Assembly: GCF_008831285.2 (NCBI RefSeq)
Contig: NC_045149.1
Location: 8,026,417-8,090,416 of the forward strand
Direction of reading: 5' to 3'
DNA length: 64,000 bases
Source of the DNA: Nymphaea colorata
Taxonomy: Eukaryota; Streptophyta; Magnoliopsida; Nymphaeales; Nymphaeaceae
Each line of letters starts with the position of its first letter. Positions within the stretch are counted from its first letter, which is position 1. Of this stretch, positions 1 to 64,000 are shown piece by piece. A program made the position numbers and the translations under genes. The notes beneath the pieces are model-generated. The model saw nothing but the letters and a program-made list of their open reading frames with translations. It was not told the DNA's origin and ran no database searches.

Positions 1-435
1 TTTGAGACAAGATGAACAATAATGCCTACCCTATTGCCTGATACCTCATCATATCATTAAAAAGGTGGAAGAGGAATAAGAAATAGAATTGCTTGCAAGC
101 AAAGCTAAAGAGAAACTTGAACTGCAAACAAAAGCAAGAAAGTGGAAAAAAAACTAAACAATCAATCTCCCTTTTCATGCATAAATAAATTATTGCTATG
201 TGTTAATTGTTATTGTTATGGGGTCTACCCCTTATGACAATGGATACAACAGATAAATAATTATATCTCGGAAAAAAGAAAAACAGAGAAAGAAGGCCTA
301 TGATGAAGGCTAAAACGAACAAAAACTTTTGAAGAAAATAAACAAGAAAATCAAATTGACAGGACAGGTACATAACAAACAAAAGCAAAAGGAAAAGTAG
401 GCAAAATCTTCATAGCCATATCATCACAAATTCAC

Positions 436-1064
436 CTTCTCTTTTTCCTTATTTGAGATAGAAGCTGTTTGTCGAAAGAACTCTTGTTCCTGAGCAAACT
501 GCATAATGATTGAAACAACATAGTAAACAACGGACTTTTGAGAAATGAAAGAGAGCCTAGAGACAACTTCACCCAACATAATACAAGTAAACAAGCAAGT
601 AACGAAAAACCTAGTAAAAAGGAAAAGGACATGAGTCTCTAACAATGTCTTCATCACCCACCTATCAAGGAGCTCAGGTTTCTGCACTTTATCTCTAAAA
701 ACATGCATTCTGGATAAGTGTGAGTTAATGGTTTAATGCTACCGAGTATTCAATGCTAATGAGACGATCTTATTAGATAGAACCAAAACCATTTTACTAG
801 AACAAGAATTGGAAGGGCCTGCAACAATTGTTACATAACCATATGGGATTTTAATTCCGTTATCGAGACTTGAAAACTAGGAGATATAAACAAAAAAAGG
901 CAGAACACATCAAGGAGTTCTCAATCTAGGATTCTAGAGACATCTTGGTCTCTATAATGTAGAAGCAGTAGTCAAGGAGACAATTATTCTTAAGGCCTGC
1001 AGGATTAGAACAAGAAGAATCTTTCTTGACTATCATTGATAATTGGAATGTGCGACTCTCTCTC

Positions 1065-1124
<60 letters not shown>

Positions 1125-1764
1125 CCTCTCTCTCTCTCTCTCCCTCTCTATCTATCTCTCTTTCTCTGTGCTGAAGTTCGAAAAGACCCATATTCATCCG
1201 TACTTTAGATTTTCTCCAATATACTGCTTCTTTCTTATAACTATTTGATTCAGTGGCCCAACAAAAAAAAAAGAAGAGGGAATCAGACCAATAACTTCTT
1301 TAGCTTAGACTTCCAGAAGTTGTTTGCTGTACGATAAACGGTGTATAAGTGGAAGAACAAATACAAACCTCCAAACAAGATAAAACCTATGCCCACCCTC
1401 ATAGAACTACGCCCAAAGCATAAAAAGCAGCCGGATAACAACAATATCAATTGCCATGGCGAACAGAAATAACAACAATAACAATAATAACGAGATCAGA
1501 ATAGGGGATGATGTGTTCAAAACGATGAGCAGGTGTAGGTAAGGATACCTCACGGGCGACCTCTTCCGTGCGACGCTGGCGTTGGGCATCGAGCTGCTCG
1601 GCGATCCACTTGCGCCGCTGGTTCGGGTAGGAGAGAGGGTGCCATGGCTTCTGGTTGAGGTAGGAATGGCTCCAGGCAGTGCCTGCCTTCGTCTTGTAGT
1701 CTACCTCCCCGCCTTTGTCCGAGAACCTCTTGCTCAATCGCATTCCCCCCTCATCATCATCCAT
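436..1764 (-). CDS. CIR N-terminal-domain protein gene, exons 1-2 (3' part outside window)
   Basis: Exon 1 is 1764-1549 (72 codons from ATG) and exon 2 is 498-436 (21 codons). Exon 1 ends at GAG|GTATCC. Exon 2 follows ATGCAG and ends at AAG|GTGAAT, so all junctions are phase 0. The joined reading frame contains LNQKPWHPLSYPNQRRKW and then FAQEQEFFRQTASISNKEKE. This is the Cir_N pattern (a Leu-Asn-x-Lys-x-Trp-His-Pro start followed by a charged helix) found in CBF1-interacting corepressor CIR1 and related splicing-associated proteins. The family acts in the nucleus in transcriptional corepression or pre-mRNA splicing; the role of this plant member is inferred from the domain only. The short acidic start (MDDDEGGMRLSKRF) is unremarkable. 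I find no third exon in 1-435, so the gene continues off the left edge. The intron (499-1548) holds a long CT microsatellite. Exon structure is confident; the exact subfamily is less so. Confidence 0.8.
1056..1165. repeat. CT microsatellite inside intron 1 of the CIR-domain gene
   Basis: About 110 bp of nearly uninterrupted CT/CCCT dinucleotides on the plus strand, GA-rich on the transcribed strand of the gene. Short low-complexity reading frames over it (Leu-Ser repeats) are artefacts. Confidence 0.95.
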
Positions 1765-1917
1765 ATCTCACTCTCTCTCTCTCTCTCTCTCCGTGGTCGC
1801 CGGGATTTAGGAAGCAATCAGGCGGCAAAGTAAGCCCTTCGCCGAATACGGTGGTGGAGAAGCAAATCAAGCACCAACTTCTTCGACTGGACGATGTTTC
1901 GCTGGATTTATATTTGG
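1765..1917 (-). promoter_or_regulatory. Putative core promoter and GA/CT-rich 5' leader of the CIR-domain gene
   Basis: Reading the minus strand, an AAATATAAAT box at 1917-1908 lies about 145 bp upstream of the start codon. A (GA)n tract at 1791-1771 sits just before the ATG. Spacing would put transcription start near 1880 and give a leader of about 115 nt. The TATA assignment is by motif and position only. Confidence 0.4.
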
Positions 1918-4700
1918 GGTTTCGCTCTTGTCATGTCAATGGCTTGTGTTCGTCAGACTCTTGAGCCTAGATCACTCAAGGTTGGTAAAGAAATCTAGGT
2001 TGAATTCAGGTTTACCGTTCAATTTGGGTTCCACGTCCTGTTCCTGCGGACATTATGTTCTGAAGGACATTGAATCTGGTAAAAATAATCTGACAGACGG
2101 CTTTGATTCCAGGTTTTCTCTTTTCAAACCTGAACCCCAGTTCATGTCCGATCGGCCTGACGCATCCGATCGGCCTGACGCATTTATAATGCTGAGTTGA
2201 ATGGAGAACCTACACTTTAAAGCCCGAATTAAATATATTATTTTCCTGGGAACTTGGATGCATGGTTAAATAACAATAGGTTTGGCATTATCTAGAAACC
2301 AGAGCTGCCCTGAAAGGAAACAGGGTTCAGATTTGATCTAATCTCCCTTCTTCAGGTCCTCTTCTCCCTGCGAGTGGAGAGGAGACCCACCATTCGGTAG
2401 GTTTGCTTTCGATGTTTGCCGCTCCTACTATACTTCCACTTAAGCATCGATGACCCTATTTTTGCAGCACTATGTATCGGATTTGAATCGGATGCCCTTA
2501 ACCATATCCTTTTTTTCGGATGTTCACATATTTGGATTCGAATTTGGATTTAAATACGAATAAAAAAAAGTCATATCTGAATCCAAAATACGATTTCACA
2601 ATTTGATCGGAATCTGAATTTTATATTCATATCCAAATCTGAATTCAAATTTTAAACCAAATTTGGCCAATTTTCAAAATGTAAGAGCATTTGATATAAA
2701 ATGTTCGTTTAAAAATTAATCAGATCCGAATTTGTATCTGAATCCGATCAGATATTTATGTATATCTGAATCTGAATCTTGATATGATCAGCTGCCATTT
2801 CTTAAACCCAAATCCGATCTGATTTCTTAATCTCTTAATCGGATATTATTTTTTTTATATCTGATTTTTTTAAATCGGTTCAATCAACATCCGATCCAAA
2901 TCGAATATATTGACATCCCTAAAGACATGTGGCTGATACATTTGATACTCTCAAAATGAAGGCTGACTGGCTATCAACCCACACCCCAAGTTGTTGCACC
3001 AATCCCCTCGGCAAACTTCATAGTCTCTTCTCACCATTTGGTACTTGCACCACTGCCTTCAAATTTTACTATTATACAGAGTAATGGGTAGCAAACAGTT
3101 CGTATGAAACAGGTGAAGCTTCTGATTCATTCTACACACATTCGCCCTTTGGAAGGTTGCCGCGCGAACAATGCAAAGCTATGATTAAAAACCTTACTGG
3201 TCACAAAGAAGTCTTAAATATGGCCAAGCCCTTTTTGATTGTGCTAAACGCTTGATTTCTTGATCAAGTTTTTGATATTAAGGAATTTTTTTTTTCTGTT
3301 TTCGCGAAGCTACATATTTAAGCACAGAGGCTGTCATCTTTAAGATTAAGTAACATGGCATGCAAAATATTGCAGAAGGAACCTGCAATATATTGATTCC
3401 TGTAATTATGAAAAAAGGCTGGGTTTCTTTGGCTCCCACAACATTTTTCAAGGAAGACCGAAAAAGAAAAGGAGAGAGAAAAACTGTCAATATCGAGCTC
3501 ATGACCTCCCACATCTAGGGTTTTAAGACTAACCGTACGTGAACCAGCTCTTGTTTGACATACATCAATAAACAAAGGCACAGAAACATCATGAAAGGAC
3601 GAGAGTTTCAGAATAAACAAGGGCATAAAGAAGACGCTTCCTTTCGGAGTTGAGTCCTGTCCTTAAAAGCTTAGCCATTATCTTGGAGGGATATCTCAGG
3701 AAACAAGAAAAAAAAAAAAAACTAGGTATAAGCTACAACGCAAACCATGTTCTGACGACGATAAGGAACCGAAACGCCATTTTAAGAAGAACCAAATTTT
3801 GCTTCACAAAGGAAAAAGAAAAAAGCAAAAGAAAACAACAAAATGTTAAAATATCATTGCCTAGTTTACCCATTAGACAAAAATTACTAGAAAACCTCCA
3901 GCATTTCCAGATCCGCCATGACCAAACTGCTACACCTAAAGGTCCTCAAAGGAACCCCAGGTGCACCTAGTGGTAGCGTTATTTCTTCAAACCAGCAATA
4001 ATAGATGAGGAACACCCACAATATCCAGCTCTGGACCTCACTAATTTGGGGGTTTAGACAACAACACCTAGCATGAGACGTCTTGCAAATGGGCCAATGG
4101 CAACATAGGTTTCGCTTAATAAATATCAGTAAGTATACAACCATAGATGAAAGAACATATCTACCAAGTCGTGGCCAATAGCATGCTTCTTGCTTACTGC
4201 TGCTTCCAGAACCTGTTCAATTTTGATTAAAGGCAATCCATAAAAGATTGACTGGAACAAATACGTTGTTGCCATCGACAGGATTCATCTTCTACTAGGA
4301 TAAACACCACAATATGCAGTCAGGACGACAATGATACCACACATAGCATCATCCTTGCTCAAAAAAGAATGAGGAGAGACATGCGGCGAGCACCCCACGT
4401 GTGCATCAAAGTAAAATCATAAACCTTCATGTGCGTCAGTGCATGCACAAACAGGTGTTTCATCTTGCAGCGACATTTGAGTATTTGCAGTCTTAAAGCG
4501 AAATTCATCAGTTACATCTACTTCATGTTTTTCCTTCATGAGATCTGAACTAAGTAAAACAAGATCACCTGAGGGCCAGAACAAGGTGTCATGTACAGAG
4601 TGTCCAAAAGATATTCTGCCTGATCACGTAGAACAGCACATACAGTATTGTGGAGACACATAACAAGATGAGCAGGCATACATTTGGCATCAAGGCTGAT
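1918..4700. other. Intergenic region between the two minus-strand genes
   Basis: This stretch holds the distal upstream region of the CIR-domain gene, a degenerate repeat block (2440-2915) and the 3' flank of the SWIB gene. Reading frames of 80-106 codons here (for example 3650-3970) have no recognisable domain and contain A-rich low complexity. I see no convincing gene. Confidence 0.6.
2440..2915. repeat. Degenerate GGATTTGAATCGGAT-type repeat block
   Basis: Many variants of a purine/pyrimidine-biased motif around GGATTYGAATC and its complement GATTCRAATCC recur on both strands, for example ATATCTGAATCC, GATCCGAATTTG and ATCTGAATCTGAATC. The block is AT-rich and self-complementary over short stretches. 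It resembles the diffuse foldback repeats common in plant intergenic DNA; no element boundary is visible. Confidence 0.6.
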
Positions 4701-7658
4701 TCAGCTGGTTTTGACAAAATGGCGGCCCATCAGGCGAGCAACCTCCAGGAAATTTACAGTATCCTTTCCCTCAAATATGCTCTTCAACTTCTCATCACAT
4801 CTTATCTCCCTCTTGTTTGAAGGATTCTGCAGATACAAATAGGAAATGTATTTAGTAGAAAAGTGTGCCAAATTAGTCAGATGTTGAAGAAATTATTACA
4901 CGACATAAACAGCCATGTGAAGCAACAAGCAAGTCTTCTTCCATACAAAAAGAAAACATTCACCAACAAAAAAAGCATAACTACTACATTCCCCTAGTCT
5001 TGTCACCCCAATACCATGTCCCAGAAAGATAGGTATCACAATATAAGACAGTATGTCATTATTTCTCAAAAACAGTATGTCATTATTTCTCAAAAATAGG
5101 CCATTCAAGTCTGCTGAAATGAAATCCATTTGCAACTCCATAAAGAGGCAAAAGGATGATCATAGTTGCAGCCGAATTGCATATATGCATACACAGATAC
5201 AGTCCATTAAAGGATACCGTAACTGTATAGCAACAATCAATATGTAACGTAAGTGAGGAAAGTACAATTAACAAAGTATGCTGGCAGGTTGAGGTGTACC
5301 TACCCGAACATAGTAATACTAAAAGAATATTTTATTAGCCAAAAATTGTAACTGAAAAATTATGGAATCGAGTCAACTGTTGCCAGATGAAGAGCATAAA
5401 AAAGTCAGAAAGAACGGGTTTCAAATTGCTACATTCTACACTATTACAGATTGCAAACTTGGTGCACATTCAGATGTCACCATAGTCCACACCAGACTTT
5501 TTGTACCAGCTGGACTATCTTCTTTTGCCAGGTGCCCTTGCACCCAAAGGCGCAATGTCTTACTTCAAAAGAAAAGTGTGTTATGCACTGATGGAAAACA
5601 ATGTTTATCTTCATCAACAACTAAAATGGAATACCAACATCAATAAACATTAACATAGAAAAGCATTAAACAATGTTATTAAACGCATTAAGGCATAGTA
5701 AAACACAACACCGAGCCTTTAGGTGAGCTGCAAACCTCAAAGCGTAAAGTGTATGCTTTAAGAAGTTAACAATTGTGTAATCTAGCTATGACTAAGTAAA
5801 TAATATCATATAAGCATACTTTATAAGTTCAAGATTAAAAATGAAATACAATTAAACTCCTAGTTAGCACAGCACTTAACAACTAATAGTAAAATACACT
5901 TATCCAAATTAAAAATGCCACAAACTTTATAAGTTTAAAATTACTTAAGTCAAACAAAGAACATCCAAGAGATGTCATCCATAATTCCATATGAAGAATG
6001 ACAACATTGTTCTAGTTCAAATACTAAATTCTATTAGATTCCTCTTGTGTCACATCATTGTCAATGTTCAAAACGTCATCATCATCATTTGAAACCACAG
6101 ATTAAAAAAGCAGCATGGCATAGAGAATCAGCCACACAGAGTTAAAAATTAAAAATTAGACTGAAACCTTAAACAAAGAAACCAGATCAGATTAAGATAA
6201 TAGGCCGAAACCATGTGCACCAAGAGGCAGAATGTACTACAAACAAAAGAAGGATAAGGACAAAGGAAGAAAAAAAACAAGAAACATAAAAGAAGAATAA
6301 TAAGGAAGAAGGTGAAAAACCGAAAGAAAAGGAAGAAACAATAGAAGGAAAAAGGAAGATGCATACAAAGAAGAAGAAGAAAGGAGAGAGCCACCTTATC
6401 TTCACTCAAAACTCAGCATAATTTTTAGTCCTGTCAGTTTGAAGATAAAGATGGCCGCAAAAGTCCAATAAGCATGAAGTAACTCATTATGGCTGCCCTT
6501 TCTGGCTTGACATCTATTAAAAGAGAAACCTAAACTTAGATTGAAAAACGGGCTTTATAACTTGCTTGTCCTAAGGAAAAAAAGAGCATGTGCCTTATTT
6601 GTATGTCGGGCTTCATGGGACACTGAGGAGCGTACTTTATCAGTTTTTTGCGTGTTCACTGTGAGGCCAACGTACTGAAATATAACACTTGCACTTTTTG
6701 CGCTTTGTGATATGCTTTTTGACAACATTGATATTAAGGTAGAAAGTTTTAGCTAAGGTATAAAATTGAATGCACTACACACGAAGGAAGAAAAAGAACC
6801 TTCTACAAAAAGGAGAAGAAAAAGAGCAAAGAAGGAAAAATAAGAACGGAAACAAAAGAGAGAAAGAAAGAAAGAAAAAGAAGAACAAAGTAAAAAGAAG
6901 GAAAAAAAAAGAAAAATTATAGGCACACCACCAGCTGTTCTCATTCAGGCTACCTAAGTAGTGGCTCTAGGCAAGCCCATGCCGAAACCCACAAAACAAT
7001 CAACCTATCATATATATCCACGCCCCACTATTTAGTAATTAAAGTCGATATATGCATGAATGATGTATCCCTGATTCCTGTGTGCCCTAAGCTAAAAAGC
7101 AACACTTCCAATCTTTCACCCAACCTGATGGTCCAAATGGAAACATTTTCTTATTAAAAAAAAAATCCTTTTAGATCATATTTCTTTTAATAAATCATGA
7201 TTGGCTAAACCACAAATTTTAATGCATTGAGCCACTAATTTTGAAGTGTTTGGTTTTCTTCTTACACATATGCACCCAATGTTTTTAAACATCTAATCAT
7301 TTTATTGCATGGTGTCTGAGTGACATACAAGGGCCTAGGTCACATGGACTACTCAAAGTGACTGATGCACCAGAGGCGCACCAGAAACCCAATGACAAGC
7401 GAGTTAGGTGTGGTAAGACACAGAGAGTCTGGTGCAGCCAACTCTGCGTAGCTGAAACCAGGTTTTTTTTGTCCAGAAATTAGACTCAGTCAACTTTGAC
7501 TGCGTTCATTGCATCCAAATTTTTGAGAGATAAACTAACAAAAAGAAAACTGGTTTTGAAAGGGATTAGCACGACTTCCTCTCTCTCTCTCTCTCTCTCT
7601 GACACACACACACACTTTGACATCCATTCTAGCGTTTCACTCTTTCCCTCCAGAACAA

Positions 7659-7694
<36 letters not shown>

Positions 7695-10600
7695 CTCTCA
7701 CACACACACGCGGGGCACCGCACCCACTAACAAGAAGCATCTTTTATCTTAGGAAATGGCATTTCTACCACTTTCTAAGGTGGGTTCAGCATTCCAAGCT
7801 TTATCTAAAGAATATGCCTTTTCTTCTCAAGTGGACAATGGACTCCTTGTTCTCCAATCAGCCTTGGGCCTACTTTGTGTGTGCAAATATTACATTAACA
7901 TGTCAGACCTTCAGATTTTCTTAGCTATTCCAGGGCATCACTCTTCTCATGTATGCAAAGCAAGGATTGCTCCTATCAAACATTTTGATAAAGCCTTCTC
8001 CTGGGTTAGGCAGCAAGTAGCAATGGATCCCTTTCAGTCAAGAAGCTCTATGCAGCACTACTACCTCTGTCAAATGATATTTTTCCTAGGAAGGCCATAC
8101 AGGAAATGGGTCCATCACCTAGAGCAAAGACCCTTGCTGTACCGACCTACCTTCATCGAATCTCAACACAGGACATGTTGAAGAAATAGGGTTTCCATTT
8201 TGGCTGGCATGTGCTCTTTCTGTCAAGCATCCCAGGAAATGGTCCCTCATGTTTTCGGTAATGCTCAGCCTCCCAGCAGATTATGACTAAATTCTGGAAG
8301 AGCCCTCTGCCAACAACTAATCCTCCATCCCACCTTAGAGATCTTATAATGGGTGCAGCTTCCCGATGGTCTGGCGCACTTGGCTCTTCTCATATTGGAG
8401 GATATTTTAGGATGTTCATAACTCTATCCCTTCCTGTGATGGCCATATTGACACGGAGGCCATCGCAAACCATATCAAACTTTTTGTTTGTTCTTGCTTA
8501 AGAATTCACACATCTGTTAGTGAGCTGTGTTCTCTACTCAATGTTCATGATTCTCACTGATTTCTTGTATCAATCAGTTTACTCCTGTGGATCATTTTTA
8601 AAATGAAGTTGTGCAAACTTTCTATCTCTCTCCCTCTCTCTCTCCTGTTATGCTTGCTTATTCACTAAATCAGTATTCAGTAACTCGGTTTCCATACAAA
8701 TAATACAATGTATCCGTTATTACAGAATGCTTTAGATCCCATTATGTCTATATTTAGTTATATACATAAGGTTTAGCAAACAAGTAGACCGAGAAAATAT
8801 GTGAATCATGTAGACTTATTGTAAGTCTTACTATGAGTCATTTGATTAGCTTGATTAATGATTAACAAGTCATGTGTAAAATTACTTTTCAAAATGGCGA
8901 ATACAGCTTGTACTTTGGCCTTGAAAAAGTAATCTTACATGTGTCATTGCATGAGCCACTTAGCAGTCTACGTAGTGTTCATAACTTCATATTTATGTAA
9001 TCCACATGTTTTTAAAAGCTTATATAGGCTCATGGAATATGTGGGCTGACTAAATATTTGGGTTATGTAGATTTATTATGAGCCATCCAACCAACTTGAT
9101 TGATGGTTCACAAGGTGCCACAAGCAAAGACTTTTTCAAAAAAGAAAATGACATCTTGTACTTTGAAACGGTAACTTTTCATGTGTCATCTTACAAACCA
9201 TTAATCAAGTTGTTCAGACAGCTTACAAATTAATCCACATAGTCCTCTTATTTATTTAAGCTACATAATACATGTACCCTTTCCCTTTGGGCCTCTTGAT
9301 ACCCCACTTCTGCTCACACTTTGAAAATCTAGGTTCCTGCGTTCAGGCAACATGAAACGAAGGTGAGATAGACGATGTTTAACTCATTTTCGTTTCCAAT
9401 CAGCTGGAGGTGCTAGACAACCGGCTGGCACCCCATGATAACATGATTATGGCTGAGCCTACGCTTCATTAAAGAACTGCCAATGTTGTCATAAATATTG
9501 GCTAAAGGAAAACAAAAAAAAAAGTGAAAAGCTCGTGACATTTTGAAAAAAAATGACACCAAACTGAAAATATTGCATCTTTCCAAACTTCTTTCAGAAA
9601 AAATGTTCTCAATATATTTCAAAATTTTTTGTAGTTTTTATTACATTTTAATAATTATTTTAATTTTTATCAATGTTTTGTTAGAAAAATAGTACAAAAT
9701 TTAAATTTTCATAATCTTTTCTATTAGTTTCTTATATATTTTAATTTGTTCAATCCCCAAGAAAAACAAATTACTCATTAATACCTGAGAAAAACCTCAT
9801 TAGCGAAACCTGAAAATGACATTTATGACAATGCTGTCAACAAACTAAGAAATTGTCAATACCACAAATGAGGACAACATCAAGACAACTTCTACTCCGA
9901 TGCAGGCTCGCCTCATGAGAGGAACAGGTTTGAGATGACAAACTTGTCAACTCCCAGCAAACCAAGACCTTGTGCATGTTAATGCCTGTGGTTGTGGGTG
10001 TGTAGCGCTTGACAAAAAATAATTTCAACCATAGCAAAACACAACACAAGGGCAAGATTCAGAAGCACATAAACACGACAGAATAATCATAAATTCATAA
10101 TAATTGTTAGTTGTTACGATATATGAAACAGCTTTATCCCAAAACTCTCCCACCAGAAGACTAAGTACTGATTTCGACCGCTGGAAAATGGATGAAATAA
10201 ATTACATATGGTTGTCAATGTGAATAAAAAAAGAGAGAGAATAAACAGTCATTAGAAAATAAAAGAAATCTTAAGCAGTTGGCACTAGCTTCACTTTAAT
10301 CACATGCTCTCAACTTCTATTATATTTGTGGTCTATTCTTTGTATTAGTGTGCCTGGTAAAATTTCAAAATGAACCGCAGAACCAACTGCCGCTTATTTT
10401 AGCTTTTAGCTTAATGCCATTAACCATAATGATCTGAGATGATAACCATGCACCATTCCTTCATTCTGGGATTTTGATGTGCACGGCATACATGGAGACG
10501 AGTGTGCAAAGGCAAATTAAGCAGTTTCATTCTCATGTCCTCGTTTTACAAAATTATCATATGGGTCAAGCGTTTTCCTTTTTCATAATGGGTCAATCAC

Positions 10601-11821
10601 GTTCCTTTGTGTACCAGGTTTCTCTTCATGTCCATGAGATAGACAGGACCGCTGTGAGTCATTCTAACATTCAAGTTATCGCAGGATAATTTCATGCTTT
10701 CAAGGATCATAAACAGTGTCCATAATCGATCAGACATTCAAGCAAAAAGCCCTTTTTTTATACAAACAGGATGCCCTGTTGTATATGACTTGTTAACATT
10801 TTAATCTGTGAGTTATTGTGCGCAGTCCGCTCAAAAGGGTTGGAGTGGCAACACCTCTATTGCTTAGTCAGTTGACAATCTACAAGCAAGAATTTTTTTT
10901 TTTCTATAGAAGAAACACCGTCAGACATTGACTGAAAAACAAAAGCAGAAGAAGAAGATAGGAAGAAGAAGAAGATAGAAAGATAAATGAGTTTCCTTAT
11001 TAAAACTGCTTCTTCAGCTTTCCATCAATAATGAGGATTGGAACTCATGGAGCCAGGAATCACATCCCAACTTGATATATATTAGAATAGAAATCTAGAA
11101 AGTAGTAATGAACTAGACCCAAAAAAGAGAAGAGAAAAAGAGAACAGGGAATGATAGGAAAGTGGGTTACCACAAACCAGCCACTGCGAACAGGTATTCA
11201 AAGAGGAATGAAACGGAGGCAGATTCTAGGGGGTTGCGATCAAAACAGGGAAAGCCAGTAAACAGGAATATCAACAGGCCTAAGGCAGAACAGGGGGAGT
11301 AGCCCCAGCAACTCCGCCATCGGAGGGTTTCAGTGCGAAACCACAAGCAGCAGTAAAGGAGAAGCAGAGTGGAAACAGCTGCAAGTCACTAACGACACTA
11401 AACCGAAGCTGAGAAGATGCATTAAAAGAAGAAACGTCCAGCCTAGTTCAGATGAAAGTTGGAATAATATTCCACAACCTTGACGATGATCATGGTGTCC
11501 ATGAAAGCAAAGGAGACATTTTAGACAGTGTATGTGTGAGAGAGAGAGAGAGACCTGAAGGTTGTTCTCCTTGATGTATTGCCAGATCCTCTTCACGGCG
11601 TCGGTGCGAGACGACTCCTGGACGCCCAAGAACCTGCGCATAGCTGGGGAAATGGGAACCACCTTGAAAATGCCGGTGGACCTCGGTTTCTCCGATAAAG
11701 CGGCGGCGCCACCACCAGCGGCTGCAGCCCCTGCAGCCGCTGCAGCCCCTGCAGCCTTGCCCTTACCCTTTGCGGCCACTGCCATCATCGCCACCCTGGT
11801 AGCTCCGAAAACCCTCGACAT
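4701..11821 (-). CDS. Small SWIB/MDM2-domain protein, two exons (130 aa)
   Basis: Exon 1 is 11821-11555 (89 codons) and exon 2 is 4826-4701 (41 codons plus TGA). Exon 1 ends CTTCAG|GTCTCTC and exon 2 follows TATCTGCAG, both phase 0. Residues 1-45 are Ala/Gly/Lys-rich with poly-Ala runs. The SWIB fold starts near residue 52 (VVPISPAMRRFLG) and includes IWQYIKENNLQ at the exon 1 end. Exon 2 continues NPSNKREIRCDEKLKSIFEG and ends FLEVARLMGRHFVKTS. The domain is complete and the length is normal for the small plant SWIB proteins. SWIB domains occur in SWI/SNF-associated factors and in stand-alone small proteins of the nucleus or organelles; the N-terminus could be an organelle-targeting sequence, but this is not certain. 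The intron is unusually long (6728 bp) and full of repeats. No frameshift or stop is seen, so the gene looks functional. Confidence 0.88.
7579..7709. repeat. Paired CT-CA microsatellites
   Basis: Two successive compound arrays, (CT)n-(CA)n at 7579-7614 and again at 7662-7709, are separated by about 47 bp of unique sequence. The same CT-then-CA order occurs in every array unit further right. Confidence 0.9.
8026..8560 (+). pseudogene. Decayed LINE ORF2 C-terminus (zf-RVT region)
   Basis: A plus-strand frame from 8027 reads SVKKLYAALLPLSNDIFPRK and then HRISTQDMLKK, followed by a stop at about 8187. A shift of frame then gives LAGMCSFCQASQEMVPHVFG. This is the zinc-binding (zf-RVT) block seen after the reverse transcriptase of plant LINEs: the FSVKSLY start, the RISTxDxLxxRG core, and a Cys-x2-Cys with a downstream His. 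Later frame pieces to about 8560 look like the usual LINE tail, but less clearly. At least one frameshift and several stops make it non-functional. It lies antisense to the SWIB transcript, inside its intron. Confidence 0.6.
8770..9250. repeat. Two diverged copies of a foldback-like repeat
   Basis: The order of words in 8800-8960 (TATGAGTCATTTGATTAGCTTGATTAATG, then CTTGTACTTTG, then CATGTGTCAT) recurs in 9060-9215 with substitutions. The second copy also carries an inverted pair, CAACTTGATTGATGGTT at about 9080 and AACCATTAATCAAGTTG at about 9197. This suggests an old, MITE-like element present twice in tandem. No target duplication was resolved. Confidence 0.45.
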
Positions 11822-11833
11822 CCTGTCTCTCTC

Positions 11834-11869
<36 letters not shown>

Positions 11870-11915
11870 GTGTCTTGAGTCCTTTCCCGCTCTTCCCCCT
11901 CTCTCTCTCTCTCTC
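11822..11915 (-). promoter_or_regulatory. CT/GA-rich 5' leader of the SWIB gene
   Basis: Two long dinucleotide tracts (11826-11869 and 11902-11914) lie directly upstream of the SWIB start codon. GA/CT-rich leaders and GAGA-type elements are common just upstream of plant start codons. No clear TATA box was found in the next 200 bp, only an AT-rich stretch near 12060. Confidence 0.4.
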
Positions 11916-13329
11916 GGAACAGTGCGAGGGTCTCCGTTTTTCAGGAATGCTTTTCAGTTTGGAACTTACTTTCTGTCAAAATGTCAAGAATGGGACTAAA
12001 TACTGTCAATTTTTCTGATGCAGTGCACCAAAATCCAAATATTCAGAGCAGAATTTTAGTAAATTTATGGGGAATTTTTTTTATTCAATTTTGGCCTTTA
12101 AAGGGAGTTTGTTTCCATTTAACTAGTAATTTCCAATTCATAACATGTAATCCCTTGTTAGGAAGCGTTAAACTAAAGACTTACATTAAAATATAAGTTA
12201 TCTTCATTATCATTCTACTGAAAAAAATAAAATTATTAGTTAAAATATGTTAACCGAATGGGAAGTTGTTCATAAGTCTTGGAGCAGGATGTTGATAAGA
12301 ACGACTTAAAATACCTTTATTAGTTAAATCGAAGATTCCTATCAAATAAAGACAAAAGTTAAAGTTGAAAATTTTTTCATATTATAAATTTACTAAAATA
12401 CGCACCTATAAATAGGTAAGAACATGTCCTGCATAACATGCAGAGTGTCTTCCAAAAAGTTTAGCTGGATTAAGAAATTCAAAAATTTGAAGCTGTTTTT
12501 CGAATTAATATTAAAAAGGACTTCGAAATACTTTTCCTCTACTTTTTTTTTTGGCTTTTTTTTTTTTTTTGCATATTAACGAACTCCGACACTTTCCCCT
12601 TCCTTGTTTCCAAAAATTAGTTTCTTTTCTTCTTCCTCGTCGCCACGGTTCAACGATCTAAAAAACATGGGATTCATGTCGTTGTTTGAATACAACTCGG
12701 TACCCAAGGGAAATAAAACAACTAAAACAACAGCTCAAAAAAACTTCAAAACTACGTTCAAACAATTTATTTCATGTGGGCACTTATCCAAAAACAATTA
12801 CATAATTTCAGTTTCTTTATTATAAAGATTACTTACCAAAAATCACTTTAATTAATAAAGTTATTTTCTAAATATGTGGTAAAAAGAGTATCATCAATAT
12901 CTGCATCAATTGCATGGCATCTTTATTTATCTTTTCAATGAAATATCAATTATCACGGATGCCATTCCATTGTGACCTTTGGGGTAGCGCATGGCACCGG
13001 ACCAAAGGTTCATTATCCTAACACTTAGGTCCATATAGTTCTGCAAGGGGGAAAGAAGTTGGCTCATGCAAGCACGCCTTTCTAATTCATGGTTCAAGTT
13101 CTTGAGGGAAAGTGGGAAATGAATGTTTGGAGATACGCTTATCTTCAGTCATATGATTATCACTTTGCAAAATCCAATATGGCATCACCCATGGTTTCGA
13201 AACTTACCCTCGGCTTTGCTAGGAGCACAGGTTTACCTTATTTATTTATTATGTTAAAAGAAGCAGACTTGGTTCAAGAACCTGTAAAACCCCAAACCCC
13301 ATTGCTAGTAACCTTACTTTGAAGAACTA

Positions 13330-13697
13330 TATGTGCACAAAATATATATTTATAATATTTTATTACGATTAATTATATTTATATATTATTTTATATTAAA
13401 AATATATGTTTTTTAATTTAATCGGGCCGAACTCAAGCTCAAGTTTTAGGTGTCAAGCAGGCCCGAGCCGACTCCTTATCGGGCTGGGTCGGCGTGATGC
13501 CCAGGCTTAGTCAGATGTAAGGTTGCACATCGAGTCAGTACCCGACGCTTACCCGGTACCCGACCCAGGCTCCGGCCCAAAAAAAAAAAGGAATCGGGCC
13601 GGCCTGGGTGGGCCCGACTGAGCCTGTTTGGCACAACAAAGTTTTTTAATACATATTTTATTAAATTATATATATAATTATACTAATTTATTACAAT

Positions 13698-13756
<59 letters not shown>

Positions 13757-13850
13757 CTTTAGTCGGACCGAACTCAGACTTGAATTTTAAGTGTTGGGTT
13801 GAGCCTAGGCTTAGGTTAGGTGTCGGGCCGTGCCAGCCCGATGCCTTTGA
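13330..13850. repeat. Two-copy GGGCCGA / AT-rich repeat with TA microsatellite
   Basis: An AT-rich stretch followed by TCGGGCCGAACTCAAGCTC (about 13340-13520) is repeated, diverged, as an AT-rich stretch followed by TCGGACCGAACTCAGACTTG (about 13640-13850). Between and within the copies are self-complementary GGCCCGA/TCGGGCC words and a (TA)n run at 13697-13755. This is a familiar style of plant non-autonomous repeat; I cannot name the family. Confidence 0.6.
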
Positions 13851-13961
13851 TTAGTAGGATGTGGTTGATAGGTGGCAATTTTAAGAGTTTGGTAACTATT
13901 ATTGCAAAAGCACTTGTTTATTAAGCACACATGTTAGATTATTTCCCGAAAGGGCTTAGAT

Positions 13962-14095
13962 ATATTGTCATATATATAATATCTCACCAATTTTCTTATC
14001 AAGAACTAGTTATAGCTCTTTAATTTCCATAAGGAAGAAGAGATCTATCTAATGAAACACGATCAAGCCATATTCATACCAACTTTCATCTATTA
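13962..14095. repeat. Dispersed repeat, copy 1 (partner at 60795-60935)
   Basis: Shares ordered words with 60795-60935, including TATATATAATATCTC, CCAATTTTCT, GTTATAGCTCT and TTTCCATAAGGAAGAAGA, then a TCAAGCC-TTCATACC stretch. The copies are in direct orientation, about 47 kb apart. Confidence 0.7.
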
Positions 14096-14653
14096 AACCT
14101 ATATTACTTTAATTTTATTTTAATTACTTTTAAAATATTTTCTTTCTATTTTTTATTAAAAAAATATTTTTAATCCAATTCATAGGCCTAAATCGCGAAT
14201 TGGCCGATTAACCAATCGGCAACCTCGATCACCAACTTGGTTCCTGAACATATTTTTCTTAAAACAGCCTACAGGTAGATATCCATCTTGATTTTATTTA
14301 TTCTGATGAATCAAAGAATCAATGCATCAAAAAAAAAGGAGAAATGGAAAAATTAGACAGTAACAAATCAATTTACATCAACAGAGAGGCATCCTCAGCA
14401 ACTACCTCTCCTTGCCGGATCATGTTAAGACCATAGTCACAGAAAACGTTTTTTTTTTTAAATATGAAAAAACGCGATAAATTAACTGACAGTTTAAAAC
14501 TTTAAAAAAATCAGTTTTTTTTTGAAAAAAATGTTAACGTGTTTTTTCATGCGTTTTTTGGCATTTTTTCAGTTTTTTCATTTTTTAGTTTTTTAATGTC
14601 ATATAGTTTTTTTTTATTTTCTATTTTATATTTGTTGAAATATATTTATCTTT

Positions 14654-14949
14654 TATTGAAGATAACGCTCAAGACAAAACTGTTGCCGGTAAATCTGTTG
14701 CCGCTTTTGTTGATCAAAAGATTAGAAAAGAAAATTAGATGTGTAATCAACATTATTGTCAAGGTATTGACGCCAATCAAGATCCTAAAAATCAAAGAAA
14801 CGGAAGACCCTTGTATTCCTTTAAATGTCAATGGAACTTTTCACACAAATGATTGAGGTGTGAGAGAAATATTTTGATCATGGATGTAGACTCATTTTTG
14901 AGTCGAACCATGTTAAAATCTAAAATCTCTGTGTTTTCTTTCCCTTTTA
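14654..14949 (+). repeat. Copia 5' LTR
   Basis: Aligns with 19692-19962 through TATTGAAGATAA, TTGACGCCAATCAAGATCC, GATTGAGGTGTGAGAGAAAT and ATGGATGTAGACTCATTT. It carries a short internal duplication (CTGTTGCCGGTAAATCTGTT) that the 3' LTR lacks. The ends read TA...TA rather than TG...CA, so each boundary may be off by a few bases. Confidence 0.88.
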
Positions 14950-14962
14950 TGGTATCAAAGCC
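14950..14962 (+). other. Copia primer-binding site
   Basis: TGGTATCAAAGCC lies immediately after the 5' LTR. It matches the usual copia TGGTATCAGAGC site complementary to initiator Met-tRNA, with one A-for-G change. Confidence 0.85.
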
Positions 14963-15540
14963 TTGCAATAGCTGTGAAAATAGACCCTCCTCACGTTGGT
15001 AATCCCTGCCAATGCTCTCAATCTAGCAATACATGTTGTCAGCAGAAATCTAGATATATCTTACAATCCTGTAGATCATCCTCGAGTTGTCCCTGAAGTC
15101 TTTGGAGCCAAGCGAAAGAAGCAATCGCTTTTCCTGTTGCCGAAACAGAGAAAGAATAGCTTTCTGGCCTCAAACTACAGTCACGTGTATCACAGGAGCT
15201 CACTGGTGATTCTCAGGATACAACAACCTTCAAAAATTCGTAGAAATTCAACCGTTGATCTGATTTCCATGAAATTTGGACTGTAGGTAGCTAGAGCACT
15301 GAGGAAGGGATGCCCAAAGTTTTAGGTCCAACCGAGCTCTCCTTGAAAAACGCACACCCTTTTTCTCCTTCAGGTTATCGTAAGCCTATTCAGAAACAAG
15401 AGGAACAGAGTAGAATGCATATCACAGGCCTGTTCAGAACAAGAGGAACAGAGAAGAGGTGCTTGTTATGAGTGAGTCTCTTTTCTGTCCACTAGTGATC
15501 ACGATATTAACTTGTGGTTGTCCTCATTGTTCATACAAAA

Positions 15541-18500
15541 ATGGCTGAAAACAATGGCAATTATGCATCATAGTCTGTTACACGAGACACATCTCAAACT
15601 ACAGGTTAGATTTTTCCAGTTCTTCCTATGCCTACAAATTTTTAGTATCTGCTTTCTATTAAGCTTGCATCGAAAAATTATTTGATTTGGAAATCTCAGT
15701 TTACGCCTCTCTTTAAGAGTTATAATCTCATGGGTTTCATAGATGGTAAACAACCATGTCCATTTGAATGGATTGATGATGACAATGGCTTAAAACGTCA
15801 CAATCCAAAATATGATGAATGGTATAGATTAGATCAACTTTTATTAAGTTGGATTCTTTCATCTTTAACTGATCTTGTTCGTAGTCATGTTGTGGGAATT
15901 TCTTCCTCTCATGAATTATGGAACGCCCTCAAGCATATGTATGTTGCTTGCTCAAGAGCTAGAATCCAACAGTTGAAAAACCAACTTCAGAATTTAAGAA
16001 AAGACACCCAAACTATTTCAGAATATTTCTGCAGAGCAAAAAGTACTGCTCACCAATTAGCACTAGCATTCAAACCAATGGATGATGATGATTTGATCAC
16101 ATGTATTATGACTGGTTTACCATCAGGAGAATATGAGTCTCTTAAAACTGCGTTGAACATTAGGATTGATCCTGTTAATATGAAAGACCTGCTTGCTATG
16201 TTGCTTATTCATGAGGTGCAATTGGATGAAGCTGATAATCTCCCTATGGGAACCACATCAGTAAATTTTACTATGAAAAACCAAAATTTTGGTGGCAATC
16301 ACTTTAAGCATAACAGAGGTCGCAATAGAACTCAAGATTGTTCTTCGAAAAATCAGGCTGGGTCTTGTTTTTCTTGTGGAAATAATGGTCATTTTGCTGC
16401 AAATTGCTGGACAGTTTGTCAAGCATGTCGTTAGCCTGGCCACAGTGCCTTGAAGTGCAAAACATATAAAATTCAGAAATTTGATGATGCTCCATCTATT
16501 GAAGCACATACCACTGATGTCTATGAGTCATTTGATCATAGAGGATGGTGCGCTAACTCTAGAGCCACCCATCATGTAATGCCAAATTTCAACAACTTGA
16601 CAATCCAATCCAACTACAATGGAGATCAAGTTCGCATCAGAATGGCTAAGCATCGAAAATAGCTAAGGTTTGAACATTAACCGCATTGGTACCTCTGCTT
16701 TCTCTCATCTTGATTCCAAGTTCATAATGAAAGATATTTTACATGTGCCATCTATCACCAAAAGTCTACTTTCAATACACAAGTTTACAAAAGATAATGA
16801 TGTGTTGCCTGAATTTCACCCGCAATTTTGTTATGTTAAGGATGCCAAGACAGGGCAGGTTCTTCTCAAGGGAAACAATGAACACGGGCTCTACAAGCTG
16901 CACTTGGAAGATATTGGGCGTCAACCAGCAGCTTTACTTGGTGAACGAACTATGCTGCAAAAATGGCATGAGCTACTTGGGCATCCTACCATGAAAACCG
17001 TGCAGCATGTCTTTAGTAAATATGAGCTTCCTTTTAGTTTCAATAAATTTGACTCTTTGTGTGAAACATGTCAAATGAGGAAGAGTCACATTTTTCTTTT
17101 TTCTAGTTCAACTCATGAAATAAATGGACCATTAGATCTTATATTTTTTTATGTTTGGGGCCCTGCACCCATTGCTTCCATGCAAGGATATTATTATCAT
17201 ATTAATTTTGTTGATGGATATTCAAGGTTCACTTGGTTATTTATTATTAAAAAAAAGTATGAAGTTTTGTCTATTTTTCCGAGACTTTTAAAAACTTGTT
17301 GAGAGACAATTTGGGTGACCCATAAAGACCTTTCAAAGTGATTGGGGAGGAGAATATAGATCCTTATCCACTTACTTAAAGTCATGTGGAATTGATTATC
17401 ACATTTCATGTCCTCACACTCATCAACAAAATGGGAGAGTAGAGCGAAAACATTGTCACATAGTAGAGACAGGTCTCACCTTACTTGCTCATGCTCGCCT
17501 TCCCTCAAGTTTTGAGATTTTGCCTTTCTTACAACTGCATTTCTTATTAACCTCCTGGCATCACCTGTTACAAACATGAAAAGTCCATTTCAGCTTCTCT
17601 TTAACCAAACCCCTGACTAAGCCTTTTTTAAAACTTTTAGATGTGTCTGCTACCCTCATCTTCGTCCTTACAATGCTCATAAATTACAATATCAAAGCAC
17701 CAAATGCATATTCCTTGGCTATACCACCACACATAAAAGCTATCTTTGCTTGAATTCTTCCACTTTAAGATTCTATATTTGCCATAACGTCATTTTTGAT
17801 GAGAATGTTTTTCCTTATAAATCCATATCTGCCCTTAAACCTGAGCCGCCATCTTCTTCAATCTCTCCACCAATGGAGATTCCTCTCCCCATTACAACTT
17901 GTCACCCTCACCATCACCACCGTTCATTTCTCTACATGAACTCGCAATTACTGCACAAACACCACCTTCCCCTTCACCACCCTCTCCCCTCACACTATCC
18001 TTACCTAATGAATTGCCTCCTCTAGCCCCCAAAACTCACTCCATGATCACTCGCCTCCAAACCGGATCCCATAAGCTCAACCCCCGTTACATTACTCATC
18101 TTACCGAGTTGCCTTTAGAAATTGAACCCAAAACTTTGACCCAAGCCTCTAAAGTCTCCCATTGGCACAATGCCATGCTTGAGGAATGCAATGCTTTGAT
18201 GAAAAATAAATCTTGGATTCTTGTTCCTCCATCTCCCTCTCACAATATTGTTGGCAATAAATGGGTCTATCGTATTAAGAGAAAAGCTGATGGCAGTATT
18301 GACAGATACAAAGGTCGTCTTGTGGCCAAATGGTACACACAAGAATTTGGCATTGATTATTTTGAAACTTTTAGCCCTGTGATTAAACCCACCACGATAC
18401 GAATTGTTCTTACTCTTGTTGTTTCGCACAATTGGGTGGTTTGCTAGTTAGATGTCAACAATGCTTTCTTATAGGGCACTTTATCTGAAGATGTTTATAT

Positions 18501-19690
18501 GTTACAACCTCAAGGCTTTGTTAACACTTAATATCCGCATTATGTATGCAAGTTACAGAAACCTCTTTATTGACTTAAGCAAGCACCTCGAGCTTGGTTT
18601 CAACGACTTAGTTCCTTTCTCATTTTAAACGGGTTCTCTGCCTCCAAGATTGACACTTCGCTATTTCTCAAATTTATGGGCTCTCATTCAATCTTTATTC
18701 TTATTTATGTTGATGACATATTGATCACTGGAAGCTGCCCTGCCACCATTCATAAGCTTATATGTCAAATGGGGTGGGCATTCTTTATAAAAGATCTTGG
18801 GCATCTATATTATTTTCTTGGAGTTGAAGCATAGTTTACACCTCAAGGGCTCTTTCTTTCTCAATGCCAGTATATGCAAGACCTTCTCAAGCAAAGCGCC
18901 ATGGTTGATGTCAAGCCCCTTCCTTCACCTTTAGCTGTTGGAGAAAAGTTATATAAGTTTGACGACACACCGCTACTTGATCCTACTCCATATCGCCAAA
19001 TTGTTGGTGCACTCTAGTATGCTACCCTTAGCAGACCCGATCTTGCTTATGCTACCAGCAAGGTCTGTCAGTTTATGCAAGCTCTTACCACTGTTCATTG
19101 GGCTGCTGTCAAACGCATACTTCGTTACATTAAACACACTCTTCATCTTGGGTTTCTTATTCGGCCATCCTCGTGCCTTTCTCTTACAACATATTCTGAT
19201 GCCGATTGGGATGGGAATCTTGATGCCGATTGGGATGGGAATCCTGATGATCGAAGATCTACTACCAGCCTTGCCATCTTTTTTGGAGATTCCTTGGTTT
19301 CGTGGTCTGCAAAGAAGCAAAATACTGTTGCCTGATCAAGTATTGAGGCAGAATACCAGGCGTTGGCCTCCACTGCATTAGAAGTTCTCTCCATATCATA
19401 TTTTTTACAAGAACTTCATCACCCTCTTTCCACCATTCCCTAGCTCTTATGTGATAACATGGGTGCTGTTCAATTGACTGCCAGTCCGTTTTTTCACCAA
19501 CACACTAAGCATATTGAAGTCGATATTCATTTCATTCGGGATCATGTGCAAAATCATTGTCTTACAGTTCATCATGTTTCTGCTACTAACCAACTGGCTG
19601 ATACAATGACCAAGCCCCTTGCTTGCTCACCATTTGAATCCATTTGTGTCAAGCTTAACGTCCTTCCTAGGCCGTTCAGCTTGAGGGGGG
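15541..19690 (+). pseudogene. Copia gag-pol pseudogene
   Basis: It starts at ATG 15541. Gag runs to about 16470 and has a CX2CX4HX4C zinc knuckle (CFSCGNNGHFAANC). The protease active-site triad position at 16555-16563 reads Asn-Ser-Arg instead of Asp-Ser-Gly. Integrase keeps the His-His (WHELLGH) and Cys-Cys (CETC) zinc pairs and DWGGEY, but its first catalytic Asp is Tyr (17150-17152). RT keeps YVDD (18706-18717). RNase H has a 24-bp tandem duplication over DADWDGN (19198-19245). In-frame stops are at 15571, 15607, 15643, 16432, 16660, 17316, 18445, 18472, 18529, 18571, 18832, 19015, 19333 and 19441. Frame changes occur near 16665, near 17295 and between 17560 and 17900. From 17899 to the end a single frame is kept despite the stops. 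Confidence 0.9.
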
Positions 19691-19691
19691 C
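19682..19691 (+). other. Copia polypurine tract
   Basis: TGAGGGGGGC lies immediately before the 3' LTR, at the usual second-strand priming position. Confidence 0.75.
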
Positions 19692-19962
19692 TATTGAAGA
19701 TAATGCTCAAGGCAAAACTGTTGCCGCTTTTGTTGATGAAAAGATTAGGAAAGAAAATCAGATGCGTAATCAACATTATCGTTAAGATATTGACGCCAAT
19801 CAAGATCCTAAAAATTAGGAAACAGATGGCCCTTGTATTCCTGTATATGTCAATGGAACCCGTCACGCAAATGATTGAGGTGTGAGAGAAATATTTTGAT
19901 CATGGATGTAGACTCATTTCTGAGTCGAACCACATTAAAATCTCTGTGTTTTTTTTCCTTTA
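19692..19962 (+). repeat. Copia 3' LTR
   Basis: Partner of 14654-14949 and directly preceded by the polypurine tract. It ends in TTTCCTTTA, followed by the TCTTT target duplication. Confidence 0.88.
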
Positions 19963-22030
19963 TCTTTTGATGTTCGTGTTTTAATTTCTCACTTATTTTA
20001 TTCTCTCCTCATTTTCAGTTTTTTTAAATTTTTAAAAATTTGCCATATTTTTCCTTTTTTTCAAACTCACTGTATCGTACCCGAGGAAAACCTCACCGTT
20101 TAAAACTTCGACATATTATTTGACTATGGTGAAGACTATGGCTAACCTGTTTAAGCATGAGAAGGTTATGTTTCCATACTGCTGGCCCTTCGAAACAAGC
20201 TCTCACTTTATCAAACCAAGATTTAAAGCTAGAACAGAGCTTAATTCTACTGGCCTAATGGATTCTAAATTCTTGAAGAATATTATTGAGCAGCCAATCT
20301 CCATTCACTTGGCTCAAAGAGGCAGAAGGGACTGGAAACAATTTGGACTACCACTTCCCTGTCATTGATCTCTGGCCATTCACCAGTAAAAACTCCCAGT
20401 TTGAGCCACATCTTACACAAATAAAGGACTGAATCCTTATTTCTCAGCAAGCAAAAATAGTATTCTGAGCATTTTCTCCAAATCAGTTCAGCTTCCGCAG
20501 AGATGCTATTTAGCGTTTTATCAAACATGAACCAATTTCTTGAACTCCATGGGCACCAAATGATAAAATGGAAAGTAACCATCCAACACTTGTTAACCTA
20601 GCCTTTCTTAAACCTGTTAGAAAACCAGACCTTTAATTCAGTAATAAAGTTTCTGTGGGGAATTCTTTTTCTCTGGAACCTCCTAATCACCATTGTCCAC
20701 ACCTTAACTGCTAGAGAGAAAGAGAACAATATGTGCTCAGCATCTTCCTCTTTGCGTTTGCAGATGAAACACCTGTTAGCACAAGAAAAACCTCTGCGTT
20801 TCAGTCTATTTAATGTGGGAAATCTGTCAACAGAGGCTATATACACAAACCAACATGATCTAGGGAGGCAATCCTTACACCAGACCCATTCACGCCACTT
20901 TTCAGCAGGAAATTTCATTCTAACCATATTCCATGCATCACCAAAGCTAATTTGCTCAACAGATTTTAGGTCCATCCGTAAGATATCCCTTCCCTCTTGC
21001 AGCATAAGTCTTTTAACGTTGTGCTGTTTCAAGAATTCTTTATATGTAGGAAGTAAGATTAAATCATAATGAAGAACTTCTGCAACAACAAGCTTCAAAC
21101 TTCCTTCAAATAAAGCAAATTTCCTTTTCTACAAGGTATGAGTGGCAGCAAATTGATGACCAGCGATCCTTCCAGAATTTAATGTCGCCTGCAGCTATTT
21201 CCCATTTCACATAGCCATTAATTTTCGACCATCCCCATCTCACAACTTTAAAAAACCAAGAAGCTTTCTTAACTCCCTTCATAGACCAGAGGCTGTGATA
21301 ATAATAATATGTCTTTCTAACGAATCTAGCCCACCAGTCATTTGAACAGCACACTTCCAAAGGCTAGCTTAGCTAGACAAGCTCTATTCATAGTTTTAAT
21401 ACCATTAGTTTAATGGAACGATGTCTTCATGAAGAAACTCTCTGTTGCGTTTGAATGGGAAGTTCCAATTGACACAGACTATTCCCCTCCACCATTCAGA
21501 TATCCACTTAACCACATCCAATTGTAACAAAAGTAAGGGATCTTCTGAAAAAAAAAAAACACTAGCTAGAGGGATGTGATTTTCATGTCTACAAATCTAT
21601 AATAATAGACTAGATTGATGGAGGACTTTTAAAAGTTTTGTAGAATTTGTTAAGGATTTCACACACACACACAATGGTGAGGTCCTTGAACAAGGGCACT
21701 TACAAACACCAAGGGGAGGTCTTTCTATTCCTTTGATTGTACATTTCTCATCATGTTATGTGGCTACAAATGTAGTTCTCCAGTGGCTCCTTTGTCATCA
21801 ACAGATGAAGGAAGTGTTATGTATATGTTAATCCAACACGAAACAGGAAATTTTCTGTTTGCATTTTTATCATTAATAGTACCCTCCATGTTAACCATAC
21901 AAAATTCGTAGGTTGGTAAGTTTTTTTATGGTCGAGGAGAGAGTCAAATTTCATTCCGGTGGAAGAATATTCAGTGAAAAAATCACCATTAATAAACATC
22001 AGTAACTTCATTAGCTTCATTTGATCAACA
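19963..22030. repeat. Diverged partial copy of the array unit (3' half)
   Basis: Collinear with U1 from about 31720 to 33230. Shared landmarks are the T-rich stretch, GACTATGGCTAACCTGTTTA, the minus-strand LINE fragment, the TTTAATACCATTAGTTTAATG motif, a CA tract, ATGGTGAGGTCCTTGAACAA and TGTTATGTATATGTTA. It keeps LINE sequence (about 20970-21190) that all five array units have lost, so it represents an older state. Its right end (21905-22005) matches the DNA right of the array (59340-59415). Confidence 0.85.
20283..21360 (-). pseudogene. LINE ORF2 C-terminal fragment (zf-RVT), longest copy
   Basis: Minus-strand frames read NDWWARFVRKTYYYYHSLWS and IKFWKDRWSSI (21360-21106). After a frameshift they give EKWREWVWCKDCLPRSCW, RLKRRGFSCANRCFICKRKE and EDAEHILFSFSLAVKVWTMV (21098-20598). 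A TAG follows, where the array units have Trp, and then a further tail in the same frame to 20283. The CX2C...H pattern and flanking Trp/Arg wording are those of the zinc-binding region after plant LINE reverse transcriptases. The polymerase domain itself is absent, so this is a 3' remnant. Confidence 0.8.
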
Positions 22031-22153
22031 GTCAACTTCATCAGTCAAATCACAATTAACTTCATTGGGTAACTTTGAAGTTTACATATACTAAACTATC
22101 AATTGATTACTGGGTAGCTGTTTTAATTACGTGGAATTTTTTCTTCATAGTTG

Positions 22154-23059
22154 TCCATGCAAACCCTCCAACAGTCAACGCTCCCAGCCGGTGCACTAAA
22201 ATCCATAGGGTTGGCACCCTCTTCCATTATTCCCCCGCGAAGGATTCCTCCAACCACTCCATGAAGCATTTTACACAAAGGTGCCTCCCTTTCAGTAGAA
22301 TGATAGAACACCGATCGATCTCCAGAGGTTTTCTCAATCAACCCTTTAATCCAAGCAGGCAGTTTAAATAAGAAATCTGCTGTCGGAATCGGCGTCCCGA
22401 TACTCCATCCCCTCGACCAGTGAAATTAGTTACAGAGCAAGAAGCAAAATGTGCCACCCAGGGAAATGGGGAAAAAAAGGAAGTGTTTGAAGGCTTTAAG
22501 CTTGAAATTTACTGTACAAAGATAAAGAGGGGAAAAGAAACCCTAAACTCCAAGTGCCGGAAAAGCACCAAAAAGGAGATGGAGCTGGCAGATGTTCACC
22601 AAAACCCTAAACCCTAAACTCCGGCGAACATCTCCCAGCTCCATCTCCTTTTTGGTGCTTTTCCAGCACTTAGGGTTTAGGGTTTCTTTTCCCCACTTTA
22701 TCTTTGCACAGTAAATATCAAGCTTAAAGCCTTCAAACAGGTCCTTTTTTCCCCTATTTCCTTGGGTGGCACACTTTCCTTCTTGCTCTGTAACTAATTT
22801 CATTGATCGAGGGGATGAAGTATCGGGACGCAGATTCGGACAGCAGATTACTTATTTAAACTGCGTGCTTGGATTAAAGGGTTGATTGAGAAAACCTCTG
22901 GAGATCGATCGGTGTTCTATCATTCTACTGAAAGGGAGGCACCTTCATGTAAAATGTGGTTGGAGGAATCCTTTGCGGGGGAATAATGGAAGAGGGTGCC
23001 AACCCCATGGATTTAAGTGCACCGGCTGGGAGCGTCTACTGTTGGAGGGTTTGCATGGA
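22154..23059. repeat. Long inverted repeat of an unrecognised gene fragment
   Basis: Left arm 22154-22600, loop 22601-22622, right arm 22623-23059. By eye the arms match at roughly nine bases in ten; a 12-nt gap in the right arm near 22955 is the largest difference. Both arms encode the same peptides outward from the centre, including CATQGN, FEGFKL and KSTKKEMEL, and then SGDRSVFYHSTEREAP, GGILRGGIMEEGANPMDFSA and CWRVCM. The last frame is open and protein-like, but I do not recognise the family. A start-like MEYRDADSDSRFLI (MKYRDADSDSRLLI in the right arm) is interrupted by a stop in both arms. The loop and arm bases carry CCCTAAA telomere-like words. A transcript through it would fold into a hairpin of about 440 bp. 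Confidence 0.92.
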
Positions 23060-23830
23060 GCGGATTTAGAGGGTAGCCTCGTTACACTGTGGAATGCCGT
23101 TTTGTGCTCCACGGGATGAGAAGAACGCGCATGTTCCGTGCATCCATTTTTCACAAGCCGTGAAATCGACAGTTCTCCCATATACTGCATAGTGGAATGT
23201 TCGTTTCACTTAATTAGACTAACGAATGTGCACATAACGATGATATCATACATGAAATTAAGCTCTCTGATGATCAAATTCATTGCACGAGCAACCTTAA
23301 GATATGTGCAAGACTTGAACTGCTAAGAAAAAAAATGTGTTGATATATCAATTAAAAAATAAGGAGCATACCCACATGCTCTTTCTAAAATTTATACCAA
23401 AAATTCTAAATTAATGATTCTTTTTGTTGAGTTGCTATCATTGTGCAACGCAAATTTTGTGTGGGAGCTACCAATTCTTGCACCATATGAAGACAACGTC
23501 TCACCTTAGTTGGAAGGCAATAAAAAATAAGGGTTCATTTTGGAGTCATATTTGAATGTTCTAGTGGCAATCCATGAATTAATGAACGTATCCACAATAC
23601 CTGATGCGCGCCCTTGACCGCGAGGTCGGGAGACTATCTGTCTCAACTTCATGTAGAGCATATACATGGTTCATTGAGGCCATTGGACCCACAAGCTTCA
23701 CCTGACCTTACTAGGAATGTCCGCTCAAGCCATATACATTAATAAACCAAAACATATGAGTTGGATAAGAAGATGATATGAAACCCAAAACAACTTATGC
23801 ACGTTCAGCAGGCATGCCATAAACAATCTA
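23060..23830. other. Spacer between the inverted repeat and block D1
   Basis: AT-rich unique sequence; no gene, repeat structure or RNA gene was recognised. Confidence 0.5.
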
Positions 23831-26720
23831 CTTAGAAACAAAGACCAGATGTGAGAGACAACAGAGCGACACAAGGAAGATAAGGAAAGAGGGGGAAGTT
23901 AGTTATGAGCAATGACTGCTTCTTCCCAGATAAGAAGTAAGATCATATTGGTATATATAGAGAAAACTAAGGCGCTAAGAGCTACAAAAGCTTGTGAACC
24001 AATATCAGCTGGTATCTTTTCCTTCTCTTCTTGGACCTTCATCTTCATATGGTTTTAATGGAAACAAAGCTCGCTGGACGTTAAATTTCCTTGTAGAGTT
24101 AAACTTGTTTTATGACGAGTTACAGGTAGCCTACCGCTGGTTTTGATTTATGGTGACATCAGATACTAAATCAATAATTTCTTAACAGGTTATATTTCAA
24201 CGTAGACATATATCTAATAATTATTCTTCTCAGTCCCATCAATCTTTAACTTTTTATCTCATTTTCTTCACCTAGTTAAGGATATATGTTATGAAAAAGA
24301 ATTTGATTGAGAAAGGGAGGCAAAGGGGGAGATTACGCTGAGGAGGAGAGAGAGACGGATCCTTTCCTTTTTCTTTCATACATAAAAACAGATGGTCTTA
24401 ATTTCTAAATTAATTTCGAGATTTTTTTTGTGAAATTCAACCTTATCGGTTGTTTCCACTAGTAATGTTTCTATTTTAACTTTTCCAGATATTAAAACCT
24501 TCTCTTTTAAAACAATTGATCACACTTTCAGACAGCTTACTGTTCAATGAATCTGCTCTAAAAAATAGAGCAGATTCATGGAACGCTTGTTATGGTATAC
24601 TATGGATATGCCCTTTTCTTGAGTAGGCTCATGGGACAGTAACAGATTGTTATTGTTACCAAACAGCCTTGAATCGTGACCCAAACAGACAATATGTATT
24701 TTAAAATTTTATTTTAATTGCTTTTTATATTAATGTTTATTTTTTATGTATAAAATATAATTATCCAATTCACAACAAATTCACTTGAATTGGTGGATCA
24801 ACGATTCACCAATTATGGGCTGCCTTGCCAATTTGGTTCCTAAACCGGTTTTTAAACCTTAGATATTTTGAAGCATATTGGTGGAAGATTAGACATCTTA
24901 TGTATATATATACCACAATGAAGAAAATAAAGAAAAAGAAATAAGTGGTTTGATGCGGGTGGAAAAAATTCTCATCCATTCTGCTCTAGGAACTTATTTC
25001 TTTGGTAAAAAAATCAGAGAACTTTTTTGTGTGGATATCAAATGCCCCTTAAAAGATAAAACTGTAAAAGCTTTCATAGAGACCATTATGCATTTTTTCC
25101 CTTCTTCATTGTGGTATGTGTACATAAGATGTCTAATCTTCCATAATGTGCTTCAAAATATCTAAGGGCTTGCATGTCTCTATAAATTAAGACGGAACTA
25201 GCGCTAGCATATCTTGGGGCAATGTGCTAGTGATTTTCTGCCTGCATTGATCGCTGGAAGAAATCTAACTCAATGAATGAATTGCCACTAGAGTCCAACT
25301 TGTATGTGCATGTCCTTGTCGTAAAGATAATATGAGATCAGAGACAGGTTGAGATCAACGAAGCTTGCTTTTGCTTGTGTTTTCATTCTCTGCATCCAAT
25401 ATGTTAGACATGTGAACACCTAATTGCTGATACTGACTGCAATCTGATCTAATCTAATCGACTTCTTTTGAACACCAAGTTCGCTTACAGAATAGAAAAG
25501 CAGTCTGCCTTCGGTTCAGAAAGAGTAAGTGTCAATAGTTCTGAAGTTGGTAATAAATGATGAATGTTTCTCTAATGCTCAATTATACCATAACTTCCTG
25601 GACCAATAGAACTTCTATAACATGTGGCGCCTGGCCACTATGGGTGATCTTTTGAGCTTCGAAGCCAAGACTAGTTGTGAGATATAACAGAGAGACACAA
25701 GGAAGATAAAGAGAGGAAGTTGCCATGGCTAAGAGAAATGACTGCTTGCTGCTAGATTAACAGCCCTGGAGAGGGGAGGGGACAAGGGAGGAGGATAGGT
25801 TAATGTGTACACATATGATAGGAAGGAAGAACACATTGGTATGATATCAGCAAATCGAGACATTCACCAATCGGCGACTCACAAATTTGGTCCTTGAACT
25901 GATTTTTAGTACCATTGGTTTATTGGAAGGTGTCCTGAAGAAACTCTCAGCTAATATTGTGTTTGAATGGGGAGGTCTAACTGTGGTGTCATTTTTTTAC
26001 CCCAAATTTTCATGAAAATCCAAACTGGAAAATTACATCATGGGCGAAATATTATCACTTGCAATGTTCAAACTGTCCTTGTGAAAGTTATTTCAACTAC
26101 AAAATTTGTGTCGCTCATATAGAATTATACCTTGGCTTAAGTATATAGATGAGGGAGCGTTTGAAGAGGCCAGAATTTTGGAATTCAACAATTAAAATTC
26201 TCATTTTTGATGAAATTGGAATTGTGTTAACAAACAAAGACTTTTAAATTACAGAATTGTGATTTTTCTCTAAGGGGTTGAACTATGATTTCAGAATTTT
26301 GGAGTTTTTTCATCTCTCCTTAAGGCACATGTCTTGATGACTCTAATTAATCAATTTTATAATTTTAGTTAATCTTTTACCAACTTATTATTTTTAATTC
26401 TGGAATAAAAAAATTCAAGACTATCAAATCAAAAGGGAAATGAGAACTGGAATTTTCATTTGAATTATAGTTTCAGGTGAAATTTTGTTTGTATAATTTT
26501 AATTCTAAAGTCAAAATTCAACGCCATCAAACTCCTCCTTAATGTGTTTCTCATTTACACAGAATCATGCTCCTGCCCATGGCGATCCTTCTCCTCTATT
26601 ACACATAAGAACTTGGCAAAGGATGTAGTCACTTATGTTTTCTACTACACTTTTAGCAAGTAAAATTCCTGGCTTTTGAGGACTACACTGAGAAGTATTC
26701 TGTACAGAGTTGGAAAAACT
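23831..26720. repeat. Block D1, direct-repeat partner of D2
   Basis: Collinear with 61088-63999 throughout. Matched landmarks are ACAAAGACCAGATGTGAGAG (23836/61093), AGTGGTTTGATGCGGGTGG (24943/62256), the MITE (24857-25167), CCATGGCTAAGAG (25722/63076) and CTGGCTTTTGAGGA (26671/63980). Inside the block, the first 150 bp (TTAGAAACAAAGACCAGATG...) recur in altered form at 25650-25850, so it is itself flanked by a direct repeat. Parts also resemble 30050-31080 of each array unit. No protein domain was recognised. Confidence 0.85.
24857..25167. mobile_element. MITE-like foldback with about 68-bp terminal inverted repeats (in D1)
   Basis: The left end begins CCTTAGATATTTTGAAGC and runs through GAAGATTAGACATCTTATGT and CCACAATGAAGAA. 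The right end is its reverse complement with few mismatches, ending at 25167. The core is short and non-coding. No clear target duplication is visible, so the superfamily is undetermined. Confidence 0.75.
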
Positions 26721-27240
26721 TGTGAGTGGAGTAACTTCTGAAAAGGAAAAGAATTTAGTTTGTATAAATGTTCACCGCAGCAACGTCGGATTCACCGCCA
26801 AAAGATTACTTGCAAAACCTAATGAAGTAACCAACTAAACCACTGAATCAAATTTGGTTTGCCAATGGTCTATTCAAAAGGACTCAGTTAAGTTTCCTTT
26901 TTGTAACATTAATTAAAGATAAAGAATATTTAAAAATTTCAAGTTTGTGTTGACAAAAGGTTGTATAGCACACACAAACATCTACCCATAATCCAGACAT
27001 TGTAATAGCTCCTAACAATGTATGGACTATTATGAAAAAGACTGATTGCTATCACCTATTGCATTATAAAGAGCTATTCCAGTTATCAAGTAGAACTTCA
27101 TCTAGGTTAGGTTTAGGACTCGAGTCCCCCAAGATAAAGGGCCAGAAATTCCATATAGTTGGCATAGTTTGTGGGGTTCTCCTAGCTTGGCAATTTGTAT
27201 GCACTATTGTGATTCTCTCTCTCTCTCTCTCTCTCTTTCT

Positions 27241-27326
<86 letters not shown>

Positions 27327-27544
27327 TATAGATAGTGGACTTTTTCCTTGAAAATTGTGGACTTTTTTCCACGTCCATCAAACAATAATAAGCTTTTGCT
27401 CTAATTTGGACAGCATTTGGCAAAAAAAAAAAAATTATTTGCTTTCTTCTCAATCAACTATTCATTAGGGTTACGCCTCCTTATTACTAGTTCCTTCTCT
27501 CTGATTTACTATGGTTGTTTTCAGCAACATTCTAGATGAAAATG

Positions 27545-28611
27545 GCTTCTGCACAAGCAATTGGGAAGTCCAAGCTTAAGAAGGTGAAGAAGCCCATTGT
27601 TCCCAAGGAGAGCAAAATGAAGAAGTTTTTCAATTCCGCATATAAGCGTTACCAAAACTCCCTCTCATCCTTCCTACTAATTAAGAGGTAAGTGGATTCC
27701 AATCTCCAATTTCGAATAATTTCATTGAATGTAGTCTGTTTATGTTTGTCTACCTCTTTTGTCTGTGGTTCATTTCATTGGGCTTTGGTTGATTTGTTTG
27801 TGTTCGTGTACTCTTTTGAGCATTGTTAGAAATATCATTCTTGGAAAATTTTGGTGAGGTTTTTCTTGGTTATTTGTAGGCAAATTAAGTTGTTCTTATC
27901 GGGAAAATCTTAACAATTTTTTTTAAAATTCAAAAACAATAAAAATAAAAAACCTTAAAAAAATTCAAAAATTAAAAAAAAATTATAACCTTGAATACGA
28001 TAAATTTGAAAGATTTTTTTTTTTTGGGTTTATTCGATTTTCTCGTAACTATTGTGAGATTTTTGAAAGTATCATGGTATAAGTGACAATGTATCTAATA
28101 TCTTGTTTTACATTTGTTTTACTGTTTTTTTGTCAGTTTTAGGGGGCCATTTATTCTAATCGCACAAAATAAACCTTTTAATACTAAAAAACGAGGAAGA
28201 TAAGTTCAAATAAGTTGATTTAAAGAGAAAAGCGAGCAAAAAGATGAACAAATTAAAAACCACAAGAACAAGTTGAAGCAGAAAAATGGGTCCCTAAAGC
28301 TGGCATGATAGAGAAACATATGTAAAGCAAGCGATTGGCATGTCAAGGGGCTACCACAAATGGAAACAAATCAACAGTACCGAATAACATGAACCACAGA
28401 CAAACGAGGTAGGCAAAGATAACGACAAACTACATCCAACGAAATGATTCGAAACTAAAGATTGGGATCAGCCTCATAGTAGGAAGGGTGAGATGGAGGA
28501 ACTTTGGAGCCCCTAGATGCAGAAGCCTTCTACAACTTGGTCTCCTTAGTTGTGGTGGGCTTCTTCACCTTCTCAACCATGGATTTCTCCACTGCTTTCT
28601 TGTGCAGGAGC
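27545..28611. repeat. IR-A of U1: inverted repeat of a linker-histone H1-like gene start
   Basis: Left arm 27545-27810 (plus), spacer 27811-28351, right arm 28352-28611 (complement). The arms share GAGAAGGTGAAGAAGCCCA-type sequence, a CATCCTTCCTAC block, a TTTCGAAT block and TTGTCTGTGGTTCAT. On the right arm the minus strand reads KKAVEKSMVEKVKKPTTTKE and, after a TAG, KASASRGSKVPPSHPSYYEA. This resembles the basic N-terminus of plant histone H1 running into the SHPxYxEM start of its globular domain. The left arm has a 49-codon frame from ATG 27542 that ends at AGG TAA, within an AG|GTAAGT splice-donor-like site. The arms continue into matching intron-like DNA, so genomic DNA rather than cDNA was captured. 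H1 identity is tentative; the inverted repeat is clear. Confidence 0.7.
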
Positions 28612-28908
28612 AGGATTGGCAGCAGGAGGGATGATTTCTTGTGCAGGAGCAGGATTGGCAGCAGGAGGGATGACAACAGAAAAAATGAAGTTGGACTTAA
28701 AGAGCAGATCTTTTTTTCCTGAATCCAGTCTGCATGTAAACAAAGTTTGTCTCTGTTTAATGTGCATGCATGAGAAAAGTTTGCGAAGGTAACATGCGAT
28801 AGAGCATAGTCATACGGAGGACTAAAAAAGCATATATTATATACATATTGAAGTTGTTCATGACATGTAGCTATACATATTATATACATGTATAAACATC
28901 GTTGTGTA

Positions 28909-29444
28909 GATGTACAGATCTCAAGTGCGCATAGCGATCATCACTGATACAGAATCCTTCCAAACAAACCTAGGAAATATGATTTCTGCTTTTACTTTCC
29001 ACATGATTCCAGCTGTCCACTTTCTCTATTGTGTATCCACAGGAAAAGCAATTCTTCATTTGTTCCTTTTCCAATCCACCATTCTTTCAGTCATCTATCT
29101 ATCTGGGTCCTGCTTGGACTCTTGGTATTGCTCTTATGTCATGAAAATATGAGATTCTATGTGGCACTTGGTGCATATTTTACTGAACATGCTCCATATA
29201 GAATTTCATCCTTTCTTGATGTGTGAGCAATACAAAGAGTCCAAGGAGGACCCAGATAGAACACTGAAAGCATGGCAAGAAGGAAAGAAACATATGAAGC
29301 ACTGCGTAGCCTGTGGATACACAATAGAGAAGGTGGATAGATGTAATCATGTGGAATGCAAATGCGGAAATCACATCTCATGGGTTTGTTTGGAAGGTTT
29401 CACTACCAGTGACGATTGCTAGGCATACTTGAGATCTGCACATC
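28909..29444. repeat. IR-B of U1: hairpin built from an RBR RING2/IBR exon
   Basis: Left arm 28909-29164, loop 29165-29193, right arm 29194-29444; about four bases in five pair by eye. One 22-nt stretch is perfectly paired (29022-29043 with 29310-29331). The right arm on the plus strand (frame 29159-29422) reads CEQYKESKEDPDRTLKAWQE and MKHCVACGYTIEKVDRCNHV, then ECKCGNHISWVCLEGF. This is a RING2/IBR zinc-binding sequence closest in wording to the C-terminus of plant DEAH11/12-type helicase-RBR proteins. The frame stops at TAG after TTSDDC. The left arm is the same exon in antisense. A transcript would form a long, almost loopless hairpin targeting the parent gene family. Function is inferred; no expression is visible from sequence. 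Confidence 0.88.
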
Positions 29445-31962
29445 CTGCAGGATGATGTTTATGCATGTGTATAATATGACCAAGTTTAATATGTATAAAA
29501 TATTTGCTTCTTCCTTCCTTCATATGGTTGCACACTATCTGCATGTTACCTTTCCTATGTTGTTCAGTTTTATACTTGTCCGGAATGATTCCGTGGTTCA
29601 TTGGCCGAGTGCGTTTTGGTGAATGCGGATGTTTGAATTATGCATAGAAAGTATATTTAGGATAAGACAATTTGGGGATTGCCCCACAAGAACTTTTTTT
29701 ATTGCATATGAAGTATTGCTAGGATTGGTCAATTTAGGGGTTGCCACACTTTTTTATTTAGTTACATGCTATTTTGCATGTTGTTTTTGATTTTTGGCAT
29801 TATTTTTGTGGATAATATATAATTGACATTGTTCATCCTGAAACTTACACTTCTATGCCTCGGTTGGCTTCACGTTGCTTCATAGGTTTCACTTTGCCTC
29901 ATTGCATCTAACAACCTTGCCTGTGCTGCACTTGGATATGTTGTTGCCTGGAGGCATCCGGAATGAGGGGGTGTTTGGATCTCCTTTTGGTGATCGATCC
30001 TTATCTGCCAAGGCCAATATCAGCAATGACAAGTTGTTTGTAGATTGCCACTGCATGGGGGAGGAGGCAGGGGGATAGAGTAATGTGTATGCATACAATA
30101 GGAAGAAGGTCATGTCGATCTATATAGACAAAGTTGAGACACTACACGCTGCAACTCTTGTCAACCGATATGGATATTGGTCTTACTCGAAACAATGGAG
30201 GTTAAATTTCCTTGCATTGTCAAATAATTTTATGAGGAGTTATGGGTGGCCAGCTAGCTGGATTATATTTACGGCGATATCAGATGCTAAATCAATAACT
30301 TTCTAAATGGTTATATTTAAACATAAATGCATATAAACATACTTTCCTAATTTTTTTTCCTTGTAATCTTTAGTTTCCCAGTTTATATTTCACCTAGTTA
30401 AATGGAGATATCGTTCCTTGATTTTCCAATAGAGTTTGATTGAGAACAGGAGACAAAGGAGAGATTACTAGTGTCGAGGAGAGAAGGTTGGGTAATTTCC
30501 TTTTCCTTTCAATTTTAAAATTATAGGGTTCTAGCTTCCAAATTAACTTTTAGAAATTTCTATTATATTCCACATTATTTGCTATTTTTTATAGCAACAT
30601 TTTTATTTTAGATTTTTCAGCTTTGGAAACCTTTAGCACATTAGGACACATCCATTCTTTCGTCAACCCATACAGTCAGCCTGAGGGGTGTTTGATAATA
30701 GCGTTTGTACTTCAAAAATGAGTACAATCATGAAACACTGCATTCCAAGGAACACAACTTTCACCTGGGGGACTTGCAATCCCAACCATCAAACACATTC
30801 CAAAATAAAAAAGCTAACCTATTGGTTGTTAATGCTATCAGAATTGGCCTGAGCCAACTCATTCAAATCGAATCAGTGGCTTAACCAAACCAATCGGATT
30901 CCATGTGTCACGTTTCAACCAGTTTTCAACTAATAATTTTTCACATAAAATTCCGTTTACTTTTTAATACTTTGGCTGATTTGCAACCAAATTAATCGTT
31001 TGAATGACAAATCAGAGCAGCCTCGCCAATGTGATTCCTGATCCGATTTTTACTTAGTTTAATGGAATAATGTCTTGAAGACACTCTCGGTGACGTTTTA
31101 TTTAGTAGTTCCAGTCGAGAAAGGATGTTGCCCTCCATTATTCTGACAATCCCTTAAGAACATCTTAATTTTTAAGAAGCAAGTACTTAATCTTTACAAT
31201 TGTAAGAGGTCTTAAGAACTAGCAAGAGTCTGAATTTCATGACTGCAAATTTAATAAGCAATTATAATAATCCATTTTATTCTATTAGCAGTAAAAAAAA
31301 TAGAGTTGTTGTTATTTAAATATTAAAATCCTATTTATACATTAAGGGGGGATTTTTAAACTTGTTTCTCTAATTTGATAAAGATTTCACATTTATACAA
31401 TTAGTTTTATAATGTTTTAAAATTTAGAGGGTAAAACTAATTTTCGTGAAATTTGAAGTTGCTCTCATGAAAAGTTAACATTTTTCTTGAGAAATCTCTG
31501 TTCCTTGTGTTGGCCTTAGGGGGACCTTAACAGCCTGCCTGGGCCATTGGATAAGTCAAGAAAGGAGCCATACACTCGAGATCACCAAACTTTCATACAG
31601 TTTTTGAGCAGAGGAAATTTTTGGGTCGTTAATGATCCTAATAATACAGTTTTAGTTATTTAATGCCAAACTGTTTTTTTTTTTCATTTTTATTTTTTAT
31701 TTGTTGCAAATCTACATATATTTTGATGTTTGTGTTATTAATTTCTCACTTATTTTATTTTTTTCTCATTTTTAATTTTTAAATTTTTTAAAGATTTACG
31801 TTTTTTTCATTTTTTTCAAACTCACCGTATTATACCCAAGAAAAACCTCGCCGTTTAAAACCCCGGCATATTATTTGTGACTATGGGACTCAAGACTATG
31901 GCTAACCTGTTTAAGCATGCGAAGGAGATGTTTCCATACCGCTCGCCCTTCCAAACAAGCTC

Positions 31963-32703
31963 TCACTTTACCCAACCAAGATTTAGGGCTGAATCCTTAT
32001 TTCTCAGTAAGCAAAAATAATACTCAGAACACTTTCTCCAAATCAGTTGAGCCTCAGCAGAGATACTATTTAGTGTTTTATTAAACGTGAACCTATTTCT
32101 TGAACTCCACGGACACCTAATGATAATATGGAAAGTAACGATCCAAAACATGTTAACCCAGCCGCGATTAAACCTGCTAGAAAACCAGGCCTTTAATTCA
32201 GTAATAAAGTTTCTGTGTGGAATTCTTTTCCTCTTGAATCTCCTAATCACCATTGTCCACACCTTAACTGCTAGAGAGAAAGAGAACAATATGTGCTCAG
32301 CATCTTCCTCTTTGCGTTTGCAGATGAAACACCTCTTACCACAAGAAAAACCTCTGCGTTTCAGTATATTTGATGTGGGAAATCTGTCAGCAGAGGCTAT
32401 ATAGGGAGGCAATCCTTATACGAGACCCATTCATGCCATTTTTCAGCAGGAAATTTCATTCCTATGTCACATGAGTGTGGGGTGCGGGTGCTGGAGCGTT
32501 ACTGAGGCTGCTTTCAGTTCCACATTGCCATGAATTTTCGACCATCCCCATCTGACACCTTTAAAAAACCAAGAACCATTCTTAGCTCCCTTCATAGACC
32601 AAAGGCTGTGATAATAAAGACATGTCTTTCCAACGAATCTAGCCCACCAGTCATTTGAACAGCACACTTCCAAGGCTACTTTAGCCAGACAAGCTCTATT
32701 CAT
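31963..32703 (-). pseudogene. LINE zf-RVT remnant in U1
   Basis: Minus-strand frames ARFVGKTCLYYHSLWSMKGA (32703-32467) and ILKRRGFSCGKRCFICKRKE with EDAEHILFSFSLAVKVWTMV (32412-31963). About 220 bp present in the 20283-21360 copy is replaced here by a short unrelated stretch (about 32466-32515), shared by all units. It reads FSCGKRC, as does U3, against FSCAKRC in U2, U4 and U5. Confidence 0.8.
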
Positions 32704-32969
32704 AGTTTTAATACCATTAGTTTAATGTAACAATGTCCTCATGATGAAACTCTTTGTTGCATTTGAATGGGAAGTTCCAATTGAGACCGACTGTTCCCCA
32801 CCACCATTCAGATATCCGCTTAACCACATCCAATTGTAACAAAAGTAAGGGATCTTCTGAAAAAAAGAAAAAAAAACTAGCTAGAGGGATGTGATTTCAT
32901 GACAACAAATCTATAACAATTGACTAGACTGATGGAGGACCTTTAAAAGTTTTGTAGAATTTCTTAAGG

Positions 32970-33001
<32 letters not shown>

Positions 33002-33227
33002 ATGGTGACGTCCTTGAACAAGGGCACTTACAAACACCAAGGTGAGGTCTCTCTATCCCTTTGATTGTATATTTCTCATCATGTTATTGGCTATGTTTTT
33101 GGTTCTCTAGTGGATCCTCTGTCTTCAACAGATAAAAGATGTGTTATGTATATGTTAGTCCAAAACGAAGCAGGAAATTTTGTGTTAGCATTTCTATCAT
33201 TAATAGGACCCTCCATTTTAACCAAAA

Positions 33228-33426
33228 GGAATTTGACCATTATTTTAGCTGAGGCATTTATTTTTTCAGTTGTACAAATTTGGTTTAATACTTTGGTACC
33301 ACTTGTATGGGAACAAAAAACAATATGGCAGTGATAAAAATCACTGGTATACATCGCTCGATTGACCGATATTTTACCAATGGTATGTGCATTGATATTG
33401 GCTATGCCAGCCATACAAACAAACCA
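33228..33426. repeat. 199-bp junction segment at the end of U1
   Basis: It lies between the end of unit homology (TTTTAACCAAAA) and the next unit start. It recurs at the ends of U2 (39755-39953), U3 (46278-46476) and U4 (52804-53002) but is absent after U5 and from the older copy near 21890. Its origin is not identified; its right half carries short self-complementary GATA/TATC words. Confidence 0.8.
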
Positions 33427-33806
33427 TATAAATGTTCACCGCAGCAACGCCGCATTCACTGCCAAAAGATTACTTGCAAAACCTAACGAAGTAATCAACT
33501 AAACCACTGAATCAAATTTGGTTTGCAAAGGTTTTGTTGACAAAAGGTTGTATAGCACACACAAACATCTACCCATAGTCTAGACATTGTAATAGCGCCT
33601 AACAATGTGTGGACTATTATGAAAAAGACTGATTGCTATCACCTATTGCATCATAAAGAGCTATTCCAGTTATCAAGTAAAACTTCATCTAGGTTAGGTT
33701 TAGGACTCGAGTCCCCCAAGATAAAGGGCCAGAAATTCCATATAGTTGGCATAGTTTGTGCTCCTAGCTTGGCAATTTGTATGCACTATTGTGATTCTCT
33801 CTCTCC

Positions 33807-33876
<70 letters not shown>

Positions 33877-34115
33877 GTGGACTTTTGCTCGAATTTGGAT
33901 TGCATCAATAATATGCTTTTGCTCGAATTTGGATTGCATTTGTAAAAAAAAAAAAAAAATTCCGACCCCCCTGGGTCCAACTTTTCTCCTTCAAAAATTT
34001 TCAGCTTATTTGCTTTCTTCTCAATCAACTATTCGTTAGGGTTACGCCTCCTTATTACTAGTTCCTTCTCTCTGATTTACTATCCCTGTTTTCAGCAACA
34101 TTCTAGATGAAAATG

Positions 34116-35180
34116 GCTCCTGCAGAAGCAGTTGGGAAGTCCAAGCTTAAGAAGGTGAAGAAGACCATTGACCCCAAGGAGGGCAAAATGAAGAAGTTTT
34201 TTAATTCCCCATATAAGCATTACCAAAACTCCCTCTCATCCTTCCTACAAATTAAGAGGTAAGTGGATTCCAATCTCCAATTTCGAATAATTTCATTGAA
34301 TGTAGTCTGTTTATGTTTGTCTACCTCTTTTGTCTGTGGTTCATTTCATTGGGCTTTGGTTGATTTGTTTGTGTTCGTGTACTCTTTTGAGCATTGTTAG
34401 AAATATCATTCTTGGAAAATTTTGGTGAGGTTTTTCTTGGTTATTTGTAGGCAAATTAAGTTGTTCTTATCGGGAAAATCCCAACAATTTTTTTTTAGAA
34501 TTCAAAAAAATAAAAATAAAAAACCTTAAAAAAATTCAAAAATTTAAAAAAAATTATAACCTTAAATACGATAAATTTGAAAGTTTTTTTTTTTGGGTTT
34601 ATTCGATTTTCTCGTAACTATTGTGAGATTTTTGAAAGTATCATGGTATAAGTGACAATGTATCTAATATCTTGTTTTACATTTGTTTTACTGTTTTTTT
34701 GTCAGTCTTAGGGGGCCATTTATTCTAATCGCACAAAATAAACCTTTTAATACAAAAAAACGAGGAAGATAAGTTCAAATAAGTTGATTTAAAGAGAAAA
34801 GCGGGCAAAAAGATGAACAAATTAAAAACCACAAGAACAAGTTGAAGCAGAAAAATGGGTCCCTAAAGCTGGCATGATAGAGAAACATATGTAAAGCAAG
34901 CGATTGGCATCTCAAGGGGCTACCACAAATGGAAACAAATCAACAGTACCGAATAACATGAACCACAGACAAACGAGGTAGGCAAAGATAACGACAAACT
35001 ACATCCAACGAAATGATTCGAAACTAAAGATTGGGATCAGCCTCATAGTAGGAAGGGTGAGATGGAGGAACTTTGGAGCCCCTAGATGCAGAAGCCTGCT
35101 ACAACTTGGTCTCCTTAGTTGTGGTGGGCTTCTTCACCTTCTCAACCATGGATTTCTCCACTGCTTTCTTGTGCAGGAGC
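34116..35180. repeat. IR-A of U2 (H1-like inverted repeat)
   Basis: As in U1 but without the 39-bp duplication. The left-arm frame from ATG 34113 reads MAPAEAVGKSKLKKVKKTID and stays open to the TAA overlapping the AG|GTAAGT site. Confidence 0.7.
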
Positions 35181-35438
35181 AGGATTGGCAGCAGGAGGGA
35201 TGACAACAGAAAAAATGAAGTTGGACTTAAAGAGCAGATCTTTTTTTCCTGAATCCAGTCTGCATGTAAACAAAGTTTGTCTCTGTTTAATGTGCATGCA
35301 TGAGAAAAGTTTGCGAAGGTAACATGCGATAGAGCATAGTCATACGGAGGACTAAAAAAGCATATATTATATACATATTGAAGTTGTTCATGACATGTAG
35401 CTATACATATTATATACATGTATAAACATCGTTGTGTT

Positions 35439-35974
35439 GATGTACAGATCTCAAGTGCACATAGCGATCATCACTGATACAGAATCCTTCCAAACAAAGC
35501 TAGGAAATATGATTTCTGCTTTTACTTTCCACATGATTCCAGCTGTCCACCTTCTCTATTGTGTATCCACAGGCAAAGCAATTCTTCATTTGTTCCTTTT
35601 CCAATCCTCCATTCTTTCAGTTATCTATCTATCTGGGTCCTGCTTGGACTCTTGGTATTGCTCTTATGTCATGAAAATATGAGATTCTATGTGGGACTTG
35701 GTGCATATTTTACTGAACATGCTCCATATAGAATTTCATCCTTTCATGATGTGTGAGCAATACAAAGAGTCCAAGGAGGACCCAGATAGAACACTGAAAG
35801 CATGGCAAGAAGGAAAGAAACATATGAAGCACTGCGTAGCCTGTGGATACACAATAGAGAAGGTGGATAGATGTAATCATGTGGAATGCAAATGCGGAAA
35901 TCAAATCTCTTGGGTTTGTTTGGAAGGTTTAACTACCAGTGACGATTGCTAGGCATACTTGAGATCTGCACATC
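35439..35974. repeat. IR-B of U2 (RING2 hairpin)
   Basis: Same 536-nt size as U1. It has the best pairing of the five: a perfect 29-nt duplex (35546-35574 with 35839-35867). The right-arm zinc ligands are intact, with CKCGNQISWVCLEGL at the end. Confidence 0.88.
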
Positions 35975-38489
35975 CTGCAGGATGATGTTTATGCATGTGT
36001 ATAATATGACCAAGTTTAATATGTATAAAATATTTGCTTCTTCCTTCCTTCATATGGTTGCATACTATCTGCATGTTACCTTTCCTATGTTGTTCAGTTT
36101 TATACTTGTCCGGAATGATTCCGTGGTTCATTGGCCGAGTGCGTTTTGGTGAATGCGGATGTTTGAATTATGCATAGAAAGTATATTTAGGATAAGACAA
36201 TTTGGGGATTGCCCCACAAGAACTTTTTTTATTGCATATGAAGTATTGCTAGGATTGGTCAATTTAGGGGTTGCCACACTTTTTATTTAGTTACATGCTA
36301 TTTTGCATGTTGTTTTTGGTTTTTGGCATTATTTTTGTGGATAATATATAATTGACATTGTTCATCCTGAAACTTACACTTCTATGCCTCGGTTGGCTTC
36401 ACGTTGCTTCATAGGTTCCACTTTGCCTCATTGCATCTAACAACCTTGCCTGTGCTGCACTTGGATATGTTGTTGCCTGGAGGCATCCGGAATGAGGGGG
36501 TCTTTGGATCTCCTTTTGGTGATCGATCCTTATCTGCCAAGGCCAATATCAGCAATGACAAGTTGTTTGTAGATTGCCACTGCATGGGGGAGGAGGCAGG
36601 GGGATAGAGTAATGTGTATGCATACAATAGGAAGAAGGTCATGTCGATCTATATAGACAAAGTTGAGACACTACACGCTGCAACTCTTGTCAACCGATAT
36701 GGATATTGGTCTTACTCGAAACAATGGAGGTTAAATTTCCTTGCATTGTCAAATAATTTTATGAGGAGTGATGGGTGGCCAGCTAGCTGGATTATATTGA
36801 CGGTGATATCAGATGCTAAATCAAAAACTTTCTAAATGGTTATATTTAAACATAAATGCATGTAAACGTACTTTCCTAATTTTTTTCCTTGTAATCTCTA
36901 GTTTCCCAGTTTATATTTCACATAGTTAAATGGAGATATCGTTCCTTGATTTTCCAATAGAGTTTGATTGAGAACAGGAGACAAAGGAGAGATTACTAGT
37001 GTCGAGGAGAGAAAGTTGGGTAATTTCCTTTTCCTTTCAATTTTAAAATTATAGGGTTCTAGCTTCCAAATTAACTTTTAGAAATTTCTATTATATTCCA
37101 CATTATTTGCTATTTTTTATAGCAACATTTTTATTTTAGATTTTTCAGCTTTGGAAACCTTTAGCACATTAGGACACATCCATTCTTTCGTCAACCCATA
37201 CAGTCAGCCTGAGGGGTGTTTGATAATAGCGTTTGTACTTCAAAAATGAGTACAATCATGAAACACTGCATTCCAAGGAACACAACTTTCACCTGGGGGA
37301 CTTGCAATCCCAACCATCAAACACATTCCAAAATAAAAAAGCTAACCTATTGGTTGTTAATGCTATCAGAATTGGCCTGAGCCAACTCATTCAAATCGAA
37401 TCAGTGGCTTAACCAAACCAATCGGATTCCATGTGTCACGTTTCAACCAGTTTTCAACTAATAATTTTTCACATAAAATTCCGTTTACTTTTTAATACTT
37501 TGGCTGATTTGCAACCAAATTAATCGTTTGAATGACAAATCAGAGCAGCCTCGCCAATGTGATTCCTGATCCGATTTTTACTTAGTTTAATGGAATAATG
37601 TCTTGAAGCACTCTCGGTGACGTTTTATTTAGTAGTTCCAGTCGAGAAAGGATGTTGCCCTCCATTATTCTGACAATCCCTTAAGAACATCTTAATTTTT
37701 AAGAAGCAAGTACTTAATCTTTACAATTGTAAGAGGTCTTAAGAACTAGCAAGAGTCTGAATTTCATGACTGCAAATTTAATAAGCAATTATAATAATCC
37801 ATTTTATTCTATTAGCAGTAAAAAAAATAGAGTTGTTGTTATTTAAATATTAAAATCCTATTTATACATTAAGGGGGGATTTTTAAACTTGTTTCTCTAA
37901 TTTGATAAAGATTTCACATTTATACAATTAGTTTTATAATGTTTTAAAATTTAGAGGGTAAAACTAATTTTCGTGAAATTTGAAGTTGCTCTCATGAAAA
38001 GTTAACATTTTTCTTGAGAAATCTCTGTTCCTTGTGTTGGCCTTAGGGGGACCTTAACAGCCTGCCTGGGCCATTGGATAAGTCAAGAAAGGAGCCATAC
38101 ACTCGAGATCACCAAACTTTCATACAGTTTTTGAGCAGAGGAAATTTTTGGGTCGTTAATGATCCTAATAATACAGTTTTAGTTATTTAATGCCAAACTG
38201 TTTTTTTTTTTCATTTTTATTTTTTATTTGTTGCAAATCTACATATATTTTGATGTTTGTGTTATTAATTTCTCACTTATTTTATTTTTTTCTCATTTTT
38301 AATTTTTAAATTTTTTAAAGATTTACGTTTTTTTCATTTTTTTCAAACTCACCGTATTATACCCAAGAAAAACCTCGCCATTTAAAACCCCGGCATATTA
38401 TTTGTGACTATGGGACTCAAGACTATGGCTAACCTGTTTAAGCATGCGAAGGTGATGTTTCCATACCGCTCGCCCTTCCAAACAAGCTC

Positions 38490-39230
38490 TCACTTTACCC
38501 AACCAAGATTTAGGGCTGAATCCTTATTTCTCAGTAAGCAAAAATAATACTCAGAACACTTTCTCCAAATCAGTTGAGCCTCAGCAGAGATACTATTTAG
38601 TGTTTTATTAAACGTGAACCTATTTCTTGAACTCCACGGACACCTAATGATAATATGGAAAGTAACGATCCAAAACATGTTAACCCAGCCGCGATTAAAC
38701 CTGCTAGAAAACCAGGCCTTTAATTCAGTAATAAAGTTTCTGTGTGGAATTCTTTTCCTCTTGAATCTCCTAATCACCATTGTCCACACCTTAACTGCTA
38801 GAGAGAAAGAGAACAATATGTGCTCAGCATCTTCCTCTTTGCGTTTGCAGATGAAACACCTCTTAGCACAAGAAAAACCTCTGCGTTTCAGTATATTTGA
38901 TGTGGGAAATCTGTCAGCAGAGGCTATATAGGGAGGCAATCCTTATACGAGACCCATTCATGCCATTTTTCAGCAGGAAATTTCATTCCTATGTCACATG
39001 AGTGTGGGGTGCGGGTGCTGGAGCGTTACTGAGGCTGCTTTCAGTTCCACATTGCCATGAATTTTCGACCATCCCCATCTGACACCTTTAAAAAACCAAG
39101 AACCATTCTTAGCTCCCTTCATAGACCAAAGGCTGTGATAATAAAGACATGTCTTTCCAACGAATCTAGCCCACCAGTCATTTGAACAGCACACTTCCAA
39201 GGCTACTTTAGCCAGACAAGCTCTATTCAT
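38490..39230 (-). pseudogene. LINE zf-RVT remnant in U2
   Basis: Same structure as in U1, with FSCAKRC in place of FSCGKRC. Confidence 0.8.
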
Positions 39231-39496
39231 AGTTTTAATACCATTAGTTTAATGTAACAATGTCCTCATGATGAAACTCTTTGTTGCATTTGAATGGGAA
39301 GTTCCAATTGAGACCGACTGTTCCCCACCACCATTCAGATATCCGCTTAACCACATCCAATTGTAACAAAAGTAAGGGATCTTCTGAAAAAAAGAAAAAA
39401 AAACTAGCTAGAGGGATGTGATTTCATGACAACAAATCTATAACAATTGACTAGACTGATGGAGGACCTTTAAAAGTTTTGTAGAATTTCTTAAGG

Positions 39497-39528
<32 letters not shown>

Positions 39529-40333
39529 ATGGTGACGTCCTTGAACAAGGGCACTTACAAACACCAAGGTGAGGTCTCTCTATCCCTTTGATTGTATATT
39601 TCTCATCATGTTATTGGCTATGTTTTTGGTTCTCTAGTGGATCCTCTGTCTTCAACAGATAAAAGATGTGTTATGTATATGTTAGTCCAAAACGAAGCAG
39701 GAAATTTTGTGTTAGCATTTCTATCATTAATAGGACCCTCCATTTTAACCAAAAGGAATTTGACCATTATTTTAGCTGAGGCATTTATTTTTTCAGTTGT
39801 ACAAATTTGGTTTAATACTTTGGTACCACTTGTATGGGAACAAAAAACAATATGGCAGTGATAAAAATCACTGGTATACATCGCTCGATTGACCGATATT
39901 TTACCAATGGTATGTGCATTGATATTGGCTATGCCAGCCATACAAACAAACCATATAAATGTTCACCGCAGCAACGCCGCATTCACTGCCAAAAGATTAC
40001 TTGCAAAACCTAACGAAGTAATCAACTAAACCACTGAATCAAATTTGGTTTGCAAAGGTTTTGTTGACAAAAGGTTGTATAGCACACACAAACATCTACC
40101 CATAGTCTAGACATTGTAATAGCGCCTAACAATGTGTGGACTATTATGAAAAAGACTGATTGCTATCACCTATTGCATCATAAAGAGCTATTCCAGTTAT
40201 CAAGTAAAACTTCATCTAGGTTAGGTTTAGGACTCGAGTCCCCCAAGATAAAGGGCCAGAAATTCCATATAGTTGGCATAGTTTGTGCTCCTAGCTTGGC
40301 AATTTGTATGCACTATTGTGATTCTCTCTCTCC

Positions 40334-40401
<68 letters not shown>

Positions 40402-40638
40402 GTGGACTTTTGCTCGAATTTGGATTGCATCAATAATATGCTTTTGCTCGAATTTGGATTGCATTTGTAAAAAAAAAAAAAAATTCCGACCCCCCTGGGT
40501 CCAACTTTTCTCCTTCAAAAATTTCAGCTTATTTGCTTTCTTCTCAATCAACTATTCGTTAGGGTTACGCCTCCTTATTACTAGTTCCTTCTCTCTGATT
40601 TACTATCCCTGTTTTCAGCAACATTCTAGATGAAAATG

Positions 40639-41704
40639 GCTCCTGCAGAAGCAGTTGGGAAGTCCAAGCTTAAGAAGGTGAAGAAGACCATTGATCCCAA
40701 GGAGGGCAAAATGAAGAAGTTTTTTAATTCCCCATATAAGCATTACCAAAACTCCCTCTCATCCTTCCTACAAATTAAGAGGTAAGTGGATTCCAATCTC
40801 CAATTTCGAATAATTTCATTGAATGTAGTCTGTTTATGTTTGTCTACCTCTTTTGTCTGTGGTTCATTTCATTGGGCTTTGGTTGATTTGTTTGTGTTCG
40901 TGTACTCTTTTGAGCATTGTTAGAAATATCATTCTTGGAAAATTTTGGTGAGGTTTTTCATGGTTATTTGTAGGCAAATTAAGTTGTTCTTATCGGGAAA
41001 ATCTCAACAATTTTTTTTTAGAATTCAAAAACAATAAAAATAAAAAACCTTAAAAAAATTCAAAAATTAAAAAAAATTATAACCTTGAATACGATAAATT
41101 TGAAAGATTTTTTTTTTTTGGTTTTATTCGATTTTCTCGTAACTATTGTGAGATTTTTGAAAGTATCATGGTATAAGTGACAATGTATCTAATATCTTGT
41201 TTTACATTTGTTTTACTGTTTTTTTGTCAGTTTTAGGGGGCCATTTATTCTAATCACACAAAATAAACCTTTTAATACTAAAAAACGAGGAAGATAAGTT
41301 CAAATAAGTTGATTTAAAGAGAAAAGCGGGAAAAAAGATGAACAAATTAAAAACCACAAGAACAAGTTGAAGCAGAAAAATGGGTCCCTAAAGCTGGCAT
41401 GATAGAGAAACATATGTAAAGCAAGCGATTGGCATCTCAAGGGGCTACCACAAATGGAAACAAATCAACAGTACCGAATAACATGAACCACAGACAAACG
41501 AGGTAGGCAAAGATAACGACAAACTACATCCAACGAAATGATTCGAAACTAAAGATTGGGATCAGCCTCATAGTAGGAAGGGTGAGATGGAGGAACTTTG
41601 GAGCCCCTAGATGCAGAAGCCTCTACAACTTGGTCTCCTTAGTTGTGGTGGGCTTCTTCACCTTCTCAACCATGGATTTCTCCACTGCTTTCTTGTGCAG
41701 GAGC
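40639..41704. repeat. IR-A of U3 (H1-like inverted repeat)
   Basis: As in U2, with the left-arm 49-codon frame intact from ATG 40636. A 1-nt deletion near 41621 changes the right-arm frame after the stop. Confidence 0.7.
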
Positions 41705-41962
41705 AGGATTGGCAGCAGGAGGGATGACAACAGAAAAAATGAAGTTGGACTTAAAGAGCAGATCTTTTTTTCCTGAATCCAGTCTGCATGTAAACAAAGT
41801 TTGTCTCTGTTTAATGTGCATGCATGAGAAAAGTTTGCGAAGGTAACATGCGATAGAGCATAGTCATACGGAGGACTAAAAAAGCATATATTATATACAT
41901 ATTGAAGTTGTTCATGAATTGTAGCTATACATATTATATACATGTATAAACATCGTTGTGTA

Positions 41963-42498
41963 GATGTACAGATCTCAAGTGCGCATAGCGATCATCACTG
42001 ATACAGAATCCTTCCAAACAAACCTAGGAAATATGATTTCTGCTTTTACTTTCCACATGATTCCAGCTGTCCACTTTCTCTATTGTGTATCCACAGGCAA
42101 AGCAATTCTTCATTTGTTCCTTTTCCAATCCACCATTCTTTCAGTTATCTATCTATCTGGGTCCTGCTTGGACTCTTGGTATTGCTCTTATGTCATGAAA
42201 ATATGAGATTCTATGTGGCACTTGGTGCATATTTTACTGAACATGCTCCATATAGAATTTCATCCTTTCATGATGTGTGAGCAATACAAAGAGTCCAAGG
42301 AGGACCCAGATAGAACACTGAAATCATGGCAAGAAGGAAAGAAACATATGAAGCACTACGTAGCCTGTGGATACACAATAGAGAAGGTGGATAGATGTAA
42401 TCATGTGGAATGGAAATGCAGAAATCACATCTCTTGGGTTTATTTGGAAGGTTTCACTACCAGTGACGATTGCTAGGCATACTTGAGATCTGCACATC
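41963..42498. repeat. IR-B of U3 (RING2 hairpin, zinc ligands lost)
   Basis: The 536-nt hairpin architecture is kept, with a 23-nt perfect core. In the right-arm frame three zinc-binding Cys are replaced (KHYVACG, VEWKCRN and WVYLEG for KHCVACG, VECKCGN and WVCLEG), so no folded RING2 domain could be made. Confidence 0.88.
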
Positions 42499-45013
42499 CT
42501 GCAGGATGATGTTTATGCATGTGTATAATATGACCAAGTTTAATATGTATAAAATATTTGCTTCTTCCTTCCTTCATATGGTTGCATACTATCTGCATGT
42601 TACCTTTCCTATGTTGTTCAGTTTTATACTTGTCCGGAATGATTCCGTGGTTCATTGGCCGAGTGCGTTTTGGTGAATGCGGATGTTTGAATTATGCATA
42701 GAAAGTATATTTAGGATAAGACAATTTGGGGATTGCCCCACAAGAACTTTTTTTATTGCATATGAAGTATTGCTAGGATTGGTCAATTTAGGGGTTGCCA
42801 CACTTTTTATTTAGTTACATGCTATTTTGCATGTTGTTTTTGGTTTTTGGCAATATTTTTGTGGATAATATATAATTGACATTGTTCATCCTGAAACTTA
42901 CACTTCTATGCCTCGGTTGGCTTCACCTTGCTTCATAGGTTTCACTTTGCCTCATTGCATCTAACAACCTTGCCTGTGCTGCACTTGGATATGTTGTTGC
43001 CTGGAGGCAGAGGGAATGAGGGGGTCTTTGGATCTCCTTTTGGTGATCAATCCTTATCTGCCAAGGCCAATATCAGCAATGACAAGTTGTTTGTAGATTG
43101 CCACTGCATGGGGGAGGAGGCAGGGGGATAGAGTAATGCGTATGCATACAATAGGAAGAAGGTCATGTCGATCTATATAGACAAAGTTGAGACACTACAC
43201 GCTGCAACTCTTGTCAACCGATATGGATATTGGTCTTACTCGAAACAATGGAGGTTAAATTTCCTTGCATTGTCAAATAATTTTATGAGGAGTGATGGGT
43301 GGCCAGCTAGCTGGATTATATTGACGGTGATATCAGATGCTAAATCAATAACTTTCTAAATGGTTATATTTAAACATAAATGCATGTAAACGTACTTTCC
43401 TAATTTTTTTTCCTTGTAATCTTTAGTTTCCCAGTTCATATTTCTCCTTGTTAAATGGAGATATCGTTCCTTGATTTTCCAATAGAGTTTGATTGAGAAC
43501 AGGAGACAAAGGAGAGATTACTAGTGTCGAGGAGAGAAAGTTGGGTAATTTCCTTTTCCTTTCAATTTTAAAATTATAGGGTTCTAGCTTCCAAATTAAC
43601 TTTTAGAAATTTCTATTATATTCCAAATTATTTGCTATTTTTTATAGCAACATTTTTATTTTAGATTTTTCAGCTTTGGAAACCTTTAGCACATTAGGAC
43701 ACATCCATTCTTTCGTCAACCCATACAGTCAGCCTGAGGGGTGTTTGATAATGGCGTTTGTACATCAAAAATGAGTACAATCATGAAACACTGCATTCCA
43801 AGGAACACAACTTTCACCTGGGGGACTTGCAATCCCAACCATCAAACACATTCCAAAATAAAAAAGCTAACCTATTGGTTGTTAATGCTAACAGAATTGG
43901 CCTGAGCCAACTCATTCAAATCGAATCAGTGGCTTAACCAAACCAATCGGATTCCATGTGTCACATTTCAACCAGTTTTCAACTAATAATTTTTCACATA
44001 AAATTCCGTTTACTTTTTAATACTTTGGCTGATTTGCAACCAAATTAATCGCTTGAATGACAAATCAGAGCAGCCTCGCCAATGTGATTCCTGATCCGAT
44101 TTTTACTTAGTTTAATGGAATAATGTCTTGAAGACACTCTCGGTGACGTTTTATTTAGTAGTTCCAGTCGAGAAAGGATGTTGCCCTCCATTATTCTGAC
44201 AATCCCTTAAGAACATCTTAATTTTTAAGAAGCAAGTACTTAATCTTTACAATTGTAAGAGGTCTTAAGAACTAGCAAGAGTCTGAATTTCATGACTGCA
44301 AATTTAATAAGCAATTATAATAATCCATTTTATTCTATTAGCAGTAAAAAAAATAGAGTTGTTGTTATTTAAATATTAAAATCCTATTTATACATTAAGG
44401 GGGGATTTTTAAACTTGTTTCTCTAATTTGATAAAGATTTCACATTTATACAATTAGTTTTATAATGTTTTAAAATTTACAGGGTAAAACTAATTTTCGT
44501 GAAATTTGAAGTTGCTCTCATGAAAAGTTAACATTTTTCTTGAGAAATCTCTGTTCCTTGTGTTGGCCTTAGGGGACCTTAACAGCCTGCCTGGGCCATT
44601 GGATAAGTCAAGAAAGGAGCCATACACTCGAGATCACCAAACTTTCATACAGTTTTTGAGCAGAGGAAATTTTTGGGTCGTTAATGATCCTAATAATACA
44701 GTTTTAGTTATTTAATGCCAAACTGTTTTTTTTTTTTCATTTTTATTTTTTATTTGTTGCAAATCTACATATATTTTGATGTTTGTGTTATTAATTTCTC
44801 ACTTATTTTATTTTTTTCTCATTTTTAATTTTTAAATTTTTAAAGATTTACGTTTTTTCATTTTTTTCAAACTCACCGTATTATACCCAAGAAAAACCTC
44901 GCCGTTTAAAACCCCGGCATATTATTTGTGACTATGGGACTCAAGACTATGGCTAACCTGTTTAAGCATGCGAAGGTGATGTTTCCATACCGCTCGCCCT
45001 TCCAAACAAGCTC

Positions 45014-45754
45014 TCACTTTACCCAACCAAGATTTAGGGCTGAATCCTTATTTCTCAGTAAGCAAAAATAATACTCAGAACACTTTCTCCAAATCAGTTG
45101 AGCCTCAGCAGAGATACTATTTAGTGTTTTATTAAACGTGAACCTATTTCTTGAACTCCACGGACACCTAATGATAATATGGAAAGTAACGATCCAAAAC
45201 ATGTTAACCCAGCCGCGATTAAACCTGCTAGAAAACCAGGCCTTTAATTCAGTAATAAAGTTTCTGTGTGGAATTCTTTTCCTCTTGAATCTCCTAATCA
45301 CCATTGTCCACACCTTAACTGCTAGAGAGAAAGAGAACAATATGTGCTCAGCATCTTCCTCTTTGCGTTTGCAGATGAAACACCTCTTACCACAAGAAAA
45401 ACCTCTGCGTTTCAGTATATTTGATGTGGGAAATCTGTCAGCAGAGGCTATATAGGGAGGCAATCCTTATACGAGACCCATTCATGCCATTTTTCAGCAG
45501 GAAATTTCATTCCTATGTCACATGAGTGTGGGGTGCGGGTGCTGGAGCGTTACTGAGGCTGCTTTCAGTTCCACATTGCCATGAATTTTCGACCATCCCC
45601 ATCTGACACCTTTAAAAAACCAAGAACCATTCTTAGCTCCCTTCATAGACCAAAGGCTGTGATAATAAAGACATGTCTTTCCAACGAATCTAGCCCACCA
45701 GTCATTTGAACAGCACACTTCCAAGGCTACTTTAGCCAGACAAGCTCTATTCAT
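45014..45754 (-). pseudogene. LINE zf-RVT remnant in U3
   Basis: Same structure as in U1, and shares FSCGKRC with it. Confidence 0.8.
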
Positions 45755-46019
45755 AGTTTTAATACCATTAGTTTAATGTAACAATGTCCTCATGATGAAA
45801 CTCTTTGTTGCATTTGAATGGGAAGTTCCAATTGAGACCGACTGTTCCCCACCACCATTCAGATATCCGCTTAACCACATCCAATTGTAACAAAAGTAAG
45901 GGATCTTCTGAAAAAAGAAAAAAAAACTAGCTAGAGGGATGTGATTTCATGACAACAAATCTATAACAATTGACTAGACTGATGGAGGACCTTTAAAAGT
46001 TTTGTAGAATTTCTTAAGG

Positions 46020-46051
<32 letters not shown>

Positions 46052-46856
46052 ATGGTGACGTCCTTGAACAAGGGCACTTACAAACACCAAGGTGAGGTCT
46101 CTCTATCCCTTTGATTGTATATTTCTCATCATGTTATTGGCTATGTTTTTGGTTCTCTAGTGGATCCTCTGTCTTCAACAGATAAAAGATGTGTTATGTA
46201 TATGTTAGTCCAAAACGAAGCAGGAAATTTTGTGTTAGCATTTCTATCATTAATAGGACCCTCCATTTTAACCAAAAGGAATTTGACCATTATTTTAGCT
46301 GAGGCATTTATTTTTTCAGTTGTACAAATTTGGTTTAATACTTTGGTACCACTTGTATGGGAACAAAAAACAATATGGCAGTGATAAAAATCACTGGTAT
46401 ACATCGCTCGATTGACCGATATTTTACCAATGGTATGTGCATTGATATTGGCTATGCCAGCCATACAAACAAACCATATAAATGTTCACCGCAGCAACGC
46501 CGCATTCACTGCCAAAAGATTACTTGCAAAACCTAACGAAGTAATCAACTAAACCACTGAATCAAATTTGGTTTGCAAAGGTTTTGTTGACAAAAGGTTG
46601 TATAGCACACACAAACATCTACCCATAGTCTAGACATTGTAATAGCGCCTAACAATGTGTGGACTATTATGAAAAAGACTGATTGCTATCACCTATTGCA
46701 TCATAAAGAGCTATTCCAGTTATCAAGTAAAACTTCATCTAGGTTAGGTTTAGGACTCGAGTCCCCCAAGATAAAGGGCCAGAAATTCCATATAGTTGGC
46801 ATAGTTTGTGCTCCTAGCTTGGCAATTTGTATGCACTATTGTGATTCTCTCTCTCC

Positions 46857-46926
<70 letters not shown>

Positions 46927-47162
46927 GTGGACTTTTGCTCGAATTTGGATTGCATCAATAATATGCTTTTGCTCGAATTTGGATTGCATTTGTAAAAAAA
47001 AAAAAAATTCCGACCCCCCTGGGTCCAACTTTTCTCCTTCAAAAATTTCAGCTTATTTGCTTTCTTCTCAATCAACTATTCGTTAGGGTTACGCCTCCTT
47101 ATTACTAGTTCCTTCTCTCTGATTTACTATCCCTGTTTTCAGCAACATTCTAGATGAAAATG

Positions 47163-48227
47163 GCTCCTGCAGAAGCAGTTGGGAAGTCCAAGCTTAAGAA
47201 GGTGAAGAAGACCATTGATCCCAAGGAGGGCAAAATGAAGAAGTTTTTTAATTCCCCATATAAGCATTACCAAAACTCCCTCTCATCCTTCCTACAAATT
47301 AAGAGGTAAGTGGATTCCAATCTCCAATTTCGAATAATTTCATTGAATGTAGTCTGTTTATGTTTGTCTACCTCTTTTGTCTGTGGTTCATTTCATTGGG
47401 CTTTGGTTGATTTGTTTGTGTTCGTGTACTCTTTTGAGCATTGTTAGAAATATCATTCTTGGAAAATTTTGGTGAGGTTTTTCATGGTTATTTGTAGGCA
47501 AATTAAGTTGTTCTTATCGGGAAAATCTCAACAATTTTTTTTTAGAATTCAAAAACAATAAAAATAAAAAACCTTAAAAAAATTCAAAAATTAAAAAAAA
47601 TTATAACCTTGAATACGATAAATTTGAAAGATTTTTTTTTTTTGGTTTTATTCGATTTTCTCGTAACTATTGTGAGATTTTTGAAAGTATCATGGTATAA
47701 GTGACAATGTATCTAATATCTTGTTTTACATTTGTTTTACTGTTTTTTTGTCAGTTTTAGGGGGCCATTTATTCTAATCGCACAAAATAAACCTTTTAAT
47801 ACTAAAAAACGAGGAAGATAAGTTCAAATAAGTTGATTTAAAGAGAAAAGCGGGCAAAAAGATGAACAAATTAAAAACCACAAGAACAAGTTGAAGCAGA
47901 AAAATGGGTCCCTAAAGCTGGCATGATAGAGAAACATATGTAAAGCAAGCGATTGGCATCTCAAGGGGCTACCACAAATGGAAACAAATCAACAGTACCG
48001 AATAAATGAACCACAGACAAACGAGGTAGGCAAAGATAACGACAAACTACATCCAACGAAATGATTCGAAACTAAAGATTGGGATCAGCCTCATAGTAGG
48101 AAGGGTGAGATGGAGGAACTTTGGAGCCCCTAGATGCAGAAGCCTCTACAACTTGGTCTCCTTAGTTGTGGTGGGCTTCTTCACCTTCTCAACCATGGAT
48201 TTCTCCACTGCTTTCTTGTGCAGGAGC
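47163..48227. repeat. IR-A of U4 (H1-like inverted repeat)
   Basis: As in U3; the left-arm frame starts at ATG 47160. A 1-nt loss (AATAAATGAACC at 48001) lies in the right arm. Confidence 0.7.
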
Positions 48228-48485
48228 AGGATTGGCAGCAGGAGGGATGACAACAGAAAAAATGAAGTTGGACTTAAAGAGCAGATCTTTTTTTCCTGAA
48301 TCCAGTCTGCATGTAAACAAAGTTTGTCTCTGTTTAATGTGCATGCATGAGAAAAGTTTGCGAAGGTAACATGCGATAGAGCATAGTCATACGGAGGACT
48401 AAAAAAGCATATATTATATACATATTGAAGTTGTTCATGACATGTAGCTATACATATTATATACATGTATAAACATCGTTGTGTA

Positions 48486-49021
48486 GATGTACAGATCTCA
48501 AGTGCGCATAGCGATCATCACTGATACAGAATCCTTCCAAACAAACCTAGGAAATATGATTTCTGCTTTTACTTTCCACATGATTCCAGCTGTCCACTTT
48601 CTCTATTGTGTATCCACAGGCAAAGCAATTCTTCATTTGTTCCTTTTCCAATCCACCATTCTTTCAGTTATCTATCTATCTGGGTCCTGCTTGGACTCTT
48701 GGTATTGCTCTTATGTCATGAAAATATGAGATTCTATGTGGCACTTGGTGCATATTTTACTGAACATGCTCCATATAGAATTTCATCCTTTCATGATGTG
48801 TGAGCAATACAAAGAGTCCAAGGAGGACCCAGATAGAACACTGAAATCATGGCAAGAAGGAAAGAAACATATGAAGCACTACGTAGCCTGTGGATACACA
48901 ATAGAGAAGGTGGATAGATGTAATCATGTGGAATGGAAATGCAGAAATCACATCTCTTGGGTTTATTTGGAAGGTTTCACTACCAGTGACGATTGCTAGG
49001 CATACTTGAGATCTGCACATC
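48486..49021. repeat. IR-B of U4 (RING2 hairpin, zinc ligands lost)
   Basis: Carries the same Cys-to-Tyr/Trp changes as U3 in the right-arm frame, with the hairpin length unchanged at 536 nt. Confidence 0.88.
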
Positions 49022-51538
49022 CTGCAGGATGATGTTTATGCATGTGTATAATATGACCAAGTTTAATATGTATAAAATATTTGCTTCTTCCTTCCTTCAT
49101 ATGGTTGCATACTATCTGCATGTTACCTTTCCTATGTTGTTCAGTTTTATACTTGTCCGGAATGATTCCGTGGTTCATTGGCCGAGTGCGTTTTGGTGAA
49201 TGCGGATGTTTGAATTATGCATAGAAAGTATATTTAGGATAAGACAATTTGGGGATTGCCCCACAAGAACTTTTTTTATTGCATATGAAGTATTGCTAGG
49301 ATTGGTCAATTTAGGGGTTGCCACACTTTTTTATTTAGTTACATGCTATTTTGCATGTTGTTTTTGGTTTTTGGCAATATTTTTGTGGATAATATATAAT
49401 TGACATTGTTCATCCTGAAACTTACACTTCTATGCCTCGGTTGGCTTCACCTTGCTTCATAGGTTTCACTTTGCCTCATTGCATCTAACAACCTTGCCTG
49501 TGCTGCACTTGGATATGTTGTTGCCTGGAGGCAGAGGGAATGAGGGGGTCTTTGGATCTCCTTTTGGTGATCAATCCTTATCTGCCAAGGCCAATATCAG
49601 CAATGACAAGTTGTTTGTAGATTGCCACTGCATGGGGGAGGAGGCAGGGGGATAGAGTAATGCGTATGCATACAATAGGAAGAAGGTCATGTCGATCTAT
49701 ATAGACAAAGTTGAGACACTACACGCTGCAACTCTTGTCAACCGATATGGATATTGGTCTTACTCGAAACAATGGAGGTTAAATTTCCTTGCATTGTCAA
49801 ATAATTTTATGAGGAGTGATGGGTGGCCAGCTAGCTGGATTATATTGACGGTGATATCAGATGCTAAATCAATAACTTTCTAAATGGTTATATTTAAACA
49901 TAAATGCATGTAAACGTACTTTCCTAATTTTTTTTCCTTGTAATCTTTAGTTTCCCAGTTCATATTTCTCCTTGTTAAATGGAGATATCGTTCCTTGATT
50001 TTCCAATAGAGTTTGATTGAGAACAGGAGACAAAGGAGAGATTACTAGTGTCGAGGAGAGAAAGTTGGGTAATTTCCTTTTCCTTTCAATTTTAAAATTA
50101 TAGGGTTCTAGCTTCCAAATTAACTTTTAGAAATTTCTATTATATTCCAATTATTTGCTATTTTTTATAGCAACATTTTTATTTTAGATTTTTCAGCTTT
50201 GGAAACCTTTAGCACATTAGGACACATCCATTCTTTCGTCAACCCATACAGTCAGCCTGAGGGGTGTTTGATAATGGCGTTTGTACATCAAAAATGAGTA
50301 CAATCATGAAACACTGCATTCCAAGGAACACAACTTTCACCTGGGGGACTTGCAATCCCAACCATCAAACACATTCCAAAATAAAAAAGCTAACCTATTG
50401 GTTGTTAATGCTAACAGAATTGGCCTGAGCCAACTCATTCAAATCGAATCAGTGGCTTAACCAAACCAATCGGATTCCATGTGTCACATTTCAACCAGTT
50501 TTCAACTAATAATTTTTCACATAAAATTCCGTTTACTTTTTAATACTTTGGCTGATTTGCAACCAAATTAATCGCTTGAATGACAAATCAGAGCAGCCTC
50601 GCCAATGTGATTCCTGATCCGATTTTTACTTAGTTTAATGGAATAATGTCTTGAAGACACTCTCGGTGACGTTTTATTTAGTAGTTCCAGTCGAGAAAGG
50701 ATGTTGCCCTCCATTATTCTGACAATCCCTTAAGAACATCTTAATTTTTAAGAAGCAAGTACTTAATCTTTACAATTGTAAGAGGTCTTAAGAACTAGCA
50801 AGAGTCTGAATTTCATGACTGCAAATTTAATAAGCAATTATAATAATCCATTTTATTCTATTAGCAGTAAAAAAAATAGAGTTGTTGTTATTTAAATATT
50901 AAAATCCTATTTATACATTAAGGGGGGATTTTTAAACTTGTTTCTCTAATTTGATAAAGATTTCACATTTATACAATTAGTTTTATAATGTTTTAAAATT
51001 TACAGGGTAAAACTAATTTTCGTGAAATTTGAAGTTGCTCTCATGAAAAGTTAACATTTTTCTTGAGAAATCTCTGTTCCTTGTGTTGGCCTTAGGGGGA
51101 CCTTAACAGCCTGCCTGGGCCATTGGATAAGTCAAGAAAGGAGCCATACACTCGAGATCACCAAACTTTCATACAGTTTTTGAGCAGAGGAAATTTTTGG
51201 GTCGTTAATGATCCTAATAATACAGTTTTAGTTATTTAATGCCAAACTGTTTTTTTTTTTCATTTTTATTTTTTATTTGTTGCAAATCTACATATATTTT
51301 GATGTTTGTGTTATTAATTTCTCACTTATTTTATTTTTTTCTCATTTTTAATTTTTAAATTTTTTAAAGATTTACGTTTTTTTCATTTTTTTCAAACTCA
51401 CCGTATTATACCCAAGAAAAACCTCGCCGTTTAAAACCCCGGCATATTATTTGTGACTATGGGACTCAAGACTATGGCTAACCTGTTTAAGCATGCGAAG
51501 GTGATGTTTCCATACCGCTCGCCCTTCCAAACAAGCTC

Positions 51539-52279
51539 TCACTTTACCCAACCAAGATTTAGGGCTGAATCCTTATTTCTCAGTAAGCAAAAATAATACT
51601 CAGAACACTTTCTCCAAATCAGTTGAGCCTCAGCAGAGATACTATTTAGTGTTTTATTAAACGTGAACCTATTTCTTGAACTCCACGGACACCTAATGAT
51701 AATATGGAAAGTAACGATCCAAAACATGTTAACCCAGCCGCGATTAAACCTGCTAGAAAACCAGGCCTTTAATTCAGTAATAAAGTTTCTGTGTGGAATT
51801 CTTTTCCTCTTGAATCTCCTAATCACCATTGTCCACACCTTAACTGCTAGAGAGAAAGAGAACAATATGTGCTCAGCATCTTCCTCTTTGCGTTTGCAGA
51901 TGAAACACCTCTTAGCACAAGAAAAACCTCTGCGTTTCAGTATATTTGATGTGGGAAATCTGTCAGCAGAGGCTATATAGGGAGGCAATCCTTATACGAG
52001 ACCCATTCATGCCATTTTTCAGCAGGAAATTTCATTCCTATGTCACATGAGTGTGGGGTGCGGGTGCTGGAGCGTTACTGAGGCTGCTTTCAGTTCCACA
52101 TTGCCATGAATTTTCGACCATCCCCATCTGACACCTTTAAAAAACCAAGAACCATTCTTAGCTCCCTTCATAGACCAAAGGCTGTGATAATAAAGACATG
52201 TCTTTCCAACGAATCTAGCCCACCAGTCATTTGAACAGCACACTTCCAAGGCTACTTTAGCCAGACAAGCTCTATTCAT
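51539..52279 (-). pseudogene. LINE zf-RVT remnant in U4
   Basis: Same structure as in U2, with FSCAKRC. Confidence 0.8.
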
Positions 52280-52545
52280 AGTTTTAATACCATTAGTTTA
52301 ATGTAACAATGTCCTCATGATGAAACTCTTTGTTGCATTTGAATGGGAAGTTCCAATTGAGACCGACTGTTCCCCACCACCATTCAGATATCCGCTTAAC
52401 CACATCCAATTGTAACAAAAGTAAGGGATCTTCTGAAAAAAAGAAAAAAAAACTAGCTAGAGGGATGTGATTTCATGACAACAAATCTATAACAATTGAC
52501 TAGACTGATGGAGGACCTTTAAAAGTTTTGTAGAATTTCTTAAGG

Positions 52546-52577
<32 letters not shown>

Positions 52578-53382
52578 ATGGTGACGTCCTTGAACAAGGG
52601 CACTTACAAACACCAAGGTGAGGTCTCTCTATCCCTTTGATTGTATATTTCTCATCATGTTATTGGCTATGTTTTTGGTTCTCTAGTGGATCCTCTGTCT
52701 TCAACAGATAAAAGATGTGTTATGTATATGTTAGTCCAAAACGAAGCAGGAAATTTTGTGTTAGCATTTCTATCATTAATAGGACCCTCCATTTTAACCA
52801 AAAGGAATTTGACCATTATTTTAGCTGAGGCATTTATTTTTTCAGTTGTACAAATTTGGTTTAATACTTTGGTACCACTTGTATGGGAACAAAAAACAAT
52901 ATGGCAGTGATAAAAATCACTGGTATACATCGCTCGATTGACCGATATTTTACCAATGGTATGTGCATTGATATTGGCTATGCCAGCCATACAAACAAAC
53001 CATATAAATGTTCACCGCAGCAACGCCGCATTCACTGCCAAAAGATTACTTGCAAAACCTAACGAAGTAATCAACTAAACCACTGAATCAAATTTGGTTT
53101 GCAAAGGTTGTGTTGACAAAAGGTTGTATAGCACACACAAACATCTACCCATAGTCTAGACATTGTAATAGCGCCTAACAATGTGTGGACTATTATGAAA
53201 AAGACTGATTGCTATCACCTATTGCATCATAAAGAGCTATTCCAGTTATCAAGTAAAACTTCATCTAGGTTAGGTTTAGGACTCGAGTCCCCCAAGATAA
53301 AGGGCCAGAAATTCCATATAGTTGGCATAGTTTGTGCTCCTAGCTTGGCAATTTGTATGCACTATTGTGATTCTCTCTCTCC

Positions 53383-53452
<70 letters not shown>

Positions 53453-53689
53453 GTGGACTTTTGCTCGAATTTGGATTGCATCAATAATATGCTTTTGCTC
53501 GAATTTGGATTGCATTTGTAAAAAAAAAAAAAATTCCGACCCCCCTGGGTCCAACTTTTCTCCTTCAAAAATTTTCAGCTTATTTGCTTTCTTCTCAATC
53601 AACTATTCGTTAGGGTTACGCCTCCTTATTACTAGTTCCTTCTCTCTGATTTACTATCCCTGTTTTCAGCAACATTCTAGATGAAAATG

Positions 53690-54752
53690 GCTCCTGCAGA
53701 AGCAGTTGGGAAGTCCAAGCTTAAGAAGGTGAAGAAGACCATTGATCCCAAGGAGGGCAAAATGAAGAAGTTTTTAATTCCCCATATAAGCATTACCAAA
53801 ACTCCCTCTCATCCTTCCTACAATTAAGAGGTAAGTGGATTCCAATCTCCAATTTCGAATAATTTCATTGAATGTAGTCTGTTTATGTTTGTCTACCTCT
53901 TTTGTCTGTGGTTCATTTCATTGGGCTTTGGTTGATTTGTTTGTGTTCGTGTACTCTTTTGAGCATTGTTAGAAATATCATTCTTGGAAAATTTTGGTGA
54001 GGTTTTTCTTGGTTATTTGTAGGCAAATTAAGTTGTTCTTATCGGGAAAATCTCAACAATTTTTTTTTAGAATTCAAAACAATAAAAATAAAAAACCTTA
54101 AAAAATTCAAAAATTAAAAAAAAATTATAACCTTGAATACGATAAATTTGAAAGATTTTTTTTTTTTTGGTTTTATTCGATTTTCTCGTAACTATTGTGA
54201 GATTTTTGAAAGTATCATGGTATAAGTGACAATGTATCTAATATCTTGTTTTACATTTGTTTTACTGTTTTTTTGTCAGTTTTAGGGGGCCATTTATTCT
54301 AATCACACAAAATAAACCTTTTAATACTAAAAAACGAGGAAGATAAGTTCAAATAAGTTGATTTAAAGAGAAAAGCGGGAAAAAGATGAACAAATTAAAA
54401 ACCACAAGAACAAGTTGAAGCAGAAAAATGGGTCCCTAAAGCTGGCATGATAGAGAAACATATGTAAAGCAAGCGATTGGCATCTCAAGGGCTACCACAA
54501 ATGCAAACAAATCAACAGTACCGAATAACATGAACCACAGACAAACGAGGTAGGCAAAGATAACGACAAACTACATCCAACGAAATGATTCGAAACTAAA
54601 GATTGGGATCAGCCTCATAGTAGGAAGGGTGAGATGGAGGAACTTTGGAGCCCCTAGATGCAGAAGCCTTCTACAACTTGGTCTCCTTAGTTGTGGTGGG
54701 CTTCTTCACCTTCTCAACCATGGATTTCTCCACTGCTTTCTTGTGCAGGAGC
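53690..54752. repeat. IR-A of U5 (H1-like inverted repeat, frameshifted)
   Basis: Two single-base deletions in the left arm (AAGTTTTTAATTCC and CTACAATTAAG) break the 49-codon frame that U1-U4 keep. The inverted-repeat structure is unaffected. Confidence 0.7.
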
Positions 54753-55010
54753 AGGATTGGCAGCAGGAGGGATGACAACAGAAAAAATGAAGTTGGACTT
54801 AAAGAGCAGATCTTTTTTTCCTGAATCCAGTCTGCATGTAAACAAAGTTTGTCTCTGTTTAATGTGCATGCATGAGAAAAGTTTGCGAAGGTAACATGCG
54901 ATAGAGCATAGTCATACGGAGGACTAAAAAAGCATATATTATATACATATTGAAGTTGTTCATGACATGTAGCTATACATATTATATACATGTATAAACA
55001 TCGTTGTGTA

Positions 55011-55545
55011 GATGTACAGATCTCAAGTGCGCATAGCGATCATCACTGATACAGAATCCTTCCAAACAAACCTAGGAAATATGATTTCTGCTTTTACTTT
55101 CCACATGATTCCAGCTGTCCACTTCTCTATTGTGTATCCACAGGCAAAGCAATTCTTCATTTGTTCCTTTTCCAATCCACCATTCTTTCAGTTATCTATC
55201 TATCTGGGTCCTGCTTGGACTCTTGGTATTGCTCTTATGTCATGAAAATATGAGATTCTATGTGGCACTTGGTGCATATTTTACTGAACATGCTCCATAT
55301 AGAATTTCATCCTTTCATGATGTGTGAGCAATACAAAGAGTCCAAGGAGGACCCAGATAGAACACTGAAAGCATGGCAAGAAGGAAAGAAACATATGAAG
55401 CACTGCGTAGCCTGTGGATACACAATAGAGAAGGTGGATAGATGTAATCATGTGGAATGCAAATGCAGAAATCACATCTCTTGGGTTTGTTTGGAAGGTT
55501 TCACTACCAGTGACGATTGCTAGGCATACTTGAGATCTGCACATC
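55011..55545. repeat. IR-B of U5 (RING2 hairpin)
   Basis: 535 nt; one base shorter than the others because of a deletion in the left arm (CCACTTCTCTATTG). Right-arm Cys ligands are present as in U1/U2, but Gly is changed to Arg (ECKCRNH). Confidence 0.88.
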
Positions 55546-58084
55546 CTGCAGGATGATGTTTATGCATGTGTATAATATGACCAAGTTTAATATGTATAAA
55601 ATATTTGCTTCTTCCTTCCTTCATATGGTTGCATACTATCTGCATGTTACCTTTCCTATGTTGTTCAGTTTTATACTTGTCCGGAATGATTCCGTGGTTC
55701 ATTGGCCGAGTGCGTTTTGGTGAATGCGGATGTTTGAATTATGCATAGAAAGTATATTTAGGATAAGACAATTTGGGGATTGCCCCACAAGAACTTTTTT
55801 TATTGCATATGAAGTATTGCTAGGATTGGTCAATTTAGGGGTTGCCACACTTTTTATTTAGTTACATGCTATTTTGCATGTTGTTTTTGGTTTTTGGCAT
55901 TATTTTTGTGGATAATATATAATTGACATTGTTCATCCTGAAACTTACACTTCTATGCCTCGGTTGGCTTCACCTTGCTTCATAGGTTCCACTTTGCCTC
56001 ATTGCATCTAACAACCTTGCCTGTGCTGCACTTGGATATGTTGTTGCCTGGAGGCAGCGGAATGAGGGGGTCTTTGGATCTCCTTTTGGTGATCGATCCT
56101 TATCTGCCAAGGCCAATATCAGCAATGACAAGTTGTTTGTAGATTGCCACTGCATGGGGGAGGAGGCAGGGGGATAGAGTAATGTGTATGCATACAATAG
56201 GAAGAAGGTCATGTCGATCTATATAGACAAAGTTGAGACACTACACGCTGCAACTCTTGTCAACCGATATGGATATTGGTCTTACTCGAAACAATGGAGG
56301 TTAAATTTCCTTGCATTGTCAAATAATTTATGAGGAGTGATGGGTGGCCAGCTAGCTGGATTATATTTACGGTGATATCAGATGCTAAATCAATAACTTT
56401 CTAAATGGTTATATTTAAACATAAATGCATGTAAACGTACTTTCCTAATTTTTTTTCCTTGTAATCTTTAGTTTCCCAGTTTATATTTCACCTAGTTAAA
56501 TGGAGATATCGTTCCTTGATTTTCCAATAGAGTTTGATTGAGAACGGAGACAAAGGAGAGATTACTAGTGTCGAGGAGAGAAAGTTGGATAATTTCCTTT
56601 TCCTTTCAATTTTAAAATTATAGGGTTCTAGCTTCCAAATTAACTTTTAGAAATTTCTATTATATTCCAATTATTTGCTATTTTTTATAGCAACATTTTT
56701 ATTTTAGATTTTTCAGCTTTGGAAACCTTTAGCACATTAGGACACATCCATTCTTTCGTCAACCCATACAGTCAGCCTGAGGGGTGTTTGATAATAGCGT
56801 TTGTACTTCAAAAATGAGTACAATCATGAAACACTGCATTCCAAGGAACACAACTTTCACCTGGGGGACTTGCAATCCCAACCATCAAACACATTCCAAA
56901 ATAAAAAAGCTAACCTATTGGTTGTTAATGCTATCAGAATTGGCCTGAGCCAACTCATTCAAATCGAATCAGTGGCTTAACCAAACCAATCGGATTCCAT
57001 GTGTCACGTTTCAACCAGTTTTCAACTAATAATTTTCACATAAAATTCCGTTTACTTTTTAATACTTTGGCTGATTTGCAACCAAATTAATCGTTGAATG
57101 ACAAATCAGAGCAGCCTCGCCAATGTGATTCCTGATCCGATTTTTACTTAGTTTAATGGAATAATGTCTTGAAGACACTCTCGGTGACGTTTTATTTAGT
57201 AGTTCCAGTCGAGAAAGGATGTTGCCCTCCATTATTCTGACAATCCCTTAAGAACATCTTAATTTTTAAGAAGCAAGTACTTAATATTTACAATTGTAAG
57301 AGGTCTTAAGAACTAGCAAGAGTCTGAATTTCATGACTGCAAATTTAATAAGCAATTATAATAATCCATTTTATTCTATTAGCAGTAAAAAAAATAGAGT
57401 TGTTGTTATTTAAATATTAAAATCCTATTTATACATTAAGGGGGGATTTTTAAACTTGTTTCTCTAATTTGATAAAGATTTCACATTTATACAATTAGTT
57501 TTATAATGTTTTAAAATTTACAGGGTAAAACTAATTTTCGTGAAATTTGAAGTTGCTCTCATGAAAAGTTAACATTTTTCTTGAGAAATCTCTGTTCCTT
57601 GTGTTGGCCTTAGGGGGACCTTAACAGCCTGCCTGGGCCATTGGATAAATCAAGAAAGGAGCCATACACTCGAGATCACTAAACTTTCATACAGTTTTTG
57701 AGCAGAGGAATTTTTGGGTCGTTAATGATCCTAATAATACAGTTTTAGTTATTTAATGCCTAACTGTTTTTTTTTTTCATTTTTATTTTTTATTTGTTGC
57801 AAATCTACTTATATTTTGATGTTTGTGTTATTAATTTCTCACTTATTTTATTTTTTTCTCATTTTTAATTTTTAAATTTTTAAAGATTTACGTTTTTTTC
57901 ATTTTTTTCAAACTCACCGTATTATACCCAAGAAAAACCTCGCCGTTTAAAACCCCGGCATATTATTTGTGACTATGGGACTCAAGACTATGGCTAACCT
58001 GTTTAAGCATGCGAAGGTGATGTTTCCATACCGCTCGCCCTTCCAAACAAGCTCTCACTTTACCCAACCAAGATTTAGGGCTGA

Positions 58085-58794
58085 ATCCTTATTTCTCAGT
58101 CGGCAAAAATAATACTCAGAACACTTTCTCCAAATCAGTTGAGCCTCAGCAGAGATACTATTTAGTGTTTTATTAACGTGAACCTATTTCTTGAACTCCA
58201 CGGACACCTAATGATAATATGGAAAGTAACGATCCAAAACATGTTAACCCAGCCGCGATTAAACCTGCTAGAAAACCAGGCCTTTAATTCAGTAATAAAG
58301 TTTCTGTGTGGAATTCTTTTCCTCTTGAATCTCCTAATCACCATTGTCCACACCTTAACTGCTAGAGAGAAAGAGAACAATATGTGCTCAGCATCTTCCT
58401 CTTTGCGTTTGCAGATGAAACACCTCTTAGCACAAGAAAAACCTCTGCGTTTCAGTATATTTGATGTGGGAAATCTGTCAGCAGAGGCTATATAGGGAGG
58501 CAATCCTTATACGAGACCCATTCATGCCATTTTTCAGCAGGAAATTTCATTCCTATGTCACATGAGTGTGGGGTGCGGGTGCTGGAGCGTTACTGAGGCT
58601 GCTTTCAGTTTCACATTGCCATGAATTTTCGACCATCCCCATCTGACACCTTTAAAAAACCAAGAACCATTCGTAGCTCCCTTCATAGACCAAAGGCTGT
58701 GATAATAAAGACATGTCTTTCCAACGAATCTAGCCCACCAGTCATTTGAACAGCACACTTCCAAGGCTACTTTAGCCAGACAAGCTCTATTCAT
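58085..58794 (-). pseudogene. LINE zf-RVT remnant in U5
   Basis: As in U4, with a 1-nt deletion (ATTAACGTG) that shifts the frame near its end, giving a shorter 113-codon frame. Confidence 0.8.
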
Positions 58795-59325
58795 AGTTTT
58801 AATACCATTAGTTTAATGTAACAATGTCCTCATGAAGAAACTCTTTGTTGCATTTGAATGGGAAGTTCCAATTGAGACCGACTGTTCCCCACCACCATTC
58901 AGATATCCGCTTAACCACATCCAATTGTAACAAAAGTAAGGGATCTTCTGAAAAAGAGAAAAAAAAACTAGCTAGAGGGATGTGATTTCATGACTACAAA
59001 TCTATAACAATTGACTAGACTGATGGAGGACCTTTAAAAGTTTTGTAGAATTTCTTAAGGGTTTCACACACACACACACACACACACACAATGGTGACGT
59101 CCTTGAACAAGGGCACTTACAAACACCAAGGTGAGGTCTCTCTATCCCTTTGATTGTATATTTCTCATCATGTTATTGGCTATGTTTTTGGTTCTCGAGT
59201 GGATCCTCTGTCTTCAACAGATAAAAGAAGTGTTATGTATATGTTAGTCCAAAACGAAGCAGGAAATTTTGTGTTAGCATTTCTATCATTAATAGGACCC
59301 TCCATTTTAACCAAAATGAATTTGT

Positions 59326-60237
59326 AGAACTTTATTTATGTTGAGAAGAGAGTCAAATTTCATTCTGGTGGAAGAATATTTAGTGAATCACCATTAATGA
59401 ACATCGATTAGAGAACCATGAGCGTGCCAACAAAGATGGATGGTTGGAAGTAGAATTATAAAAGGGAATTAGATGGAAACGGTGCCTAATCTGCCGATGT
59501 TACAATCCTATTGCTATATGTTGATGTCAATCTTCCTGGATGTTTACAAGTCTTCTTGTTCTCTTACGTGTTCCACCACAGGCATTTTATTCAAATACGA
59601 AGAACAGTGTCGAACCTCTTTGAAAAATTTAATGGACTGAACAAAAAACCAGGCAACAACAGGTTGGGAGTAGAAAATTTGTGAATCTCTTGATCTCTAG
59701 CCGCTAAAAGTTGTAGGTTTAAACGACATGACACTATTATTCATGTTCTAAGATGGTGATATGCAATAACTAGCTACCTGTCATGCATCTGTACTCCCTT
59801 GGTGGAATGAGTAAATCAATACAAAAATCTATGTTCTCGAGACACAACAGCTGATGTTCACATGCTGCCGCATGATACTTGGAAGACTTCGACATTAAAC
59901 AAAAAGACTGCAGGAATGCAGGAGAATTTTAATGAAGCATCAAGGTAAAATTATGCATGCAGGCCTAATGGCAAGCATGTAGAGATTGGAGAACGGGACC
60001 TGCAGGAAGAGAGCAAACACATGAAAGATTTTAGAGAGAACTGTTTTGATTCAAATTAGATCACTCTCTTGAAACCCATAGTAACACGATTTTCGAGAGA
60101 GAAAGAGAGCATGCAAAAGCGAAAACCGCAAAAAGATGAGAAAAGAAAGGAACGGATGCAAAAGAAAGTGGTACTTATAAAGAGAACGGAACCACCACTT
60201 GGAATCTATTTCCCAAAAGCCATTCATATTTAGAAAC
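59326..60237. other. Right flank of the array
   Basis: The first 100 bp (GAGAGTCAAATTTCATTCTG and neighbours) match 21905-22005. The rest is unique non-coding DNA in which no gene was recognised. Confidence 0.55.
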
Positions 60238-60471
60238 ACCGATGGTTTACTGCTTCACTCGGGAGGCCTTAAATAAGAGACGCTTTGCTTCCCGATCCTT
60301 ACCATTTCTCGTCTTGAATTCCTGCTAGTGCAGCGAAATGACGGAAACAATGAGAGTACTGTCGAGAAGAAGAAATGACATGGTTTCGCTGGCTCTGCGG
60401 GAATTCAAGACAAGGGAAATGCTAAGGATCGAGAAGAGTCCTCCCGGGTGTAGCCATTCAGCATTGGTGGT
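60238..60471. ncRNA. MIRNA-like foldback (candidate)
   Basis: A 5' arm at about 60238-60338 pairs with a 3' arm at about 60382-60471. The best paired stretch is GATCCTTACCATTTCTCGTC-TTGAATTCCTGC (60294-60325) against GCGGGAATTCAAGACAAGGG-AAATGCTAAGGATC (60397-60430). Further pairing of CTCGGGAGG with CCTCCCGGG extends it outward. Size, small loop and interspersed mismatches fit a plant pre-miRNA or a small MITE. The arm sequences match no miRNA family I know. Strand of transcription is unknown. Confidence 0.4.
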
Positions 60472-61087
60472 ATTAAGCACGAAACGCTCTTCTAAAATAG
60501 ATTCAAAATGATCGTTCTGTTTTCCTCAGTACCGCCTTCCTTCGCTTCCGTTCCTTCTTTTTCTGGTTTTCGTTTTTGTGTGCTCTCTCACTCTCTCCTT
60601 TTGATGCAATGCTGCCGGGAGAGACGGTGCTTCCACCATTACTGGAAAAGAGTAAAAGAATGTTCAAGAAAACCAAATCAGAAAGAAAGGAAAAGAATCA
60701 AGACAAAAAAATCATTTACAGAGAGCTCCATCTCAAGCCTCCCACACCCATGCATATACTCCCCCTGCATGCCCAACATAGATCATTATAATTTAAGCAT
60801 GTCACATATATAATATCTCTCCAATTTTCTGAGTACCAACTACATGGCATGAGTTATAGCTCTCTTATTAATTTCCATAAGGAAGAAGAAACATATCTAA
60901 TGAAATACCATCAAGCCGTTCATACCGGCTTTCATTGCAGTAGAAAATTCTCTACTGCAAAATTGTTGATAAGTTCTACTATGCCTCCTATAGTACTACT
61001 CTAGTAGTATCCATAGACGTACACAGTAAGACTAAGTCAGTATAATTATCAACCGGCATTGTTGGTCACCGCAGGTGATCTTTTGAG
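60472..61087. other. Spacer with dispersed repeat copy 2
   Basis: Contains 60795-60935, the partner of 13962-14095. It is followed by the short palindrome GCAGTAGAAAATTCTCTACTGC-like pair at 60946-60968. An ORF at 60508-60813 shows no recognised domain. Confidence 0.5.
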
Positions 61088-63999
61088 CTTAGAAACAAAG
61101 ACCAGATGTGAGAGATAACAGAGCGACACAAGGAAGATAAGGAGAGAGTGGGAAGTTGGTTATGGGCAATGACTGCTTCTTCCCAGATCAGCACTGCAGA
61201 GGGAAGGGGCTGGGGAAAATAGGATAGGTTAATGTGCACACATATGATAAGAAGGAAGTTCATATTGGTATATATAGAGAAAACTAAGGCGCTAGGAGCT
61301 TCAAACGCTTGTGAACCAATATCAGCTGGTATCTTTTCCTTCTCTTCTTGAACCTTCATCTTCATATGGTTTTAATGGAAACAAAACTTGCTGGAGGTTA
61401 AATTGCCTTGTAGAGTTAAACTTGTTTTATGACGAGTTACAGGCAGCGTACCGCTGGTTTTGATTTATGGTGACATCAGATACTAAATCAGCAATTAAAA
61501 GCTTATATTTAAAGTAAACATATATCTACTAATTATTTTTCTCAGTCCCAGCAATCTTTAACTTGTTATCTCATTTTCGTCGCCTAATTAAGGATATATG
61601 TTATGAAAGAGAATTTGAGTGAGAAAGGGAGGCAAAGGGGGAGATTACTGTGGAGGAGGAGAGAGAGCCAGATCCTTTCCTTTTTCTTTCATACATAAAA
61701 ATAGATGGTCTTAATTTCTAAATTAATTTCGAGATTTTTTTGTGAAATTCAACCTTATCGGTTGTTACCACTAGTAGCATTTCTATTTTAACTTTTCCAT
61801 ATATTAAACTTTTTTTTTAGAATATATTGATCACACTTTTTGACAGCTCACTGTTCCATGAATCTGCTCCAAAAAATAAAGCACATTCATGGAACACTTG
61901 TTATGGTATACTATGAATATGCCCTTTTTTTTGAGTAGGTTCATGAGACAGTAACAGATTGTTATTGTTACCAAACAGCCTTGAATCGTGACTCAAACAG
62001 ACAATATGTATTTTAAATTTTTGTTTAATTGATTTTTATATTTATGTTTATTTTTTATGTTTAAAATATACTTATCCAATTCACATCAAATTCACTTCAA
62101 TTGGAGGATGGAACAATTGACCAATTATGGGCCGCCTTGCCAATTTGGTTCCTGAACCGGTTTTTAAACCTTAGATATTTTGAAGCATGTTGGTGGAAGA
62201 TTAGACACCTTATGTAAATATATGCCGCAATGAAGAAAATAATGAAAAAGAAATAAGTGGTTTGATGCGGGTGGAAAAAATTCTCTTCCACTCTGCTCCA
62301 GGAACTTATTTCTTTGGTAAAAAAATCAATGAAATTTTTGTGTGGATATCAAATGCCCCCTAAAAGATAAAACTGTAAAAGCTTTCATAGAGACCATTAT
62401 GCATTTTTTCCCTTCTTCATTGTGGTATGTATACATAAGTTGTCTAATCTTCCATAATGTGCTTTAAAATATCTAAGGGCTTGCATGTCTCTATAACTTA
62501 AGACGAAACTAAAGCTTGCATGTCTCTATAACTTAAGACGGAACTAGAGCTTGCATATCTTGGGGCGATATGCAACTGATTTTCTGCCTGCCTGCATTGA
62601 TCGCCGGAAGGAATTTAACTCAATGAATGAATTGCCACTAGAGTCCAACTTGTATGTGCATGTCCTTGTCGTAAAAATAATATGAGATCAGAGACAGGTT
62701 GAGATCAACGAAGCTTACTTTTGCCTTTGTTCTCATTCTCTGCTTCCAATATGATAGACATGTGAACACCTAATTGCTGATACTGACTGCAATCTGATCT
62801 AATCTATTCGACTTCTTTTGAACTCCAAGTTTGCTTTAAAGAATCGAAAAGCAGTCTGACTTCTGTTCAGAAAGAGTAAGTGTCAATAGTTCTGAAGTTG
62901 GTAATAAAGGATGAATGTTTTTCTAATGCAAATTATACCATAACTTCCTGGACCAATACAACTTCTATACCATGTGGCGCCCGGCCACCATGGGTGAACT
63001 TTTGAGCTTCGAAGCAAAGGCTAGTTGTGAGATATAACAGAGAGACACAAGGAAGATAAAGAGAGAGGAAATTGCCATGGCTAAGAGCAATGACTGCTTG
63101 CTACTAGATTCATAGCCCTGGAGAGGGGAGGAACACATTGGTATGATATCAGCAAATCGAGACATTCGCCAATCGGTGCCTCACAAATTTGGTTCTCGAA
63201 CTGATTTTTAGTACCATTGGTTTATTGGAAGGTGTCCTGAAGAAACTCTCAGCTAATATTGTGTTTGAATGGGGAGGTCTAACTGTGGTGTCATTTTTTT
63301 ACCCTAAATTTTCATGAAAATCCAAACTGGGAAATTACATCATGAGGGAAATATTATCACTTGCAATGTTCAAACTGTCGTTGTGAAAGTTATTTCAACT
63401 ACAAAATTTGTGTCGCTCATATAGAATTATTCCTTGGCTTAAGTATATAGATGATGGAGTGTTTGAAGAGGCCAAAATTATGGAATTCTACAATTAAAAT
63501 TCTCATTTTTGATGAAATTGGAATTGTGTTAACAAAGAAAGACTTTTGCAAAATCAAAATTACAGAATTGTGATTTTACTCTAAGGGGTTGAACTATGAT
63601 TTCAGAATTTTAGAGTCTTTTCATCTCTCTTTAAGGCACATGTCATGATGACTCTAATTGATCAATTTTATAATTTTAGTTAATCTTTTACCAAACTTAT
63701 TATTTTTAATTCTGGAATGAAAAAATTTCTAGACGATCAAATCTAAAGGGAAATGAGAACTGGAATTTTCATTTGATTTGTAGTTTGAGGTGAATTTTTG
63801 TTTGTAGAATTTTAATTCTAAAATCAAAATTCAACGGCATCAAACTCCTCCATAATGTGTTTCTCATTTACACAGAATTATGCTCTTGCCTGTGGCGATC
63901 CTTCTCCTCTATTACACGTAAGAACTTGGCAAAGGATGTAGTCACTTATGTTTTCTGCTACACTTTTTGCAAGTAAAATTCCTGGCTTTTGAGGATTTC
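61088..63999. repeat. Block D2, direct-repeat partner of D1 (runs off window)
   Basis: Collinear with D1 (23831-26720). It includes about 62 bp (61185-61250) that D1 lacks, and lacks about 50 bp near 63130 that D1 has. It has its own 39-bp tandem duplication at 62479-62557 (GCTTGCATGTCTCTATAACT twice). In D1 this block ends just before unit U1, so further array-type DNA may follow beyond the window. Confidence 0.85.
62169..62478. mobile_element. MITE-like foldback (in D2)
   Basis: D2 copy of the 24857-25167 element, with the same CCTTAGATATTTTGAAGC ends and slightly more mismatches between its inverted repeats. Confidence 0.72.
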
Positions 64000-64000
64000 A

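Follow-up and report, generated by a model that had tools for sequence, protein, structure and literature searches.

The RING2 inverted repeat in the 64-kb window (the whole stretch of DNA analyzed, C12:8026417-8090416) is likely to be a decaying, neutral inverted pseudogene repeat, made of two broken copies of the 3' end of a DEAH11-type gene placed head to head. If transcribed, it would give rise to hairpin siRNAs, some of which would match the DEAH11 mRNA perfectly. Both the hairpin and an intact parent gene do exist; a functional reading of the locus is unproven on what the DNA alone can tell.

The first copy of the repeat, U1, spans 28786-29552, a total of 767 nt, with arms of 379 and 359 nt that align over 382 columns at 75.7% identity (Table 1). 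A first-pass annotation of this DNA had described a sense RING2 piece facing its own antisense copy across a 29-nt loop, and our alignment confirmed that arrangement. The same annotation gave arms of about 250 nt, at 28909-29444. This interval proved to be the better-matched core, with outer 161-nt blocks that are 82% complementary, but the full repeat is longer. The outer ends of U1 form a 12-bp perfect match (AAGGTAACATGC), and parental homology of the right copy extends to ~29588. The spacer is not foreign, as its minus strand continues into parental coding sequence. The first bases of the right arm are CCA; this trinucleotide is present in the parent at both break positions, giving 3 bp of microhomology where the two copies meet (both as judged by eye).

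Folding of the transcript, which had been proposed as a check, gave -409.8 kcal/mol for U1 compared to -188.4 +/- 7.3 kcal/mol for 20 dinucleotide shuffles (z -30). For the longest perfect duplex, the lengths given earlier (22 nt for U1, 29 nt for U2) were confirmed, and they stand well against a maximum of 11 nt over 100 mononucleotide shuffles of the arms. Searched alone, the fragment scored 16.9 bits against Pfam IBR_1, under the 27-bit cut-off, and Pfam searches of the six frames of unit 1 reported a LINE zf-RVT domain alone and not the RING2 piece. Against solved structures the fragment matched RNF216 (E 0.0011). The identity of the fragment rests on the parent gene on C10. A search of the 64-kb window against Rfam returned no matches at gathering thresholds.

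Among the 51 protein matches listed, a lower bound, the sole strong match outside C12 is at C10:4858538-4858756 (77% identical), with weak matches elsewhere on C79 (33%) and C494 (38%). The C10 match lies within a 420-codon open frame (C10:4857530-4858789) that carries the KH_DEAH11, IBR and RING families of Pfam. Upstream of it, a frame of 1078 codons contains helicase, RBD_DEAH11 and RRM_DEAH11 domains; the open frames of the parent are 333, 1078 and 420 aa long. Based on the DEAH11-specific domains and the open frames, we conclude that the C10 parent is an intact-looking DEAH11-type helicase/RBR gene. Both hairpin arms align to this gene over most of their length, and C10:4858648-4858668 is the site complementary to 29022-29042. 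Thus the DEAH11-specific Pfam domains bear out the source proposed beforehand, a DEAH11/12-type gene. The first-pass annotation had also named the lack of an intact matching parent as a result that would count against it, and such a parent is present on C10. Its plural, parent genes, does not hold, since a single clear parent is seen on C10 (the search counts being lower bounds). A literature search for DEAH11 together with RBR or miRNA returned best matches among which the word DEAH11 was absent.

Copies of the hairpin were counted from 43 matches of a search of the 407.8-Mb assembly (783 contigs), and the counts are lower bounds. The search identified at least 20 hairpin copies, five in the window and 15 outside of it, all on C12, where they form two clusters (8.05-8.26 and 13.48-13.69 Mb) ~5 Mb apart. 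Both arms are present in 19 copies, which are the hairpins covered by our alignments; the other copy, L014, is a remnant with its centre missing and was left out. At four loci (L013, L015, L016 and L017) the first hairpin is accompanied by another, diverged one at a distance of 1.2-1.3 kb. These four second hairpins are referred to as the H2 class and the other 15 as the H1 class, labels that are unrelated to histone H1. The longest duplexes in the four H2-class copies are shorter, at 15-20 nt. Within the window, the four further copies reported earlier were located as U2-U5, and the units of the tandem array that they share with U1 display pairwise identities of 99.0-99.9% (ungapped columns). 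Unit 1 carries a 39-nt tandem duplication at 28593-28670, where units 2-5 are ~40 bases shorter. Upstream of the array, diverged partial unit copies that are 85-90% identical occupy 19961-21897 and 26941-27280, and a LINE zf-RVT domain lies within them at 20601-21128.

Table 1. Features of the inverted repeats, the unit block and the array; positions refer to the window except in the last line, where they refer to locus L011.
Feature	Position	Strand	Description
Tandem array	27435-59324	.	5 units of ~6.52 kb, the last partial; both inverted repeats in each
IR-A sense arm	27545-27799	+	fragment of histone H1 (exon 1, intron 1); L022 on C1 is the nearest gene
IR-A antisense arm	28364-28611	-	homology to C1 H1 gene covers ~28147-28707
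U1 left arm	28786-29164	-	antisense broken copy of DEAH11 last exon and 3' region
22-nt perfect duplex	29022-29043	+	partner at 29310-29331; perfect complementarity to the parent mRNA
U1 spacer	29165-29193	-	29 nt, DEAH11 parental sequence, continuous with left-arm copy
U1 right arm	29194-29552	+	sense copy, DEAH11 RING2 codons and 3' region
C5-matching stretch	30327-31510	+	~87% identical to DNA between two CoA_binding exons on C5
LINE remnant	31966-32415	-	zf-RVT domain, inside unit
U2 hairpin copy	35316-36082	.	29-nt perfect duplex
U3 hairpin copy	41840-42606	.	
U4 hairpin copy	48363-49129	.	
U5 hairpin copy	54888-55653	.	
L011 hairpins with facing deletions	4926-5671 and 8040-8718		12 nt in left arm, 9 nt in right arm

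The second inverted repeat of the unit, IR-A, has arms that are 73% identical over 266 columns. The nearest gene is at C1:17152549-17152867 (73%), in a locus that carries PF00538. IR-A retains intron 1 of the H1 gene, and therefore that piece was copied as DNA. A match on C9 (C9:8275690-8275764, 85% over 75 nt) was considered as the parent of IR-A and rejected, since it is an intronless H1 fragment whereas IR-A carries intron 1; the C1 gene thus stays the nearest parent. The intronless fragment on C9 (L039 2568-2771) has exon 1 joined to a later exon and is probably a retrocopy, and it lies near open frames that by eye resemble a copia retrotransposon. IR-A was also rejected as a second silencing hairpin: its longest identity is 11-15 nt to the C1 H1 gene and 10-16 nt to the C9 fragment, runs so short that poor targeting of H1 is expected. 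Within the IR-A spacer, 27821-28017 belongs to a dispersed repeat that has matches across many contigs.

The C5-matching stretch either was taken from C5 or is a repeat common to both places, and the surrounding 29600-31660 shows weak matches also on C4 and elsewhere. We take the C5 gene with the CoA_binding exons to be succinyl-CoA ligase alpha. Since its pieces match genes on three other chromosomes, the unit block is a mosaic. At 30753-30760 the window units hold an 8-bp sequence once, while several other C12 copies and C5 carry an insert of ~430-440 bp with the 8-bp repeat (CACAACTT) on either side, as at L012 5930-9490 and L019 3486-3950. The insert is presumably a hAT-type-like element. 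Because C5 also has it, the window units may have lost the insert precisely.

Elsewhere in the window, a second palindrome of ~900 nt (22154-23059) is 89.6% identical to its own reverse complement; its three plus-strand frames gave no Pfam match at E 0.05. A SWIB domain at 11330-11953 on the minus strand probably marks an exon of a host gene, and 15646-18447 contains broken open frames that resemble a Ty1/copia retrotransposon by eye.

The order of events was approached through differences from the parent on parent-anchored coding columns. Ten sites differ from the parent identically in the consensuses of all four arm classes, while 14 differences are private to the two left-arm classes and 3 to the two right-arm classes. 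Among the ten shared changes are Cys to Ser in HICWVC and Gly to Arg in DGCNH. Both affect conserved positions of the RBR RING2 domain, and on that basis these two changes were assigned to the fragment side, although some of the ten may have arisen on the branch of the parent. From the shared differences we infer that the fragment was probably already broken, with loss of a RING2 cysteine, before the head-to-head duplication. In the tree, the left arms of both classes cluster together (support 0.999) and the right arms likewise (0.910), and thus the inversion preceded the duplication from which the H1 and H2 classes arose. The left arm's excess of early changes (14 vs 3) goes beyond simple neutrality, and the right copy was perhaps constrained for a time.

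As CCA occurs at both parental breaks, the simplest account of the junction is one head-to-head event at a 3-bp microhomology. We propose that a piece of a DEAH11-type gene (the last ~90 codons plus 3' flank) would have been copied into C12 and would have lost its coding function. Head-to-head duplication would then have followed, probably by foldback or template switch at the 3-bp CCA, a mechanism that we infer from the junction, with the 29-nt parental spacer left in place. Subsequently the block, including the H1 fragment and the piece matching a C5 intron, would have multiplied along C12 through segmental and tandem duplications, the five-unit array being the latest step.

What the hairpin could do if transcribed depends on how closely it matches the parent. 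U1 contains 21-mers perfectly complementary to the C10 parent, 12 on the plus strand and 13 on the minus strand. All 13 copies scored (of the 19) hold some such 21-mers on at least one strand, and the longest runs identical to the parent reach 30-31 nt in U1 and U2. A transcript across the hairpin, if made, would fold into an imperfect dsRNA of ~370 bp, and DCL2/3/4-type Dicers would cut this stem into siRNAs of 21-24 nt, whose main effect would be to silence the array itself. Such feeding of Dicers is expected from what is known of IR71 (PMC12825306) and of pseudogene siRNAs (PMC2708354). Either transcribed strand would give antisense siRNAs, some of them perfect to the DEAH11 mRNA. Regulation of DEAH11 by the hairpin is not supported by the results described here.

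According to the criteria of Axtell and Meyers (2018), as given in PMC13299409, a MIRNA foldback is at most 300 nt long and its 21-22-nt duplex has fewer than six mismatches without large loops. The duplex of U1 is within these bounds, being perfect over 22 nt, and 12 of the 19 hairpins have the perfect 21-mer in both arms; the foldback, at 767 nt, is far above the length limit. Like a proto-MIRNA, the locus has two arms that resemble the target beyond the miRNA, and an intact target with a complementary site exists (C10:4857530-4858789, perfect 21-mers). The first-pass annotation had offered an siRNA or proto-MIRNA locus. Given a foldback longer than 300 nt, a hairpin able to give siRNAs if transcribed fits better than a proto-MIRNA. 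PMC2708354 defines inverted-pseudogene hairpins by two paralogous pseudogenes that lie on opposite strands no more than 2 kb apart, with a stem >100 bp and a loop <2 kb. U1 has this geometry, and the locus belongs to this known kind, the inverted pseudogene hairpin. Among the titles returned by a literature search on Nymphaea colorata small RNA and miRNA, none concerned this locus, and the term small RNA does not occur in the main text of the assembly paper (PMC7015852).

The repeats could also act in cis only. On this putative account heterochromatic repeats would produce 24-nt siRNAs via RDR2/DCL3 and methylate themselves, and the hairpin geometry would be incidental. The repeated, mosaic and C12-clustered nature of the DNA agrees with such a role, as does the size distribution reported for rice (PMC2708354), where 24-nt molecules make up 53.4% of pseudogene antisense siRNAs. 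We hold self-silencing of this kind to be a serious possibility, somewhat short of an even chance. It is compatible with neutral decay of an inverted pseudogene repeat, and the confidence placed in one does not detract from the other.

A working trans-acting locus, in which hairpin siRNAs or a proto-miRNA at 29022-29043 would down-regulate DEAH11, appears unlikely. The perfect 21-mers to the one intact parent found, together with the 30-31-nt identical runs in U1 and U2, speak for it, as do the location of the most conserved arm window and the number of copies (20). This 21-nt window starts at 29022 and coincides with the 22-nt duplex, with only 1 of 21 columns variable in 19 copies, a young-MIRNA-like pattern that also counts against neutrality. 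Column shuffles gave P values of 0.01 for both arms, 0.001-0.002 for the left arm and 0.24-0.25 for the right arm; a parsimony scan gave 0.026 for the left arm, 0.62 for the right arm and 0.05 for both. An 18-nt invariant run in the arms had P 0.0036. Within the H1 or H2 class alone, conservation of the window was not significant (P 0.46-0.84). As a control, an unpaired flank (29560-29930, 19 copies) was subjected to an equal test and passed it with P 0.0028, and therefore the window signal is not specific to the hairpin. Variable sites are more strongly clustered in the left arm (variance/mean 3.73) than they are in the flank (1.64), so that the flank control takes away much, but not all, of the weight of local conservation. 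Of the 19 hairpins, 17 keep the 21-mer intact in the left arm and 12 keep it in both arms, and a constrained, miRNA-like window may yet be present.

Pairing between the arms provides a second line of evidence. The arms have diverged independently. For the 15 H1-class hairpins, left-right divergence is 0.1989 within a copy and 0.1999 across copies, and for the four H2-class hairpins 0.2523 and 0.2566 (homologous columns, means only). Between classes, the left H1/right H2 divergence is 0.228 and the converse 0.221, about the expectation for independent decay (means only). Covariation was absent over 308 pairs, with 3 changed on both sides compared to 2.3 +/- 1.0 in shuffles and a score of 0.030 in each. 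Paired cells amounted to 96.6% versus 96.5% in shuffles; that just 17 of 500 shuffles were as high counts against purely neutral decay, small as the difference is. An arm permutation on the U1 structure resulted in P values of 0.17-0.25 for the H1 class, 0.08-0.12 for the H2 class and 0.004 for a mixed set of 9. We ascribe the last value to the structure having been drawn from U1. Since such a structure favours arms of the same class, arm means were compared structure-free, and the excess was nearly gone. Facing deletions in the hairpins L011a and L011b were considered as compensatory and rejected; their lengths are unequal, and each is flanked by short direct repeats of its own (by eye), and they are therefore taken as chance. 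Overall, the alignments give no clear sign that pairing is kept up by selection. Against a trans-acting locus, then, stand the lack of a within-copy pairing excess on homologous columns and of covariation, the unpaired flank that passes the equal conservation test, a duplex retained in both arms of only 12 of 19 hairpins, the 15-20-nt duplexes of the H2 class and a foldback of 767 nt. We regard as quite improbable the more specific proposal that a locus of ~20 copies on one chromosome doses trans-acting siRNAs, centred on the 22-nt duplex of RING2 codons, against the single DEAH11 helicase/ubiquitin-ligase gene, as a lineage-specific proto-MIRNA intermediate between long-hairpin siRNA and miRNA that would have started from an already broken fragment.

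The 12-bp perfect ends and the many copies could suggest a foldback transposable element or MITE with a captured exon. However, these ends can be aligned to 3' sequence of the parent itself, the right copy continues as parental sequence to ~29588, and the 20 copies found are all on C12, most of them in shared surroundings. Terminal repeats of its own with a target-site duplication, the mark of a TIR or foldback element, are lacking at U1, the one copy inspected by eye for the duplication, and we consider such an element very improbable. Arrays in long-read assemblies are prone to misassembly, but a false inversion or collapsed array is barely credible here, given arms that are ~24% different and clusters ~5 Mb apart that share the junction while each has its own differences.

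An inverted pseudogene repeat of this kind shows in readable form the material that may give rise to hairpin-siRNA and MIRNA genes in plants. Here a single parent is clear, the junction can be read, and the ~20 copies differ in age, which makes them suitable for testing selection. In addition, the lack of clear upkeep of pairing, together with an unpaired flank that passes the conservation scan, calls for caution in inferring function from a hairpin alone.

The origin of MIRNA genes by inverted duplication reportedly goes back to Allen et al. 2004. This origin is described in PMC3237417 and cited in PMC12825306. As in that model, a fragment of a target gene is present twice, head to head, and the resemblance extends along the whole arms. 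In contrast to the model, the foldback here exceeds 300 nt, the fragment was probably broken before the inversion, and no clear constraint was detected. The Arabidopsis IR71 locus (PMC12825306) is similar in that a long foldback is an expected DCL2/3/4 substrate if transcribed. IR71 is transcribed as a dsRNA of ~3 kb and its siRNAs are proven, whereas the arms here are host-gene fragments read from sequence alone. Maize Mu killer (PMC2563033) is likewise an inverted partial gene duplication, of a kind that could silence its parent in trans. Mu killer is a perfect 2.4-kb hairpin with a proven effect against a transposon, while the stem described here is imperfect and looks neutral.

The closest precedent is a pair of adjacent, inverted paralogous pseudogenes in rice, which form a 185-nt duplex with a 1,283-nt loop to which small RNAs were mapped (PMC2708354). 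Many small RNAs were found at the rice hairpin and, reportedly, none were detected at the parent. Both loci have two pseudogene copies on opposite strands within 2 kb, a stem >100 bp, a loop <2 kb and a parent elsewhere. Compared with the rice pair, the Nymphaea colorata locus, known from its DNA, has a longer stem (~370 bp), a much shorter loop (29 nt) and ~20 copies.
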